Positions 1 through 64,000 of a stretch of DNA of 64,000 bases are shown piece by piece. Below the pieces are notes generated by a model. It was not told where the DNA came from. It searched no databases and saw nothing but the letters and a program-made list of their open reading frames with translations. The first letter of the stretch is position 1, and each line of letters starts with the position of its first letter. The position numbers and the translations under genes were made by a program. This stretch comes from Chitinophagales bacterium (lineage in GTDB: Bacteria > Bacteroidota > Bacteroidia > Chitinophagales > JADIYW01). The stretch lies in contig JAMLHJ010000003.1 of NCBI GenBank assembly GCA_023957245.1, forward strand, positions 124,001 through 188,000, written 5' to 3'.

Positions 1-359
1 TCTTTCAATTGTAAGCCTTTAGTGCCGACAATCAGAAGTAATAGTCCTGATATGAGAGATAATAGACTAAAGAGAATGACTGCAATTTTTATTTCTTTCA
101 ATGAGATTTTTCCAGATTGCAAGCTTCTTTGGGGCCCGACTCTATTATGATTATCCACTCCGCTGACAGCATCTCCGTAATCATTTGCTAGATTGCTCAA
201 AATCTGTAAAAACAGTGTGGTTAATACAGCGCCAATCAACACAGACCATTGGAATGAGTTGTGATATTTAGCTAGAAAGCTTCCTAGTAATATTGAAGAT
301 AAGGATAATGGTAGTGTCCGCAATCGAAATGCTTCCAACCATGCAGATGCAGATGCCAT
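1..359 (-). CDS. menA: 1,4-dihydroxy-2-naphthoate polyprenyltransferase MenA (partial, 5' end only)
   Basis: The first 119 codons of a gene that continues beyond the left edge. The product is a UbiA-superfamily membrane prenyltransferase that attaches the polyprenyl tail to DHNA to give demethylmenaquinone. Visible: a short cytoplasmic start, a hydrophobic helix, then the Asp-rich diphosphate/Mg-binding motif NDYGDAVSGVDN followed by RVGPQR, which is characteristic of MenA, and a second hydrophobic stretch at the edge. The ATG (codon at 357-359) lies 9 bp after the menB stop, so it is the last visible gene of the men operon. Family call is firm from the motif; completeness cannot be judged. 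Confidence 0.9.
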   Translation of the reverse strand, partial: MASASAWLEAFRLRTLPLSLSSILLGSFLAKYHNSFQWSVLIGAVLTTLFLQILSNLANDYGDAVSGVDNHNRVGPQRSLQSGKISLKEIKIAVILFSLLSLISGLLLLIVGTKGLQLK

Positions 360-368
360 TTTTAAATT

Positions 369-1211
369 TTATGGAAATTTAGGGTATTTGTCAAATTCTG
401 GATCTCTTTTTTCCAGAAAAGCATTTCTTCCTTCTTCAGCTTCTTCAGTGGTGTATATCAATCGAGTAGCTTCTCCAGCATAAACTTGCTGACCCACTAA
501 TCCATCATCAATCAAATTGAAAGCAAATTTGCTCATTTTTATTGCTGTTGGACTTTTGCTTAAAATCTCTTGTGCCCATTGATACGCCGTTTCTTCCAAT
601 TCTTCATGAGGAACAACAGCATTGACCATGCCCATATCATAAGCTTCTTGAGCAGAATAAGAACGACCTAAAAAGAAGATTTCTCTAGCTCTTTTCTGTC
701 CAACTTGTCTAGCAAGATATGCCGAACCAAATCCTCCATCTACACTAGCTACGTTGACATCTGTCTGTTTGAAAATAGCATGTTCTTTGCTCGCTAATGT
801 GAGGTCGCAAACAACGTGAAGGCTATGTCCTCCACCTACTGCCCAACCAGGAACGACGGCGATAACAACTTTGTTCATGAATCTTATTTGTCGTTGAACA
901 TCTAAGATATTAAAGCGATTGATGCCGTCTAAGCCTTTGTATCCAGTTTTGGAACGTACTCTTTGGTCACCACCCGAACAGAATGCCCATCCTCCATCTT
1001 TTTGTGAAGGACCTTCTGCACTGATAAGAACAACACCTATTTCTTGTGATTCGTGGGCAATGATTAAGGCTTCTAGGAGTTCAGAAACAGTTTCTGGTCT
1101 AAAAGCATTACGAACTTCTGGTCTGTTAAATGCTATTCTTGCAACACCATTGCGTTGCCTGAAAGTGATATCTTGATATGCTTTAATGGTTTTCCATTCT
1201 GTATGACTCAT
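369..1211 (-). CDS. menB: 1,4-dihydroxy-2-naphthoyl-CoA synthase MenB
   Basis: Crotonase-fold enzyme of 280 residues that closes the second ring of the naphthoquinone by converting succinylbenzoyl-CoA to DHNA-CoA. Visible: substrate/oxyanion segment CSGGDQ at residues 78-83, the glycine-rich GWAVGGGHS at 122-130, and DGGFGS at 158-163. The segment QTDVNV at 149-154 carries an Asp where bicarbonate-dependent (type I) MenB enzymes have Gly, so this looks like a type II, bicarbonate-independent enzyme; that assignment rests on family knowledge. Full length. Only 2 bp separate it from the menD stop, consistent with translational coupling in a menF-menD-menB-menA operon. Confidence 0.95.
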   Translation of the reverse strand: MSHTEWKTIKAYQDITFRQRNGVARIAFNRPEVRNAFRPETVSELLEALIIAHESQEIGVVLISAEGPSQKDGGWAFCSGGDQRVRSKTGYKGLDGINRFNILDVQRQIRFMNKVVIAVVPGWAVGGGHSLHVVCDLTLASKEHAIFKQTDVNVASVDGGFGSAYLARQVGQKRAREIFFLGRSYSAQEAYDMGMVNAVVPHEELEETAYQWAQEILSKSPTAIKMSKFAFNLIDDGLVGQQVYAGEATRLIYTTEEAEEGRNAFLEKRDPEFDKYPKFP

Positions 1212-1213
1212 GG

Positions 1214-2908
1214 CTATGATTTATTTTTTAAATAATTCCAATACTGCTCTAAAACTAAAGGATTTTTCTCTGCATCTGTAAATATTTCCAATATTGTTCT
1301 TTGAGTTTTTTGTTGAAAAAATATTTCTAATATTTCGAGAAGTGATTTTTCATCTTTGGCAGACAAATAATTCCACTGATAATGTTCTGCTATTTTCTCA
1401 ACATTTGAATGCATAGAAGTTTCGAAAAAAGGTTTCATTTCTTTAACTTCTTTAGGCCCTGAAATGATACGGAAAATTCCACCACCTCCATTATTGATGA
1501 CGATAATTTTTAGATTTTTCAATGGAACTTCATTCCACAGTGCATTGATATCATAATGAAATGAAACATCTCCAGTAATGAGTAGAAAATCTTTTTCAGG
1601 ATAGCTTGAAGCTGCTCCAACAATCGTACTCGTGCAACCATCTATTCCGCTTGTTCCTCTATTGCACCACGTTTCTGATATATTTTTGTTGTCAAATAAT
1701 TGAGCATACCTGATAGGTGAGGAGTTGGAAAGATGCAAGCTAATATGAGATGGAATGGCTGATAAAATATGATGAAATACTTTAAAATCACTAAAATCGC
1801 TTGATGTTGCAAATTGCTGATGTAGGATTTGTAAGTTTTCTTTTTTCTGTAACCAAAGTTTTCTGTAATCTCCCTTTTTATTTTTGAGATGGGGAATGAA
1901 TTGCTTCAAGAAATCAATGGCATTGATAGAAATAGGATGTGTCAATGACTGATAAGTATTCATTAAAGCATCGTATTCGTCAATATTCCAATGGAAAGTA
2001 GGTCTATATTTTCTAAGTAAAGATTTTACTCTTTTGGAAACAACAGCTCCTCCGATAGTTATCAATAGATTGGGTAGGAGAGTGGAAATTTCTTGGCTAT
2101 CCAAATGGGTAATACATCTATCTATATTTTCTACGAAATCTGGATGATGAATATTTGATGTGGACTCGGTCAAGATGATGACATTTTCAAATTGTGCTAA
2201 AAGTGACAATTGATTTTGTAATTCTTCATTTTTGATGTGCTGCCCAACAAGTACCATGACTTTAGAACTTTCAGAAAAATCTTTAGCCAATACTTGAATA
2301 TTCATTTCAGATAAAGTCTTCTTTGTCGATATAGGCATGAAGATATTAGGCTGCTGAGGTGCTATTTCAGTTACTTCATAAAGAGGCTCACTAACAGGAA
2401 TATTAAAGTGAACAGGACCTTTATCTAGACTTGTAGCAATTTGAAATCCTTCACTCAGACTGTGTTCAATATGCCAAAGTTCATCTCCATGAGTAGCATC
2501 ACCATTAATATTGTAGCTTTTTCTGATATAATTTTGGTAAACATTGTTTTGCCTGATAGTCTGCCCATCACCTTGATCTATCCATTCTGCGGGTCTGTCA
2601 GCAGTCAAAACTATCAATGGAATCCTTTGATAATATGCTTCACAAATAGCTGGTGCGAAATTTAATGCAGCCGAACCACTAGTGCATAAGATGGCTACTG
2701 CTTGTTGAGTCTCAATAGCTTTCCCCATTGCAAAAAATGCTGCACTTCTTTCATCTCTTATACTTGTACAGTTGAAATAAGGGTGTCTATTGAAAGATAT
2801 GGTCAATGGAGCATTGCGAGAGCCAGGGCAAATAATGACCTCTTTCACTCCCAACTTTGCTAGAGTAAGAACAATGTGCTGAATGCCTTTTTTAGATGAT
2901 AATTCCAT
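1214..2908 (-). CDS. menD: SEPHCHC synthase MenD (thiamine-diphosphate enzyme)
   Basis: 564-residue ThDP-dependent enzyme that condenses isochorismate with 2-oxoglutarate to SEPHCHC, the first committed menaquinone step. Visible: ICPGSRNAPL at about residues 26-35, the catalytic Glu region DERSAAFF with Glu53, TSGSAALNF, and the ThDP/Mg motif GDVSFHYDINALW near residues 446-458. Length matches the family. Begins 3 bp after the menF stop and ends 2 bp before menB, so it is internal to the men operon. Cytoplasmic. Confidence 0.95.
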   Translation of the reverse strand: MELSSKKGIQHIVLTLAKLGVKEVIICPGSRNAPLTISFNRHPYFNCTSIRDERSAAFFAMGKAIETQQAVAILCTSGSAALNFAPAICEAYYQRIPLIVLTADRPAEWIDQGDGQTIRQNNVYQNYIRKSYNINGDATHGDELWHIEHSLSEGFQIATSLDKGPVHFNIPVSEPLYEVTEIAPQQPNIFMPISTKKTLSEMNIQVLAKDFSESSKVMVLVGQHIKNEELQNQLSLLAQFENVIILTESTSNIHHPDFVENIDRCITHLDSQEISTLLPNLLITIGGAVVSKRVKSLLRKYRPTFHWNIDEYDALMNTYQSLTHPISINAIDFLKQFIPHLKNKKGDYRKLWLQKKENLQILHQQFATSSDFSDFKVFHHILSAIPSHISLHLSNSSPIRYAQLFDNKNISETWCNRGTSGIDGCTSTIVGAASSYPEKDFLLITGDVSFHYDINALWNEVPLKNLKIIVINNGGGGIFRIISGPKEVKEMKPFFETSMHSNVEKIAEHYQWNYLSAKDEKSLLEILEIFFQQKTQRTILEIFTDAEKNPLVLEQYWNYLKNKS

Positions 2909-2911
2909 AGT

Positions 2912-3994
2912 TTATTGTTCATCTTTTAGTGCATCAATGATTTGCATCATAGTTTCACTTTTGAGGGTAGTTTCATTCCATTCGTCTTCTGGAATTGAAG
3001 ATGAAGTAATACCGCCACCTACATAAAGTGCGATTTGGTCTTTTCCTATCTGCATACACCGCAAATTAACATATAAATTGGCAGTATCTGCAAAATTTGT
3101 TTCACCTATTATACCACAATAGTATGCTCTATCATGATTTTCATGTTCTAAAATATATTTTACAGCCGCTTTTGCAGGCAATCCGCCAACAGCTGGTGTA
3201 GGATGTATATCTTTTAATAATTCTTTGATAGAAGAATAGTTATTGTCTTGATAAATATAATCTGTTTGTAGATGTACTACTTTCCCAGCTTCAGAGGTAT
3301 GCGGACCCTCTTTCTTTATCAGTGTATAATGATGTTTTTCAAATATGGTTTCTATATGCTCACCTACCATTAAATGTTCTTCCATTTCTTTATTACCCCA
3401 AATAGTTTCTTTTCTTTTGTTATTAGCTTGAGTACCTGCTAAAGACATGATTGATAATTGATTATTGTGCTTTTCAAGGAGAAGTTCTGGAGCTGCTCCT
3501 GCCCATGTGCCAGAAGTAGGATGATAGAAAATATAATTGAATGCCTTGGTGTAGGTTGAAGAAAGTTTTTTGAAAAATTGAATAGGTTCAAAATATTCAG
3601 GTTTGTCAATTGTCAATACTCTTGAAAGAATTACCTTCTTTAATTGCCCAGATTGAATATCCATGATAAATTTTTTTATCAGCTGGTCATATTCTTGCCG
3701 AGTTGTAGCTGGAGGTAATATTTTTGTAGTAGGATTGTTTTTGGGAGATACTTTTACAATATTTAAAAAATCTTGATTTATTGAAGCATTTTCTACTATA
3801 TTAAGTTGAATATCAATTGATTTTGATTCTTGAGTAAATGGACTTATCCAAAAAATATTTGAAGTATTTTGAGCTAATAATTGTTTGTCAATAGCTAAAT
3901 TGTAATGTGGCTGATTGGGGAATTTGTAAATACAAAATGGGATATTTTTTGATAACAATTCTTGTCCAATATCTAAAATCACGTCCTCTGACAC
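2912..3994 (-). CDS. menF: isochorismate synthase MenF
   Basis: Chorismate-binding enzyme of 360 residues that isomerises chorismate to isochorismate and feeds MenD. Visible in order: KKVILSR at about residues 120-126, the AGT segment of the active site, the Glu-containing GEHIET motif, and HPTPAVGGLPAKAA followed by YYCGIIGE near the C-terminus, all typical of MST enzymes. It is slightly shorter than enterobacterial MenF but usual for Bacteroidota. It is the first gene of the men operon; no clear TAnnTTTG promoter box was found in the 85 bp upstream (3995-4079), so transcription from the aidB-like/ATL unit upstream is possible. Confidence 0.9.
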   Translation of the reverse strand: MSEDVILDIGQELLSKNIPFCIYKFPNQPHYNLAIDKQLLAQNTSNIFWISPFTQESKSIDIQLNIVENASINQDFLNIVKVSPKNNPTTKILPPATTRQEYDQLIKKFIMDIQSGQLKKVILSRVLTIDKPEYFEPIQFFKKLSSTYTKAFNYIFYHPTSGTWAGAAPELLLEKHNNQLSIMSLAGTQANNKRKETIWGNKEMEEHLMVGEHIETIFEKHHYTLIKKEGPHTSEAGKVVHLQTDYIYQDNNYSSIKELLKDIHPTPAVGGLPAKAAVKYILEHENHDRAYYCGIIGETNFADTANLYVNLRCMQIGKDQIALYVGGGITSSSIPEDEWNETTLKSETMMQIIDALKDEQ

Positions 3995-4079
3995 TACAAA
4001 AATTTTGAGTTGCTAAGGTAGGTAGAATATGAGATATTCCAAAGTCAATACTATTGTCTGGATATGGTGAATTAAAAAT

Positions 4080-4418
4080 TTAAAACTTTGTTGATATCAA
4101 TTCTTTAGTTGGATCCCAAATTAACGCTTCAAAATTTTGAATTTGATTGTTTTTTACAATAATATTTTCAGCTTCAAGTAATTGCTCCATCTGATAGATA
4201 TCTCCAAAATGTGCTTTACCTGTCAGTAAACCATTTCTATTAACTACTCTATGAGCGGGAATAGTTTCATCTCTTCCACTTGCATTCATCGCCCAACCAA
4301 CCATCCTAGCAGAGCCTTTTGATCCTAAATAATTGGCAATCAATCCATAAGTGGTTATCCTGCCTTTAGGGATTTGCCTAGCTACCTCATATACTCGTTC
4401 AAAGAAATTTTTACTCAT
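4080..4418 (-). CDS. alkyltransferase-like protein (MGMT C-terminal fold, no acceptor Cys)
   Basis: 112-residue protein with the DNA-binding/active-site fold of O6-alkylguanine-DNA alkyltransferases. It has PKGRITTYG at residues 17-25, the helix-turn-helix with the Arg finger in SARMVG (Arg38), and the active-site motif PAHRV at 54-58. The alkyl-accepting Cys of PCHR is Ala here, so it cannot act as a suicide methyltransferase. Known Cys-lacking ATL proteins bind O6-alkylguanine, flip it and recruit nucleotide excision repair; that role is inferred. It lies 16 bp downstream of the AidB-like gene on the same strand, probably one transcript. Confidence 0.85.
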   Translation of the reverse strand: MSKNFFERVYEVARQIPKGRITTYGLIANYLGSKGSARMVGWAMNASGRDETIPAHRVVNRNGLLTGKAHFGDIYQMEQLLEAENIIVKNNQIQNFEALIWDPTKELISTKF

Positions 4419-4434
4419 TATTTGAATTTGATGA

Positions 4435-6081
4435 CTAGTCTATTTCTAATGTATTTTCATTCATCTTGAATTTAATCCAATAGTTCAATGCATTGAAATA
4501 TTTTTCTTTAGGACATTTTTGAATTAAATCCAACCACAACAATGCAATGGCTGTTTCTCCAATGAAAAATGCAATATCTCTGGCACTTGCTTCCCATTCG
4601 TCTTTATTAGAAAGTTTGGAAATAAATGAAAATAAGATTTTCACTTTGTCTGAAATAATATTTTTGGCTTCTTGAAGTTCTTCTTTAGAGATATTATTGA
4701 GTATATCTTTTGCAAAATCTTGAAAAGCAGGAAGTCCATTATCTTTTTCGATAGCTCTCAACATATCTAAAGAAAGAATATTAGTAGTGCCTTCCCAAAT
4801 GCTTAAAGTCTGTACATTGCGCAACATGACAGGGATATTTGTGTCTTCCAAATAACCCAATCCCCCGAACATTTCGATATGTTCAGATGCTGATTGTATA
4901 GATGATTTGGCAGTGTAAAGTTTGGCTATTGGTGTTAAAATTCTTAATAAAGCTATCTCTTTTTCGGTAGCGACTAAGCAATCTTCTCTACCTAATAACT
5001 GTGAAAGATATAATGGCAGAATAGTGTTGCTCTGATATGCTATTTCTAAATTTCTCAAGCTTTTCTTATGTAGAATATGTTCACTTATTTTCTTGCCAAA
5101 CGCTTCTCTGATATGGCTATAAGATTCAGAAAGGGCATAAGCTCTTCGCATGTACGAAACTGAAGAAATAGCATTGTATATTCTAGTAACATTAAATAGT
5201 GTTGAAATACTTTTGACTCCTTTGCCTTTCTCACTGACCAATCTTGCTTGTGTTCCTGTTAAACTCAATTGTGCTGTAGGTAAAGCTTTTGTTCCTAATT
5301 TATCTTTAAGTGCTTCTACTTCAATGCCATTAAGCGAACCATCTTCTTTTCTGATAGGAAGATAAAATAAAGATAGAGGTGCTCTTTTGCCATCAATAGG
5401 TTGTTCTGTCGATGCTAATGTAAAAGCCATATCTGCAGTGATAGCAGAAGTGAACCATTTATGCCCCTTTAGAATATATTCTCCGTTTTCTTCGTATGCA
5501 AATGTCATTGAACGTGATACGTCTGAGCCGCCAGTACGTTCTGTCATCCATTGACCACTGGTGAGAAATGTTTTGGGGTTTCTTGAAGTTAATCCTTTGT
5601 ATGGACCATCTTTTAGAAAGTTATCTCCATATTTTTCTATTAATCTTGCTGCTCCATCTGACATTGCCAATGGGCAAGTGTATATCGCTGAAGATGGCGT
5701 ATAAAGATATAATTTGGCAAATTGATATAATCTTGAATGAGCACCATATTTACGCTCGTAACCTATTGCTACTAGACCTTCTTCAGCAGCTACAGCTTCC
5801 AATTTTTCCCATTCAGGAGCTACTTTGATTTCGTCAACACGTTCTCCCCATGCATTAAATGAAATAAGCTTGGGAGGGTTGTTTTCGCAAGCATTTGCAT
5901 ATTCTATTAATTCCGTAGCGACTTTTTTTCCAAATCTTTCCAAATCTGGTCTGATTTCATTCATGACTTCATTGGGTAGATAGGTTTCTAAATAATCTTG
6001 TAAAAATTCGTCTTGGGTATATTCATTTGTGAGCAAAGGTTCGTCTTGATGAAAATTTGAATATGGAGTATGGTTTTTCAT
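4435..6081 (-). CDS. AidB-like acyl-CoA dehydrogenase
   Basis: 548-residue flavoprotein of the large acyl-CoA dehydrogenase class that includes E. coli AidB, a protein induced in the adaptive response to alkylating agents. Visible: long N-terminal extension, FAD/substrate segment with TSGQWMTERTGGSDVS around residues 173-188, KWFTSA, and near residue 430 the IWEGTTNILSLDMLRA motif carrying the catalytic Glu, matching the WEG-N-LD-LR signature of AidB. Long-chain acyl-CoA dehydrogenases of the ACAD11 type are the alternative. Its location directly upstream of an alkyltransferase-like gene favours a DNA-alkylation role. Start ATG at 6079-6081; the SNF2 gene is divergent. Confidence 0.8.
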   Translation of the reverse strand: MKNHTPYSNFHQDEPLLTNEYTQDEFLQDYLETYLPNEVMNEIRPDLERFGKKVATELIEYANACENNPPKLISFNAWGERVDEIKVAPEWEKLEAVAAEEGLVAIGYERKYGAHSRLYQFAKLYLYTPSSAIYTCPLAMSDGAARLIEKYGDNFLKDGPYKGLTSRNPKTFLTSGQWMTERTGGSDVSRSMTFAYEENGEYILKGHKWFTSAITADMAFTLASTEQPIDGKRAPLSLFYLPIRKEDGSLNGIEVEALKDKLGTKALPTAQLSLTGTQARLVSEKGKGVKSISTLFNVTRIYNAISSVSYMRRAYALSESYSHIREAFGKKISEHILHKKSLRNLEIAYQSNTILPLYLSQLLGREDCLVATEKEIALLRILTPIAKLYTAKSSIQSASEHIEMFGGLGYLEDTNIPVMLRNVQTLSIWEGTTNILSLDMLRAIEKDNGLPAFQDFAKDILNNISKEELQEAKNIISDKVKILFSFISKLSNKDEWEASARDIAFFIGETAIALLWLDLIQKCPKEKYFNALNYWIKFKMNENTLEID

Positions 6082-6184
6082 TTCAGCAATTTTTTTATTT
6101 GTAAGTTATCTATTTATGGAGATATTTGTCTGCTTTTAGTGCTTAAAATAGACATAAGGTCGATTATTTAAGACTAATTCAATT

Positions 6185-6218
6185 TTTGAAGGCATTATCT
6201 AAGGAAGATTTATATTTG
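6185..6218 (+). promoter_or_regulatory. Bacteroidota-type promoter of the SNF2 helicase gene
   Basis: TTTG at 6185-6188 and TATATTTG at 6211-6218, 22 bp apart, match the -33/-7 (TTTG / TAnnTTTG) pattern of the Bacteroidota housekeeping sigma factor. The -7 box ends 6 bp before the ATG at 6225, which argues against the upstream in-frame TTG at 6186 as start and implies a nearly leaderless transcript. Confidence 0.6.
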
Positions 6219-6224
6219 CATACA

Positions 6225-9065
6225 ATGAGTGTAAAGACAGACAATTATTTATTAATAGACCCTTTTGAGCTGATACATAATTTGCCTTACATAAAAGTAT
6301 TAAGGGTAAGAAAATCTAATAAAGGTACTGAGTTTGATATTTTTGAGTTGGAACAACAATATCTCAAACCTTTTCCAGCTGAAATTTATAAAAATGTAAG
6401 ATGGTTTAGAGATGAATATTTTTTTGAGGAAATCAGTATTTTAACAAAACAACATAGAAATTCTAAATCTGGATTGTCTCAGTCTGTTTTTCTAAATAAA
6501 TCTATAAATAATTTATTATCAAATTATTCAGTCTATTTATTTAAATCTTTAGTTGATGTAAAAGTATATCATCGTACTAAAACCGACAAAGGAAATATTG
6601 TAATTGCTACTTGTAAGGTAAGCACTGAATGCCCTACCTTAAAATTTGAAGTGGTTCAAAAGGAAGGTGGAGGATTGTATGTTGAGCCGATATTTCAAAT
6701 TGGTGAGCAAAGTGTCAGAATGAATGAAGCGAAACGATATAATTTTTTATTGTTGTATGATAATACTTATTATATTTTGAAGCAAAAGGATTTTCTTACA
6801 CTCGATAGTCTTCAAGAAAAAAATGCTAATCAATATGCTTTCCGTGCAGATGAATTGATGCGAAAAATAATTATTAGCCTTGAAGAAAAGTATGAAGTAA
6901 ATAAGAACAACTTATTTAAAATCAATGAGATAAATTGTCAACCAAAAAGTGAAGTGCTTTTAAGTGAAATCAGCAATTCATTTTTGATGATTACACCTAG
7001 ATGGAATTATGATGAATTTATTATCGAAGGTAAATTTCAGGAAATACATCATTCTAATATTGAAGGTAAATTATTTGAAATCAGGAGAAATCAAGAAGAA
7101 GAAAGGAAGTTTTCAGATTATTTGAAAGCACAACATCCTCTATTTGCTAAACAAATCAATGGTTATTTCTATTTGAGTTTTGAAGAGGCAAAGAAGAAAC
7201 AATGGTTTTTAAAAACCTTTCATCGATGGATGGAGGATAATGTGGAGATAAAAGGTATGGATATGCTCCGTCACTTTAGGTATTCCCCTTTTGCAATTGA
7301 AACTGAATTGGAATTGCTAGAACAGAAAGGAGCTATGCTTCAATTGTATTTAAAAGTTTCGTTTGGTAAAGAAATAGTATCTCTTAAGGAACTGAAAAAA
7401 TTATTGATTTCAGGTCAATCATTTGTATTGTTGAAAGATGATTCAATGGGTGTTTTGTCGGATGAATGGATACAAGCTTATGGTTTATTATTGAAACATG
7501 GGCAAATTATTGACCAAATTATCACTATCCCTCAATGGATTTTGTTAGCTACTCAGCAAGGAAGTGGAGTGGAGCAATTATTGCCTGTTATTTCTAAGGA
7601 TTGGTGGGCAAAATGGATACAATGGCAAAATGAATCTGAAAAAATTTTCGACGCACCTCTTGGCTTAAAAACAGAATTGAGAACATATCAACATAAAGGA
7701 TATGAATGGATGAGTCTGCTTTCTCAGATAGGCGCAGGAGCATTATTGGCAGATGATATGGGATTGGGTAAAACAATACAGACAATAGCTTTCCTTCAAG
7801 AATTGTATTTGAAAGATACCTCTTCTCAATTTATGATTGTTTGTCCAGCTTCATTGGTTTATAATTGGTATCAAGAAATATTGAAATTTACTGACGATTT
7901 AAAGCCTTATATTTATCATTCTACTAACAAGGATTTACAGAAATTCTTTGATTCAGAATCTCAAGTACTGATATGTAGCAATGGAACGATGAGGTCCAAT
8001 GTAGATATATTGTCAGTGAAATATTGGGATGCAATTATTTTAGACGAAAGCCATCATATTAAAAATACAAATACTCAGGTCTCAGCAGCAATACAATTAT
8101 TGTCAGCAAAAAATAGAATTGCTTTAAGTGGTACTCCAATAATGAATAATACTGAAGACTTATATGCTCAATTGCATTTTATTTTACCAGGATATTTAGG
8201 TTCTAATGATTTTTTTAGAAAAGAGTACGCCATTCCTATTGATAGGTCAAGAGATGAAAGAAAGATTAGGGCATTTCAGAAATTGACTAATCCATTTATT
8301 CTGAGAAGAACAAAACAGGAGGTTGCAAAAGATTTGCCTGATAAGATAGAATCTGTTCTTTGGTGTGAGATGGATGAAGAGCAAAGAGAGTGTTATGAAA
8401 CAATCAAAGCTTCAATTAGAAATTCAATATTTTTGGGTATTCAGAAAGAAGGTATCAATAAGAATAAATTGTCTATTCTTCAAGGTATTCAGAAACTTAG
8501 ACAAGTTTGTGCCTCACCAGCAATCGTTAAAGATTTAGAAACTCCATGTCATTCGTCGGTGAAATTGGATATGTTGATGGAGGAATTGACTCAACTTGGA
8601 CAACATAAAGCTTTGGTCTTTTCTCAATATAAGGGAATGTTAAATCTGATAGCTAAAGCCTGCCAGCACGAAGGAATTGATTATTTTCATATTGATGGAG
8701 ATACACCGATTTCGCAGAGAATGGAATATGTAAATGCTTTTCAAGAAGAGGGAAGTTTGTGTAAAGTATTTTTAATCAGTCTGATGACAGGTAATGCTGG
8801 ACTTAATCTGACTGCAGCAGATTATGTGTTTTTAGTTGACCCATGGTGGAATACAGCAGTGCAGCAACAAGCAATTGACAGAACCCATAGAATCGGTCAG
8901 GATAAAAATGTATTTGCATATAAAATGATTTGTAAAGACACAATTGAAGAGAAAATTTTGATGCTTCAACAGCGTAAGAAAGAGCTTTCAGATGATTTGG
9001 TACATGAGGAAGAAGGATTTGTCAAGCAATTGACTGAGGAAGATGTTGCTTTCCTATTTGATTAG
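6225..9065 (+). CDS. SNF2-family DEAD/DEAH-box ATPase
   Basis: 946-residue Swi2/Snf2-type DNA-translocating ATPase. The N-terminal ~480 residues are a poorly conserved, Bacteroidota-type extension. The helicase core follows: motif I ADDMGLGKT near base 7752, motif II DESHH near 8043, motif III LSGTP near 8115, and the C-terminal lobe ending in motif VI with QQAIDRTHRIGQ near 8866. Such proteins remodel protein-DNA complexes, for example recycling RNA polymerase as RapA does; the precise target here is unknown. An in-frame TTG at 6186 would add 13 residues, but a -7 promoter box overlaps that stretch, so the ATG at 6225 is preferred. Divergent from the AidB-like gene. Confidence 0.88.
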   Translation: MSVKTDNYLLIDPFELIHNLPYIKVLRVRKSNKGTEFDIFELEQQYLKPFPAEIYKNVRWFRDEYFFEEISILTKQHRNSKSGLSQSVFLNKSINNLLSNYSVYLFKSLVDVKVYHRTKTDKGNIVIATCKVSTECPTLKFEVVQKEGGGLYVEPIFQIGEQSVRMNEAKRYNFLLLYDNTYYILKQKDFLTLDSLQEKNANQYAFRADELMRKIIISLEEKYEVNKNNLFKINEINCQPKSEVLLSEISNSFLMITPRWNYDEFIIEGKFQEIHHSNIEGKLFEIRRNQEEERKFSDYLKAQHPLFAKQINGYFYLSFEEAKKKQWFLKTFHRWMEDNVEIKGMDMLRHFRYSPFAIETELELLEQKGAMLQLYLKVSFGKEIVSLKELKKLLISGQSFVLLKDDSMGVLSDEWIQAYGLLLKHGQIIDQIITIPQWILLATQQGSGVEQLLPVISKDWWAKWIQWQNESEKIFDAPLGLKTELRTYQHKGYEWMSLLSQIGAGALLADDMGLGKTIQTIAFLQELYLKDTSSQFMIVCPASLVYNWYQEILKFTDDLKPYIYHSTNKDLQKFFDSESQVLICSNGTMRSNVDILSVKYWDAIILDESHHIKNTNTQVSAAIQLLSAKNRIALSGTPIMNNTEDLYAQLHFILPGYLGSNDFFRKEYAIPIDRSRDERKIRAFQKLTNPFILRRTKQEVAKDLPDKIESVLWCEMDEEQRECYETIKASIRNSIFLGIQKEGINKNKLSILQGIQKLRQVCASPAIVKDLETPCHSSVKLDMLMEELTQLGQHKALVFSQYKGMLNLIAKACQHEGIDYFHIDGDTPISQRMEYVNAFQEEGSLCKVFLISLMTGNAGLNLTAADYVFLVDPWWNTAVQQQAIDRTHRIGQDKNVFAYKMICKDTIEEKILMLQQRKKELSDDLVHEEEGFVKQLTEEDVAFLFD

Positions 9066-9166
9066 TAATTATATTGTTTTATTAACCTTAAAAGGTTCTT
9101 CTGAATAAAAGTTTTTAAATACTTTTATTGGCAAATATTTTATCAACTTTTATTGACTCAACCATT

Positions 9167-9688
9167 ATGAATAGATTATTACACCAATTTTTTACTGAAG
9201 ACCACCGAAGATTAGATGATTTATTAGAAAGAGCTATCGAGCAAGCAGACAATTATCAAATGGAATACTACGAAGCATTCAGAACTGGCTTGTTGAAGCA
9301 TATTAAAATGGAAGAAAAAGTATTATTTCCTGCTGCACAATTAGCAAATGGAGGTGTTCCCTTGGAAAAGGCAGCACAGTTGAGATTAGACCATGGTGCT
9401 TTGACTGCTTTGATGGTACCTACACCTTTCCCTGATTTGATAAAAGTATTGAAATATATTTTAGAAATTCATGATAGAGTAGAAGAAGAGGAAGGAGGTG
9501 TTTATGATATCTGTGAATCTTTAACTGCTCATCAGACACAAGAGCTATTAGATCAATTGCATCAAATAGCGGAAGTATCCGTACATAAACACAATGACGC
9601 ACCTATCGCTTGGCAGGCTGCAGAGCGTGCTGTTATTAGAGCTGGCTATGATTTTCAAGGGATTATTTCTGGAAAAGTTCAGTTGTAA
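9167..9688 (+). CDS. hemerythrin HHE-domain protein
   Basis: 173-residue all-helical protein with the hemerythrin-like cation-binding pattern: a His in FTEDHRRLD near the N-terminus, H-x3-E in LLKHIKMEEK, LDHGAL, and H in EIHDRVEEEEG. Such proteins bind a di-iron centre and are linked to oxygen or nitric-oxide/iron stress handling; the exact role is not known. The reading frame stays open upstream to a TTG at 9128, but the ATG at 9167 begins with the first recognisable family segment (MNRLLHQFF) and is preferred. It starts 101 bp after the SNF2 gene and could be transcribed separately. Confidence 0.75.
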   Translation: MNRLLHQFFTEDHRRLDDLLERAIEQADNYQMEYYEAFRTGLLKHIKMEEKVLFPAAQLANGGVPLEKAAQLRLDHGALTALMVPTPFPDLIKVLKYILEIHDRVEEEEGGVYDICESLTAHQTQELLDQLHQIAEVSVHKHNDAPIAWQAAERAVIRAGYDFQGIISGKVQL

Positions 9689-10123
9689 TAATTATTGCGA
9701 AAGTTATTACTTCATTAAACTCCGTGAACTTTGCGTAAAACTTAGCGTCCTTTGCAGTTAGTTTTGGTAGCATTTTCATCTCACATTTTACTAGCATTTC
9801 CACATCTCCAAATTACTTAATTAATCTGGACTGCTTCGTGCCTCGCAGTGACGTACTGAATTCCGTCATTGCGAGGAGGAGGAACGACGACGTGGCAATC
9901 CATTTTCAAAAATATGCTTAGTGAACTTTGCGTAGAAGCTTAGTGCCTTTGTGGTTAAATTTTGGACGACGATATTCTTGAAACCAATAAAAGGGTAGCA
10001 CCTACGGAGCAATAGTTGGATGATTGTTTATACTTACCAAGCGATAGCCTCTACGAGGCAAATTCTACTACCATTGTTTTTTCATTCATACCTCGTACTT
10101 CTAAATTTGTACTTCGTACTTTT
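9689..10123. repeat. non-coding stretch with REP-like palindrome and dispersed repeat words
   Basis: No gene is seen in these 435 bp. An imperfect palindrome with arms 9841-9853 and 9864-9876 (CCTCGCAGTGACG / CGTCATTGCGAGG) lies in an element of about 9831-9902 of the TCATTGCGAGGAG-GGAACGA type often scattered in bacterial intergenic DNA. Two copies of a 'GTGAACTTTGCGT...CTTAG-G-CCTTTG' word occur at about 9720-9760 and 9918-9958, and relatives recur at 13193-13262, 13396-13440 and 13648-13690. A third class with paired CTACGGAGCA and CTCTACGAGGC words lies at 9980-10065. Confidence 0.65.
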
Positions 10124-10495
10124 TTACTTTATTGCTTCATTATTAAATTTCTTACCAATTACTTTGATTAATTTATAACGAATACTTGAACCATCCGCTG
10201 GTGGATTTTCTATTTTTTCTTCTTGAATCAAGAGTTTGTATTCAAAACCTTTTTCGTAAGTAAATCCATCTATTGAAGAATAAAAATATTCCCAGTCTTT
10301 TTGATTTTTATCTTTCTTGATCATCATACATTCCATATTTCCTACTCCAGTGCAGGGTTGTTTGTAGGCAGCAATATATATTACTTTGTTAGCAGTCGAA
10401 CAAGAAATGAGGAAGAGTGCAGTGAATGCCAGTAATAAGTAGAAATAGATATTTCCTTTTGTGTTGGAATATACTTTTAATTGATTTTCTTTCAT
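10124..10495 (-). CDS. DUF4377-type lipoprotein
   Basis: 123-residue protein. After a positively charged start comes a hydrophobic signal (residues about 16-30) ending in a lipobox-like LFLISC, so it is probably an acylated periplasmic or outer-membrane protein. The rest (YIAAYKQPCTG ... MMIK ... WEYFYSSIDGFTYEKGFEY ... YKLIKVIGKK) matches the pattern of the small DUF4377 domain, of unknown function. It is divergent from the TPR protein gene with 46 bp between starts. Confidence 0.65.
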   Translation of the reverse strand: MKENQLKVYSNTKGNIYFYLLLAFTALFLISCSTANKVIYIAAYKQPCTGVGNMECMMIKKDKNQKDWEYFYSSIDGFTYEKGFEYKLLIQEEKIENPPADGSSIRYKLIKVIGKKFNNEAIK

Positions 10496-10541
10496 AATAT
10501 TAAATGTTTAATTATATTAGTATATGTGAACTTGTTATGCT

Positions 10542-12368
10542 ATGATTTTTCTTGTTTATAGAATCATTTTTTTAGTATTAATGACTACTTCGGTCGTACA
10601 ATTTGCCTATGCAGAACATGAAAGTACTGAAAACTCAGAAGATTTATTTGAAAATAATAAGCCATTATTGTCGCTATTAGAAAAGAGTAAGGCATATTAT
10701 ATCTTAGAAAATCATCATCAGGCGGATAGTGTTTTCAAGAAAGCTGTTCAGATGGCAGAATTCAGCCAAAATAAAGATATTATTTTAAGAACCTATTTCT
10801 ATAATACGTCCTTTGAGATATCAGAAAATACAACATTATTAAAAAAGGATGAATTTATTCAATATATACAGCAAGGAATAGAATATGCAAAGATGTATAA
10901 TCGACCTGAATATGTGGCTTATGGCAATGCGAATATTTCAGAAGTATATAGAAAAAAGGGAGATATTAACGCTGCTTTGAAATATGCCAATTTGGCATTT
11001 TCTACATCTTTGAGCTTAAAGAATGACTCTTGTAAAGTAGTAGCGGCTTTGCAATTGGGCAAAATATACCAAGAGCAGAAAGAGATGTTGCTTGCATTTA
11101 AAACCTTTACTAATGCTCATGAAATAGCTTCAAAAAGCATTAATGATAATCTTGTTTCATTAGTTTATCATGCTTTAGCTAGTTTGTATAATAGTATTGA
11201 TAAAAGTCAGGAAGCTAAAAGCTATTATTTTAAAAGCCTAGAGTTGAATCGAAAGAATAATAACACAAAAGGCATTATCGGAGATTATATTGCTATCGGT
11301 GCTAGCTATGATTTTAATGACGGGATTCCTTATTTAAAGAAAGCATTGGAACTAGCCCAAAAGGGTGACTTTCTTTATCTTCAAAAGAAAGCACAGATTT
11401 ATATTTTCTCATATCTTATTGTTAATGGAGATAGCCAAAAATCAATGAAATATTTGGAAGACAACCCAATTATTAAAACCTATTATCAGAATAGAGGGCC
11501 ATTTAGTTACAATTGGACGATTGGCGAAATATATCTTTATGCAAATGAATTGGATTCTGCTAAAAAATACTTAGATGAAGCTCATACTCATTATCTCAAT
11601 AACGATTCTTATGATAATACAGCAAAATTAAATTTTTTAGGGGAGTATGCTATGCTTTATAGTAAGTTGAATGATAAAGAGAAAACTTTAGATTTATATC
11701 GCAAAGCATTTGATTTAAGTTTGATTTCAAATAACTATAGTCTAAAGATTAATTACGGAAATAAAATTAAAGATATATGTGCTGAAAGTGGTGATTTCAA
11801 AACGGCACTTCACTTTGCTGATTTAGTAGATCATTATAAAGATACTCTAGATGTGATAATGAAGGAGAAGGAGTTTGCTTCTTTAGAAATTGAGAATGAA
11901 AATAAACGTATAGAGGCCGAAAAAGTAAAATTGGAATTAGCTTTAAAACGCAAGTATAATCTTCAATACATGGGCATTACAGTGTTTATTTGCTTTTTCT
12001 TTACCATCTTATTATTTGTTAGTGGAAAGAAGAAATACTCATTAAGATTGATTGAGATTATTGGCTTTTTTGCCTTTATTTTCTTATTTGAATTTATCAT
12101 TTTGGTACTTGATGCTAAAATTCATCATGCCACACACGGCTCTCCATTATTGATTTGGCTCATTAAAATCGTTGTGATTTCTTTCTTACTACCATTTCAT
12201 CATTATATAGAAGAAGCTGTGGTGGACTATTTGAAGAGAAAAAAGATGATAGAAGATAAAAAGAAATTCACTTTCAAAACTATTTGGAATTACTTTAAAC
12301 CAGAACATCCTCATCAACTAAAATCTGAAGAAGATTCATCAGATACTCATTCCGATAATATTACATAG
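10542..12368 (+). CDS. TPR-repeat membrane protein
   Basis: 608-residue protein: N-terminal signal or anchor (residues about 1-25, ending FAYAEHES), then about 400 residues of tetratricopeptide-like helical repeats (recurrent A-x-Y-x-K-A-L patterns), a charged coiled coil near residues 440-470, and three C-terminal transmembrane helices (about 475-495, 505-525, 540-560) with a charged His/Glu-rich tail. The layout resembles the TPR sensors of Bacteroidota whose C-terminus normally carries a histidine kinase or regulatory domain, but no such domain is present. Function unknown; protein-protein interaction at the inner membrane is inferred. The gene is convergent with the next one, 7 bp between stops. 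Confidence 0.6.
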   Translation: MIFLVYRIIFLVLMTTSVVQFAYAEHESTENSEDLFENNKPLLSLLEKSKAYYILENHHQADSVFKKAVQMAEFSQNKDIILRTYFYNTSFEISENTTLLKKDEFIQYIQQGIEYAKMYNRPEYVAYGNANISEVYRKKGDINAALKYANLAFSTSLSLKNDSCKVVAALQLGKIYQEQKEMLLAFKTFTNAHEIASKSINDNLVSLVYHALASLYNSIDKSQEAKSYYFKSLELNRKNNNTKGIIGDYIAIGASYDFNDGIPYLKKALELAQKGDFLYLQKKAQIYIFSYLIVNGDSQKSMKYLEDNPIIKTYYQNRGPFSYNWTIGEIYLYANELDSAKKYLDEAHTHYLNNDSYDNTAKLNFLGEYAMLYSKLNDKEKTLDLYRKAFDLSLISNNYSLKINYGNKIKDICAESGDFKTALHFADLVDHYKDTLDVIMKEKEFASLEIENENKRIEAEKVKLELALKRKYNLQYMGITVFICFFFTILLFVSGKKKYSLRLIEIIGFFAFIFLFEFIILVLDAKIHHATHGSPLLIWLIKIVVISFLLPFHHYIEEAVVDYLKRKKMIEDKKKFTFKTIWNYFKPEHPHQLKSEEDSSDTHSDNIT

Positions 12369-12375
12369 TAATTAA

Positions 12376-12933
12376 TTAAGGACAATTATTAGGTGGTGGG
12401 CATATTTTGCCAATTGCAAACACTTTTGTTGAACCAGTTCTGTCTTTGTTGAGAGTGTCAATTTCAAGGATAAGAATAGGTTTTTGAACGACACTACCTT
12501 TTTTACCTATTTTGTAAAAATTATTATATTTAGAAGCTGAAAGTCTATCAAGTGACCCTAGGTGAAATATAACATTTTGAGAGTTTGATGCATTCAATAA
12601 TTGAAGTAGTTTAACTCGGTCGTATGAGATAGATTTTGTAACAAGTCCATCTGTTCTATCTTTGATTCCATCTACATTATCTTTATCCTTTAATTGTGTT
12701 AATGTGAAAGTTCTAAAATTACTGACAACATCATACAAGTTGATGTTCATTTCATTGTCAGTGCGACCTTTAAAATAGTTCATACCTGTGGTGTCAAATT
12801 TTGGTTGATGTACTTCTACTGAAGTGCCATTATTATTTGAAGAAGTAGAGCAACATTGATTGTTTGAAAAATAGGTCTTCCATGTCAAGAAGATAGTTGC
12901 TGCAGCTAAAATTAAAATAATTAGATTTTTCAT
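12376..12933 (-). CDS. hypothetical membrane-anchored or secreted protein
   Basis: 185 residues, family not recognised. An N-terminal hydrophobic segment (residues 3-18) followed by a low-complexity linker (CCSTSSNNNG) suggests an uncleaved anchor or a signal peptide. The remaining 130 residues look like a small mixed alpha/beta globular domain with VIFHLGSLD and PILILEIDTL strands and a Cys/Pro-rich end (CPPPNNCP). Convergent with the TPR gene; a repeat-rich 1-kb spacer lies upstream. Confidence 0.55.
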   Translation of the reverse strand: MKNLIILILAAATIFLTWKTYFSNNQCCSTSSNNNGTSVEVHQPKFDTTGMNYFKGRTDNEMNINLYDVVSNFRTFTLTQLKDKDNVDGIKDRTDGLVTKSISYDRVKLLQLLNASNSQNVIFHLGSLDRLSASKYNNFYKIGKKGSVVQKPILILEIDTLNKDRTGSTKVFAIGKICPPPNNCP

Positions 12934-13357
12934 AGCTTTAGATTTAGTTGGTTATTCGAATATAATCATTTTAATTATCAAATAGATATTAATGGCATTT
13001 TTTTATATAGATGAATTTTGATAATAAGTAAGAAGGTGAAATAATATTTTTTCTTTCAAAAGCTATGAAGATGTTTTAGGAGCTAGTTTAATAAGGTATA
13101 TTTTTTAAAATCATTAAGAAATTAAGGAGTATTAAGAAGACTTATCAATTAGTATAATATTTCATTATTAAACTATTACACAAAAGACGCTAAGAAGCCA
13201 CAAAAGGCGCAAAGCAAATTCTTTGAGAAACTCAGTGCTTCTTTGAGAAACTTTGTGGTAAACAAACAGGACTTATTTATGTTCTAGTTTTATATGCTTC
13301 GCAAGCGCTGCATGACAGGCAAGGAAATTCGTCATTACGAGGAACGAAGCAATCAAC
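12934..13357. other. non-coding spacer with dispersed repeat words
   Basis: No gene is seen. The first 200 bp are plain AT-rich sequence that presumably holds the promoter of the minus-strand gene ending the previous block. From 13193 the 'ACTTTGTGG / CACAAAAGGCGCAAAG' word family appears in both orientations, and at 13330-13354 a CGTCATTACGAGGAACGAAG element related to the one at 9864-9890. Confidence 0.5.
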
Positions 13358-13858
13358 ATCTCCACATCTTTATATCTTCAAATTTCCAAATCTTCAAAAC
13401 TCTGTGAACTTAGCGTAAAACTTAGCATCCTTTGCGGTTATTTGTATTTAGAATAAAGTGTCCAAAAAGAGCAATGTCATTCCTGCGAAAGCAGGAATCT
13501 CAGAAATGGTAAAATTAGGTTGGAGATTCCCATTTTCATGGAATGACAAAAAAGGAAGATAGGGCTTTGACAACCACCATCACGTCTTCACATTCTCATA
13601 TTTGCAAATCTCCACATCTTTACATCTTCAAATTTCCAAATCTTCAAAACTCTGTGAGCTTTGCGTAAAACTTCGTACCATTTGCGGTTATTTGTATTTA
13701 GAATAAAGTGCCTAAAAAGAGCAATGTCATTCCTGCGAAAGCAGGAATCTCAGAAATGGTAAAATTAGGTTGGAGATTCCCATTTTCATGGGAATGACAA
13801 AAAAGGAAGATAGGGCTTTGACAACCACCATCACGTCTTCATATTCTCACATTTGCAA
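13358..13858. repeat. 250-bp tandem duplication carrying palindromic GTCATTCCTGCG elements
   Basis: Two adjacent near-identical units, 13358-13607 and 13608-13858, with the first bases of a third at 13859-13870. Each unit runs from ATCTCCACATC through a 'CTCTGTGA-CTT-GCGTAAAACTT' word to a 72-bp element (13476-13547 and 13726-13798) bounded by GTCATTCC and GGAATGAC and holding the hairpin ATTCCTGC-GAAA-GCAGGAAT. Units differ at about a dozen positions. No reading frame is evident in it. Confidence 0.85.
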
Positions 13859-13942
13859 ATCTCCACATCTTACATTTTTCTTCTCACTTTTTACCCACTT
13901 TATTACATTGTTACATCCCATTCAATAGTCATAGAAAATATG

Positions 13943-13950
13943 TAACTTTG
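13943..13950 (+). promoter_or_regulatory. -7 promoter box (TAACTTTG) of the queD-type gene
   Basis: Exact TAnnTTTG match ending 4 bp before the ATG at 13955; a transcript started here would have almost no leader. No convincing -33 TTTG was seen. Confidence 0.5.
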
Positions 13951-13954
13951 CATC

Positions 13955-14413
13955 ATGATGAAAAATCAAACAGTCAGGGTAAGTAAAAGATTTTCTTTTG
14001 ATATGGCTCATGCTCTTTTTGGATATGATGGTCCTTGCAAAAATATTCATGGACATACTTACCATCTTACTGTTACGCTGTCGGGCAAACCGATTATAGA
14101 TACTAGTAATGTCAAATTGGGAATGGTGATAGATTTTAGTGAATTGAAAAAAATCGTTCAAGTGTATATTCATCAGATTTATGACCATGCTTTGGTTATC
14201 AATGAAAATGCACCCTATGCTCAGTCGGAATTGATTGCTAATGAGTTTGAAAAGGTTTATAAAGTGCCTTACCAACCTACTTGTGAAAATCTATTATTAC
14301 ATTTTGTAAGCATTATTCAAGAACATTTGCCTAGTCATATTCAACTTGTTACAGCCAGATTAGAAGAGACTCCAAGCTCTTATGCTGAGTGGCATGCTTC
14401 GGATAATGAATAG
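13955..14413 (+). CDS. queD: 6-carboxy-5,6,7,8-tetrahydropterin synthase / 6-pyruvoyl-tetrahydropterin synthase family (QueD)
   Basis: 152-residue T-fold enzyme. Zn ligands and catalytic Cys are visible: His in FDMAHALFG, the catalytic Cys in GPCKNIHGHTY, and the H-x-H pair there; YDHALVIN follows, and CENLLLHFV and ARLEETPSSYAEW near the C-terminus carry the substrate Glu. In bacteria this family usually makes carboxytetrahydropterin for queuosine tRNA modification, though some members act in other pterin paths. Full length. It stands alone with its own promoter; the rest of the queuosine pathway is not in this window. Confidence 0.88.
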   Translation: MMKNQTVRVSKRFSFDMAHALFGYDGPCKNIHGHTYHLTVTLSGKPIIDTSNVKLGMVIDFSELKKIVQVYIHQIYDHALVINENAPYAQSELIANEFEKVYKVPYQPTCENLLLHFVSIIQEHLPSHIQLVTARLEETPSSYAEWHASDNE

Positions 14414-14494
14414 CTATTTGATAAAGAGTTTTATCTACTTCATTTTGGTCGTCCTTTAGATGAGCAAATATTTTTTTGTCAAAATTTTATTTAA

Positions 14495-14523
14495 TTTGAT
14501 TAAATTAGGGTTTAAAATATTTG
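14495..14523 (+). promoter_or_regulatory. possible promoter of the crystallin-like gene
   Basis: TTTG at 14495-14498 and AATATTTG at 14516-14523 (one mismatch to TAnnTTTG), 17 bp apart, just before the ATG at 14528. Spacing is a little short, so this is tentative. Confidence 0.35.
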
Positions 14524-14527
14524 TCAA

Positions 14528-15088
14528 ATGAAAAAAATAGGAGTATCAATTTTATTGTATTTTTTGTGTTTTCAAGGATTTTCGCAAGCTGTATTAAAAG
14601 GGGGAGCGAGTGATGCCCCGATAGAATTTAAAGTTGGAATTGGTAATAACGAGCTACCTGATAATCTAGGAATTATTCAATCTGTATCAGTAGAGCCTGG
14701 AACTGTGTTGGTGCTATTTGAGCGATATAGTAATGGAAAGACTTCCGGAAGGCATCGTTTGGTTTCTTCTAGTGATTCAAAATTTGAAATAGGTTTTAAG
14801 TGCAAATATGCGATTGTATTTTCTGACCCTCAGAATTTGGTGATGGGATTTGAAGAAATTAATTTTTCAGGTAAATCGCTTTCTTTTAATTTAGGCAGAA
14901 ATGAAATTCCTGAAGGAGTTGGTATTAGTTCATTGTATATTCCAAGTGGTAGAAATGTTAAGTTATATATTATTGACCCCGAATTATATCCTGAACAAGA
15001 AGTAGATCACAGACCAATGGGAGCAGGAGTCAGACCTTTTATAGGTATTGATATGGCGAAAAAAGTGAAGTATATTTATGTTGAGTAA
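14528..15088 (+). CDS. secreted protein with two beta/gamma-crystallin-like motifs
   Basis: 186 residues with a cleavable-looking signal (MKKIGVSILLYFLCFQGFSQA). The rest resembles beta/gamma-crystallin Greek-key repeats. The clearer one is residues about 113-155, FEEINFSGKSLSF then NEIPEGVGISSLYIPSGRN and VKLYI, which follows the family pattern of aromatic-x4-aromatic-x-G, a 'L-...-ISS-...-P-G-...-V-L' strand pair and the end strand. A weaker first copy is at about 36-75 (GNNELPDNLG, SVSVEPGTVLVLFE). Bacterial relatives often bind calcium, but the classical D/N-D/N-x-x-S site is not obvious, so Ca binding is uncertain. Function unknown. Confidence 0.55.
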   Translation: MKKIGVSILLYFLCFQGFSQAVLKGGASDAPIEFKVGIGNNELPDNLGIIQSVSVEPGTVLVLFERYSNGKTSGRHRLVSSSDSKFEIGFKCKYAIVFSDPQNLVMGFEEINFSGKSLSFNLGRNEIPEGVGISSLYIPSGRNVKLYIIDPELYPEQEVDHRPMGAGVRPFIGIDMAKKVKYIYVE

Positions 15089-15095
15089 TAAAGAT

Positions 15096-15103
15096 TATAT
15101 TTG
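15096..15103 (+). promoter_or_regulatory. -7 promoter box (TATATTTG) of the lipoprotein gene
   Basis: Exact TAnnTTTG match 17 bp before the ATG at 15121, in the 32-bp gap after the crystallin-like gene, suggesting separate transcription of the two. Confidence 0.45.
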
Positions 15104-15120
15104 TTTGCAAAATCAATACA

Positions 15121-15636
15121 ATGAATAAGTTTAAAGGTACATTTTCTATTTTTTTAGTAGCATTTATCGCTTCGTCTATGATGCTATTTTCATGCAATAA
15201 AGATTCAGAAAATCAACCCAATTCTTCTGACACAAAATGGTCTGTGGATAGCTATAATTTTACTGCCAATAATAATGGTGGAATATTGATAGCTTCTGAT
15301 ACAGGAGCCTTGTTTGGAGCTTCTGATAAAGAGAAAAATTCAATATTGATATTGTTTAAGAATACGCCAAATCTTGGAGTATATAATGTTGTCAATTCTA
15401 CCAAAAAGACCAATACTTCAATGTATAATAGTGATGATTGTTCGATGATGATAACCAATAAAACTTCGAGCGACGGTGTGTATATCTCTATTCTGGATAC
15501 AGCAGGTGTTGTAAATGTTTCGAAGTCTGGTAGTAAACTGACAGCTACATTTACAAATGTTAAATTGGGCGTAATCGATAAAGCGAGTGCAGCGATAAAG
15601 CCTGTTTATGCTACTGGTGTGATTGTAGAAAAATAA
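15121..15636 (+). CDS. small lipoprotein of unknown function
   Basis: 171 residues with a hydrophobic signal and lipobox (MMLFSCNKDS, Cys at residue 25), so probably lipid-anchored. The mature part starts with KWSVDSYNFT and is predicted mostly beta from its alternation pattern; it carries no motif I can assign with confidence. Such single-domain beta lipoproteins are common in Bacteroidota. Its stop is 9 bp from the stop of the convergent AlkB-like gene. Confidence 0.6.
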   Translation: MNKFKGTFSIFLVAFIASSMMLFSCNKDSENQPNSSDTKWSVDSYNFTANNNGGILIASDTGALFGASDKEKNSILILFKNTPNLGVYNVVNSTKKTNTSMYNSDDCSMMITNKTSSDGVYISILDTAGVVNVSKSGSKLTATFTNVKLGVIDKASAAIKPVYATGVIVEK

Positions 15637-15645
15637 TTGAAAGAT

Positions 15646-16254
15646 TTATTGGATAATCGTCCTGAAAGTAAGACTAATTCTTGGACTAAATATTTTTTTA
15701 CTTGTAGGAATACTGTGAAGCCAATGTTTCTGAGTGTTTCCTTTCATAATGAGCAAACTTCCTGATTCTAATAGTATTTCTACTTTCTCTTGGGTCATTC
15801 TATGTTTGAATAAAAATCTCCTTTCGGCACCCAAACTTAATGTAGCGATTGCTCCATTTTCTTCAAGCATTTTTTCGTTGTCGCTGTGATAGGACAACCC
15901 TTCAGAGCCATCATGATATAGATTTAATAGACAAGAATTGAATGTATGTTTGGAAATTGCTTCAACAATATTTTTTAATTTAAGGAGATAAGATGTCCAT
16001 ATTTTCGCTTGCTTTGTAATATTGGAATAGGTATATGAATATGCTTTATCTCCATACCATGCGACTTTTCTTTTTGTAATGATTTTTCGACCCAATATCA
16101 TGACCTCATCATGTTGCCATTGAATGGAATTGAATAAAATATTATAAAAATTTATTGCAGTAGGAGAGTCCATGATTTTGCCATAATATTGAACAATACC
16201 ATCATAAGGTAGCCTATTCTTGTCAGAATGTATATCTTGATTAAATAAATCCAT
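15646..16254 (-). CDS. AlkB-like 2-oxoglutarate/Fe(II) dioxygenase (ALKBH2/3 type)
   Basis: 202 residues, family length. Visible: LPYDGIVQYYG near the N-terminus, CLLNLYHDGSEGLSYHSD containing the iron ligands H-x-D, GAIATLSLGAERRFLF, LESGSLLIMKGNTQKHWLHSIP with the third His ligand, and PRISLTFRTI with the 2-oxoglutarate-binding Arg and substrate Arg. These enzymes oxidatively remove methyl groups from 1-methyladenine and 3-methylcytosine in DNA or RNA. With the AidB-like and ATL genes about 10 kb away this adds a third alkylation-damage function. It is divergent from nuoA. Confidence 0.9.
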   Translation of the reverse strand: MDLFNQDIHSDKNRLPYDGIVQYYGKIMDSPTAINFYNILFNSIQWQHDEVMILGRKIITKRKVAWYGDKAYSYTYSNITKQAKIWTSYLLKLKNIVEAISKHTFNSCLLNLYHDGSEGLSYHSDNEKMLEENGAIATLSLGAERRFLFKHRMTQEKVEILLESGSLLIMKGNTQKHWLHSIPTSKKIFSPRISLTFRTIIQ

Positions 16255-16283
16255 TACTATCTGGCTCCTTGTTTCCTTTATTT

Positions 16284-16291
16284 CAAAGTTA
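16284..16291 (-). promoter_or_regulatory. -7 promoter box of the AlkB-like gene
   Basis: Plus-strand CAAAGTTA is TAACTTTG on the minus strand, an exact TAnnTTTG match 29 bp upstream of the AlkB-like ATG. No clear -33 element. Confidence 0.4.
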
Positions 16292-16425
16292 ATTTAATAT
16301 TTTGAATAGTTTGAAATGACAGCTATTATTGCAATTATTTATTTAGAATTGTTCCAAATAGGATAAGGCTGTCTGAATTGTTGAAAAATAGTTTCAATTA
16401 CTTCAATATTTAGTAGTTTAATAGC

Positions 16426-16433
16426 TACCTTTG
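16426..16433 (+). promoter_or_regulatory. -7 promoter box (TACCTTTG) of the nuo operon
   Basis: Exact TAnnTTTG match, 18 bp before the nuoA ATG; the only promoter-like site seen for the 12.7-kb nuo unit. The -33 element is not recognisable. Confidence 0.5.
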
Positions 16434-16451
16434 TGGCGATTTTGATTCGTT

Positions 16452-16814
16452 ATGAATGGTACTATCAATTATTTGCCAATAGTCATTCAATTTGTTGTTG
16501 CTTTTGGTTTTGTTTTTTCGACACTATTGCTTGCTGGGATTTTAGGTCCTAAAACAGGCGGAGTAGTAAAAGATTTGAATTTTGAATGTGGAGTAGAGTC
16601 AATGGGTAACGCCCGGGCACCATTTTCTGTTAAGTTTTTCCTCGTGGCTATCCTTTTTGTTATCTTTGACATAGAGGTAATATTCATGTATCCATGGGCT
16701 GTAAATTTTAAGGCTATGGGCTGGATAGGCTTAGTAAAAATGTGTTTTTTCTTAGGCTCATTACTTCTTGGATTTTTTTACGTTATTAAAAAAGGAGGAT
16801 TGGATTGGGAGTAA
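16452..16814 (+). CDS. nuoA: NADH-quinone oxidoreductase subunit A
   Basis: 120-residue membrane subunit of complex I with three transmembrane helices. The family-defining loop FECGVESMGNARAPFSVKFF is complete, as is the conserved FDIEVIFMYPWA. It helps form the quinone-site roof and the entry to the proton path. It is the first of 14 co-directional nuo genes and is preceded by a TACCTTTG promoter box. Confidence 0.97.
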   Translation: MNGTINYLPIVIQFVVAFGFVFSTLLLAGILGPKTGGVVKDLNFECGVESMGNARAPFSVKFFLVAILFVIFDIEVIFMYPWAVNFKAMGWIGLVKMCFFLGSLLLGFFYVIKKGGLDWE

Positions 16815-16846
16815 TCTCAAATTCAATCGTCAATAAATAAAAGGTC

Positions 16847-17404
16847 ATGTCAACAAAAGATACAATCACTTTAGATGGAATACCTCAACAAGCTCAAGGT
16901 CAAGGATATTTCTTGACTTCTTTGGATGAACTTGTAGGTATGGGTCGCAAGAACTCATTATGGCCATTGCCATTTGCGACTTCTTGTTGTGGAATAGAAT
17001 TTATGGCTACTATGGCTGCTCATTATGATTTGGCTCAATTTGGTTCTGAGAGAATGTCTTTTTCTCCACGCCAAGCTGATATGCTTCTAGTAATGGGAAC
17101 TATAGCAAAAAAAATGGGACCTATCCTTCGTCAGGTATATACCCAGATGGCTGAACCCAAATGGGTGATTGCTGTGGGTGCTTGTGCTACGAGTGGAGGT
17201 ATTTTTGATTCATATAGTGTGTTGCAAGGTATTGATAAAATATTGCCTGTGGATGTATATGTGCCAGGTTGCCCTCCTAGACCAGAGCAAATATTGGAAG
17301 GAATTGACAAGCTTAGAGATTTGGTACATAATGAACCACTTAGGAGAAGAAATTCACCTGAATACCAACAATTGTTGAAGTCTTACGGAATTGATATAAA
17401 ATAA
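16847..17404 (+). CDS. nuoB: NADH-quinone oxidoreductase subunit B
   Basis: 185-residue subunit carrying cluster N2, the last Fe-S cluster before the quinone. All cysteine motifs are present: the tandem Cys in [19 protein letters not shown], and PGCPPRPEQ. It faces the cytoplasm in the connecting arm beside NuoD. 32 bp after nuoA, 5 bp before nuoC. Confidence 0.97.
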
Positions 17405-17409
17405 TAGCT

Positions 17410-17919
17410 TTGGATATACAAGAAGTAATCGATCGACTCAGCCAACGCTTTGAAGGACATATAGGTAACTTTGAAGAGAGTTATGGCTTGACGACTATCC
17501 AAGTTCGTAGAGCATATATTTTTGAAGTGATTAAATACTTGAAAGAAGATTTATCCTTTAATTTTCTAACAGATTTATGTGCTATTCATTTTCCTGATCA
17601 TGAAGATGAAATGCGATTTGCGATGGTTTACCATATTCATAATCTATTTGAAAATTTGCGTTTGCGTTTAAGGGTATTTCTTCCTGAAAGCGATTTGGAA
17701 ATAGATACTATGACACCTTTATTTGCTAGTGCTAATTGGCAAGAAAGAGAAACGTATGATTTTTTTGGTGTAAAATTTAAAGGTCACCCCAATCTTGTCA
17801 GAATCATGAATATGGATGAAATGGAAGTGTTTCCGATGAGGAAAGAATTTCCTATGGAAGATGGAGGCCGTGTTGATAAAGATGATAGATTCTTTGGTAG
17901 AACAATTCACAATGAATAA
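17410..17919 (+). CDS. nuoC: NADH-quinone oxidoreductase subunit C
   Basis: 169-residue 30-kDa-type subunit of the peripheral arm, separate from NuoD (not fused as in E. coli). Signature: ANWQERETYDFFGVKFKGHP followed by R-M-N-M-D and FPMRKEFP. The reading frame has no suitable ATG at the expected position; the best start is TTG at 17410, 5 bp after the nuoB stop, which gives the usual N-terminus (MDIQEVIDRL). Confidence 0.94.
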   Translation: MDIQEVIDRLSQRFEGHIGNFEESYGLTTIQVRRAYIFEVIKYLKEDLSFNFLTDLCAIHFPDHEDEMRFAMVYHIHNLFENLRLRLRVFLPESDLEIDTMTPLFASANWQERETYDFFGVKFKGHPNLVRIMNMDEMEVFPMRKEFPMEDGGRVDKDDRFFGRTIHNE

Positions 17920-17921
17920 TT

Positions 17922-19139
17922 ATGTCTGTAAAAAGATTTGAAGAATATATTAAAGAACACTCAAATGACCCGGAACACGAGTTACAAGTGTTAAACTTAG
18001 GTCCTACGCATCCATCTACTCATGGTATTTTTCAGAATATCTTGTTAATGGATGGAGAGACTATTTTGGATTCAGAACCTACTGTTGGATATATCCATAG
18101 AGCTTTTGAAAAAATAGCTGAACATAGACCATACAACCAAATTACTCCTTTGACTGATAGGATGAATTATTGTTCTGCACCTATCAATAATATTGGATAT
18201 TTGATGACAGTTGAAAAACTGGTAGGTTTGGAAATTCCCAAACGTGCTCAGTATATCCGTGTCATCATGATGGAATTGGCTAGAATTACCGACCACTTGA
18301 TTTGTAATTCAGTATTAGGTGTAGATACAGGTGCTTTGACAGGATTTTTGTATGTTTTCCAAGTACGTGAAAAAGTCTATGATATCTATGAACAGATTTG
18401 TGGTGCTCGTTTGACTACAAATATGGGAAGAATAGGAGGAATGGAAAGAGATTTAACTCCTAAGGCTATTGAAATGATTCATGCTGTATTGAAAGATATG
18501 GAGAAAACTTTCAAAGAATTTGAAGTCTTGATGAATCGCAACAGAATCTTTATGGATAGAACTGTGAATGTCGGTGGTATCAGTGCGGATAGAGCTTTGA
18601 ATTATGGTTTTTCAGGTCCCAATCTACGTGCAGCAGGAGTGGACTATGATGTCCGTGTGATGAATCCTTATTGTTCTTACGAAGATTTTGATTTCAAAGT
18701 GCCAGTAGGAAGTTCAGGTGATTGTTATGATAGGTATTGTGTACGCCAAGCTGAGATTTGGGAGAGTATATCTATTATCAAACAAGCATTGAAAAATTTA
18801 CCTGATGGAGATTTTCATGCAGACGCTCCTGATTTTTACTTACCACCTAAACAAGAAGTATATAATGTCATGGAAGGTTTGATTTATCACTTTAAAATAG
18901 TAATGGGCGAATTGCCTGTTCCTGTTGGAGAGGTATATCATTCTGTAGAAGGAGGTAATGGCGAATTGGGTTTTTATTTGATAAGTGATGGAGGTCGTTC
19001 TCCATTTAGGTTACATTTTAGAAGACCTTGTTTTATATATTATCAGGCATTTGCTGAATTGATAAAAGGAAGTATGCTGTCGGATGCTATTGCTACGATG
19101 AGTAGTTTGAATGTTATTGCTGGAGAATTGGACGCTTAA
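17922..19139 (+). CDS. nuoD: NADH-quinone oxidoreductase subunit D
   Basis: 405-residue 49-kDa-type subunit forming most of the quinone pocket with NuoB. Visible: LNLGPTHPSTHG at the N-terminus with the quinone-site His, GYIHRAFEKIAEHRPYNQ, and the C-terminal EGGNGELGFYLISDGG with RLHFRRPCF. Length and ends match the family. It starts 2 bp after nuoC and ends 2 bp before nuoE, indicating coupled translation. Confidence 0.97.
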   Translation: MSVKRFEEYIKEHSNDPEHELQVLNLGPTHPSTHGIFQNILLMDGETILDSEPTVGYIHRAFEKIAEHRPYNQITPLTDRMNYCSAPINNIGYLMTVEKLVGLEIPKRAQYIRVIMMELARITDHLICNSVLGVDTGALTGFLYVFQVREKVYDIYEQICGARLTTNMGRIGGMERDLTPKAIEMIHAVLKDMEKTFKEFEVLMNRNRIFMDRTVNVGGISADRALNYGFSGPNLRAAGVDYDVRVMNPYCSYEDFDFKVPVGSSGDCYDRYCVRQAEIWESISIIKQALKNLPDGDFHADAPDFYLPPKQEVYNVMEGLIYHFKIVMGELPVPVGEVYHSVEGGNGELGFYLISDGGRSPFRLHFRRPCFIYYQAFAELIKGSMLSDAIATMSSLNVIAGELDA

Positions 19140-19141
19140 AG

Positions 19142-19645
19142 ATGAGTACTATACAAGATATACAGTTTTCAGATGCGATAATGAGTCGTATCAATGAATA
19201 TATTGCTCGTTATCCAGAAGGGAGGCAGAAATCTGCTATTCTTCCAATTTTGCATTTGGTGCAAGATGAATATGGGTGGATGAGTGAACCTGTGATGAAC
19301 AAAGTTGCAGAGATTTTAAGTATTAAACCTATAGAAGTATATGAAGTTGTTACTTTTTATACAATGTACAACCTCAAACCTGTAGGTAAATATAAATTAG
19401 AGTTTTGTGGCACTTCATGTTGTGTATTGAGAGGTGCAGAGAATTTAATGGACTATACTTTGAACAAATTGGGTATTAAAGAAGGAGAGACTACAGCAGA
19501 TGGTCTTTTTACTGTTACTCGTGTTGAGTGTTTAGGAGCTTGTGGTTATGCTCCGATGATGCAGGTGGGAGATGATTATTTGGAACATCTGACACCAGAG
19601 AGTATAGATGAGTTTATTGAATCACGTAGAAATACTGTCAAATAG
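19142..19645 (+). CDS. nuoE: NADH-quinone oxidoreductase subunit E
   Basis: 167-residue thioredoxin-like subunit holding cluster N1a. The four Cys ligands are seen in FCGTSCCVLRGAE and VECLGACGYAPMM. N-terminal helical bundle carries the conserved ILPILHLVQDEYGW. Part of the NADH dehydrogenase module with NuoF and NuoG. Confidence 0.96.
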   Translation: MSTIQDIQFSDAIMSRINEYIARYPEGRQKSAILPILHLVQDEYGWMSEPVMNKVAEILSIKPIEVYEVVTFYTMYNLKPVGKYKLEFCGTSCCVLRGAENLMDYTLNKLGIKEGETTADGLFTVTRVECLGACGYAPMMQVGDDYLEHLTPESIDEFIESRRNTVK

Positions 19646-19650
19646 GGATT

Positions 19651-21012
19651 ATGGGAAGGAAAATAATTCTAGAACATTATAATGTGCCTAATTTAAAGGA
19701 CTATGAAGTATATCGTAGTGTAGGTGGTTATAGGGCAGTTGAGAAAGCTCTGAAATCAATGACACCAGATGAAGTCGTTCAAGAGGTGAAAAGGTCTGGT
19801 TTAAGAGGTAGAGGTGGAGCTGGATTCCCTACTGGAATGAAATGGAGTTTTATTGCTAAACCAGAAGGCAAACCAAGATATTTATTGTGTAATGCTGACG
19901 AAAGTGAGCCAGGTACATTTAAGGATAGGTATATGATGCAATACAATCCTCATTTCTTGATTGATGGGATGATTTGTAGTGCTTATGCTTTAGGCTGTAA
20001 TACTGCTTATATTTATGTGCGTGGTGAATATAAATTCATTATTAAAATTTTAGAAAAAGCTATTCTTGAAGCTAAAGCTAATGGTTGGCTAGGTAAGAAT
20101 ATTTTAGGTACTGGATATGACTTAGAAATCTATGTTCATACAGGTGCTGGTGCATATATTTGTGGAGAAGAAACTGCATTAATTGAATCTATTGAAGGAA
20201 AAAGAGGTAACCCAAGAATCAAGCCTCCATTCCCTGCAGTAAGTGGTCTATATGGTTGCCCTACTGTGGTCAATAATGTTGAATCTTTAGCAGTTGTTTC
20301 TTGGATTATTCAAAACGGTGGAGATGAATATTCAAAAATTGGTTTAGGTAATAGTACTGGTACAAAATTAATTTCTGCAAGTGGAAATATTAGAAAACCA
20401 GGAGTTTACGAGATAGAATTGGGTCTTTCTGTTGAAGAATTTATGTATTCTGATGAATATTGTGGAGGAATGCAACATGAAGGAAGAGATTTGAAAGCTG
20501 TTGTAGCTGGAGGTTCTTCTGTTCCTATTTTACCTAAAGAATTAATCTTAAAAACAGCATCTGGTGAAAATCGTTTAATGACTTATGAGTCTTTAAGTGA
20601 TGGTGGTTTTAAGACAGGCACAATGTTAGGTTCGGGTGGTTTTATTGTTTATGATGAAGCTGCTTGTATCGTAAGAAATACATGGAATTTTTCACGTTTT
20701 TATCATCATGAATCTTGTGGCCAATGTAGTCCATGTCGTGAAGGAACTGGATGGCTTGAAAAAGTGCTTCACAGAGTAGAACACGGTACTGGTAGATGGG
20801 CTGATATAGATTTATTGGTTGAAATCACTAAAAAGATTGAAGGAAATACTATCTGTCCTTTTGGTGATGCAGCATCATGGCCAGTTGCTAGTGCGGTTAG
20901 ACACTTTAGACATGAATTTGAATATCATGTGAGATATCCAGAAAAAATTAAGAATCGTGAACACTTTGCAAGTGAACCGATGCGCTTATTTATGAACGAA
21001 TTTGTTAAATAA
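19651..21012 (+). CDS. nuoF: NADH-quinone oxidoreductase subunit F
   Basis: 453-residue NADH- and FMN-binding subunit with cluster N3. Visible: GLRGRGGAGFPTGMKW (FMN/NADH), NADESEPGTFKDR, GAGAYICGEETALIESIEG, and the cluster motif SCGQCSPCREGTGW with the fourth Cys in TICPFGD. All residues expected for an NAD-linked enzyme are present, so despite the short NuoG the complex should accept NADH. Confidence 0.97.
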   Translation: MGRKIILEHYNVPNLKDYEVYRSVGGYRAVEKALKSMTPDEVVQEVKRSGLRGRGGAGFPTGMKWSFIAKPEGKPRYLLCNADESEPGTFKDRYMMQYNPHFLIDGMICSAYALGCNTAYIYVRGEYKFIIKILEKAILEAKANGWLGKNILGTGYDLEIYVHTGAGAYICGEETALIESIEGKRGNPRIKPPFPAVSGLYGCPTVVNNVESLAVVSWIIQNGGDEYSKIGLGNSTGTKLISASGNIRKPGVYEIELGLSVEEFMYSDEYCGGMQHEGRDLKAVVAGGSSVPILPKELILKTASGENRLMTYESLSDGGFKTGTMLGSGGFIVYDEAACIVRNTWNFSRFYHHESCGQCSPCREGTGWLEKVLHRVEHGTGRWADIDLLVEITKKIEGNTICPFGDAASWPVASAVRHFRHEFEYHVRYPEKIKNREHFASEPMRLFMNEFVK

Positions 21013-21018
21013 TAGGGT

Positions 21019-21972
21019 ATGAAAGTAACAATAGACGGACATACAGTAGAAGTTGAAGCAGGAACAACCATTCTTCAAGCCGCTAGGCAGATAGGTGGTG
21101 ATTTAGTGCCTCCTGCAATGTGCTATCATTCAAAAATTGAGAATACAGGCGGAAAATGTAGGGTTTGTATGGTTAAAGTCACTGCTGGTTCTGAAAAAGA
21201 TCCAAGACCTATGCCCAAACTCGTTCCTTCTTGTGTAACTACTGTTCAAGAGGGGATGGTGATTGAAAATATTACTAATCCACAAGTGTTAGAAGCAAGA
21301 AAAAATGTGGTAGAGTTATTATTGATTAATCACCCATTGGATTGCCCTGTTTGTGATCAAGCTGGTGAATGTAAATTACAGGATTTAAGCTATGAGCATG
21401 GTATTGTTGATTCTGAATTGGTAGAAGATAAACGTGTCTTTGATATGGTAGATATCGGAGATAAAATCAAATTGCACATGAATAGATGTATCTTATGTTA
21501 TAGATGCGTTTATTTAGCTGACCAATTGACTCCTGAGCGTGTTCATGGAGTTATGTTTAGAGGTGATAAAGCGGAAATCAGTACATATATCAGTAAAGCT
21601 ATTGACAATGAAATGTCTGGCAATGTGATAGATGTGTGTCCAGTAGGAGCTTTGACAGATAAAACTTTCAGATTTAAAAGTAGAGTTTGGTTTTTAAAAC
21701 CTATGAATGCTGAAAGAGATTGTGATAAATGTTGTGGAAAGGCTACGGCTTGGATGTTTGGCAATGAAATATACAGAGTAACTTCTCGTCACACAAAATA
21801 TGGTGAAGTGGAAGAATTTATCTGTAATACTTGTAGATATGACAAGAAATTTATCACAGATTGGAAAATCACTGGCCCTAGAGATTTTGGTCAAGCTTCT
21901 GTAATCAATCAGAACAACTATGTCCAACAGTTGAAGAAAGTAGTTATTAATGCCGATAAACGATTATTATAA
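21019..21972 (+). CDS. nuoG: NADH-quinone oxidoreductase subunit G, short form (Fe-S domains only)
   Basis: 317 residues against about 780-900 in E. coli or Thermus. It keeps the 2Fe-2S ferredoxin domain (AMCYHSK...GGKCRVCMVKV), the His-Cys segment HPLDCPVCDQAGECKLQDL, and the 4Fe-4S region (MNRCILCYRCVYLA ... VIDVCPVGALTDK), plus a start of the next domain with DCDKCCGK. The large molybdopterin-like C-terminal domain is absent. The stop overlaps nuoH by one base with no remnant, so this is the native short form usual in many Bacteroidota, not a frameshift. Confidence 0.93.
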   Translation: MKVTIDGHTVEVEAGTTILQAARQIGGDLVPPAMCYHSKIENTGGKCRVCMVKVTAGSEKDPRPMPKLVPSCVTTVQEGMVIENITNPQVLEARKNVVELLLINHPLDCPVCDQAGECKLQDLSYEHGIVDSELVEDKRVFDMVDIGDKIKLHMNRCILCYRCVYLADQLTPERVHGVMFRGDKAEISTYISKAIDNEMSGNVIDVCPVGALTDKTFRFKSRVWFLKPMNAERDCDKCCGKATAWMFGNEIYRVTSRHTKYGEVEEFICNTCRYDKKFITDWKITGPRDFGQASVINQNNYVQQLKKVVINADKRLL

Positions 21973-23018
21973 TGGGACTAGAAGCATTATTAATTGAAAA
22001 AACGATAATTGTTGTCATCGTATTTATTGTTACATTGACAATAGCAGCTTATAGTACTTATGGCGAACGTAAAGTAGCTGCATTTATTCAGGATAGGATA
22101 GGGCCTAATAAGGCAGGACCTTATGGATTGATGCAACCTTTAGCAGATGGTATTAAGATGTTGATGAAAGAAGATTTCGTGCCTCAACAAGCTAATAAAT
22201 TTTTATTCCATATTGCTCCAGGATTATCAATGCTGACAGCTTTAATGGTAAGTGCTGTAATTCCATGGGGTAAAACAATTATAATCGGAGGTAGAAGTAT
22301 TCCGATTCAAGTAACAGATATCAATATCGGTATTTTGTATGTATTGAGTGTCGTTTCTCTCGGTGTATATGGAGTGATGATAGGTGGATGGGCATCTAAT
22401 AATAAATATTCTTTAATGGGTGCTTTAAGAGCTTCATCTCAAATGATTAGTTATGAGCTACCTATGGGATTATCTTTGATTGCTTTATTGATGGTAACTG
22501 GAACGATGAGTTTCAGTGAAATTGCTGCTCAACAAAGTGGATGGAATGGTATGCAATGGAATATTATTTACCAGCCTATAGGATTTGTTTTGTTTTTGAT
22601 TTGTGCATTTGCAGAAGCGAATAGAACACCATTCGACCTTCCAGAATGTGAAGCTGAGTTGGTGGGAGGATATCATACAGAGTACAGTTCAATGAAACTG
22701 GGATTTTTCTTATTTGCTGAATATGCACACATGTTTGTTTCATCAGCTATCATTTCTACATTGTATTTTGGTGGTTATAACTTCCCTGGAATCAATACAT
22801 TATATGAAATGTTGCCTCACAATATTGTCACTTTAATAGGTGTGGGTGTATTGATGATTAAAACATTGTTTTTCATATTCTTATTCATGTGGGTTCGTTG
22901 GACGATACCACGTTTCAGATATGATCAGTTGATGAATTTGGGTTGGAAAAGATTAGTTCCAATTGCGATTGCTAATATTATTATTACGGCTGGTGTCGTA
23001 TTGTTGTTTGATAAATAA
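21972..23018 (+). CDS. nuoH: NADH-quinone oxidoreductase subunit H
   Basis: 348-residue membrane subunit at the junction of the two arms. Visible: YGERKVAAFIQDRIGPNKAG, LADGIKMLMKEDF, and the acidic loop AEANRTPFDLPECEAELVGG facing the quinone channel, then YSSMKLGFFLFAEY. About eight transmembrane helices. Its first base is the last base of the nuoG stop. Confidence 0.97.
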   Translation: MGLEALLIEKTIIVVIVFIVTLTIAAYSTYGERKVAAFIQDRIGPNKAGPYGLMQPLADGIKMLMKEDFVPQQANKFLFHIAPGLSMLTALMVSAVIPWGKTIIIGGRSIPIQVTDINIGILYVLSVVSLGVYGVMIGGWASNNKYSLMGALRASSQMISYELPMGLSLIALLMVTGTMSFSEIAAQQSGWNGMQWNIIYQPIGFVLFLICAFAEANRTPFDLPECEAELVGGYHTEYSSMKLGFFLFAEYAHMFVSSAIISTLYFGGYNFPGINTLYEMLPHNIVTLIGVGVLMIKTLFFIFLFMWVRWTIPRFRYDQLMNLGWKRLVPIAIANIIITAGVVLLFDK

Positions 23019-23025
23019 ATTTGAA

Positions 23026-23556
23026 ATGGCTGAGTATAGTTTGTCAAATAGAAAAGTAATGGTCTCCAATAAAGAGATGACTTTTACAGAAAAGCTTTAT
23101 TTGCCTGCTATTCTGAAAGGAATGGGAGTGACATTAAATCACTTTTTCGGAAAGAAGGTAACTTTTATTCATGGTAAAGATATACGCAATTATTCTTCTA
23201 CTTATCGTGGACTTCATGTGTTGAAAAGAGATGATGAGGGAAGAGAGCGTTGTGTAGCATGTGGTCTTTGTGCAGTTGCTTGTCCAGCAGAAGCTATCAC
23301 TATGGTGGCAGCAGAGCGTCAACCTGGAGAAGAACATCTTTATAGAGAAGAAAAATATGCTGCTATATATGAAATCAATATGTTAAGATGTATTTTTTGT
23401 GGACTTTGTGAACAAGCATGTCCTAAAGAAGCGATTTATTTGACAGATAGATTAGTAGATGTAGAATTGACTAGAAAGGATTTCATATATGGTAAAGACA
23501 AATTGGTCGAAAAAATGGATGACCGTATTGATATTTCAAACCGCCAACATCATTAA
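23026..23556 (+). CDS. nuoI: NADH-quinone oxidoreductase subunit I
   Basis: 176-residue 8Fe ferredoxin-type subunit with two 4Fe-4S motifs, CVACGLCAVACP and CIFCGLCEQACP (clusters N6a and N6b). The open frame extends 63 bp upstream into nuoH, but the ATG at 23026, 7 bp after the nuoH stop, gives the normal N-terminus. Confidence 0.96.
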   Translation: MAEYSLSNRKVMVSNKEMTFTEKLYLPAILKGMGVTLNHFFGKKVTFIHGKDIRNYSSTYRGLHVLKRDDEGRERCVACGLCAVACPAEAITMVAAERQPGEEHLYREEKYAAIYEINMLRCIFCGLCEQACPKEAIYLTDRLVDVELTRKDFIYGKDKLVEKMDDRIDISNRQHH

Positions 23557-23559
23557 GAT

Positions 23560-24069
23560 ATGGAATTAAATGAAATTATATTTTATATACTGGCATTCAT
23601 AGGAATTGTTGCTGCTCTTGTTACAGTAACTGCCAATAATCCTATTTATAGTATTTTGGGATTGATTGTTTGCTTTTTTACAATTTCAGCACATTTTGTA
23701 CTGATGAACGCTCAATTTTTGGCGATGGTAAATATTATCGTTTATGCTGGGGCAATCATTGTACTCTTCTTATTTGTGGTGATGATGATGAATCTCAATG
23801 ATTTACCAAGAGTTAAAACACATATTTTGTGGAAGGTCGCAGGAGTTGTAGGTGCAGGTGGCTTGATGTTGATATTAGTAGCATCTCTTAAAGTATCAGG
23901 AAATTTGGTACAAGCACAACCAGTAGCAAATATTGGATTGATACATACATTGGGCAAAGTTTTGATGAATGAGTTTTTGGTACCATTTATCATGACATCT
24001 ATTTTGCTTAACTCTGCGATGATAGGTGCAGTATTATTAACTAAGCGTGAAAAACGAATTCAAAAATAA
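23560..24069 (+). CDS. nuoJ: NADH-quinone oxidoreductase subunit J
   Basis: 169-residue five-helix membrane subunit. The conserved second/third-helix region FLAMVNIIVYAGAIIVLFLFVVMM is intact in position and pattern (bases about 23710-23785). Three bp after nuoI and 6 bp before nuoK. Confidence 0.95.
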   Translation: MELNEIIFYILAFIGIVAALVTVTANNPIYSILGLIVCFFTISAHFVLMNAQFLAMVNIIVYAGAIIVLFLFVVMMMNLNDLPRVKTHILWKVAGVVGAGGLMLILVASLKVSGNLVQAQPVANIGLIHTLGKVLMNEFLVPFIMTSILLNSAMIGAVLLTKREKRIQK

Positions 24070-24075
24070 TCGTCT

Positions 24076-24399
24076 ATGGATATTGAGATTTTTAATGGCG
24101 TATCGGTTCAACAATATATTTGGTTGACTGTCATACTCTTTTCTATAGGAGTATTAGGAGTGCTTTCAAGAAGAAATGCTATCATTATTTTCATGTCTGT
24201 GGAATTAATGTTGAATTCGGTGAATTTGCTTTTAGTAGTATTTTCAAAGATGCATGCAGATTCAATGGGACAAGTTTTTGTCTTTTTTTCTATGTCTGTT
24301 GCCGCCGCTGAAGTGGCTGTAGGTTTGGCTATATTGGTGATGATGTATAGAAATACGAAGAGTATCAATATAGATGTTTTGTCAAAAATTAAAGAATAG
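24076..24399 (+). CDS. nuoK: NADH-quinone oxidoreductase subunit K
   Basis: 107-residue three-helix subunit, MrpC-like. Conserved membrane glutamates are in MSVELMLNSVNL and AAAEVAVGLAILV; these link the quinone site to the antiporter-like subunits. Confidence 0.96.
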   Translation: MDIEIFNGVSVQQYIWLTVILFSIGVLGVLSRRNAIIIFMSVELMLNSVNLLLVVFSKMHADSMGQVFVFFSMSVAAAEVAVGLAILVMMYRNTKSINIDVLSKIKE

Positions 24400-24406
24400 C
24401 TGATTA

Positions 24407-26308
24407 ATGCCGTCTAATAGTTTATATTTAGCTGTTGTAGCACTTCCTTTAATAGGATTTATTATAAGTGCTCTTTTTGGAAAAAAGCTTTCCAAGCAGA
24501 TAGTTGGAATTATTTCTTCCAGCGTTATTATCATACCATTTTTTATCATTTTGAATGCTTTTATTGGCTTTTTAAATGGTGGTGAAATGATACATTTCTA
24601 CCTTTTCAAATGGTTTTCAGTGGGTCATTATTCAGTGAATTTTGGAATTCAGATTGACCAATTGTCAGTTTTGATGGTGATGTTAATTACTGGAGTAGGT
24701 TCATTGATACATCTGTATTCTATATCTTATATGCATGATGATGAAAATTATTCAAACTACTTTTCTTATTTAAATCTTTTCGTATTCTTCATGTTAGTTT
24801 TAGTCATGTCTGATAATTACTTGGGCATGTACATTGGCTGGGAAGGTGTGGCATTAACATCTTACTTGTTAATTGGCTTTTGGTTTAAAAACAATGAGTA
24901 TAACGATGCTGCTAAGAAAGCATTTGTTATGAATAGAGTTGGAGACTTAGGCTTTTTAGTGGGGATGTTCTTCGTGTTTTACTATACAGGTTCATTAGAA
25001 TTTACTAAAGTGAATGAAGCTTTAGGTTTAGGAGCAATGGTTCCTCAATTGGCATTCATTGCTTCTGCTGCTATGTTTTTGGGAGCAACTGGTAAGAGTG
25101 CTCAGATTCCATTGTTTACCTGGTTACCTGATGCAATGGCAGGTCCGACACCTGTTTCGGCTTTGATTCATGCTGCAACGATGGTAACGGCTGGTATTTA
25201 TTTGATTTTTAGATCTAATGCATTATTCTCATTAGCACCTGATACATTAAATATTGTTGCAATCATTGGTATTGCTACTGCACTCTATGCTGCTTTGGTA
25301 GGGTTGGCACAGAACGATATTAAAAAAGTTTTAGCATATTCTACTGTAAGCCAGTTAGGTTTAATGTTTCTAGCTGTAGGTGTCGGTGCATATACAACAG
25401 CTTTGTTTCATGTATTGACGCACGGTTTTTTCAAAGCATTGTTGTTCTTAGGTTCTGGTAGTGTTATCCACGCAATGGGAGGCAATCAAGATATCAGAGA
25501 GATGGGAGGATTGAAAAAATATATGCCTATTACTTATGCTACATTTTTAATTGGCTCTCTTGCTATTTCTGGAATTCCTCCATTTTCTGGATTCTTTTCA
25601 AAAGATGAGATATTGGCAATGGCTTTCCAACAGAATAAAATCTTATGGGTTTTGGGAGTTGCTGTATCTATGATGACTGCTTTTTATATGTTTAGGTTGT
25701 TGTTTTTGACTTTCTCTGGTGATTTCAGAGGTTCTAAAGAAGAAAAATCTCACTTACATGAATCTCCATTATTGATGACAGTTCCTTTGATTATTTTAGC
25801 TGTTCTTTCAGCAATAGGTGGTATTATGGGATTGCCTGAAGTATTCCATGCTCCACATTTTCTCAATAATTTCTTAGCACCGATTATTGTTCAAACTGGA
25901 GAAGCTCATGAGCATCTGAGTGCTTCGACAGAGTATATGTTGATGGCAATAGCTACTGTAAGTGGTATAATTAGTATTGGATTGGCTTATACATTGTATG
26001 TTGCTAAAAAATCTGTTCCAGGAATTGATGCATCCTATTCTGGATTGGCAAAATTGGCTAATAAGAAATTTTATATCGATGAGATTTACAACTTCTTGTT
26101 TGTAAGGCCAGCTAAGTGGATTTCAGATTTCTTATATCGTGCTGTAGATAAAGTATTGGTAGATGGCATTGTCGAATTGTCAGGAAAAGCATCTTTGTTT
26201 ACAGGTGATGTATTGAGATCACTTCAGACAGGGCAAACCTCATTTTATATCTTAGCCATGGTGTTAAGTATTTGTTTTATTATTGGTTACTTTTTGATTG
26301 GATTATAA
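24407..26308 (+). CDS. nuoL: NADH-quinone oxidoreductase subunit L
   Basis: 633-residue antiporter-like subunit, the largest proton-pumping unit. Visible: YIGWEGVALTSYLLIGFW with the key Glu, GKSAQIPLFTWLPDAMAGPT with the pump Lys and PTPVSALIHAATMV, and LTHGFFKALLFLGSG. A C-terminal lateral helix and terminal transmembrane helix are present (last 120 residues). The next gene starts on the following base. Confidence 0.97.
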   Translation: MPSNSLYLAVVALPLIGFIISALFGKKLSKQIVGIISSSVIIIPFFIILNAFIGFLNGGEMIHFYLFKWFSVGHYSVNFGIQIDQLSVLMVMLITGVGSLIHLYSISYMHDDENYSNYFSYLNLFVFFMLVLVMSDNYLGMYIGWEGVALTSYLLIGFWFKNNEYNDAAKKAFVMNRVGDLGFLVGMFFVFYYTGSLEFTKVNEALGLGAMVPQLAFIASAAMFLGATGKSAQIPLFTWLPDAMAGPTPVSALIHAATMVTAGIYLIFRSNALFSLAPDTLNIVAIIGIATALYAALVGLAQNDIKKVLAYSTVSQLGLMFLAVGVGAYTTALFHVLTHGFFKALLFLGSGSVIHAMGGNQDIREMGGLKKYMPITYATFLIGSLAISGIPPFSGFFSKDEILAMAFQQNKILWVLGVAVSMMTAFYMFRLLFLTFSGDFRGSKEEKSHLHESPLLMTVPLIILAVLSAIGGIMGLPEVFHAPHFLNNFLAPIIVQTGEAHEHLSASTEYMLMAIATVSGIISIGLAYTLYVAKKSVPGIDASYSGLAKLANKKFYIDEIYNFLFVRPAKWISDFLYRAVDKVLVDGIVELSGKASLFTGDVLRSLQTGQTSFYILAMVLSICFIIGYFLIGL

Positions 26309-27748
26309 ATGCTAGTGCTTACTTTACTCATATTACCATTTGTTGGGGCTTTATTAACAGCCCTTGCAGGAAATCGGTCAGCTAATAAAATTGCGCTACT
26401 TAGTACTGTAGCGACATTGCTATACACATTAAAAATGTATTTTGATTTTAGTCAAGGTACACAAGTGGATTGGTCTTTTAATGCGCAATGGTTGGTAGAT
26501 CCCAATATCATGTTTAGTTTATCTGTAGATGGATTAAGTATGTTGATGTTGATTTTGACTAATTTATTGACTCCTGTGATTGTATTATCTGGGCTTGGAA
26601 GCTCGGCAAATAATAGTCGTGTTTTTTATAGTTTGATTCTTGCAATGCAAGGGGCGATGAATGGTGTGTTTTTGGCAACTGAAGGTTTTACGTTTTATGT
26701 TTTCTGGGAGTTGTCATTGATACCTATTTATTTTATTGCATTAATATGGGGTCGTGATTATAGTAGAAAGATTACTTTCAAGTTTTTTGTATATACTCTA
26801 TTTGGAAGTTTATTGATGTTAATTTCTATTATCGTTTTATATCTATTTGCAGGTAGTTTACAGTTGGAGAATCTACATAGATTGAGCTTAAATGGATTAG
26901 GTCAAACAATAATTTTCTTAGGATTTTTTATTGCATTTGCTGTTAAAGTGCCTGTTTTGCCGTTTCATACTTGGCAGCCAGATACTTATGTGGCAGCACC
27001 GACTCAAGGTACAATGTTGCTTTCTGGTATCATGTTGAAAATGGGTCTTTATGGATTTGTGCGCTGGTTGCTCCCTATCGTGCCTTTTGCTGTTGCTCAG
27101 TTTGCACCTATTGTCATTACATTGGGGATAGTAGGAGTGGTGTATGGTGCATGGATAGCGATTCAACAAGATGATTTGAAAAGATTGTTTGCTTATTCAT
27201 CATTATCACATGTGGGTTTAATTACTGCTGGTATTTTTACAGTGAATACAATGGGACTGACAGGTGCATCGGTTCAGATGTTGGCACATGGGGTGAACGT
27301 AATCGGTTTGTTTTTTGCTGCTGAAGTGATTTTTAGACGTACAGGCACTTATGATTTAAGTGCGTTGGGTGGGGTTAGAACTAAAGCGCCTTGGTTTTCA
27401 ACTTATTTTTTCATTTTATTATTAGGAAGTATTGGCTTGCCTTTAACAAATGCATTTGTTGGAGAGTTTATGTTGATATTTTCAGTGTGGCAGTATAATT
27501 CAGCATTAGGTGTTTTTGCTGGACTGACAATTATTTTGGCTGCTGCCTATATGTTTAGAATGTTTCAAAGAGCAATGCTTGGGAATACCAATACGGTTAC
27601 ACAAGATTTTCAAGATTTGAATCTGTCAGAACATCTTACTTTTATTCCTTTAATCATTTTGGTTTTTGTTTTGGGTGTTTATCCAATGCCGATTATTGAA
27701 ATGGTGGAACCAGTTATTAAACAAATTATCCAATTAGCAGCTATATAA
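26309..27748 (+). CDS. nuoM: NADH-quinone oxidoreductase subunit M
   Basis: 479-residue antiporter-like proton-pumping subunit. FYVFWELSLIPIYFIALIWG carries the conserved Glu; VKVPVLPFHTWQPDTYVAAP carries the Lys/His region; IGLPLTNAFVGEF lies near the end. About 14 transmembrane helices. Directly abuts nuoL. Confidence 0.97.
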   Translation: MLVLTLLILPFVGALLTALAGNRSANKIALLSTVATLLYTLKMYFDFSQGTQVDWSFNAQWLVDPNIMFSLSVDGLSMLMLILTNLLTPVIVLSGLGSSANNSRVFYSLILAMQGAMNGVFLATEGFTFYVFWELSLIPIYFIALIWGRDYSRKITFKFFVYTLFGSLLMLISIIVLYLFAGSLQLENLHRLSLNGLGQTIIFLGFFIAFAVKVPVLPFHTWQPDTYVAAPTQGTMLLSGIMLKMGLYGFVRWLLPIVPFAVAQFAPIVITLGIVGVVYGAWIAIQQDDLKRLFAYSSLSHVGLITAGIFTVNTMGLTGASVQMLAHGVNVIGLFFAAEVIFRRTGTYDLSALGGVRTKAPWFSTYFFILLLGSIGLPLTNAFVGEFMLIFSVWQYNSALGVFAGLTIILAAAYMFRMFQRAMLGNTNTVTQDFQDLNLSEHLTFIPLIILVFVLGVYPMPIIEMVEPVIKQIIQLAAI

Positions 27749-27758
27749 ATTTATAAAC

Positions 27759-29135
27759 GTGGGAACAATTATTATTACTACTATACTTGGGCTTTTGGTA
27801 ATGGTCTTGGATATGCTTAAAATGCGTAAAGTAATACCATTATTTTCTTCAATAGTCCTTTTGGGTACATCCATATTTAATGTTTATTCTTATTGGAATA
27901 TAGATACTACTTTTTATCATGGAATGATTGCTATCGATCGCTTTTCAGTTGTATTTTCTTCTTTATTATTAGTAATATCTGCTCTTTTAATATTGTTGTC
28001 AGGTAAGTTCTTTGAAAGAGAAGCCGATAAAATATCTGATTATGTTGCCTTAATGGTTTTTACTTTAGTAGGTGGCTTATTAATGGTATCTTATGGCAAT
28101 ATGGCTACTTTATTCGTAGGAGTAGAAATTCTTTCTATGTCATTATATGTGCTGGCTGCAAGTAATAGAAAAAGTCTTGCATCAAATGAAGCTGGTTTGA
28201 AGTACTTTTTGATGGGTGCTTTTATGACAGGATTTTTATTGTTTGGGATTACATTGTTATATGGTGTTACAGGATCATTTGATATCTATGAAATTCAAGC
28301 TACTCTTATCCTTAAAGAACTAGATACATTTCTAGTGATTGGACTATTGTTTTTGTCTATTGCATTGCTATTTAAAGCTTCTATTGCACCATTTCATTTC
28401 TGGGCACCAGATGTTTATACAGGAGCACCATCATTAGTGACGGCATTTATGATTACTGTTGTTAAAGTGGCTGCCTTCGGAGCATTGTATAAATTGTTTG
28501 CTATCGTCTTTTTGATTAAGATTCATTATTTAGAACCTGTACTTGTTTTCTTTATTATTTTGACATTATTGATTTCCAATTTTTCAGGATTACTACAGAC
28601 AAGTTTAAAAAGGATTTTGGCTTTTTCTGGAATTTCACATGCGGCATTTTTATTATTGGCGATTGTGTCTTCCAATTTTGATTCTCCCTCAACATTGTTT
28701 TACTACTCAGCAGGATATGTGTTTGCCAATGTTGCTGCTTTTTCAGTGATTATTTATGTGAGCCATGTGAAAGGAAGCGACCATGTAGATGCATTTAGAG
28801 GCTTGTTATATGTCCGTCCAGGAATGGCAATAGCTATGATAATAGCGATATTGTCTATGGCTGGAATACCTCCTTTAGCTGGATTTATTGGAAAATATTT
28901 AGTGCTTTTGGATACTGTTCAAGCTCAATATACTTATTTAGCAATTATTGCTATCCTTATGAGTGTTATTGCTATCTATTACTATTTTAAAGTAATTATT
29001 TCAATGACTAAAAAGGTCGAAGGTGATTCAGGATTTACTTGTCCTCCAGTGATTTACACTATAGTTGCATGGGTAAGTGTAATAGTTGTAATAGTTTTGG
29101 GTGTTGCTCCAAAATATTTTCTCGGACTATTTTAG
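27759..29135 (+). CDS. nuoN: NADH-quinone oxidoreductase subunit N
   Basis: 458-residue third antiporter-like subunit. Visible: LFVGVEILSMSLYVLAA, FKASIAPFHFWAPDVYTGAP, and MAGIPPLAGFIGKY. The start is GTG at 27759, 10 bp after nuoM. It is the last nuo gene. The 85 bp after it hold a weak inverted repeat (29153-29161 / 29178-29185) but no convincing terminator. Confidence 0.96.
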   Translation: MGTIIITTILGLLVMVLDMLKMRKVIPLFSSIVLLGTSIFNVYSYWNIDTTFYHGMIAIDRFSVVFSSLLLVISALLILLSGKFFEREADKISDYVALMVFTLVGGLLMVSYGNMATLFVGVEILSMSLYVLAASNRKSLASNEAGLKYFLMGAFMTGFLLFGITLLYGVTGSFDIYEIQATLILKELDTFLVIGLLFLSIALLFKASIAPFHFWAPDVYTGAPSLVTAFMITVVKVAAFGALYKLFAIVFLIKIHYLEPVLVFFIILTLLISNFSGLLQTSLKRILAFSGISHAAFLLLAIVSSNFDSPSTLFYYSAGYVFANVAAFSVIIYVSHVKGSDHVDAFRGLLYVRPGMAIAMIIAILSMAGIPPLAGFIGKYLVLLDTVQAQYTYLAIIAILMSVIAIYYYFKVIISMTKKVEGDSGFTCPPVIYTIVAWVSVIVVIVLGVAPKYFLGLF

Positions 29136-29220
29136 TTGGTAATTCTTTTTTCATTTACTGATTTTTGGAGTGAATTCTCAGTAATTACTTTTAAGTTGGA
29201 TTTGCTATTTTTATACAATT

Positions 29221-30384
29221 ATGTATAGATGGCTTTCGATTGTATTTTGTCTATTGACATTTGCTTGTCAGAAGGAAGGAAAGCGACTTGCTTCTTTATC
29301 TATTTTTGCACCTGAAGGAATAAATATTCAAGGTAAATCTGAAGCACATTTTATTTATAATGATAATTGGGATGTGCAAGAGTTTGACGGTTCTGTTAAA
29401 TACAGGGGCGGATATTCATTGCGATATGCAAAAAAATCTTATGGAATTGAATTGAAAAGTCAAGTTTCATTAGGAGGAATGCCTTCTGAAGATGATTGGG
29501 TGTTGAATGCGAATTATGTCGATAAGACATTTATAAGGCATAAATTGGGCTATGATTTGTTTCGAAAGATGGGTGAAGATAATATAGCTCCTCTGAGTAA
29601 TTATATTGAAGTCTTTGAAAATGATAGTCCTAAAGGTTTGTTTGTTTTGATGCAGAAGTTGACTCCTAAAATCTTGGGGGTTAAAAAGAAAGATACGAAG
29701 GCTTTAGTATTTAAAGAGCCTCCTATTTTTTATATTGATGAAATGCTTTTCCAAGATTCTGTGAATATCTTTCAGCAGAAATATCCTCAATTCAAGAAAG
29801 AGGATAAGAAAGATATTTTGCTTGAGTTTAGAAAATTTTTATTTCAATCTAGTGAAAGAGAGTTTTCTAATGATATTCATCAATGGATAGATATAGATAA
29901 TGTTACAGATTGGTTGATCATTTTATTATTGGCAAATGCTGGTGATAATATTGTTAAGAATTTTTATTTGTATAAAAAAGATGCTCAGACACCATTTCGT
30001 ATTGCTCTGTGGGATTTTGATCATTCATTTGGTAGAGATGGAGATAATGAATTGAGTAATAGTGACAAACCAATTAATCTGAAACGTTCTATTTTATTTG
30101 TTCGACTTTGGAATAATCCTTATCTCAATTTTAATCAGAGATTAGTTGAAAGATGGCATGAACTGCGAAATAGTAATATTATAAGTGCTTATGAACTCAA
30201 TAGGATGATAGATTGTAATGTCCAAATCATCTTGCCATATATTTCTATGAATAGTCTTTTATGGCCGTTAAATTCTCCAGATTATTATGATGATAATAGT
30301 TTTAATGAGGAACTGACTTTGATGAAAACTTTTATAAAGATGAGAATTAGAGATTTGGATAAGTTGTATTGTTATCCAGATTAA
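29221..30384 (+). CDS. CotH-kinase family lipoprotein
   Basis: 387 residues; signal and lipobox LLTFACQK (Cys16). The body matches CotH-type atypical protein kinases: RGGYSLRYAKKSYGIELK, DDWVLNANYVDKTFIRHKLGYDLF, and the catalytic-loop-like DNIVKNFYLYKK with PFRIALWDFDHSFGRDG. Eukaryote-like CotH kinases phosphorylate surface proteins; for bacterial extracellular members the substrate is unknown. A second, truncated copy of residues about 237-387 lies at 36489-36944, so this gene was involved in a duplication around the foreign segment downstream. Confidence 0.8.
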   Translation: MYRWLSIVFCLLTFACQKEGKRLASLSIFAPEGINIQGKSEAHFIYNDNWDVQEFDGSVKYRGGYSLRYAKKSYGIELKSQVSLGGMPSEDDWVLNANYVDKTFIRHKLGYDLFRKMGEDNIAPLSNYIEVFENDSPKGLFVLMQKLTPKILGVKKKDTKALVFKEPPIFYIDEMLFQDSVNIFQQKYPQFKKEDKKDILLEFRKFLFQSSEREFSNDIHQWIDIDNVTDWLIILLLANAGDNIVKNFYLYKKDAQTPFRIALWDFDHSFGRDGDNELSNSDKPINLKRSILFVRLWNNPYLNFNQRLVERWHELRNSNIISAYELNRMIDCNVQIILPYISMNSLLWPLNSPDYYDDNSFNEELTLMKTFIKMRIRDLDKLYCYPD

Positions 30385-30387
30385 ATG

Positions 30388-30573
30388 GACTATAATGAAA
30401 TAAAATTCCAATATTTTCCAATGGAATGAGGGATATTATTGAGAGGGTGGCGTTGGTACTCATTCAAGTATGTGGTTTTGTTTATTTTGCTTTTATACCA
30501 TATTGATAAATTGAAGTCTATATAAATTGAAAATGTTTGTTCCTGTGTTTGATGATATATTTTTTCTATTTGA
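30388..30573 (-). pseudogene. 3' remnant of a second copy of the 526-residue helical protein gene
   Basis: These bases are a diverged copy of 36947-37133, the 3' end of the intact minus-strand gene at 36950-38530, in the same orientation and the same position relative to a cotH 3' end. The 5' portion is missing and is replaced by the transposase remnant. Frame is broken, so it cannot encode a product. Confidence 0.75.
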
Positions 30574-30979
30574 TTTGTTCTATCGCCTCTATTCCTAATC
30601 GTTTCCTGATTTCAACAAACAATGATGCATCAAAAGGAGGTAGGTCGCTAAAAGAACTATAGCCGAGGAAGTACTGCATGTATATATTTTCACTGATTTG
30701 ATCGATGGTTTCACGGTCATCAAGATTGCAAATATGTTTGATGATAAGTGCCCCTAAAACAATTCTCGGGTTTAATGGTCTTCGACCTGTATCACGCTTG
30801 GGAACAAATTTTTGGTATATCGAACAGAATTCATCCCATGGAAGTAGATTGCTAAGCAATACCCAACGATTATTGGGATTTAGTTTTTTCTCAAATGGAG
30901 ATTCAAAACCATCAATGGTTAATTGATTGTGGCTTACATATTCAACGTTAGATGCACGACTTTTTCGCCTATTATTCAT
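30566..30979 (-). mobile_element. IS1182-type transposase remnant (N-terminal part only)
   Basis: About 138 codons of a transposase N-terminus. Recognisable: QLTIDGFESPFEKKL, DTGRRPLNPRIVLGALIIKH and YMQYFLGYSSFSDLPPFDASL, the InsH/IS1182-type N-terminal domain. The catalytic DDE part (normally another 300 or so residues) is absent; the frame runs into the neighbouring gene remnant and stops at 30566. GTG at 30991 or ATG at 30979 would be the start. No matching second end or inverted-repeat pair was found, so the element is dead. Confidence 0.8.
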
Positions 30980-30991
30980 ATTACCTTGCAC

Positions 30992-31325
30992 TTGGTTGAT
31001 ATAAAAATAACGAAATCCTTAGTGTTTTATAGTGTTTATTCTTTTTCAGCAGACCCTATGTACTAAATTCTTTTGAGGCATTTGTACAATAATACGACAT
31101 GTTTATTTCTTAAATAATTGATTTTGTATTTTTTAAGAATTTATATGAAAAAATAAGGTTTTTATATATAGATGAGCTAAGACTAAGTTTCTAAAGATTC
31201 GTTGAATTTATCATTCTATTTTAACTATAAAAAATTAATTTGCTTTTTAATTTAATAATATGTATATTGGGTTAAATGAAAATTATTATATCATGAACAA
31301 GTATTTTTTGATTGTATCTTCAAAT
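30992..31325. other. non-coding spacer at the left edge of the inserted gene block
   Basis: No gene seen. The first part probably holds the outer end of the broken insertion sequence. It includes the first copy of a 16-bp direct repeat (31237-31252) whose partner marks the right edge of the block at 36475-36490. The reading frame of the next gene is open from 31260. Confidence 0.45.
31237..31252 (+). repeat. 16-bp direct repeat, left copy (AATTTGCTTTTTAATT)
   Basis: Identical to 36475-36490. The two copies bracket the block of four genes between the transposase remnant and the truncated cotH copy. AT-rich, so chance identity is possible, but the right copy lies exactly on the cotH breakpoint. 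Confidence 0.5.
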
Positions 31326-32411
31326 ATGAAGTTTTTAGTGTTTTTAACCTTTTTTATCAGCATAGGACATCATGCAAATGCGCAGATAAAAGTGATTTCA
31401 GATGGAAAGGTTGGCGTAGGGGTGTCTAATCCTACAGAAAGGCTTCATGTGAATGGTTTTATGTTAATGGGACCCAAACCAGGTGGAACTTATGCTGATG
31501 GAATAAAATTTACACGCTCGGCAAATTATCCGACAGATCCTGCTGAATGGGGAATCGACACAGATAAAGGATTCAATATATGGAAGCCTCATCCATCAGT
31601 AAACTCAGGGAATTTTAAAATCTTTATTAAAGATACTACGGGATATGTTGGTATCAATACAGGAACACCTTCATATCGCTTAGATGTGAATGGCACTTTA
31701 CATTGTGTTGGTTTCACTAATTCATCAGATGAACGACTCAAATCGAATATTGCAGACATTAAGAACAGTTTGGACTTAGTTTTACAACTGAACCCTAAGA
31801 GTTATGATTTAACAATACCTATAAACGACCAGTCTTCTTCATCTAAATTCCTTTCGGAAGGTGGCGAATATCTGGTACAAGAGCCTGAAATATTGAAAAA
31901 TCAGACTGGATTTTTAGCGCAGGAAATCCGTAAAACTTTGCCCCACTTGGTGTCAGAGGATAATCAGGGCTTCTTGAGCTTGAATTATATCGGATTGATT
32001 CCTTATTTAGTAGATGCAATAAAAGAGCAAAACAAACAGATAGAAGCACTTCAGGAGCAAATACAGGGATGTTGCTCTGTATATGCCACGGATGATTTGA
32101 GGGCAAGAAACGGAGGAGTCGATACAGATGCCGGTGTTAATAGTGCAGACTATGCCTCTTTGGAGCAAAACATTCCCAATCCTTTTCATCAGCAGACGGT
32201 CATCGCTTATACTATTCCTGAGAATTGCCGGAACAGTAGTATTCATATCTACAATCTGAACGGTGCAGAACTCAGAAGCTATACCATTTCACAGAAAGGA
32301 AGAGGCAGCATTACTGTAGATGCAGGTAGCCTGAAAGCAGGTATGTATCTCTATACGCTGATATGTGACGGCAAGGAAGTAGCTACCAAGAAAATGATTC
32401 TAACGAATTAA
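31326..32411 (+). CDS. tail-fibre (peptidase S74 chaperone) domain protein with T9SS type A sorting domain
   Basis: 361 residues from the ATG at 31326, which begins a good signal peptide (MKFLVFLTFFISIGHHANAQ); upstream in-frame ATGs at 31260 and 31293 are less likely. N-terminal part has GKVGVGVSNPTERLHVNG and GINTGTPSYRLDVNG repeats typical of Bacteroidota tail-fibre-like proteins, then the S74 intramolecular chaperone signature SSDERLKSNI with GFLAQEI and a coiled coil (KEQNKQIEALQEQ). The end (LEQNIPNPFHQQTVIAY ... AGMYLYTLICDGKEVATKKM) is a type IX secretion C-terminal domain. Probably a surface-displayed trimeric protein. Base composition looks richer in G+C than the flanking genes. Confidence 0.8.
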   Translation: MKFLVFLTFFISIGHHANAQIKVISDGKVGVGVSNPTERLHVNGFMLMGPKPGGTYADGIKFTRSANYPTDPAEWGIDTDKGFNIWKPHPSVNSGNFKIFIKDTTGYVGINTGTPSYRLDVNGTLHCVGFTNSSDERLKSNIADIKNSLDLVLQLNPKSYDLTIPINDQSSSSKFLSEGGEYLVQEPEILKNQTGFLAQEIRKTLPHLVSEDNQGFLSLNYIGLIPYLVDAIKEQNKQIEALQEQIQGCCSVYATDDLRARNGGVDTDAGVNSADYASLEQNIPNPFHQQTVIAYTIPENCRNSSIHIYNLNGAELRSYTISQKGRGSITVDAGSLKAGMYLYTLICDGKEVATKKMILTN

Positions 32412-32424
32412 AAAGGTGTCAGCG

Positions 32425-34245
32425 ATGAAAAAATTATATTTAATAGCTTTGTTGCTGTCTATCTGCCTGACAGATAAAAGTGCAATGGCACAAGACGAAC
32501 CCAAAGAGGAAAAGCCTCAATACATTGTGGAAATAGACTCGCAGTTCATCAAGGCTACACCGTATGAGCGAGTAGTGGAAGATGGCATGGAGGTAGAGCG
32601 TTATGTCGGAGGGAAAGCAGAATGGTACACGGATATGACCATCCGTAGTTTTCTGCCCAAAAAAGCAGATGAAAATGGTATGAAAATGATGTCAGATGGT
32701 GACACTGTGAAACCCACTATTTTTTTGCTTTCGGGAGGTGGGTTTACAAGTTTAGATAATCAAGCTGAACTAAATCCTGATAATGGAAATTTAGATGCAC
32801 ATCCTAACCTGAAATTAGCTACTAAGCTCGCCAACGAAGGCTATAATGTCTTTTGGATTGATTATGCATTAGAGAATACATACAAAACCTTGATAGACAA
32901 ATTATTGTTTATAAAACCTGCCGACAGTTGTACAGCCCTCAATGGTACAGAAGCAAAGGCAAGAATGGAGCATGCTTCCCTGAAATCATTCAGGGATTTC
33001 AGAGTGAAATTTAAGGCTATCATTAACGACCCAGACAATTATGTAGATACCAATAATGTTTTTATTTCCGGCATCAGTGCCAGAGCAGTACTAACGATAT
33101 ACTCGGTGTTTTTGGATGGGTCTGAGATACCTTCATCCATATCGTTTGTCAAATGTAGTGGAGGAAGCCCTACAACCATAGTAACTATTGATGCAAATCA
33201 CGCATTGAGAAAGGATGGCTATCCGATGCCCAAAATCAAAGGAATTATTCCTATGTCAGGAGCGAGTTTTTATGATACTATTTTTACTAATAATACCACT
33301 GTTACCAATCAGGTAGCAATGAATTTTATGCATGGAACATGTGATGAATTAATTAATCAGGATACAGGAAGAGTAAGTTATAAATTCTTAGTGATAGAAT
33401 GGGTCTGGTTTATTAATGACTGGTATCCTAAATTTCCTTTTAATGTGCTGGATACTGTATATAACACGCATGAGACCTTTCGATATCCCCGTGGTTATGG
33501 TTCTAAACACTTGTACAATCTGCTAAGAACTACTCATAACAAGGTTGGTTTCGGGCAGGTCATAAGAGGTGGACATTCTCCTCTCAATTCTACAGTCAAC
33601 GGAGCAGGTGGTTGGGATGTATATCAGAAAGGTACACCTTCGTCCAAGTATAATCCGAGAGACATCGTATTTGACAACATCTCCCTTTTTATGAAGCGAG
33701 TGATGGGCGAGGCTGATCCTCCATGGACGAATCATGCCTATTCTGTATTCCCTGATATTCCGACCGAGTTTTGTTTGACTGATGATCAAACTCTGTTATC
33801 ACCTCCGATTATTACTGTCGATACCGTTTGCGGGACAGTCGCTGCCGCACTGAGTAATCCTCCTGCATGGGCAACTATTACATGGAGTGTATCTAATAAG
33901 CTACAGATAGTGGGAAGTAATACCGGAACTGCTATTGCCTATAAAGGATTGAGTGCTGGGAGCGGTACGCTAACCGCCTCAGTAGATTATGGCAACGGAG
34001 TGGTGATACCTGTCAGCAAAAACGTAGTAATACCAGCTACTTGTCCGTCACCGTGCAATGGTATTTTTTATTTTAACAATCAAAATGTCAGTACCAATAC
34101 CAGCATCATCCATTGTGGCAATATTCATTCTCAAAATATCACAGTGAATAGCGGAGTTTCGCTTACTTTAGATGCGACAGGATATGTACTGATACCCAAC
34201 AATTTTGAAGTACCTGTGGGTGCTACATTAGGAGTCAACCCTTAA
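32425..34245 (+). CDS. secreted alpha/beta-hydrolase-like protein with C-terminal beta modules
   Basis: 606 residues from the ATG at 32425 (signal MKKLYLIALLLSICLTDKSAMAQ); GTG at 32416 is the alternative. The middle looks like a carboxylesterase/feruloyl-esterase-type hydrolase: an oxyanion-like LLSGGGFTS, EGYNVFWIDYAL, a nucleophile elbow NVFISGISARAV, the acid in MHGTCDELI and a His in VIRGGHSP. The elbow reads G-I-S-A-R rather than G-x-S-x-G. After about residue 470 come an Ig/PKD-like segment and a final beta module ending NFEVPVGATLGVNP. The last 22 codons are repeated at 35272-35337. Function unconfirmed; 13 bp after the previous stop, so co-transcribed. Confidence 0.6.
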   Translation: MKKLYLIALLLSICLTDKSAMAQDEPKEEKPQYIVEIDSQFIKATPYERVVEDGMEVERYVGGKAEWYTDMTIRSFLPKKADENGMKMMSDGDTVKPTIFLLSGGGFTSLDNQAELNPDNGNLDAHPNLKLATKLANEGYNVFWIDYALENTYKTLIDKLLFIKPADSCTALNGTEAKARMEHASLKSFRDFRVKFKAIINDPDNYVDTNNVFISGISARAVLTIYSVFLDGSEIPSSISFVKCSGGSPTTIVTIDANHALRKDGYPMPKIKGIIPMSGASFYDTIFTNNTTVTNQVAMNFMHGTCDELINQDTGRVSYKFLVIEWVWFINDWYPKFPFNVLDTVYNTHETFRYPRGYGSKHLYNLLRTTHNKVGFGQVIRGGHSPLNSTVNGAGGWDVYQKGTPSSKYNPRDIVFDNISLFMKRVMGEADPPWTNHAYSVFPDIPTEFCLTDDQTLLSPPIITVDTVCGTVAAALSNPPAWATITWSVSNKLQIVGSNTGTAIAYKGLSAGSGTLTASVDYGNGVVIPVSKNVVIPATCPSPCNGIFYFNNQNVSTNTSIIHCGNIHSQNITVNSGVSLTLDATGYVLIPNNFEVPVGATLGVNP

Positions 34246-34256
34246 AAATACAAATC

Positions 34257-35270
34257 ATGAGAAAGTTTAAAATACAATATATATTCTTTGCACTCACACT
34301 CCTGCTTGTGAGTGCTTGTAAGAAAGATACAGTAAAGAAACCTGATATCTCAAATGGAGACGATAGAGATATCAGGATAACAAAAGTGCAATATTTAGGG
34401 CATGATTTTAATCCACTTTTTTTCTTTAGTAGTCCAACTCCACTGATGTACACAAAAGAATGTACCTATCATTATGATTCTGATGGTCGATTGAGCTATA
34501 TAATGAACGATGATATTTTAAGGGTTCAGGTGGAATACAGCCATGAGCAGATAATAGTTTCAAATAATGTGGAACAAGAAGATAAGAAAATCGCTTCTTA
34601 TTGGGATCACTCTATTATAAGTTATCAGAATAATAAGATAAGAAATATTATAATTAATGCGTTTTCCCCAGGATTTGTAATAGAGGCTTCTATTGATCAA
34701 AGAAGTATGATTGTTAAAAGAGAATCTGACGGCAGATTAAAATCAGTCATGGATGACGGTACATTCGAAAATGAGTGGTTTTTTCCATTAAGCACACAAG
34801 TATTATCATATAATGAAAATGGATTACCATACAGGTTGGTTGGTTCGATAGTTTTGGATATAAAGAAAACTCTTCCTCTGCCGTGGGATTTTACATATCA
34901 ATACAACAAAGCGGATGATGTTCCCACCAAGTTAAAACGTTTAGTCAATGAAGAATTACTTCTTTCAACAAACATATATGGAATAGCAAATTATGACATA
35001 TATTATATAGACAGCTCTCGTCATCTTAGCCAGTTCGGAGAAGGTAACTGGTTGATATCTTTCGGTCTGCCTGAGTACTATATTCTCGAAGAGAAAAGTA
35101 CGCACCTCGTTTCCAAAAGAACTACTGATTATTATCAATTAGATTCATTATCAGGAGATAGGGAATTTATCAAAAACACCAAAGTAGAAGATTTTCCATA
35201 TAAGCACGATGCGGAAGCCAAGACTTTAGAAATCGCAGGGCTAAAAATATGGTATGAGTTTGTAGAGTAG
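34257..35270 (+). CDS. lipoprotein with YD-like region, paralogue 1
   Basis: 337 residues with signal and lipobox LLLVSACKKD (Cys21). The mature part begins with an Asp-rich stretch and DIRITKVQYLGHDF, then ECTYHYDSDGRLSYIMNDD and further QVLSYNENGLPYRL and FTYQYNKADD segments, a pattern like DUF4595-type Bacteroidota lipoproteins or divergent YD repeats. Function unknown. It is about two-thirds identical by eye to the next gene, its tandem duplicate. Starts 11 bp after the hydrolase-like gene. Confidence 0.65.
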   Translation: MRKFKIQYIFFALTLLLVSACKKDTVKKPDISNGDDRDIRITKVQYLGHDFNPLFFFSSPTPLMYTKECTYHYDSDGRLSYIMNDDILRVQVEYSHEQIIVSNNVEQEDKKIASYWDHSIISYQNNKIRNIIINAFSPGFVIEASIDQRSMIVKRESDGRLKSVMDDGTFENEWFFPLSTQVLSYNENGLPYRLVGSIVLDIKKTLPLPWDFTYQYNKADDVPTKLKRLVNEELLLSTNIYGIANYDIYYIDSSRHLSQFGEGNWLISFGLPEYYILEEKSTHLVSKRTTDYYQLDSLSGDREFIKNTKVEDFPYKHDAEAKTLEIAGLKIWYEFVE

Positions 35271-35271
35271 T

Positions 35272-35337
35272 GGATATGTACTGATTCTCGGCAATTTTGA
35301 AGTGCCTCTTGGTGCAACATTAGATGTCAATCCTTGA
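35272..35337 (+). pseudogene. duplicated 3' tail of the hydrolase-like gene
   Basis: 22 in-frame codons reading GYVLILGNFEVPLGATLDVN-P and a stop, matching the last 22 codons of the gene ending at 34245 (GYVLIPNNFEVPVGATLGVNP). It has no start of its own. It marks the left edge of a tandem duplication whose unit is the hydrolase tail plus a lipoprotein gene. Confidence 0.85.
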
Positions 35338-35354
35338 ATTAAAAAATGCAAATC

Positions 35355-36389
35355 ATGAAAAAAATAAAAATACAATATATATTCTTCGTTCTCATGTTGC
35401 TAATGATGGGTGCTTGCAAGAAAGATGTCAAATCTGATATTTCTAAAAACGATGATAGAGATATTCGGGTGCTGAAGGTTCAGTATTTAGGGCATGATTA
35501 TGATGCTAGTGCCTTTGGAGAAAACCAATTAATGTACACAAAAGAGTGTACTTATCACTACGATTCAGACGGACACCTGAGCTACATTATGAATGATGAT
35601 ATTTTAAGGGCTCAAGTAGAATATAATAACGACCAAATAAAAGTCACAAACGGAATAGAACAAAATCAAATATTCTCTTCATATTGGGATAATTCAATCA
35701 TTAAATCTAGGGACAACAAAATAGATAACATTATGGTTACTACGCTTCATTTAAGTATTGAACCGCAGAATATTATAACTCAGGATGGAATTGATATTAG
35801 CAGGAAATCAGATGGCAAGTTAAAATCAGTCTTATTGGAAGGGACTCCAGATGTACCTGTTACATCTTCTCCATTGTACTACGGATTGGCTACAGAAATA
35901 CTATCCTACAATGATAATGGATTACCAGATAAGTTGGAAACACCATTTTTTTATTGGTCAGACCCTGACTACTATACAGCAGATTTTACGTTTCAGTACA
36001 ACAGAGCGGAAGATGTCCCTATGAAATTAAAGCGTTTGGTCAATGAAGAATTACTCTTTTCAAACAGGTATGGGATAACAAATTTCGATTTGCATTTTAT
36101 TGACAGTACCCGAAATTTTAGTCAGTTAGGAGAGGGCAACTGGCTCATATCCTTCGGTTTCCCTCAGCTCTATATCCTAGAAGAAAAAAGCGAATATCTT
36201 GTATCCAAAAGAACAAGCACTAAATACAAAGGTGGAATAAACGAAAACTCAGACCCTGATGGTAGTAAAGAGTATTTTAAAACGATTGTACATGACTTCC
36301 CATATATCCATAATCCTAAGGAAAAGACACTAGAAATTGCAGGACTGAAGATATGGTATGAGTATGTGGATAATGATAAGAACCAATAA
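35355..36389 (+). CDS. lipoprotein with YD-like region, paralogue 2
   Basis: 344 residues; ATG at 35355 chosen over the one at 35346 because it aligns with the start of paralogue 1. Lipobox LLMMGACKKD with Cys21 in the same position. Same organisation as the previous gene (DIRVLKVQYLGHDY, ECTYHYDSDGHLSYIMNDD, EILSYNDNGLPDKL, LEIAGLKIWYEYV) with extensive substitution in the middle. A 14-bp tandem repeat (36378-36391 and 36392-36405) spans its stop codon. Function unknown. Confidence 0.65.
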   Translation: MKKIKIQYIFFVLMLLMMGACKKDVKSDISKNDDRDIRVLKVQYLGHDYDASAFGENQLMYTKECTYHYDSDGHLSYIMNDDILRAQVEYNNDQIKVTNGIEQNQIFSSYWDNSIIKSRDNKIDNIMVTTLHLSIEPQNIITQDGIDISRKSDGKLKSVLLEGTPDVPVTSSPLYYGLATEILSYNDNGLPDKLETPFFYWSDPDYYTADFTFQYNRAEDVPMKLKRLVNEELLFSNRYGITNFDLHFIDSTRNFSQLGEGNWLISFGFPQLYILEEKSEYLVSKRTSTKYKGGINENSDPDGSKEYFKTIVHDFPYIHNPKEKTLEIAGLKIWYEYVDNDKNQ

Positions 36390-36474
36390 TCAAGAACCAA
36401 TAATCAAGATAAGAAATACTAAAACTTGACATCTAATTAGGATGAATCTAAATAGTAAAATAGGCAAAAAAATA

Positions 36475-36490
36475 AATTTGCTTTTTAATT
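36475..36490 (+). repeat. 16-bp direct repeat, right copy
   Basis: Identical to 31237-31252; its last two bases coincide with the first bases of the truncated cotH copy, so it sits on the right-hand breakpoint of the inserted block. Confidence 0.5.
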
Positions 36491-36944
36491 GGCAAATGCT
36501 GGTGATAATATTGTTAAGAATTTTTATTTGTATAAAAAAGATGCTCAAACACCATTTTGTATTGCTCTGTGGGATTTTGATCATTCATTTGGTAGAGATG
36601 GAGATAATGAATTGAGTAATAGTGATAAACCAATAAATCTGAAACGCTCTATTTTATTTGTTCGACTTTGGAATAATCCTTTTCTCAATTTTAATCAGAA
36701 ATTAGTGAATAGATGGCATGAGCTTCGAAGTCGTAATATTATTTGTGATAATGAACTCAATAAGATGATAGATAATAATGTCCAAATCATCTTGCCTTAT
36801 ATTTCTATGAATAGCCTTTTATGGCCTTTAAATTCTCCAGATTATTATGATGATAATAGTTTTCCTGAGGAAGTGACTTTGATGAAGACTTTTATTGATA
36901 AGAGAATAAAAGCGTTGGATAAATTGTATTGTTATCCAGAGTAA
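36489..36944 (+). pseudogene. truncated second copy of the CotH-kinase gene
   Basis: Codes for the equivalent of residues 237-387 of the protein at 29221-30384, about 90 percent identical at DNA level by eye (for example DNIVKNFYLYKK, ALWDFDHSFGRDGDNE, NSPDYYDDNS). The N-terminal signal, lipobox and first 236 residues are absent and there is no start context; TTG at 36489 would be the only upstream start. Almost certainly not functional on its own. Confidence 0.85.
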
Positions 36945-36949
36945 GTTGA

Positions 36950-38530
36950 CTATAAAGAAATGAAATTCCAATATTTTTCAATGGAATGAGAAATATTATT
37001 GAGAGGGTATTTTTGATACTCATTTAAGTAAGAGGTTTTGTTTATTTTGCTTTTATACCATATTAATAAATTGAAGTCAGAGTAGATTGAAAGTGATTGC
37101 TCTTGAGTTTGATGATATAATATTTCCATTTGAGGATAGGCTAGATTTAAAGCCTCAACTTGCTTTTCTCTTTCTGCTAGTAAAGCGTTTTTACTAATAG
37201 AAGTGACCTCTTTGAAAAACTTAGATTCGATATTTTCCTTTTTGATATAATATGAAACTGAACGTAAGGAACTTTCAACTAAAGATTGATAATTCAAATC
37301 ATAATATAGATATGCGATGATAAGGCGACAATATGTATTGAGTTCTTTATTATTTGATTGTGTTTCAAATATGATTTTCTGAAGCCAATATAAACTCCTT
37401 TCTATCTTATTCACACTATAAAATAAAATAGACAAATAGTAGATACACGTTTGGTAATCTATATCATGAAGATTATTCATGTTTTTTAATACTAGCATTT
37501 CTGCTTCTTCAATTTCAATTGTTGTGATATGATCAGCTTTTTTTATCATTAAATAAATGATTTGGCTTTTTGTTAGTATATATTTACGATAGTCTTCTAA
37601 ATAGGAAATGCCTAATGTCATTTGCTTTAAATCCGAAATATACTTTTGGACTTCTTGAACTTGCCCTGTATTTAAAAGTGTAAAAATCAGATTGTTGGTG
37701 TTGACTAAATATGCATGAGTATAATAAGTGTTAAATGGCTTTAATCTATTGCTTAGAATTTGATTTTTTATTTTTAAGTAGTATAATACTTCTTGGTCAT
37801 TATTGTTCAATATTGCTGAGTATATTAATGTAGAATATGCTAATATTTGCCCCTTTTGTGTTAAATCTTTTGGATTTTGAAGTAGTTTGTTCTTTGTTAT
37901 ATGAGAGGCACTTTCTAATATTTCTTGTGTGTTTTTCTCTTTGTTATTTACTTTATAAAAGATAGTTTCCATTTTAAATAACAATTCACTTAATTCTTCT
38001 TCTTGTTGAAGAATATTCATAATACTCTTTGATTCTTGTCTTAATTTTAAAATTTCTTGATAGGAGAATTTGCCTAAATTGTCTTGGTATTGAATGAATT
38101 CTTCTTTTGTTAATAAAATGATTATAGAGCTAAAGTTCTCAGATTCGTATGCTTTAATTTTAGTATATTCTATCAATTCTTTTGCTTGGGCATTTAACTT
38201 TTTCTCTATGAGTATCTGAATATTCATAATATTCTCTTGAATATCATTCAATGGCGATTTATAAGTCGTATTATAAGATCGTAATGATTTTAGTATTTGA
38301 TGATATAGATATGATTTTATGAGACTGTAATTGGATTTTTTCTTTTGAATATTCTTAATTATTCTGTCATCATATTTATCCATTTTATCGAAGAGGTCGA
38401 AGATTTTTATGTATTCATTCGAGTCTTCTTTTTTCCCATATCGACTGGCAAATTTTTTAAAATATCCCTTTTCACTCATGTTGAGTGATTTAATTAAATC
38501 AAAAAGTGAATGGTTTATATTGTTTTTCAC
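36950..38530 (-). CDS. uncharacterised helical (TPR-like) protein
   Basis: 526 residues, Asn/Lys/Ile-rich and almost wholly helical. The N-terminus LFDLIKSLNMSEKGYFKKFASR followed by YIKIFDLFDKMDKYD and LIKSYLYHQILKSLRSYN is a pattern I associate with a widespread Bacteroidota family of unannotated TPR-like proteins. No signal peptide, so cytoplasmic. Function unknown. Its 3' end is convergent with the truncated cotH copy; a broken copy of the same 3' end lies at 30388-30573. Divergent from the TANFOR gene. Confidence 0.6.
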   Translation of the reverse strand: MKNNINHSLFDLIKSLNMSEKGYFKKFASRYGKKEDSNEYIKIFDLFDKMDKYDDRIIKNIQKKKSNYSLIKSYLYHQILKSLRSYNTTYKSPLNDIQENIMNIQILIEKKLNAQAKELIEYTKIKAYESENFSSIIILLTKEEFIQYQDNLGKFSYQEILKLRQESKSIMNILQQEEELSELLFKMETIFYKVNNKEKNTQEILESASHITKNKLLQNPKDLTQKGQILAYSTLIYSAILNNNDQEVLYYLKIKNQILSNRLKPFNTYYTHAYLVNTNNLIFTLLNTGQVQEVQKYISDLKQMTLGISYLEDYRKYILTKSQIIYLMIKKADHITTIEIEEAEMLVLKNMNNLHDIDYQTCIYYLSILFYSVNKIERSLYWLQKIIFETQSNNKELNTYCRLIIAYLYYDLNYQSLVESSLRSVSYYIKKENIESKFFKEVTSISKNALLAEREKQVEALNLAYPQMEILYHQTQEQSLSIYSDFNLLIWYKSKINKTSYLNEYQKYPLNNISHSIEKYWNFISL

Positions 38531-38673
38531 AGTTCAACTTTTTAAAAAAATATCTATAATAAGTTTATTATCAACTAAATATAATAAAAATTATCCTTTC
38601 GAGTTTTAAACATTATGAAATTAATATTAAGATAATGCTAATATTTCAATATAATTTTAAAAAAATCAATGCT

Positions 38674-41600
38674 ATGCTCAATTATTTTTTTAGGAAGAAT
38701 GGGTTATTATTTTTTATAGCATTCTTGATGATGATATTCAAATCTAATGCTCAAACAGTATTAGTGAATGCTCAAATCATTCCTCCTTTTTCTCCTTATA
38801 TCAGTACTTATGTTGATAATTCTAATAAACTGCTCTTAACTCTGACTAATACTTCAAGGGAAGAAGTCAGTATAAAACTTAGGGTTAGAATTTTTGGAGA
38901 TAATGGAGTGAGTGGTACGACATCGTCAGATTATAGACCAGCAAGTCCTATTGTCATTCCACCTCTACAAACTAAAGTAATTGATTTTAGTAGCAATGAA
39001 ACGAAGTCTTATTTTGATTTGAATAATATTATTCTGGTTGGGATTACCAAAGAGCAACTGATGCGCAATCAAGCATTGCCAGAAGGTACTTATACAATTT
39101 GTATCAATGCTTTTGATTATAATACTTCTGAATTGTTATCTATTGATGGCAAAGGGTGTACTGTTCCTTTTCAAGTGAGTTATATCGATCCATGTATGCC
39201 TATTCAACCAATGTGCGATGCTGAAATAGATCAAAAAAATCCACAAAATATCTTATTTACTTGGTCCCCTCCTGCAACAGCTCCAGGAAATATTCAGTAC
39301 GAATTTACCCTTAAAGAGATTCCTAATAATTTGAATCCAAATGATGTTATAAAGAATGCAGCTTTCCCAGTTATTTATTCTGGAACTTTTACTGGGAACA
39401 CTTCTCTATTATATACAAATGCTTTGCCTCAATTAATAGGTGGTCGAAAGTATGTCTGGCGTATCAAATGTATTGATCCTGCTAATCAACTTCAATTTAA
39501 GAATAATGGATATAGCCAAGCTTGTGTATTTAATTACAAAGCCACTCAAAATATTATTCCTGAAATGCCCAAAGTAGAAATAGTTCCAGAAGTTCCTTCT
39601 ATTAGCTCAAGCTATTATACTGTGGTTGAAACTCCTAATCAGGGTTCTATATATATTCCGCCTATCATACTACCTTCTAATGTAAATGGGCAACTCATGT
39701 ACAATTGGAAAAGTGGCCAGAATAAAAACTACCCTATGAAGAATGCTACTATCCGTTTGGTGGTAAGATATTTTTTAGATGAAGGTTCTGGTAGTATAAA
39801 ATATTGGAATTCTACTACTTTCGAAGGAGTGTCTGATGGGCAAGAATTGGCGATTACTAATACAGATGCTGATGGGAATTTTAATTTCAATTTTGTAAGC
39901 GCTTTCTCTTTTGGAAAAATGGCAGACAATTTCACTATTGGTGGTGGTGAATTTAAGTGGACAGGTACATTATATCGTAAAGCAGTTGTTGAAATTGTGA
40001 ATGCTCATGCTCAGTATTATTTTAACCCTTTAAAAGAAATAGTCCCCATTTCAGGGCAAACTGTAAGTTTTAACCAACTTGTTTCAGATGTAAAAACATG
40101 TAAATTAGAAGTTACGGTTCAACGAGATGGCTCTACAAGTAATCAACTTTATGGAACATCTAATCTTACTTTACCAGATGCCAATGTTTATCTGTGTAGG
40201 AAGCCTATTTCAATGTTTTCTTGGAATGTTTTTCCTAAAAATGATGGATTGCCTGATGCGGTCAGTGGTTTCACTAGCAATCCAAGTGCTCTAGATGGGT
40301 TGGAAATTGTTGCAAGAGGTAAAACAAATAGTAAAGGAAAAATTGTTTTTGAAAGGGTTGCCATAATTAAAAATCCTAATTATCAATATTTCATTTATGC
40401 TGATTTTCCTGATAAAGCAACTGGATTTTATAATTATTCATTAGAATCTGGTCCAGAAAAGTTCAAAAAGGGAGTTCCTCCTGGAGCCTTTTACGTTGCC
40501 GAAGGAACTAATGAAACTTATATTCAAACATTAAAAATGAAATCAGAATTTCCTCGTATAGCAGGTGTGGTTATTGATAAGTTTGATGGTAAACCTCAAT
40601 CGGGTATAGTCACTCTCAATAGTTTATATGTCGGTCAAAAAAATAATGGTCTTGTCTATGATTACCCTGTTTCTATGGAGGATTTTTCCTTTGCAGATCA
40701 ATTATCAATATGTAGTTCTACATGTTCAAAGTTAGTGAAACGCACTTATTTTACGAATAGTGATGGGAAATTTTCATTTGATAATTTGAGTATTCTATAT
40801 AACAAAATTGACATGAAGCCAAGTGGTCCATTGCATGTGGTAAAAACAAAAATAGAGGGCTATGATGATGCTTATCACGGAGTACCTGAGATGCTATTTT
40901 ATGGCTCACAACATTATGCTGAAATCAAAGTTGAAAGAGGAGCAAAGATTTCTGGTAGAGTTATTAACGGAGAAACAGGTGAAGGATTACCTGCAAATAT
41001 TTACTTTTTGGATGAGAACAATTCAGAATATTGTGATAATAATGGATACTTTTCTGACTATCCAGCTAAAAAAATGCCCACAAAACAGAAACTTATAATT
41101 TCTTGTCCTAAATATATATCTGATACTATTGAAGTAGTGATAGATAAAGCTACTGCAGATTTAGGTACGCTTAAATTATATACGATTCGGAGGAGATTAA
41201 CAGTAAGTGTTAAGGATGCCAAAACAGGGAAATCAATAGAAAATGCTACTGTTGAAATATTGGGTGTAACTACAACATGTTCATCAAAAATGGGGCAATA
41301 CCAAGTTATAACAGAATGTCCACTTTCTGAAAAAACAGTGAAGTTTATTAACATCATGGGATGGGATTTAGTGTCTGCAAGTTTCAGTTTTAAAAATGCA
41401 GGTGGACAAGAAAATAATGGACAAGTTTATCAGGTGAGGGTTTCTGGTCCTGAAAATAGTAATTATGAAACCAAAACTATATCTACGACAATTCCTTATT
41501 CTTCTACTTGGAAATCCTTACAAGTAGATTTGCAACCTGCCACTTGCCTTTCTGGCTATGTATATGCAGGAAAAGGCAATAGCTCACCCGTAGAAGGGGC

Positions 41601-44442
41601 AAAAGTGATAATGGATATAACGACTGCCAATAATATATGGATGGGAAGTTCGACATCAAAAGTTGGTGAAATAGAGACAAAAACGGATGCAAATGGATAT
41701 TATGAATTAAAAAATGTACCTCTGCGTAGCTACCCGCAAACTATTCGTGCTATTAAAGGAAGTGAAAATTTAGTGGGAGATAGCTTCGTAATTGTAACTC
41801 AACCTTCAGGTTATTCTAATTATTATAGTTTGAATGGAAATGACTATAAACCTGCTACTAATTATGGCAATATGAGTTTTAATTATAATGGTCTTCCTAA
41901 TCAAAATTCAACGCCTAAATGTATAGACCATAATTTTAATCTCACCATATATAATGGTATAGATTTAAGTAGTTTAATGGGTTTCCCAATAGAAGTTACA
42001 TCCTTAAAGCCGACAGGAGAGGAAGGAGCAATTATTAATGGATATTTTGCTTCATTGAATGGCAATCAACAATTTTCTGTCAATAGTAATACTACTTTAC
42101 AATTTAAGGGTGTAAAGATTCTGCCAAGTACTTCTATCAAAAATGCAAAGGGAATTCCTGCAGCTACACCAGAATCAACGCCTATAATCACAGAAGATAA
42201 TTTGTTGCCATTGCTGCTTTATAATAGTGTAGATGGTATGCTGGAAGATAAAAAACTGGGAATCTATTTAGATAAAGATGTAGGAGGGAAGCAGTTCGGT
42301 GTGATTAAAGGTAAAGTTAAAATTCTGAATACTGCTTTTAATCAGAATGTAATTGCATTTAGTGATACATGCTTCTTAGCATTACCCAATGAAACTTCAA
42401 TTTCTAAATTGATAATTCCTGTTTTAAATGCAGATAAAACAATTAAGGAACCTGCTAATGCACCTAATGGATTTAAACTTTCCAATAGTAAAGGAGATCC
42501 AGTGAAATTTTCTCTCCCTGGTTTTCCTAATAGTGTAATGTGTGATTATAATACTAGTACATTCTATAATGGAGAATTAAATCTTACAGCCCATATTCAA
42601 ACAAATATTGCAGATATTTCTCCATCAAATTTGAATTTAAAGCTTTCTAATATTAAGCTGAGCAAGAGTATGAATCCAAGTGTCAATAGCGATACTCCGA
42701 TTTCATTCAATATTGGTGCTTGGAAGTTGAGTTGCAAAGATTTAAAATTAGATGAAAATGGATTGAAATTAAATAAAGGCACTATTGAAGCTGGAGTATC
42801 TATTCCATTTTCTAATATAGGTATCCGATTTGATCAACTTATTACAAACTATACAGATGTCCAGTTCAATAATATGAAGTTAGCAGGGATTCATCCAGTA
42901 GATATTGTTTCGACTAATAAGTCATTTGGCTTAGTCAATGAAGATGGAGCTAAGAAAGCATGGAAAATATATTTGGGCCCTACACCTAATATTGCAGCTA
43001 CCATTAGCAATTTGCCAGGATTAAATCCAACTGATAAAATAGAGTTGAGTAGTATCAGCTTGGTAAGTACTGGCGAGCAATTACTTACTTTAAGAGGTAA
43101 GCCAATTACGCTACGTAATATCTTAAAATTTATTCCATTAGATGGAACTTATATCAGTGTATCAGATAATCAATTTTTGCTGAGTGGCTTGTTCCAATTA
43201 AACCTACCTGACCCAAAAAGTTTCTCTACTACTTTGGCTTTTGAACGAAATGGAAGTAGCCTAAACTTTAATATGGTCAATACACAAATTGTTTCATTTT
43301 ATAGACCAACTTTATTAGAACATAAGTTTTATATAAATCCTACTCTGACTGATGGTAAATTTACTTACAATGGTGTGAGCCAAGAACCTAACGCTTTTCC
43401 TACAACAAAAACAACTTTATACTATACCAAAGATTCTGTAAGTATTTGGATTGATAAAGGACAAGATATACCAATAAAGGATCAGCGTAAATTTGGTAAA
43501 GCTGAAGGAGGAATGCGAATCGAGGGTGGCAAATGGACACCATTTTGGTTCAGTGGCGACATGGAAGGTATGGCAGGAATTTCTGATCAGTCGCCTGGAG
43601 GGAAGAAGCAACGTATGAAATTCTTTGTGGATGGTTCTGTTACTGCAGATGCGCAATCATTATCAGTAAAAAATGTTGAGACTCCTTTTGGAAATATGAG
43701 CTGGGTGTATGAGTTTCCTAACAGTAGATTAATTGGGCATCTAGATATTGAAATGGATTTGAGTTCTGCGTATTTAAGAGCAGGAATAAATACTATTGTA
43801 GATGGTAGTGGCTGGTTTTTTGGAGCTGATGGCAAGTTGAAAGTTACAGGTATTGGAGATTTAGAGTTTTTTGGAATATTTGGAAATTATCCTTCTTATC
43901 CAAGTGGTATTAAATTGAATATGGGTGATTTCAAATGCTTACCATCTTCCTTTAATTCAAAAGTAGAAGGATTTTTGTTTCAAGCGGGTATTCACAAGCA
44001 AGTAGTACCTGAAATTTCATTTAGTATTCCAGCATTAATTGATATAGGATTTGGCGTAGATATCGGGCTTACCACACGAATATGGAAATCATTTAGTACC
44101 AATGATAAGACATTAGGTATTTCTTTACTTGCACGAGGGCATGCCTTTGCAAAAGGAGCATGTGAAGCCACTTGTTCTGAGGTAGGTGCAGATTTGAATG
44201 CAGAAGTCAGTATTAGTGGCAGTTATAATGGAGTAAATGGGGAATATGATATTAATGGTTGTGCTAGTGTCGGATTCAATATGAAAGTTGAGCAGTGCTT
44301 AGGTGCATTGGGACTTTGTTCTGATGCTTGTGTAGGTATAGATACAGGGCAAATAGATTTAGGAATTAACATGGGATATAATAGTAAAAAAGGTGCTGAT
44401 ATGGGTTTACAATTTCAATCTTGTAGTTCAGTGTGCAAGTAA
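38674..44442 (+). CDS. giant secreted TANFOR-type surface protein with carboxypeptidase-regulatory domains
   Basis: 1922 residues from the ATG at 38674, which starts a clear signal (LLFFIAFLMMIFKSNAQ); ATG at 38635 is in frame but lacks signal-like features. The first ~290 mature residues (VNAQIIPPFSPYISTYVD, LTLTNTS, RIFGDNGV) match the TANFOR domain of Tannerella-type proteins and end in an FN3-like ILFTWSPP ... YVWRIKC module. Then several carboxypeptidase-regulatory-like beta domains (TDADGNFNFNF, SDGKFSFDNL, GRVINGETGEGLPA, TDANGYYELKNVPL). The last 700 residues are repetitive beta, possibly a large shell, with a Cys-rich Gly end (GACEATCSEVGADLN ... CSSVCK). First gene of a three-gene operon. 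Confidence 0.65.
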   Translation: MLNYFFRKNGLLFFIAFLMMIFKSNAQTVLVNAQIIPPFSPYISTYVDNSNKLLLTLTNTSREEVSIKLRVRIFGDNGVSGTTSSDYRPASPIVIPPLQTKVIDFSSNETKSYFDLNNIILVGITKEQLMRNQALPEGTYTICINAFDYNTSELLSIDGKGCTVPFQVSYIDPCMPIQPMCDAEIDQKNPQNILFTWSPPATAPGNIQYEFTLKEIPNNLNPNDVIKNAAFPVIYSGTFTGNTSLLYTNALPQLIGGRKYVWRIKCIDPANQLQFKNNGYSQACVFNYKATQNIIPEMPKVEIVPEVPSISSSYYTVVETPNQGSIYIPPIILPSNVNGQLMYNWKSGQNKNYPMKNATIRLVVRYFLDEGSGSIKYWNSTTFEGVSDGQELAITNTDADGNFNFNFVSAFSFGKMADNFTIGGGEFKWTGTLYRKAVVEIVNAHAQYYFNPLKEIVPISGQTVSFNQLVSDVKTCKLEVTVQRDGSTSNQLYGTSNLTLPDANVYLCRKPISMFSWNVFPKNDGLPDAVSGFTSNPSALDGLEIVARGKTNSKGKIVFERVAIIKNPNYQYFIYADFPDKATGFYNYSLESGPEKFKKGVPPGAFYVAEGTNETYIQTLKMKSEFPRIAGVVIDKFDGKPQSGIVTLNSLYVGQKNNGLVYDYPVSMEDFSFADQLSICSSTCSKLVKRTYFTNSDGKFSFDNLSILYNKIDMKPSGPLHVVKTKIEGYDDAYHGVPEMLFYGSQHYAEIKVERGAKISGRVINGETGEGLPANIYFLDENNSEYCDNNGYFSDYPAKKMPTKQKLIISCPKYISDTIEVVIDKATADLGTLKLYTIRRRLTVSVKDAKTGKSIENATVEILGVTTTCSSKMGQYQVITECPLSEKTVKFINIMGWDLVSASFSFKNAGGQENNGQVYQVRVSGPENSNYETKTISTTIPYSSTWKSLQVDLQPATCLSGYVYAGKGNSSPVEGAKVIMDITTANNIWMGSSTSKVGEIETKTDANGYYELKNVPLRSYPQTIRAIKGSENLVGDSFVIVTQPSGYSNYYSLNGNDYKPATNYGNMSFNYNGLPNQNSTPKCIDHNFNLTIYNGIDLSSLMGFPIEVTSLKPTGEEGAIINGYFASLNGNQQFSVNSNTTLQFKGVKILPSTSIKNAKGIPAATPESTPIITEDNLLPLLLYNSVDGMLEDKKLGIYLDKDVGGKQFGVIKGKVKILNTAFNQNVIAFSDTCFLALPNETSISKLIIPVLNADKTIKEPANAPNGFKLSNSKGDPVKFSLPGFPNSVMCDYNTSTFYNGELNLTAHIQTNIADISPSNLNLKLSNIKLSKSMNPSVNSDTPISFNIGAWKLSCKDLKLDENGLKLNKGTIEAGVSIPFSNIGIRFDQLITNYTDVQFNNMKLAGIHPVDIVSTNKSFGLVNEDGAKKAWKIYLGPTPNIAATISNLPGLNPTDKIELSSISLVSTGEQLLTLRGKPITLRNILKFIPLDGTYISVSDNQFLLSGLFQLNLPDPKSFSTTLAFERNGSSLNFNMVNTQIVSFYRPTLLEHKFYINPTLTDGKFTYNGVSQEPNAFPTTKTTLYYTKDSVSIWIDKGQDIPIKDQRKFGKAEGGMRIEGGKWTPFWFSGDMEGMAGISDQSPGGKKQRMKFFVDGSVTADAQSLSVKNVETPFGNMSWVYEFPNSRLIGHLDIEMDLSSAYLRAGINTIVDGSGWFFGADGKLKVTGIGDLEFFGIFGNYPSYPSGIKLNMGDFKCLPSSFNSKVEGFLFQAGIHKQVVPEISFSIPALIDIGFGVDIGLTTRIWKSFSTNDKTLGISLLARGHAFAKGACEATCSEVGADLNAEVSISGSYNGVNGEYDINGCASVGFNMKVEQCLGALGLCSDACVGIDTGQIDLGINMGYNSKKGADMGLQFQSCSSVCK

Positions 44443-44462
44443 ACGATATAAAGTGAAAAGAT

Positions 44463-46412
44463 ATGAAAAATAATATTCTCATCTTATTAGTTCTAATAAT
44501 AGGTAGCTATGTTTCTGCACAAGAGAAATTTGCTTTTCCTGGACCGAAAGGAGTATTTGTTTACTTAGGGAAAGAAATTCCTAATGGGGTAAAAGTTGAG
44601 TCAATACAACTTAGCAGAAAAGAAGGGAACGATAGTTTTAAGAAGCTTATCAATCTAAAATGTGCGACTACAGAACAAGAATTTATTACTAAGGCAAAAG
44701 ATGCAACTAAATACTTCCCAGATTTTAATTTTCCCTCAGATTCTTCATTGAATATTATTTGGCAGAGAGCTTCTAAATATGGTTTATTGGATTCTGCTAC
44801 AAATTGGGCATTACATCCTGCAGTACGAATGGCATTGGGCGTTTTATATTATGACTTGGAAGTAAAAGAGAATCTAAAATATGCTTATCAATATAAAGAT
44901 ATTACTTCTACAGATGTCAGTTTTCCCTTTCATCCGAAGTTTGATTCTGTGAGCTTAAATATGTATCAATATGATGAAAATGGACTATACCTTCGATTTC
45001 AATCTTTAGGAAATAATCCTCCTAGAAGTTTTAAAGTTTATAAATACAATGATGCTCAGCAACCTGAGGAAGTTTTTGGAGTTAGAAATCAATATAGATT
45101 TAAAGATACTACCTTCTATATCCTTGTTGATAAGAATAGTACTAAAGGAAAGAAATATCAGTACTCCTTAATAGGAGTGGATCAATATGGTAATACAAGC
45201 TATGGTGCTGCACCTATTATTGTCAATTTGCAAGATTTTAGTACGGTTATTTTTAACCGAACGAAAGCCAATCGTGCTAAAGATTTTCTAGGTATTACAC
45301 TCAATTGGGAAATTAGTGATATCAGCAATGTAAAAAGTATTCATATTTTCAGAAGCACAAACTTTGATAAAGATTTTGTTGAAGTAGGAGTGATGCGTGC
45401 TAATGATACCACATTTACAGATGATAATATAGAACCTGATAAAGTGTATTATTATTATTTACAAATTACTGATGCGACAAATACAATTAAAAAGACTTCA
45501 GCAAAATTTTTTGATTTTGGGTTTGATACTCAGAAACCAATAACTCCAATCATTACAAGTGCTGAAGGGATGCCTAATGGAGTCCGGCTTAATGTGTCTA
45601 TTCCTGATTATTTTATTGCAGGATTTCGTGTCTTTAGAAGTGAAAATGGAAGTAGTGATTTTTCAGTAATTGCTGATATGGTGCTTATTCACCCAGATTC
45701 AAGTACAGCAACATTTTTTGATACAAGTTCTACTATGAGTGGAAGAGTTTTCTACAATTATAAAATTCAAAGCGAAAACACGTCACATATTGTGAGTGAT
45801 ATGTCAAATACGGTTCAAGTGCGTCCTGAAATGAGTGCAAATGTTGCCAGCCCAACTCAATTTATAGCTTATTTCCAAGATTCAAGTATCAACTTATTTT
45901 GGGAAGATATGCGTAGAAATGACAATTTTGTTTCTGGATATAAAATTTATAAAAAGGAAAATAACAACAGTTCATTTGTTACTTTATTGTCTGCTGATTC
46001 AATATATGAAGGCAATAGATTTGTTGACAAAAATTATGAAACAGGGAAAATCTATAATTATGAAGTAGAAAGTATAGATTTATTTGGATATCCTAGCAAA
46101 GAAAGAGCAGTGGCACAAGTAAGTGTTCCTGAGGTTTTGCCTTTGGCTCCAGTCATTAGTGGTGCTATAAATTTGCCTGATGGGATTTTGTTAGAATGGA
46201 CCCAACCAAATGATGTTAATCTCTCAAAATATAAAATCTATCGTTATCAAAGGGGTGAGCAGCCATTATCCATAACAGTTCTTGATATTGACAAAGAGAG
46301 TTTTCTTGATAAAACAGCAAAATCAGGAGAGCTGTATTTTTATACTATTACATCTTTAGATAAGATGAATAGAGAAAGTAAAGAAAGTTTGGAAGTAGGA
46401 GTAAGGCACTAA
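44463..46412 (+). CDS. secreted multi-FN3-like protein
   Basis: 649 residues; signal MKNNILILLVLIIGSYVSAQ. The body is a chain of fibronectin-type-III-like beta sandwiches, seen as recurring strand pairs such as LYLRFQSLGNNPPRSFKVYKY, LTLNWEISDISNVKSIHIFRS and ILLEWTQPNDVNLSKYKIYRY, each followed by YYYYLQITD / YNYEVESIDLFG-type strands (about four to five modules). No catalytic motif seen. It lies 20 bp after the TANFOR giant and 15 bp before the barrel gene, so the three products are likely made together and assemble at the cell surface. Confidence 0.65.
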   Translation: MKNNILILLVLIIGSYVSAQEKFAFPGPKGVFVYLGKEIPNGVKVESIQLSRKEGNDSFKKLINLKCATTEQEFITKAKDATKYFPDFNFPSDSSLNIIWQRASKYGLLDSATNWALHPAVRMALGVLYYDLEVKENLKYAYQYKDITSTDVSFPFHPKFDSVSLNMYQYDENGLYLRFQSLGNNPPRSFKVYKYNDAQQPEEVFGVRNQYRFKDTTFYILVDKNSTKGKKYQYSLIGVDQYGNTSYGAAPIIVNLQDFSTVIFNRTKANRAKDFLGITLNWEISDISNVKSIHIFRSTNFDKDFVEVGVMRANDTTFTDDNIEPDKVYYYYLQITDATNTIKKTSAKFFDFGFDTQKPITPIITSAEGMPNGVRLNVSIPDYFIAGFRVFRSENGSSDFSVIADMVLIHPDSSTATFFDTSSTMSGRVFYNYKIQSENTSHIVSDMSNTVQVRPEMSANVASPTQFIAYFQDSSINLFWEDMRRNDNFVSGYKIYKKENNNSSFVTLLSADSIYEGNRFVDKNYETGKIYNYEVESIDLFGYPSKERAVAQVSVPEVLPLAPVISGAINLPDGILLEWTQPNDVNLSKYKIYRYQRGEQPLSITVLDIDKESFLDKTAKSGELYFYTITSLDKMNRESKESLEVGVRH

Positions 46413-46427
46413 TCAATAATACGTTAT

Positions 46428-48140
46428 ATGAGTATCTTGGTTCATATCAAAAGTGTTCATCTACTTGATAAAGTACTGATAGTCTTTGTTTTATTTTTGA
46501 TAAATTCTAATATTTCTTGGTCACAAGAATTGGCAAATATTGCTAAACAAAAACCATTTGAGATACATGGGTCTGCAAGTTTATCTTTTGGATATTATAA
46601 AGCTTCAGGGTTTCAAAATACTCGTAAGCCGTATTCTTATTCTCTCATGGCAGCACCTACAGTTTCAATCTATGGTATTCAGATTCCAATCAATTTGACT
46701 ATTACGGAAGGAAGTAAATCCATTTCCAATCCATTTGCTCAATTTGGGATTAATCCTCATTGGAAGTGGATAAAAGGATATTTGGGAGCAACTAATATGA
46801 GTTGGACACCTACGACTCTAGGTGGAAAAACATTTCAAGGGGTAGGATTAGAGTTGAATCCTTCAATTTTTAGGTTTGGTGGCTTTTGGGGTAGATTAAA
46901 TCCTGCAGTTAAAGAAAATTTGTTAGACTCTATCCATATTCAACCACAATATAAGCGTATAGGTTGGGGTCTTAAGGTAGGACTAGGAAATGAGAAAAAT
47001 TATTTTGATTTAATATGGGTTTATGGTAAAGATAAGGACAATTCAATACCTATGCCTACAGATACACTCAATCAGCTTAATATTACTCCTGCACAGAATG
47101 CAGTGATGGGAATTAAAAGTCATCAGACTTTTGGAAAGGGAAAATTTACTTGGGATTTGGATGGAGCCATAAGTGCTTATACTAGAAATACGCATTCTCA
47201 GATAATAGATACTGATCCTATGTTCGGGTCAAAATTTGCTAAAATTGCTTTTCCTGCTAAGTTAAGCCGAGGTTTTTCGTGGACTGTCCACAATAATTTT
47301 ACATATAAATCTGAAAAGACAACTTTAGGTTTTGATTACAATAGGATAGAGCCTGAATATCAAAGTATGGGTGCAGATTATCTACTTAATGATCAAGAAA
47401 AGGTTTCACTTAATCAGGCATTTAGTGTTGCTAATAAGAAGGTCAGCTTAAAATTTGATGAATTTTATCAACATGATAATTTGAATAAAAGAAAAGCAAT
47501 GAGCACACATAGAAGTGGATTAGGAGCAAATATAAATTGGCAATTGAATCAAAAACTAAATACTACTATTTCTTATAATTCATTTTATATGTTTCAAACT
47601 AGTGGTATGAAAGAGGTAAATGATAGTACTGAATTAAAGCAAATTCAAAATACTCTTTTGATTAGTCCTCAATATATGATTGTGAATTCAAAATCTACTC
47701 ATGTGATTGTTCTTTCAACAACCTATTCACGCTTAGATGACTTCAATAAATTCACTTCAAAATTTTCTGATAATAGTACATTGAATACAAATATGATGTA
47801 TTCTCTCTTTCTAATTCAATCGGGGCTTGGGATAGCGCCCAGTTTAAATATTTTATACTCAAAGATACCGACCATGACTATCTTGAATATTTCACCAAAT
47901 ATAAGTGTCAATAAATCTTTTATTCAAGGAAAATTAAATACATCTCTATCCCTTGGTTATACTGCTTCAAGTCAAGATAAATCATGGAATAGCCATACAA
48001 TAAATAATACACTAGGTGTGTCTTATCGAATTAATTCTCATCATTCTTTAAATTTCAATAATAGTATCATGTATTCCGACAAGCAGTCAAGCTCTTCTCA
48101 AGAATATAAAGGCAATCTTACATATACCTTTAGTTTTTAA
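46428..48140 (+). CDS. outer-membrane beta-barrel protein
   Basis: 570 residues with a signal ending ISWSQ. The rest alternates hydrophobic and polar residues in long strands (for example FEIHGSASLSFGYYKASGF, KGKLNTSLSLGYTAS-type segments) and ends YKGNLTYTFSF, a C-terminal Phe beta-signal expected for BamA-inserted barrels. Family not known to me. As third gene of the TANFOR unit it is a candidate anchor or export channel for the other two products. A stem-loop terminator follows at 48202-48235. Confidence 0.65.
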   Translation: MSILVHIKSVHLLDKVLIVFVLFLINSNISWSQELANIAKQKPFEIHGSASLSFGYYKASGFQNTRKPYSYSLMAAPTVSIYGIQIPINLTITEGSKSISNPFAQFGINPHWKWIKGYLGATNMSWTPTTLGGKTFQGVGLELNPSIFRFGGFWGRLNPAVKENLLDSIHIQPQYKRIGWGLKVGLGNEKNYFDLIWVYGKDKDNSIPMPTDTLNQLNITPAQNAVMGIKSHQTFGKGKFTWDLDGAISAYTRNTHSQIIDTDPMFGSKFAKIAFPAKLSRGFSWTVHNNFTYKSEKTTLGFDYNRIEPEYQSMGADYLLNDQEKVSLNQAFSVANKKVSLKFDEFYQHDNLNKRKAMSTHRSGLGANINWQLNQKLNTTISYNSFYMFQTSGMKEVNDSTELKQIQNTLLISPQYMIVNSKSTHVIVLSTTYSRLDDFNKFTSKFSDNSTLNTNMMYSLFLIQSGLGIAPSLNILYSKIPTMTILNISPNISVNKSFIQGKLNTSLSLGYTASSQDKSWNSHTINNTLGVSYRINSHHSLNFNNSIMYSDKQSSSSQEYKGNLTYTFSF

Positions 48141-48201
48141 TAGACAGACTTTGTTTTATAGTGTGGAATAGGTGTGAATTTGTTGGATAGATTAAATAAA
48201 A

Positions 48202-48235
48202 ACACCCTGACAATCATATTAAATTATCAGGGTGT
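48202..48235. terminator. bidirectional stem-loop between convergent genes
   Basis: Arms 48202-48214 and 48223-48235, ACACCCTGA / TCAGGGTGT extended by 4 bp with one mismatch, preceded by an A-run (48195-48202) that would be a T-run for minus-strand transcripts. It sits between the barrel gene and the convergent acyl-CoA dehydrogenase gene. Confidence 0.8.
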
Positions 48236-48255
48236 AAAACAAATTGGGGACAGTT

Positions 48256-49458
48256 TTATTTTAAATCTTTTGAAGATTTGTTGAGCAATCTTCTAGCAAT
48301 GATCAATTGTTGTATCTGTTGCGTACCTTCAAAGATATCTAAGATTTTAGAATCTCTAGCCCATTTTTCTAATAATTCTGCTTCAGAATATCCCAAGCTA
48401 GAACAAAGTTCCACACATTTCAAAGTAATTCTACTTCCAATACGTCCAGCTTTAGCTTTGCTAATAGAAGCTTCCATTGAGTTTGGAATTCTATTGTCTG
48501 CCATCCATGCTGCTTTGATAGTTAATAATCTTGCTGCTTCGTAGTCTGCTTCTAGTTTAAGTAATTCTGCTTCTACTGCACTGAGATTGTTGATAGGAGA
48601 GGTATAGTTCAGTTTTATTTTTTCTTTGAGCAACTCTCTTGTTCTTTCCAATGCTGCTTCAGCCACACCTACTGCCATACCAGCAACGAAAGGTCTAGTA
48701 TTGTCAAAAGTTTCCATGACACCTGCAAAACCTTTTTTGACATCTATTTCAGGTGATCCTAATAAGTTACTTGCTGGAACACGACAATTGTCAAATGAGA
48801 TAGCAGCTGTGTCAGATGCACGGATACCCATTTTGGTTTCTAGTCTGACCAATTCCATTCCTGGAGTGCCTTTTTCTACTACAAAAGATTTGATAGCTGC
48901 TCTGCCTAAATTTTTGTCCAAAGAAGCCCATACTACTACAGCATCTGCTCTTTCACCAGCAGTAACAAATATTTTTTGACCGTTTAAAATATAGTGGTCG
49001 CCATCTTTAACAGCAGTTGCAGTGATTGCCGCAGAGTCGGAACCAGCACCTGGTTCAGTAATAGCCATTGCTGCCCACATTTTTCCAAAACGTTTCATCT
49101 GTTCATCATTGGCGACTGCGGCGATTGCTGCATTTCCCAAACCTTGACGAGGGATAGTTAGCATCAACCCTACGTCACCATAGCACATAGTGATGATATT
49201 TAATACACTCGCCATATTGCCGCCATTTTTCACAGTGTCACCACTTGCACTTTTGGCATCACGACTACTAGTTGCTCCACCTAGTGCGCTTCCCGCATCA
49301 TTCATGCCGTCAATTGCAGCAGCAAATAAATCGAGTTCTTTAGGATATTCATGCTCTAAAGCATCGTATTTTCTTGATATAGGTCTAAATACAGTTGTTG
49401 CCGCCATACGTGCAGCTTCAACGACAGGTTTAAATTTTTTTGGTATTTCGAGATTCAT
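48256..49458 (-). CDS. acyl-CoA dehydrogenase (catalytic subunit type)
   Basis: 400 residues, standard acyl-CoA dehydrogenase fold. Visible: FAD/substrate region AMAITEPGAGSDSAAI at about residues 131-146, YILNGQKIFVTAGERAD, FDNTRPFVAGMAVGVAEAA, and the C-terminal ILDIFEGTQQIQQLIIARRLL with the catalytic Glu of the MCAD/SCAD type. The FAD-binding dimer partner residues are intact. It starts 18 bp after the stop of a second, divergent acyl-CoA dehydrogenase that lacks this Glu; a two-subunit enzyme is plausible. Substrate not deducible. Confidence 0.88.
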   Translation of the reverse strand: MNLEIPKKFKPVVEAARMAATTVFRPISRKYDALEHEYPKELDLFAAAIDGMNDAGSALGGATSSRDAKSASGDTVKNGGNMASVLNIITMCYGDVGLMLTIPRQGLGNAAIAAVANDEQMKRFGKMWAAMAITEPGAGSDSAAITATAVKDGDHYILNGQKIFVTAGERADAVVVWASLDKNLGRAAIKSFVVEKGTPGMELVRLETKMGIRASDTAAISFDNCRVPASNLLGSPEIDVKKGFAGVMETFDNTRPFVAGMAVGVAEAALERTRELLKEKIKLNYTSPINNLSAVEAELLKLEADYEAARLLTIKAAWMADNRIPNSMEASISKAKAGRIGSRITLKCVELCSSLGYSEAELLEKWARDSKILDIFEGTQQIQQLIIARRLLNKSSKDLK

Positions 49459-49476
49459 GATTTTTTGCTTTTAAAA

Positions 49477-50787
49477 TTATAGATGCATTGCGTTAAAACA
49501 CCAAGAAACGGCTCTAAGATCTCTATACCAACGTTCAGCTGGGAAGTCTCTCATAAATCCTATTCCTCCAAATAATTGTACGCCGTCATTGCCTATTTCC
49601 ATAGCTCTCTCTTGGCAACAAACTGCTGCGAGATAAGCTTCTTTTTGGAAAGGTTTGCCTTGCTCAGCAAGTGAAGCAGCTCTTTGAGTAAGTATTTCCA
49701 TGGCATCCATTTCAATACGAATATTGGCTATCATGAAAGCTACTGATTGTCTATGTGAAATAGGTTCACCGAATGCTACACGCTCATTAGCATAAGGAAT
49801 CACTTTGTCTAAGACAGCTTTTGCAGTTCCTACCGCTAATGCGCACCATCCTAATCTTGCATAGCTAATAAATGTAGCATAATCAAAGGAATTGTCACCT
49901 AATCTGTTTTCTGCACTTACACTTACATTCTCTAACTTAATATCACCTAATGCAGCAGGTCTGAGTCCCATTGCATTTTGGGAGGTAACAGAAAGTCCTT
50001 CTGAGGCAGATTCAACTATAAATAGTGCTGGACCTTCTCCTTGTACATCAGCCGCAATAATGAATAGTTCGCTAGAATTTACTAAAGGAACAGAGGCTTT
50101 CGCACCGTTTAAGATATAATTTCCTCCTTGTTTGACTGCTTTTGTAGATAATACAAATGGATCAAATAATGCTGTCGGTTCATTTATCGCAATTACTGCT
50201 GAAAGAGGTTGAGATTCATCTAAAAATGAAGGAATATATTTTTCTTGTTGAGATGCATTGCCCCATTGAGTGATAGCATTAAGGGCATTGATAGGAGCAA
50301 GTAATGCAACTGCCATACCTAAATCACCATAAGCTAATTCTTGTGCAATAATCATCTGAGTAACAGTAGCTTTCTCTGTAAGAATTCCACCTAAGGATTC
50401 TGGTGCTGAATAATAAGGCAAGCCTAATGCGTTGAATTCCTTGACGATTTCATCAGGAATCTTACACTCAACATTGATGTGTTCAGCTTGATTTCTCATA
50501 AATTGAGAAGCAAATTGCTGAATAGTTTGTTGAATCATTTGTTGCTCTTCAGAAAGGTTTAAATCAAATAAATCTGATTTTTTGACATTTTCTGGTCTTT
50601 GGATGGCTTGGCTATTTCCTGATTTTGGAAATACACGTGAAGCTTTTTTGGAAAGATTGATACTTTGGAAAGTGCCTTGATAGGTGATTTTTTCCACCCA
50701 TTTGCGCAATCCTAATGAAGTACCAACTTTGCTGTCTAATACGTTGTTGAATGCAACAAACATTTTAGCTAAAGGAGTTTCATTCAT
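49477..50787 (-). CDS. acyl-CoA dehydrogenase-like subunit lacking the catalytic Glu
   Basis: 436 residues, with an extra ~70-residue basic N-terminal extension before the acyl-CoA dehydrogenase fold (DLNLSEEQQMIQQTIQQFASQ). The FAD region VIAINEPTALFDPF lacks the usual T-E-P-x-G-S-D pattern. The C-terminus GGIGFMRDFPAERWYRDLRAV is conserved, but the following EGT-x-x-I-Q with the catalytic Glu is replaced by SWCFNAMHL and the protein ends there. The alternative Glu position of the isovaleryl type (E-R-L before the second helical bundle) reads A-R-L. So it is probably inactive alone and a partner of the downstream gene. First gene of the pair. Confidence 0.8.
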   Translation of the reverse strand: MNETPLAKMFVAFNNVLDSKVGTSLGLRKWVEKITYQGTFQSINLSKKASRVFPKSGNSQAIQRPENVKKSDLFDLNLSEEQQMIQQTIQQFASQFMRNQAEHINVECKIPDEIVKEFNALGLPYYSAPESLGGILTEKATVTQMIIAQELAYGDLGMAVALLAPINALNAITQWGNASQQEKYIPSFLDESQPLSAVIAINEPTALFDPFVLSTKAVKQGGNYILNGAKASVPLVNSSELFIIAADVQGEGPALFIVESASEGLSVTSQNAMGLRPAALGDIKLENVSVSAENRLGDNSFDYATFISYARLGWCALAVGTAKAVLDKVIPYANERVAFGEPISHRQSVAFMIANIRIEMDAMEILTQRAASLAEQGKPFQKEAYLAAVCCQERAMEIGNDGVQLFGGIGFMRDFPAERWYRDLRAVSWCFNAMHL

Positions 50788-50887
50788 GGTTTTTGAATAT
50801 GATATTTAATTTGTGTTTAAAATTCGACCAAATATAATGCATGCATTGTAATTATTGTATAGCATTATTAAATTTATCAAGAAATAT

Positions 50888-50926
50888 CTTAAAAAACAAA
50901 GAAGCCTTCATTTTATAGAAGGCTTC
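50888..50926 (-). terminator. Rho-independent terminator of the beta-helix gene
   Basis: GAAGCCTTC at 50901-50909 and GAAGGCTTC at 50918-50926 form a perfect 9-bp stem with an 8-base loop. On the minus strand it is followed by TTTGTTTTTT (50888-50900). It lies 48 bp after the stop of the gene at 50974. Confidence 0.85.
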
Positions 50927-50973
50927 CATATTATTTGCCCTTTTAACGGACTAGCGTAGTGTTCACGTCAAAT

Positions 50974-52971
50974 CTAATGGTTTATAATGATTTTATCACT
51001 ATAGTTTTGTATTTTTCCTGATATTTTAACAAAATATATTCCTGCTACATTAATATTGATAAGCTTTTCATTATAAATAGTGGTATAATCCATTGATTGA
51101 TTATATATAATCTTTCCATTTATATCTGTAATAATTATTTGGTAGTTATCTTTAGGTAGGTCTTGAAGTTGAATATTGAATTGCCCAGAGCTAGGATTTG
51201 GGAAAATTTTTAACTTAATTTCTTTTTCATTTGGCAATATAGTACTTACTAAATCATTTCCATCACAATCTTGATCAATCCCATCATTGGGAATTTCTTC
51301 TGCTCCTGGGTAAATTGCTGGATTCGTATCATCACAATCTAAAGAGTTTGCTACATATCCTGAAGGTTGCTCACAGGAATAAACAAATTGATTGATATCG
51401 CCAAATAAATCGGAGTCATTGTCTTTGTACCAAATCGTTTTTATAATTTCATTTTTAACTCTCAATTCTTCATTGTATAATAGTGGCGCACCATTTTCCC
51501 ATCTGATTTCAGCAGGTATTTTTGTGCTATTATAAGGGTAGGGTGTGCCTAGATTGGGCCATGAGCCATTATTCCACCACGCAGGAGCAGTGCATAGGTA
51601 ATAAGATTTTTTTTCAAGATTTCCAGTTCCTGCTGGTATAAATGAATTAGCTCCTTTCACTCTATTGCCATATTGAAAATTATCAGTTCCAGTTAGAGTA
51701 TATAAGCCTTTAGCATTTGCGGTATTGGTGATATCATTTCCTATGATATTTGTAGAATTTGCAGAGTTGGGATTCATGAAAAATCCATATCCTGAAAGTT
51801 TGTTTCTAAAAGCGGTGTTGTAAGAGCCGTTTTTGCCATGACTATCATCAATGACTATTTGTTGTACAGCATTGCCTTCGAATAGATTGGCATAAGGATA
51901 ATTGCCGTGAAGAACTATTTCTCCAGCACTATTGGAAGGTGAAAGGATTACGCCTGTCCAATAAGGATTGAGAGAATGATTGTATGCAATTACGTTTCCA
52001 TTGGAGCCCGCTTGAAATAATACAGAATGTCTTAAATTATTGAAAACATTATTTTCTATCAAACATTCATTTGTAGAGTATTCAAGCATAATGCCATAGC
52101 CTTTTCCTCCATTGCCATAACTATGAGCATGATGAAAGTACGAACCTCTCACAGTAATATTAGAGCAATAACTCAGGTTGAGGTGAGAAAGGTTGGTCTT
52201 ATTACTTTCTACGCCTATTACCCAGGAATTGACAGCTCTACTGAACAGCATATTACTATTTATATCATTGGCAACATCTTGTCTTTCTATATAAAGATTT
52301 TCAATTCCAACATATTTTTTGGGGCGAATGACTCTCAATCTTGGTCCTGTAGAAATAGCATGAGCTCTTCTTATTTGACTATTGAAAAACAGAGAATCTC
52401 CTTTTATAGCTTTAATTTGTAGGATTTGCCCAGCTGTTTTATACGCCCAATAATCATTCATCAATGAACTGTCATTTCCCACTAAATGAACCCATTGTCC
52501 AACTTCCAATTCTTCAGTTGAATGAAGAATAGCAAAGTCTTGATGAATTTCTAAGGGTTGAGCAATCCATTTTTCCATATTGACTTGCGTGCCGACTACA
52601 AGAATGGCATTTCTTACGGCTCCACCAAAATTAAAGAGTAATCTTGTGCTTGTACCTTCACCTTTGATGATGATACTGTCTTTTGAAATATTTATACTAT
52701 TATTAAATAGATAGTTGCCACTAGGAAATAAGATAGTTGTTCCTGCTTTTGCTGCTGCTATTGCACTTTTGAATGCCGCTACATTATCTTTTGAACCATC
52801 ATTTGATCCTCCGTAATCTAAAATATTGAGTGTGTTTGAAAATTGAGGTATATCTGTTTGCACTCCGGCAATAGACCAGTCCACTAATCTATCGGCATTG
52901 ATTTCTTGAGCAGATAATGGAGGAAGGATGTTTAGAAAAAGAGAGAATAGAAAAAGAGAATATTTTGTCAT
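50974..52971 (-). CDS. secreted right-handed beta-helix protein with MopE-type metal motif and T9SS sorting domain
   Basis: 665 residues from the ATG at 52971 (signal MTKYSLFLFSLFLNILPPLSAQ); ATG at 53010 is less likely. N-terminal pectate-lyase-superfamily segment NILDYGGSNDGSKDNVAAFK, then parallel beta-helix coils (NLSYCSNITVRGSYFHHAHS, NECLIENNVFNNLRHS). Near residue 570 the DCDDTNPAIYPGAEEIPNDG ... DQDCDG stretch matches the MopE/PF11617-type Ca- or Cu-binding motif. The end (KIFPNPSSGQFNIQL ... AGIYFVKISG ... DKIIINH) is a type A T9SS sorting domain. Probably a surface polysaccharide-active or adhesive protein; no catalytic residues identified. Confidence 0.75.
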   Translation of the reverse strand: MTKYSLFLFSLFLNILPPLSAQEINADRLVDWSIAGVQTDIPQFSNTLNILDYGGSNDGSKDNVAAFKSAIAAAKAGTTILFPSGNYLFNNSINISKDSIIIKGEGTSTRLLFNFGGAVRNAILVVGTQVNMEKWIAQPLEIHQDFAILHSTEELEVGQWVHLVGNDSSLMNDYWAYKTAGQILQIKAIKGDSLFFNSQIRRAHAISTGPRLRVIRPKKYVGIENLYIERQDVANDINSNMLFSRAVNSWVIGVESNKTNLSHLNLSYCSNITVRGSYFHHAHSYGNGGKGYGIMLEYSTNECLIENNVFNNLRHSVLFQAGSNGNVIAYNHSLNPYWTGVILSPSNSAGEIVLHGNYPYANLFEGNAVQQIVIDDSHGKNGSYNTAFRNKLSGYGFFMNPNSANSTNIIGNDITNTANAKGLYTLTGTDNFQYGNRVKGANSFIPAGTGNLEKKSYYLCTAPAWWNNGSWPNLGTPYPYNSTKIPAEIRWENGAPLLYNEELRVKNEIIKTIWYKDNDSDLFGDINQFVYSCEQPSGYVANSLDCDDTNPAIYPGAEEIPNDGIDQDCDGNDLVSTILPNEKEIKLKIFPNPSSGQFNIQLQDLPKDNYQIIITDINGKIIYNQSMDYTTIYNEKLININVAGIYFVKISGKIQNYSDKIIINH

Positions 52972-53055
52972 ATTTTTAAATATAGAAATTTGTTTGATTT
53001 TTTCAATCATTTATGCATTTTCATTTTCATAATAATATTCTCAGTTAAAAATTTT

Positions 53056-53221
53056 CTTGACTATAATATCATCGCCTTCACTACTAAATCTTCTGTCTAA
53101 AAATAACTTTAAAAGCATAAATGGAATGATTGTTATGATATTTAAAATTTCTTTTGAATTGATATAGTTTATCTCTTTAAATAATATATACCAACTCAAT
53201 AAAACGCCTAATTGTCGCATC
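53056..53221 (-). pseudogene. internally deleted copy of the DUF6498-like gene
   Basis: Bases 53056-53167 match 60420-60535, the 3' part of the intact minus-strand gene at 60404-61015, and 53171-53215 match about 60851-60897 of the same gene. The intervening ~310 bp are missing. Same orientation as the intact copy, which lies on the other side of the condensin/HNH island. Confidence 0.75.
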
Positions 53222-53256
53222 CTCTGAGGAGTTATTTTCTTTTTAACTCAGCAGAG
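53222..53256. other. long imperfect hairpin at the island edge
   Basis: Arms 53222-53234 and 53244-53256 (CTCTGAGGAGTTA / TAACTCAGCAGAG, two mismatches) with a T-rich loop and TATTTTTT after it on the plus strand. It begins where similarity of the DUF6498 remnant ends. Could be a plus-strand terminator or a recombination/structural site. The remaining 53257-53447 shows no gene. Confidence 0.5.
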
Positions 53257-53447
53257 TATTTTTTCAAATTTCTACTTGGTACATTGGCTATAAGTTAGCT
53301 CCTGAATGACTTTGTGCCTCTCTTCATTGATACAATATTTACCTGCTTTTTAAATAATTTATTTTTCTATGTTTTATACTTTTTTGTGTAAACCTAGTTT
53401 AGGGTGGGGTAATTCTAAAATCATAAACTTGAGTTCTCAAGTAAAGC

Positions 53448-53789
53448 TTACATTTCTTCAATTATTAAGTTCAAAACATCGGTTTCAGCGTTACAATTAT
53501 CTATATTAAAAACAATTTTTTCAGTTAAAACTTCCAGATTCTCATTGGGTAGGATCAAAAACTCATTGTAATTTTCGTGTTGTAACACAATGTACTCAAA
53601 CCCATTCTTTTTAAATAAACTGTTCGTTTCAATTGTTGAGTTTTCATTCAACGTCAATGCTAATCCTTTTTTATCCATTAAATTGAAATAAGTAGCAAAA
53701 AAATCAAAATTTCCTTTGTTGGAAATTTGAGTTTTGGTAATTATCTCGCTTCGGGTTAGGTCCTTTGTCCAATATTTATTTATTTTCAT
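53448..53789 (-). CDS. small unknown protein, last gene of the condensin operon
   Basis: 113 residues, no signal peptide, no recognised family. A basic N-terminus (KINKYWTKDLTRSEIITKTQ) is followed by a mixed alpha/beta domain with EYIVLQHENYNEFLILPNE and an acidic end. It follows the JetB/MksE-like gene by 25 bp on the same strand, so it is probably co-transcribed and may be an accessory to the condensin system. Start ATG; a 191-bp non-coding stretch follows to the island edge. Confidence 0.6.
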   Translation of the reverse strand: MKINKYWTKDLTRSEIITKTQISNKGNFDFFATYFNLMDKKGLALTLNENSTIETNSLFKKNGFEYIVLQHENYNEFLILPNENLEVLTEKIVFNIDNCNAETDVLNLIIEEM

Positions 53790-53814
53790 AAATTATTATT
53801 TTAATAATCAGTTA

Positions 53815-54333
53815 CTACTTTTGAGTTACTTCTTCTTTTATTAAGTCTTTCGCAAAGTCTATAAATAGTTTGTGTGCTTTGGTAAATGAATATCTGTCGT
53901 TGCCTTGTTTTACAGCAATGTTTCTTTTTACCATAGTTCCAAGATGTCTTTTCAAACTTTCATCATTTTTTAATTGATTATTAGCTTTGATTACGTCTGA
54001 CCAAGATGAATTATTGAAATATTCAAGAATTTCGTCAATATGAAATTCTGAATAATTGAGTTCTTCTAAAAAGTTCTTTCCGTCTTTGTCGAGTTCATAG
54101 CATAAAATGGAAAAGAAAATGGAAATGTCTCTTGATGTATTTTCGTTTGTCTCGCTGGAAACAAGATAATAAAAGTCTTGGTTTCCGATAAGTTCAAAAT
54201 CAAATGAGTTTTCAAAAAACGTGGTATAAAAATCTTCGTTTTTTTTGATGGTTTCAAACAACAAGTCCTCAACTGTAATGAATTTTCCTTCCATTAGAGA
54301 AGTTACTATTTCTTTATGTTTATCTGGATACAT
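53815..54333 (-). CDS. jetB: MukE/MksE-like condensin subunit (JetB-type)
   Basis: 172 residues, no signal peptide. The N-terminal half is acidic and helical; the C-terminal half carries a winged-helix-like segment (SSWSDVIKANNQLKNDESLK, LGTMVKRNIAVKQGNDRYSF) of the sort found in MukE, MksE and JetB (DUF4194-like). In MukBEF/Wadjet complexes this subunit binds the kleisin and contacts DNA. Its start overlaps the 3' end of the kleisin-like gene by 14 bp. Assignment rests on size, pattern and position; primary-sequence similarity in this family is low. Confidence 0.6.
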   Translation of the reverse strand: MYPDKHKEIVTSLMEGKFITVEDLLFETIKKNEDFYTTFFENSFDFELIGNQDFYYLVSSETNENTSRDISIFFSILCYELDKDGKNFLEELNYSEFHIDEILEYFNNSSWSDVIKANNQLKNDESLKRHLGTMVKRNIAVKQGNDRYSFTKAHKLFIDFAKDLIKEEVTQK

Positions 54334-55531
54334 CTTCTTGTTTTTTGATTGTTAGTTTTGGCATTATTAGTTCTGAATTTTCATTTGAGATAGAAATGTT
54401 TTTTCCATCTTTGTTTACTGAAATTTCGTAATCTTCTTCAAAAATCAAACTTGTTACCATAAAGAAATTGTCAAACGAAAAATTCTCGTTTTCTTGTTTG
54501 ATAGAACTTTCGCACCATTTGAAAAAATCATCTACGGGCAAATTTTTGTTCAATATTTCTTTATATTTTGATTTGTCAAAAAGCCAATCATTGGTTTGTT
54601 CGGAATCTTCGACAACAAATACTTCTTCTTCGTGTTTAAACTGTTCAAAGTATTCTTTCGTGTTTTCATACACAAATTTGTTATAGATATTATCACGAGT
54701 TGAAACGAAAATGCGTGGTGGTTCAATTTCTTTGTAACAATTTCCATTGGTTAAATAAAAATGAAAACCTCGCAAATATTGGCTTTCGGTCTTTATTCGT
54801 TCAATTAAAGGCAATAATTCATTTGTGAGTGTTACAGATTGTAAATTCAAATCTTTTGCAACTTGGCGAAGCAAGTGATACAATTTTTCAAATTCTCGTC
54901 TTATGCTTTCGTCTGCGTAATCAAATCGTTTTACGTTAGTAAATTGCGAAACATTCAGCAATTCATTGTAAATAGACTGACTATGATTTACATCTAAAAT
55001 TGTGTTGAGTGGCGAAATGTAATTTTCAATCAAATACCTTGCTTTATGTATTTTCTCTTGATAGTCAATTTTCTTATTGTTTGCTTTCAGTTCTCTTGAT
55101 TCTGTCAATAAACTTTTAGTGTTATTTACAACTGCATTTGTAAACTTTTTAATTTGATTTGATAAGGCTTCAATTCTTTCCAATAAAATGTTCTTATCAT
55201 CATTTATTCCCTCTTTAATTTTTAGAAATAAAGTTCTGATTGCTTGACCGAAATGCTCAATTTCTTCGGGTAAAAGTGGTTTGAATTGTTGATGTATAAA
55301 TTCAAAAAGAACGAAATACGGTTGGTTAAATGCAAAGTCGTCATTTTGTTCAATCAAAATTTGATATTCTGTTAGTTGTTCTCGAATGTTTTTGTCGTAA
55401 TTTTCTAAACAGATATTCAGAGATTCTTTTGTAATGATGTCGTTCTTAACCTGCAAGTCAAAAAGGTCTCGTAGCAAATCGTAATGACTTGCCATAAACT
55501 GCAAAATTGATTTTGGTTCGGACTTAATCAT
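54320..55531 (-). CDS. jetA: kleisin-like condensin subunit (JetA/MksF-type)
   Basis: 403 residues, no signal peptide. Helical N-terminus with a winged-helix-like start (SILQFMASHYDLLRDLFDLQ), then a coiled-coil-prone region (residues about 110-165), a second helical bundle and a C-terminal beta-rich wing domain (FFMVTSLIFEEDYEISVN). This size and layout fit MksF/JetA kleisins (DUF3375-like), which bridge the SMC heads. It overlaps the Toprim gene by 8 bp upstream and the MksE-like gene by 14 bp downstream, so the proteins are translationally coupled. Function assigned mostly by operon context. Confidence 0.6.
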   Translation of the reverse strand: MIKSEPKSILQFMASHYDLLRDLFDLQVKNDIITKESLNICLENYDKNIREQLTEYQILIEQNDDFAFNQPYFVLFEFIHQQFKPLLPEEIEHFGQAIRTLFLKIKEGINDDKNILLERIEALSNQIKKFTNAVVNNTKSLLTESRELKANNKKIDYQEKIHKARYLIENYISPLNTILDVNHSQSIYNELLNVSQFTNVKRFDYADESIRREFEKLYHLLRQVAKDLNLQSVTLTNELLPLIERIKTESQYLRGFHFYLTNGNCYKEIEPPRIFVSTRDNIYNKFVYENTKEYFEQFKHEEEVFVVEDSEQTNDWLFDKSKYKEILNKNLPVDDFFKWCESSIKQENENFSFDNFFMVTSLIFEEDYEISVNKDGKNISISNENSELIMPKLTIKKQEDVSR

Positions 55532-56318
55532 ATTTCCAATACTGTTGCTCTAAAAATCTGTTGTTTCTTATTATGCTTTCTCTAATTTTAATTACGTTGC
55601 TGTCTGAACTTTGCTTAATTCTATTGGTCATTTCGGCTTTGTTTCCTTTCAGGCTTTGAGAGTATTTCTCGAAAAGTTCGTCATAGTTTTCAGGAATGTA
55701 TAATTGGGCGAAGTCAAACACTTCTTTGATTCTTAGAAATTCTTCAAGTCCGTTAAAATCATAATCAACAAAAACGAGTAAGTTATTTGTAGCAAGACAA
55801 CTAAGTGATTCTTTTCCAATTCGTCCGTATTTATGAAGAAAAACAAAGTCATTTCCTAATAGTTTTTCAGCAACTAAAAATGTGTCTAAATTTTCAACAA
55901 TACAAATACGTTTTGCTTTAATTTTTTCTGCGTTGCAAGCAAATAATTGAAAATTCCTTGTGTAACTTTCCAAACACAATTTATTACCATTTATGATAAT
56001 TGTTTCAAAACCTCTTAGCATAAAAATTGGTGTAGAACCCGTTTTTTGAATTTTAGAGTTTCTGAATTTTCTAACATTGTCCGATTTGTCTTTAACTTCA
56101 ATATCTTCAGGAAAGTGCGTTTTAAAGAAATTTTTAAACTCCGTTGTTTTGTTTACTTCATAGCGAAACCCTCTGCCTGATTTTACTTTTTCTAGAATCA
56201 AAGAAGAAACCAAACCTTTGAAGAGAGATGAATTCAAAACAGTTTTAGGAATTTCCTTTTCTGTAAGAAAACTATTCTCTATAAATTTCTTATATGTTCT
56301 AAAATCTGTTTGGTTCAC
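55524..56318 (-). CDS. jetD: Toprim nuclease subunit (JetD/MksG-type)
   Basis: 264 residues. The C-terminal half has the Toprim signature: Glu142 in RICIVENLDTFL and Asp185/Asp187 in LLVFVDYDFNGLEEFLRI, matching the topoisomerase-VI-A-like JetD/MksG fold (DUF2220) that cleaves plasmid DNA in Wadjet. The N-terminal half has a winged-helix-like region. It is shorter than usual JetD (about 350-400 residues), lacking part of the N-terminal arm domain. Start codon GTG at 56318, overlapping the SMC gene's stop by 4 bp (GTGA). All metal-binding acids are present, so it should be active. Confidence 0.72.
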   Translation of the reverse strand: MNQTDFRTYKKFIENSFLTEKEIPKTVLNSSLFKGLVSSLILEKVKSGRGFRYEVNKTTEFKNFFKTHFPEDIEVKDKSDNVRKFRNSKIQKTGSTPIFMLRGFETIIINGNKLCLESYTRNFQLFACNAEKIKAKRICIVENLDTFLVAEKLLGNDFVFLHKYGRIGKESLSCLATNNLLVFVDYDFNGLEEFLRIKEVFDFAQLYIPENYDELFEKYSQSLKGNKAEMTNRIKQSSDSNVIKIRESIIRNNRFLEQQYWKYD

Positions 56319-58975
56319 GACACTTTCGGTTTACGATAAATTACATTTCCGTTATTTTCGCTCAAAACATTTTTTCCTTTGCTTCTTCTTACTAAATAGT
56401 ATTTGTCAAATCCGTCATAAGGATGCAATGGTGCGGCTGATATTGGAACAAAATTATTTTCCTTGCAAAAATTCAAAATTTCAATTCTGTTGGCTTCGTC
56501 AATTGTACCGATTTCATCAACGAAAATCACAATTTTGTTTTCTTCGTCATTGATTACAATTTGGTGGATAATTGACATAATAATCACCATTCTAATCATT
56601 TTATCTGTTCCGTCCGATTCAATTTGATTTCTTAAATCAACGACTTTGTGTTGTCCTTTTTTATCGAGATGTAATTTAATGTCAAAAAGTTCTTTAAAAT
56701 CAATTACAGACTGGTTATCCAAATACTTGTTCAAAATATTCAGATTTTCCGATTGGTCGTCAAAGATGAGTTCAGAAGTTAAGTCTCTAATATCCATTAT
56801 CTTCTTCAAATCCTTGATTAGATTTTCGTTTGGAATGATTTCAATATTCAAAGAATCAATGTCAGATATTTTAATTTTTCGGATTTTTGAATTGAATTGA
56901 TTTTTGATGAAGGCTTCAAACTCTTGAAATTTTGAATAAAGTGTTTTACACGGAATTGAAAATTGCGTTGAAATGTTTTTTAGCAATGTATCAATGCTTT
57001 TTTGCTTGTCTTCAAGCGTTGCCAGTTCTGAATCCAGATGTTTGATAAATTCGTCTTCCGAAGCAAAAACGGTTTCCGTTTTTGTTTTTAGATTTTCAAA
57101 TAATCGTTCTTTGCTATTTTTGGTGTTATCTCGTTCAGTTGAGTTTCTTTCAAAGTTTTTGAAAAGGTTGTCGAGCGTTTCGTTTGTTTGATATTCGATT
57201 GGAATAATTCCCGAGTGTTCAATTTTTACTTTCCAATTTTGAATTTCTTTGATACGATTTTCTGCTTTATTAATGTCTTCTAAAAGAATATTTATAGCCT
57301 CATTTATTCTCGAAATGAGTTCCGTTGTTTGTTTTAATTCTTTTTCTGTTTCATCTCGTTCTTGAAATAGATTTTTTAGTTTTTCTTCTAATTTTGCTAA
57401 ATCTTTTTCAAGTTCCGGTAACGATTCTAATTCTTCGATTTTCTTTTCCGTTTCTTTGATTTTTGCTTGAACAGAAGAAAGTTCAGAATGATATTTTTCT
57501 AAATCCTTTGCAATTGGCAAAAGTTTTTCGTTGTTCGTTTTTTCCTTGATTGAAGTTTCTCGTTGTAGTTTTAAATCATCAATAGACGGAATTGGTTTCC
57601 CTTTTAAATTTTGGGGAATTTTAATTGCTCCGTCAAAGATTTTCATAACATCAGCTAATTGTTCTATTTCTGATTGAATATTTTCTTTCGGGAGTGCAGT
57701 AATGGAATCGGAAAGAATTGCGTATAGCAATTCTTTGTCTTTCACATTTTTGCTTATTTGATGAATAAGTAGATTCGAGTAAGTTTCAATTTGTATGTCA
57801 AGTTTTGAAATTTCTTTGGTTAGTTTTGAAATCTTGTTTTCTAAATCTTCGCTATTTAGGTTTTGATTTTCAATTTGAGTTAATCGACTTTCAATGTCTT
57901 TTCTTTGTATATCTAAATTGCTAAATGACTGTTTTAAAAAGTCTATTCCCTCATAAGATTTTATCTTACTTATTTTTTCAGCAAGTGATTCTTTAGTTGA
58001 GCCTTTTTGAGTAATGGTTGCTTTTAATTCCCCAATAGTTTGATTCAGGTTATTTTGCTTTGGAATTAAGTCTTCGCTTAATTGTGTTTTGTTTTTATCG
58101 CGTTCACTTTTTTTTGCTAAAAGCCTTGTGCTAATATCAATATTCACAGATGAATAAAGGGTATCAAACGCAAAAACGATTTCCGATAAAATTTGATTTT
58201 TAGCTTTATATTGATTGACTAATTCCTTGAAGTCGGAAAAACTTTTTTGAATACTTCTAATTACTTTGATTTCTCGATTGTGCTTCAAAAGGGTTTGAAT
58301 GTCCTTTTGATTTTTCTTAGAAAATTCAACTTGTTCATTTTCCTTATTGTCAGCAATAATCAAAGATTCTTTTAATGTCTTGTTGTCAATAAGTTTAGAG
58401 TTTATTAGGTAACGATAAATTTTAGAAAAGTTGTTGCTGATTTCTCTTTGGTCTTGCGATGCACCTTCGTTTAGCCAAACAACGCCATTGTTTTTCTTTC
58501 CTTTTTGATAAACAAAGTTGAAAAGGTCTCGTCTGTTTGAGTATTTGCTGTATTCTACACCTGACGAAGAAAGATAGGCAAGCAAAGAATCAAATTTCTT
58601 AATTTTTTGTCCTTCCGATGTCTGTTCAAAATATTGTTCTTCTTTGTAGTCGCTATCAATTTTATAATAATCTAAACTACCTTCTGCGTTTTTCTTGACC
58701 AAAATGCAGTAATATCGTTTTTTGAAGATTTCAAAAATTATGTAACTTGAATTTATTGAAGGGAAATAGTGATTAAATGTTGTTTTATCACCTGTTCTGC
58801 TACCGCTAAAAGTCATTTGTTTTCCGTCAATGATATACAGAAAGTTTAAAGCATAAATCAAGGTGCTTTTCCCAATGTTATTCGGCCCAACTATTTGTAA
58901 TGAATCGCAGTTGCCTAATTCAATGTCTGCTTTTGAGTAAATATCCGAATTAAGTATTACAAGTCGTTTTAGCAT
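56315..58975 (-). CDS. jetC: SMC-like ATPase of Wadjet/MksB type (JetC)
   Basis: 886 residues. Walker A GPNNIGKST at residues 30-38, a head half with FSGSRTGDKTTFNHYFP, two long antiparallel coiled-coil arms (about 240-420 and 480-650, rich in K/E heptads), a small hinge region between them (near IKIPQNLKGKPIPS), and the second head half with a signature-like IESDGTDKMIRMVIIMS and Walker B VIFVDEIGTIDEAN (Asp820, Glu821). SbcC/RecN-like ATPases differ in order and hinge. Arms are shorter than in E. coli MukB. With its neighbours it makes a DNA loop-extruding complex that detects small circular DNA; that role is inferred from the family. Confidence 0.75.
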   Translation of the reverse strand: MLKRLVILNSDIYSKADIELGNCDSLQIVGPNNIGKSTLIYALNFLYIIDGKQMTFSGSRTGDKTTFNHYFPSINSSYIIFEIFKKRYYCILVKKNAEGSLDYYKIDSDYKEEQYFEQTSEGQKIKKFDSLLAYLSSSGVEYSKYSNRRDLFNFVYQKGKKNNGVVWLNEGASQDQREISNNFSKIYRYLINSKLIDNKTLKESLIIADNKENEQVEFSKKNQKDIQTLLKHNREIKVIRSIQKSFSDFKELVNQYKAKNQILSEIVFAFDTLYSSVNIDISTRLLAKKSERDKNKTQLSEDLIPKQNNLNQTIGELKATITQKGSTKESLAEKISKIKSYEGIDFLKQSFSNLDIQRKDIESRLTQIENQNLNSEDLENKISKLTKEISKLDIQIETYSNLLIHQISKNVKDKELLYAILSDSITALPKENIQSEIEQLADVMKIFDGAIKIPQNLKGKPIPSIDDLKLQRETSIKEKTNNEKLLPIAKDLEKYHSELSSVQAKIKETEKKIEELESLPELEKDLAKLEEKLKNLFQERDETEKELKQTTELISRINEAINILLEDINKAENRIKEIQNWKVKIEHSGIIPIEYQTNETLDNLFKNFERNSTERDNTKNSKERLFENLKTKTETVFASEDEFIKHLDSELATLEDKQKSIDTLLKNISTQFSIPCKTLYSKFQEFEAFIKNQFNSKIRKIKISDIDSLNIEIIPNENLIKDLKKIMDIRDLTSELIFDDQSENLNILNKYLDNQSVIDFKELFDIKLHLDKKGQHKVVDLRNQIESDGTDKMIRMVIIMSIIHQIVINDEENKIVIFVDEIGTIDEANRIEILNFCKENNFVPISAAPLHPYDGFDKYYLVRRSKGKNVLSENNGNVIYRKPKVS

Positions 58976-58989
58976 ACAAAAAAAAATTA

Positions 58990-59769
58990 TTAGTCTATTC
59001 TTTTTTCAAAAATTTCGTCCAAATGATACTGCAAAAATTCCTTTTTGGGCATATATCGCTGTGGCATTTCAAGTTTTGATTTGTCCAAATGCGAAAAATA
59101 TTTGTCATAATAATCGTTTTGCTGTTTCTTTTTCAGATATGATGAAATCAGTATTTCATACTTTTCATTCAATCCAATCAAACCTTTATCAAAAGCCTTG
59201 TCGTAGAGTGCCGATAAACAAATTCCGTTTTCTGGATTTAATCGTTCATCTTCGTTTTTTGACCACGGAATTATATGACTTGCAAAAAGTAATTCAGGTA
59301 TGTCAATCCCAGTAATTGCACATTTTCCAGAATAGTTTGCTATAACAATCTGCCTAAAAACGTTTTGATTTATTCTTGTTTTTACTTCTCGGATTTTAGT
59401 TTCACCTTTCAAATCTTTTATGTCAAAAAGCAATTCATTAAATTTGGTTTCTATTGTTTGATGTTCTTTTTCTGCAAGAATTTGTTCACTTAAAAAAATC
59501 AGTTCTTCCTGATTATTAAAAAACTCATCCCAAATTGGCTGACATTGTTTTATTCCACCAACCATTCCTTTAACTCCCCTGTTTTGATGATAAGGGTCGC
59601 AAGCTGCAAAATTTGTAAGGCGAATAGCTATTGAATTTACTGTTCTACCCAAAAGATTTGCCATATCAATAATTTCAGACGTTTTTGTGTGCATTTTGCC
59701 AAAAGGCAATTTCAAATACAGATTAAAAACCAATATTAGTTCATCTTTTGTCCAGAGTTTTCTTTCCAT
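58990..59769 (-). CDS. HNH endonuclease, restriction-enzyme type
   Basis: 259 residues. The N-terminal 70 residues (KLWTKDELILVFNLYLKLPFG, GRTVNSIAIRLTNFAACDP) form a helix-turn-helix-like region shared with uncharacterised HNH proteins. The nuclease core is residues 145-200: GKCAITG, ASHIIPWS with His165, NPENGICL with Asn181 and ALYDKAFDKGLI with Asp194, typical of HNH_2 restriction enzymes. All expected residues are present. It begins 11 bp after a broken methyltransferase gene, suggesting a former restriction-modification pair; 14 bp downstream the SMC gene starts. If active, loss of its methylase would need some other protection. Confidence 0.85.
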   Translation of the reverse strand: MERKLWTKDELILVFNLYLKLPFGKMHTKTSEIIDMANLLGRTVNSIAIRLTNFAACDPYHQNRGVKGMVGGIKQCQPIWDEFFNNQEELIFLSEQILAEKEHQTIETKFNELLFDIKDLKGETKIREVKTRINQNVFRQIVIANYSGKCAITGIDIPELLFASHIIPWSKNEDERLNPENGICLSALYDKAFDKGLIGLNEKYEILISSYLKKKQQNDYYDKYFSHLDKSKLEMPQRYMPKKEFLQYHLDEIFEKRID

Positions 59770-59780
59770 AAATTATTGAT

Positions 59781-60038
59781 TTAAGCAGCCATTAAAACTG
59801 GCACAGCAATACCTATTTGTTTTAAAGTAGTCGTCTTACTACCTTCATAAAAATAATCATAATAGATTTTTTCTTTTCCATTTTCTTTCAACCAATGATA
59901 AGCGGCTCTTGTTTTCAATGTGTCGCAAGCATCTTTGTTCATTTCAACGTGAGCGATAGGATTGAATCCTGCACGGATAAACCCTTCTGAAAGTCCACCT
60001 GCACCAGCAAATAAATCTATGTAATTAAGTTTTTTCAT
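59781..60038 (-). pseudogene. cytosine-C5 DNA methyltransferase with internal deletion
   Basis: 85 codons. Residues 5-20 are methyltransferase motif I (YIDLFAGAGGLSEGF) and 30-42 motif II (HVEMNKDACDTLK). Residues 72-84 (LKQIGIAVPVLMA) match motif X, normally at the very C-terminus 250 or more residues later. Motifs IV (PCQ catalytic loop), VI and VIII and the target-recognition domain are missing, yet the frame is intact. Such a protein cannot methylate DNA. It is the first recognisable gene of the island on the minus strand. Confidence 0.85.
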
Positions 60039-60403
60039 TTACAATATTGTTTTCATAAGTACTTTGAAAAATTATACACAGCTCTTTTGGTTTTTGAAGA
60101 ATTGGTTCGTGTGTTGGCAAAAATCAAATGTACCTGTCATTTGTGGGTTGTGTAATTTCATCATTCTTATTGTTTTGTTTGGGTCTGCTTGTTTGACTTG
60201 CAGGTAATACCAGCCTGTATAAAATCTTTTACAAACTGTTTCAAATATAGTTAATCTAGTGTATTTTAAAGTGTCAAAAATACAATAAATAATACCTTCA
60301 ATTATTGATATTGACCACCATTAAGTTCAGTTTTTTAGTTTGAAGAGTTATATTCAGACTTTATCATTTATGACAAAATAATATCCCTTATATCTCATCT
60401 TAA
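60039..60403. other. non-coding spacer upstream of the island
   Basis: No gene seen in 365 bp. It contains a candidate minus-strand promoter (60242-60278) and otherwise unremarkable AT-rich sequence with a slightly richer part at 60095-60200. Confidence 0.45.
60242..60278 (-). promoter_or_regulatory. possible promoter of the methyltransferase-HNH-condensin operon
   Basis: On the minus strand TATATTTG (plus CAAATATA, 60242-60249) is an exact TAnnTTTG box and TTTG (plus CAAA, 60275-60278) lies 25 bp upstream. The spacing is longer than ideal. It would give a leader of about 200 bases. Confidence 0.35.
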
Positions 60404-61015
60404 TCAATAGTTTTTTTTGACTGCTATATCATCATTTTCACTTCTAAATCCTCTATCCAAAAATATCTTTAAAAGCATAAATGGAATGATTATTATGATA
60501 TTTGAAATTTCTTTTGAATTGATATAATCAGCTATACCTGTCACTTGAATCATACCACCCAGAATAATAGAGATATGTAAAATAATATGTCTTCTACTAA
60601 ATGCTACTAATGTTTTCTCTTGATATCCATTGTTGATGATATAGAAAATATATTGAACAGCAAAAGCGAAAATACTTAAATTGAAATATATATTTTTAAA
60701 AGAAAATGTAGTGGCATTAATTACTACTGTTTCAAGATTTTTGTCTTTGATAATCGGAATTAGACCAAAAAGAACCAGAATAAATACACCATAAATAAAC
60801 ATCACAAAAAATGCTTGCCACGATGCAAGGATTGAATTTATCCAGTTCTTATCTCTCTTAATAATATATGCCAACTCGATGACTTGTCTTATCAATGCCT
60901 CCATCCAAAAGAGATAAAAGATATAGAAAATGGTAACTTCCTTTTTGTAAATTCCCAATATTGTGAATGACAGAAAAGTAATGATATGGATAAGTCGATT
61001 TTGTTGCTGGGTCAT
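60404..61015 (-). CDS. DUF6498-like multi-pass membrane protein
   Basis: 203 residues from the ATG at 61015 (an in-frame TTG at 61024 would add three). Five to six hydrophobic helices (IITFLSFTILGIY, FFVMFIYGVFILVLFGLIP, IYFNLSIFAFAVQYIFYII, HIILHISIILGGMIQV, IIIIIPFMLLKIFLD) and the segment FYLFWMEALIRQVIE, which recalls DUF6498 proteins. Function unknown. A -7 box (minus-strand TATTTTTG, 61022-61029) lies 6 bp before the ATG. A deleted copy lies at 53056-53221, on the other side of the defence island. Confidence 0.6.
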   Translation of the reverse strand: MTQQQNRLIHIITFLSFTILGIYKKEVTIFYIFYLFWMEALIRQVIELAYIIKRDKNWINSILASWQAFFVMFIYGVFILVLFGLIPIIKDKNLETVVINATTFSFKNIYFNLSIFAFAVQYIFYIINNGYQEKTLVAFSRRHIILHISIILGGMIQVTGIADYINSKEISNIIIIIPFMLLKIFLDRGFRSENDDIAVKKNY

Positions 61016-61184
61016 AGTATTCAAAAATAATATTATCTATATATAATTTTTATAGCTGTAGAGAAATAATTTGTAAGAATATTCTTTGGTTTTTATTTCT
61101 AAAGAGTACTTTAAATAATTTGGCATGTTAATTGAAATTTTTAAAATTGAAATTACCTTTAACACAAAATTTAAAAAGAAAGAA

Positions 61185-61604
61185 ATGAAAAAATGGTTGA
61201 TGACTTTATTGGTTGTGGTTTCGACAGGAATGACAGTATTTGCAGCTAATAAAAATGATGTATTAGGTGTATGGTTGGTGCAGGACAAGGATGCAAAAAT
61301 TGAATTGTATCTGACAAAAGATGGTAATCTACAAGGGAAATGTATATGGCATAAAATCCCAGGTCTAAAAGATGTGGACAATAAAGACCCTAAAGAAAGA
61401 GATAAACCTGTTGTAGGTAAAGTGTTTGTTTGGGATTTCGATTGGGATGCTGAAAAAGGAGAGTGGGTCAATGGTAAGGTGTATAAAGCGGGAAAAACTT
61501 ATTGTGGTAGAATTAAATTGAATCCTGATGGCACTTTGTTTTTGAAAGGAAATATTTGTAATACATTTCTAGGAAAGACTAATACTTGGACTAGAGTGAA
61601 GTAA
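61185..61604 (+). CDS. DUF2147 secreted protein
   Basis: 139 residues from the ATG at 61185, which starts a good signal peptide (MKKWLMTLLVVVSTGMTVFAA); the frame is open upstream to 61125 but that part is not signal-like. The mature part matches DUF2147: DVLGVWLVQDKDAKIELY, GKCIWHK, VGKVFVWDFDWDAEKGEWVN and KVYKAGKTYCGRIKLNPDGT. Periplasmic beta-barrel-like domain of unknown function. Own terminator follows. Confidence 0.85.
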   Translation: MKKWLMTLLVVVSTGMTVFAANKNDVLGVWLVQDKDAKIELYLTKDGNLQGKCIWHKIPGLKDVDNKDPKERDKPVVGKVFVWDFDWDAEKGEWVNGKVYKAGKTYCGRIKLNPDGTLFLKGNICNTFLGKTNTWTRVK

Positions 61605-61634
61605 GTTTTTTTGATTTTTAGCTCTTAATATTAT

Positions 61635-61664
61635 AATGGTTCTAGAGATAGAGCCATTTTTTAT
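61635..61664 (+). terminator. Rho-independent terminator after the DUF2147 gene
   Basis: Stem AATGGTTCTA (61635-61644) / TAGAGCCATT (61649-61658), one G-T pair, 4-base loop, followed by a T-run; 31 bp after the stop. Confidence 0.75.
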
Positions 61665-61723
61665 TTATAAAATTTCCTTCTCAATATTAGTTTAAGTTAT
61701 TTTTTGTTAAGTAATAGTTATGA

Positions 61724-61747
61724 TTAGTTCGTTACTAACCGAACTAA
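61724..61747. promoter_or_regulatory. palindromic operator-like site before the regulator gene
   Basis: TTAGTTCG (61724-61731) and CGAACTAA (61740-61747) form a perfect 8-bp inverted repeat with an 8-bp spacer. It covers the expected -33 region of the promoter whose -7 box is at 61761-61768, a position suited to autorepression by the GbsR/MarR-type product. Confidence 0.6.
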
Positions 61748-61760
61748 CAAAAGTTTGATT

Positions 61761-61768
61761 TATATTTG
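61761..61768 (+). promoter_or_regulatory. -7 promoter box (TATATTTG) of the efflux operon
   Basis: Exact TAnnTTTG match 31 bp before the regulator ATG at 61800, just downstream of the palindrome at 61724-61747. Confidence 0.55.
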
Positions 61769-61799
61769 TGCTTCAAATCTTAGAAAAGCTGTAAATATA

Positions 61800-62276
61800 A
61801 TGGAAGCTCAAAAGAAGGTGTTTGTAGAAAGGGTAGGAGTCCGTACCGAAATGATGGGGTATTCTCCATTGGCAGGAAGGATTATTGGTGCATTATTATT
61901 GTCCGAACCTCCCTATATGACATTTGATGCATTATGTGAATATCTGAATGCAAGTAAAAGTTCGATCAGTACCAATCTTCATTTTTTGATGAAAGAAGGT
62001 ACTGGCTTGGTAGAGTATTTTACTTTACCTGGAGATAGAAAAAGATATTTCAAAATCAGTATTGATAATTGGTTGAGACATATTAAAGAAATGCCTAAAG
62101 AATTTCAGAACAGTAATGACTTATTGGGAGAAATATTAGGTTATCGAGAGGCTAATCAATTAGATGGTGAATTTTCTCATTCGATTAAAAAGTTACTTTC
62201 TTTTTATGAATTTATGTTGGATAAATTGCCCTCTTTAATTGAAGAATGGGAAGAAAAAATAATTTTAGAAAAATAG
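61800..62276 (+). CDS. GbsR/MarR-type winged-helix transcriptional regulator
   Basis: 158 residues from the ATG at 61800; the frame is open to 61755 but that part overlaps the promoter box. N-terminal winged helix: PLAGRIIGALLLSEPPYMTF, then the recognition helix region LCEYLNASKSSISTNLHFLM, then the wing FTLPGDRKRYFKIS, the pattern of GbsR-like regulators. C-terminal half is a helical dimerisation region. It is 10 bp upstream of a tolC-type gene in a probable regulator-efflux operon with a palindromic site in front, so it likely controls the pump. Confidence 0.8.
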   Translation: MEAQKKVFVERVGVRTEMMGYSPLAGRIIGALLLSEPPYMTFDALCEYLNASKSSISTNLHFLMKEGTGLVEYFTLPGDRKRYFKISIDNWLRHIKEMPKEFQNSNDLLGEILGYREANQLDGEFSHSIKKLLSFYEFMLDKLPSLIEEWEEKIILEK

Positions 62277-62286
62277 TTTTTATTAT

Positions 62287-63621
62287 ATGACGTGGAAGCG
62301 AATTGCAGTCGTTGCAGCTTTATTTGGAATTGTAAATGTACAGGCTCAAGACTCATTTAACCTCAAATCTTGTGTGGATTATGCTTTGTCCAACAATTTT
62401 GATTTACTAAAAGCAGAGATTCAGCGAGAATCTATTAATTATCAAGTTAAAGAACAGATGAGTAGTGGGCTTCCTCAGATTGCTGGCTATACTTCATTTA
62501 GCGACAATGTTTTGATACCTACACAATTAGTTCCTGGAGAGTTTTTTGGTGGAGCACCTGGCACTTTCCTTCCTGTGAAGTTTGGTGTGCATTATTCAGT
62601 AGCAGCTGGACTTGAATTAAATCAATTATTATTTAGTCAACAATTTTTCAATGGTTTGAAGACAGCTAGAAAAGCCAAAGAGGTTGTAGATGTTTCTGTA
62701 GATCAAGCTAAAGAGCAGGTTGTCTATACAGTTGCCAATTATTATTATCAAGCTCAAGCATTTAAAATTCAATTGAAAATGTTGGAAGATAATTACGATA
62801 GACTATCTAAAATTACTGATATAGCTGAGGTTCAATATAAGAATGATATGATGAGAAAATTGGACTTAGATCAATTGATTGTCAATAAAAAGAATTTGGA
62901 AACATCATTGAATAATGCCAAGATTGGCTACAATCAACAAATGAATGGCTTAAAAATTATTCTAGGAATGGATGTTGAAGATGAACTGACTTTAGTCGAT
63001 GAGGAGATACAAGTGAAGGACAGTGAATATGAAAATATCAAGAAAATAAGTAATAATTTATCTCAGAAAGTCTTACAAACTAAATTGGAGATGTCTGAAT
63101 TGGAATACAAAACCATTAAAGCAGGGTATTATCCTTCTCTACATCTTAATTTTAGTACGAGTATCAATGGTCAGTTTGATAAATTCAATTTTAAAAATGA
63201 AGGCTCTTTCAATAGATATCCTTTTATGATGTTGGGACTGACTCTGAATGTACCCATTTTTGATGGACTAAAGAAAAATAGCCAGTTGAAACAAAAGGCT
63301 TTGGCTATGGAGCAGATGAAGTTTGACCAGCAGAAAACGACTCATCAACTCAATCTTCAGTATCAAAATGCGGTTTACACCATTCAACAGAATAGAAGTA
63401 TCTATGCTTTGCAGAAAGAAAATCTTGGATTTGCCAATCAACTTTATGATGCTGTGAAACATACTTATAATGATGGTATTTCCAATATTACTGAATTAAT
63501 TAATGCTGAAAATAGCTTAAAAGAAGCTCAGAACAATTATCTCAATGCATTGATGAAAATCAAAATTGCAGAACTAGATGAAATGTATATTTCTGGAAAT
63601 ATTAACGAACTCACACAATAA
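62287..63621 (+). CDS. TolC-family outer-membrane efflux protein
   Basis: 444 residues with signal ending NVQAQ. Starts FNLKSCVDYALSNNFDLLKA, a typical TolC/OEP beginning; two repeats of long helical hairpins follow (residues about 100-230 and 300-425) with a beta strand YPSLHLNFSTSI and PFMMLGLTLNVPIFDGLKK between them. Forms the outer-membrane trimeric channel of a tripartite pump. It lies between the regulator and the membrane fusion gene. Confidence 0.92.
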   Translation: MTWKRIAVVAALFGIVNVQAQDSFNLKSCVDYALSNNFDLLKAEIQRESINYQVKEQMSSGLPQIAGYTSFSDNVLIPTQLVPGEFFGGAPGTFLPVKFGVHYSVAAGLELNQLLFSQQFFNGLKTARKAKEVVDVSVDQAKEQVVYTVANYYYQAQAFKIQLKMLEDNYDRLSKITDIAEVQYKNDMMRKLDLDQLIVNKKNLETSLNNAKIGYNQQMNGLKIILGMDVEDELTLVDEEIQVKDSEYENIKKISNNLSQKVLQTKLEMSELEYKTIKAGYYPSLHLNFSTSINGQFDKFNFKNEGSFNRYPFMMLGLTLNVPIFDGLKKNSQLKQKALAMEQMKFDQQKTTHQLNLQYQNAVYTIQQNRSIYALQKENLGFANQLYDAVKHTYNDGISNITELINAENSLKEAQNNYLNALMKIKIAELDEMYISGNINELTQ

Positions 63622-63640
63622 AATTTATAACTCAAATAAC

Positions 63641-64000
63641 ATGAAAAAAATATTAATATCCCTTGCGGTAATTGCAATTGTAGGCTTTATGGCTTTCAAA
63701 TTAAAGTCTAATAAAGAGACAATAGACGCCAATACAAAAGAGGCGCTTAACATTGAAAAATATGATTTTATTCCGGTGAGAGTATATCAGATTGCTCATC
63801 AAAATAATGTTCAATCCGTTGAAGAAATTGGTTCGTTTCAATCTCGTCAGGATTTGACTGTTAGTGCAACAGCGACAGGAAGAATTGTCAATCTCAATGT
63901 TCGTGAAGGTCAATATATCTCCAAAGGTACAGTAATTGCTCGTTTGGATTACGCCGCTTTGGCTGCTCAATTGGCTACATCAAAAGCAGCGATGAGCAAT
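63641..64000 (+). CDS. RND efflux periplasmic adaptor (membrane fusion protein), partial
   Basis: First 120 codons, running off the right edge. N-terminal membrane anchor (MKKILISLAVIAIVGFMAFK), then EEIGSFQSRQDLTVSATATG and the lipoyl half-motif GRIVNLNVREGQYISKGTVI with ARLDYAALAAQLATSKAA leading into the helical hairpin. Starts 19 bp after the TolC gene; the inner-membrane RND transporter is expected next. Confidence 0.9.
   Translation, partial: MKKILISLAVIAIVGFMAFKLKSNKETIDANTKEALNIEKYDFIPVRVYQIAHQNNVQSVEEIGSFQSRQDLTVSATATGRIVNLNVREGQYISKGTVIARLDYAALAAQLATSKAAMSN

What the first reader, a model, noticed from the sequence alone, without database searches (positions are those of the whole stretch)
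53448..58975. Condensin-type plasmid-defence operon (Wadjet/MksBEFG-like) in a permuted order C-D-A-B with a fifth gene
Seen: five overlapping or closely spaced minus-strand genes encoding an SMC-like ATPase with Walker A GPNNIGKST and Walker B VIFVDE, a Toprim protein with Glu142 and Asp185/187, a ~400-residue helical/winged-helix protein, a 172-residue winged-helix protein and a 113-residue unknown. Overlaps are 4, 8 and 14 bp. Known: Wadjet (JetABCD) and MksBEFG have kleisin, MukE-like, SMC and Toprim subunits, usually in order A-B-C-D. Inferred: this is a compact, divergent member; the SMC (886 aa) and Toprim subunit (264 aa) are both shorter than usual.
Basis: partly seen in the sequence, partly recalled or inferred. 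Interest (0 to 1): 0.85.

Follow-up and report, generated by a model that had tools for sequence, protein, structure and literature searches.

The report
Bacteroidota Wadjet with a switchable nuclease
A four-gene DNA-cutting machine that probably destroys foreign plasmids is recurrent in this bacterial phylum, is missed by a standard defence catalogue, and has close relatives without the cutting subunit that look like the chromosome-organising machine of other species.

Summary
The four genes are real and form a conserved operon, SMC ATPase - Toprim nuclease - kleisin - MksE (C-D-A-B). The fifth gene does not belong: in a congener it directly follows an HNH gene, and in the window the four-gene operon sits precisely between the two. 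Named relatives with the same order, sizes and overlaps occur across Bacteroidota. MksE is recognised by Pfam; the Toprim protein is a short JetD/MksG with invariant catalytic residues; the kleisin resembles MukF only by predicted fold. PADLOC gives no JetA or JetB match. Best reading: a compact, divergent Wadjet (plasmid-cutting condensin) in a 10.2-kb accessory island. Unexpectedly, most relatives in a sample of 395 Bacteroidia are three-gene versions without the nuclease. These are core in one genus (25 of 26 good genomes) and occur in genomes without ScpA or ScpB, so they are candidate chromosome condensins there. Presence of the nuclease changed at least five times on the tree, and two congeners differ by it at an orthologous locus. 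No activity is shown; plasmid restriction is inferred from homology. Novelty: a new variant of a known kind, plus a testable switch between condensin and defence.

The parts
56315..58975 (-). SMC ATPase (JetC/MksB-like), 886 aa; Walker A GPNNIGKST, Walker B VIFVDE
   Evidence: Pfam DUF3584 7.6e-14; PADLOC JetC1 weak, 7e-4; Walker residues invariant in 16 relatives
55524..56318 (-). Toprim nuclease (short JetD/MksG-like), 264 aa, GTG start; winged-helix-like N-terminus (1-76) plus Toprim (95-264); E142, D185, D187
   Evidence: JetD_C matched by 13 of 20 family members, best 4e-6; top fold matches MksG 8b7f Z 12.4 and JetD 7til Z 11.5; catalytic residues invariant in 20
54320..55531 (-). putative kleisin (JetA/MksF/MukF-like), 403 aa
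   Evidence: no sequence-family match; Foldseek best hits are MukF chains, E 7e-4; VIA Z about 13 over about 250 residues but tied with unrelated helical proteins; position and co-conservation
53815..54333 (-). MksE/JetB (KITE) subunit, 172 aa
   Evidence: Pfam MksE PF21980 1.8e-22, 80.9 bits against a cut-off of 27
53448..53789 (-). 113-aa unknown; NOT part of the system, belongs to the neighbouring HNH locus
   Evidence: absent beside all operon relatives; directly downstream of HNH in G012 without the operon
58990..59769 (-). HNH endonuclease upstream of the operon (neighbour, not a subunit)
   Evidence: Pfam HNH_2 9e-13; PADLOC HNH 1.8e-86
59781..60038 (-). 85-aa start of a cytosine methyltransferase, truncated (neighbour)
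   Evidence: Pfam DNA_methylase 7.6e-11 over profile 2-43 of 324
51003..61182 (.). 10.2-kb accessory island; empty site of 428 bp in congener G012
   Evidence: window 46000-51002 and 61183-64000 are adjacent in G012:C10

Best explanation
A Bacteroidota-specific, compact Wadjet-type system. SMC dimers joined by the kleisin and MksE load on DNA and extrude it using ATP; when a small circular DNA is fully extruded, the Toprim subunit (a short JetD/MksG) is activated and cuts it, so plasmids are lost while the chromosome is spared. Shown here: the four-gene operon, its conservation, its domains and intact catalytic residues, and its accessory location. Inferred from characterised Wadjet-I/II systems: complex formation, loop extrusion, cleavage and plasmid restriction. 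The same family also exists as a three-gene form without the nuclease, which by its distribution is more likely a chromosome condensin; the nuclease gene behaves as a removable module between SMC and kleisin.
For: MksE by Pfam 1.8e-22 and SMC DUF3584 7.6e-14. The Toprim subunit matches JetD_C in 13 of 20 members and PADLOC JetD1 in 13 of 20; by fold MksG, JetD and Topo VI-A rank first; profile match to the Toprim of an A-B-C-D Bacteroidota operon, E 9.6e-10. E142/D185/D187 invariant. Putative kleisin: MukF tops Foldseek. C-D-A-B order with similar overlaps recurs in every intact relative, and the Toprim tree broadly follows the SMC+kleisin tree (14 of 20 splits shared, distance correlation 0.85). 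Patchy: 1 of 13 genomes of the family; precise presence/absence in an accessory island beside restriction genes; one relative is decayed (L091).
Against: No experiment. The kleisin has no sequence match, and its fold score is tied with unrelated helical bundles. PADLOC JetA/JetB models do not match and PDB profile searches give no JetABC hit. Related nuclease-free operons show that the core can serve another role. Flavobacteriaceae hosts of the Toprim form lack ScpA and mostly have no other MksE, so a chromosomal role there is not excluded.
Confidence: 0.8

Rival explanations
1. A chromosome condensin (MksBEF-like) whose Toprim subunit acts in chromosome topology or repair rather than in defence.
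For: The nuclease-free form is core in a genus (25 of 26 good genomes) and occurs where ScpA and ScpB are missing; the same complex core is shared.
Against: The window genome has ScpA and ScpB of its own; the operon is absent from the 12 other genomes of the family and lies in an accessory island.
Confidence: 0.1
2. A Wadjet-like system whose natural target is circularised phage genomes or integrative elements rather than plasmids.
For: Cutting by size and circularity would not discriminate between element types; the operon lies beside restriction genes.
Against: Known Wadjets act chiefly on plasmids (PMC10586767, PMC12287153); nothing here separates the targets.
Confidence: 0.15
3. A five-gene system in which the 113-aa protein is a new subunit.
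For: Same strand, 25 bp downstream of MksE.
Against: No homologue beside any relative of the operon; in G012 it follows HNH directly without the operon.
Confidence: 0.03
4. A Lamassu, RecN or SbcC type SMC system.
For: Weak LmuB and SbcC scores for the SMC.
Against: Those matches run largely over the coiled coil; an MksE subunit and a JetD-type Toprim are present, and no LmuA or LmuC match was seen.
Confidence: 0.02

Closest known systems
Wadjet type I (JetABCD / MksBEFG)
   Same: SMC, putative kleisin, MukE-like and Toprim subunits in one operon; the Toprim fold matches MksG and JetD best
   Different: order C-D-A-B, not A-B-C-D; SMC 886 aa against 1097-1146 in PADLOC JetC1 models; Toprim 264 aa against about 370 in solved JetD/MksG, shorter at the N-terminus; PADLOC JetA/JetB models do not match
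Wadjet types II and III
   Same: same four activities; the putative kleisin also resembles Neobacillus vireti Wadjet-II JetA by fold (Z about 10)
   Different: types II/III tend to have longer coiled coils (PMC12647877); this SMC is short
MksBEF condensin without MksG (as in Pseudomonas aeruginosa PAO1, from own knowledge)
   Same: the nuclease-free Bacteroidota relatives have this three-subunit make-up
   Different: order SMC-kleisin-MksE; some nuclease-bearing sister operons share 74-82% identity in the core subunits
A-B-C-D operon with a short Toprim in Bacteroidota (L122, L121)
   Same: short Toprim (284-290 aa), MksE-positive
   Different: order A-B-C-D, SMC 1227 aa in L122, extra downstream genes of 409 and 1031 aa; may be a further lineage

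Membership tests
Wadjet / MksBEFG (broad sense) | SMC ATPase with Walker A and B of the MukB/JetC kind | tested here: met
   DUF3584 7.6e-14; Walker residues invariant
Wadjet / MksBEFG (broad sense) | KITE subunit (MksE/JetB) | tested here: met
   PF21980 1.8e-22, above cut-off
Wadjet / MksBEFG (broad sense) | kleisin of the MukF/JetA kind | tested here: inconclusive
   MukF ranks first in Foldseek, E 7e-4; VIA Z about 13 tied with helical bundles; no sequence match
Wadjet / MksBEFG (broad sense) | Toprim nuclease JetD/MksG with catalytic Glu and Asp-x-Asp | tested here: met
Wadjet / MksBEFG (broad sense) | cuts circular DNA and restricts plasmids | not testable with these tools
   needs a bench assay
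Described Wadjet types I-III as modelled in PADLOC | JetA and JetB profiles match | tested here: not met
   no JetA match in 20 kleisins; JetB none for the window protein, best 0.003 in one relative
Wadjet type I (MksBEFG) | gene order kleisin - MksE - SMC - Toprim | tested here: not met
   SMC - Toprim - kleisin - MksE in the window and all intact relatives
MksBEF condensin (no nuclease) | no Toprim subunit | tested here: not met
   the window operon carries it; most relatives among L031-L048 lack it
Lamassu | LmuA effector with LmuB SMC (LmuC in most) | tested here: not met
   no LmuA or LmuC match; LmuB only weak

The most novel reading that the evidence does not exclude
One protein family alternates between a chromosome condensin (three genes, core, replacing Smc-ScpAB in several Bacteroidia lineages) and a plasmid-cutting defence system (four genes), by gain or loss of a single nuclease gene between SMC and kleisin, even at the same chromosomal locus in congeners.
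Probability: 0.45. Interest if true: 0.8.

Novelty: new variant of a known kind. Interest (0 to 1): 0.58.

Why it matters
It adds a compact Wadjet variant that PADLOC models miss. Its nuclease-free sisters are candidate condensins for Bacteroidia without a recognised one; a 2023 Hi-C study reported no known condensin in two gut Bacteroidetes (PMC10197239), though whether those species carry this family was not tested here. Congeners that differ by the nuclease gene make the proposed link between defence and chromosome-organising SMC complexes (PMC10586767) testable with natural pairs.

Tried and rejected
Fifth gene as a subunit: rejected. Lamassu/RecN/SbcC: rejected on the partner genes. Carriage on phages or plasmids: no phage hit for the Toprim, only partial, distant plasmid hits for the SMC, no viral-contig relative for MksE. 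Nuclease remnants in Toprim-less operons: none by tblastn. A loss-only history (ancestral nuclease, repeated loss): disfavoured on this tree (lnL -29.8 against -18.3 reversible and -23.1 gain-only), but sampling is biased towards Toprim-positive loci and the root rests on a distant outgroup, so the direction stays open. Avoidance between MksE and ScpA over 198 Bacteroidia: 6 with both, 12 expected, Fisher p 0.02, not corrected for relatedness, so weak. PDB sequence-profile searches found no JetABC relative. Profile comparison of the kleisin with the first gene of an A-B-C-D Bacteroidota operon gave nothing.

Full report
What is there. The 172-aa product is MksE by Pfam (PF21980, 1.8e-22); the 886-aa product is a DUF3584/MukB-like SMC (7.6e-14); the 264-aa product scores weakly with JetD_C and PADLOC JetD1. 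The 403-aa product has no sequence-family match.

Relatives. An SMC search found a match in 49 of 395 sampled Bacteroidia and in only 1 of 13 genomes of the window's own family, the window genome itself. A scan of named genomes with the Toprim profile gave 24 loci, all titled Bacteroidota groups except one MAG labelled Oceanicaulis, probably misbinned. Every intact one has SMC-Toprim-kleisin-MksE, about 886/264/403/175 aa, often with 4 or 1, 8 and 14-bp overlaps. The closest are 84-86% identical in the Toprim (L071-L074, including Algoriphagus terrigena). L091 is a decayed copy: its Toprim frame is broken and its MksE match has an internal stop.

Subunits. Twenty Toprim proteins keep E142, D185, D187 and a C-terminal F-x-E-Q motif. 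The AlphaFold model (pLDDT 86) matches C. glutamicum MksG (Z 12.4), P. aeruginosa JetD (Z 11.5) and Topo VI-A over residues 95-264; residues 1-76 match winged-helix proteins. It is thus a short JetD, about 100 residues shorter than the solved proteins (365-374 residues). The kleisin model is weaker (pLDDT 78, pTM 0.45); MukF leads in Foldseek, but Z values tie with unrelated helical bundles, so the kleisin name rests on fold, position and co-conservation. The SMC is short (886 aa against 1097-1361 in the PADLOC models); reading a hinge near 410-490 and arms of about 200 residues is my inference.

The fifth gene. In congener G012 the HNH gene and the 113-aa gene's homologue are neighbours 6 bp apart, and the whole four-gene operon is missing between them. 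The homology breakpoints are window 53802 and 59001. So the operon entered, or left, an HNH-113-aa locus. A larger empty site is also seen: window 51003-61182 is replaced by 428 bp in G012:C10. The window genome keeps Smc-ScpAB (ScpA, ScpB). Together these say accessory cargo beside restriction genes.

The nuclease-free sisters. Most sampled relatives are SMC-kleisin-MksE only, with no Toprim remnant. In genus g36 the kleisin is present in 25 of 26 good genomes. None of 42 genomes with the nuclease-free form had ScpA (count assembled from the two lists, with G232 included, which carries both forms), and none of 16 tested had ScpB. These genomes fall into about nine families, so this is not 42 independent cases. 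By distribution this is the best candidate condensin of those lineages. Toprim-positive hosts are mixed: Cytophagales-type hosts keep ScpA, the Flavobacteriaceae ones do not.

Switching. On an SMC+kleisin tree of 54 rows, nuclease presence needs 6 changes, at least 5 forced by well-supported branches. Toprim and core trees broadly agree (14 of 20 splits, r 0.85). Two congeners, G321 and G362 (without), share the locus: five collinear genes upstream and two downstream, SMC 82%, kleisin 81%, MksE 74% identical; G321 has the Toprim gene between SMC and kleisin and G362 has 24 bp there. G362 also has one extra 434-aa ORF upstream of the SMC. Whether this is gain or loss is not resolved.

Comparison. 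Wadjet is described in three types by operon organisation and domains (PMC10586767, PMC12647877); types II and III tend to longer coiled coils. The mks order is F-E-B-G (PMC10123090). I found no description of this order or family in the searchable papers, but most subscription papers and all preprints are not held. PADLOC misses JetA and JetB here, as it also does for an A-B-C-D Bacteroidota operon, so under-annotation may be general in this phylum. I therefore call it a new variant of Wadjet in the broad sense, not a member of types I-III as modelled.

Mechanism and confidence. Extrusion followed by cutting of small circles is inferred from the characterised systems. Confidence 0.8 that the four genes form a Wadjet-like DNA-cutting complex; 0.45 that the family truly alternates between condensin and defence.

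Noticed in passing
window 53248-53403: Dispersed repeat of about 156 bp next to the 113-aa gene; seven near full-length copies at 76-79% identity in congener G012, plus partial ones.
   Followed up: no
window 53052-53166 and 60412-60526: 115-nt direct repeats, 88% identical, flanking the operon plus HNH locus; the left copy looks like a decayed piece of the 206-aa gene at 60404-61024.
   Followed up: partly
window 58990-60038: HNH endonuclease (weak match to a phosphorothioate-DNA restriction enzyme model) with a truncated cytosine methyltransferase; G012 has the HNH and 113-aa genes plus similar DNA upstream.
   Followed up: partly
L122:1015-11622 and L121: A-B-C-D Mks/Wadjet-like operon of Bacteroidota with a short Toprim (290 aa in L122), 1227-aa SMC, and extra downstream genes of 409 and 1031 aa (the 409-aa one weakly like PADLOC PDC-S60); in L121 the SMC region is split into ORFs of 551 and 594 aa.
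   Followed up: partly
G232 (=G450): One genome with four MksE genes, including both the nuclease-bearing and nuclease-free forms of this family and an A-B-C-D operon.
   Followed up: no
class sample of 198 Bacteroidia: 103 genomes have neither MksE nor ScpA by Pfam, so still other condensins or none may serve there.
   Followed up: no
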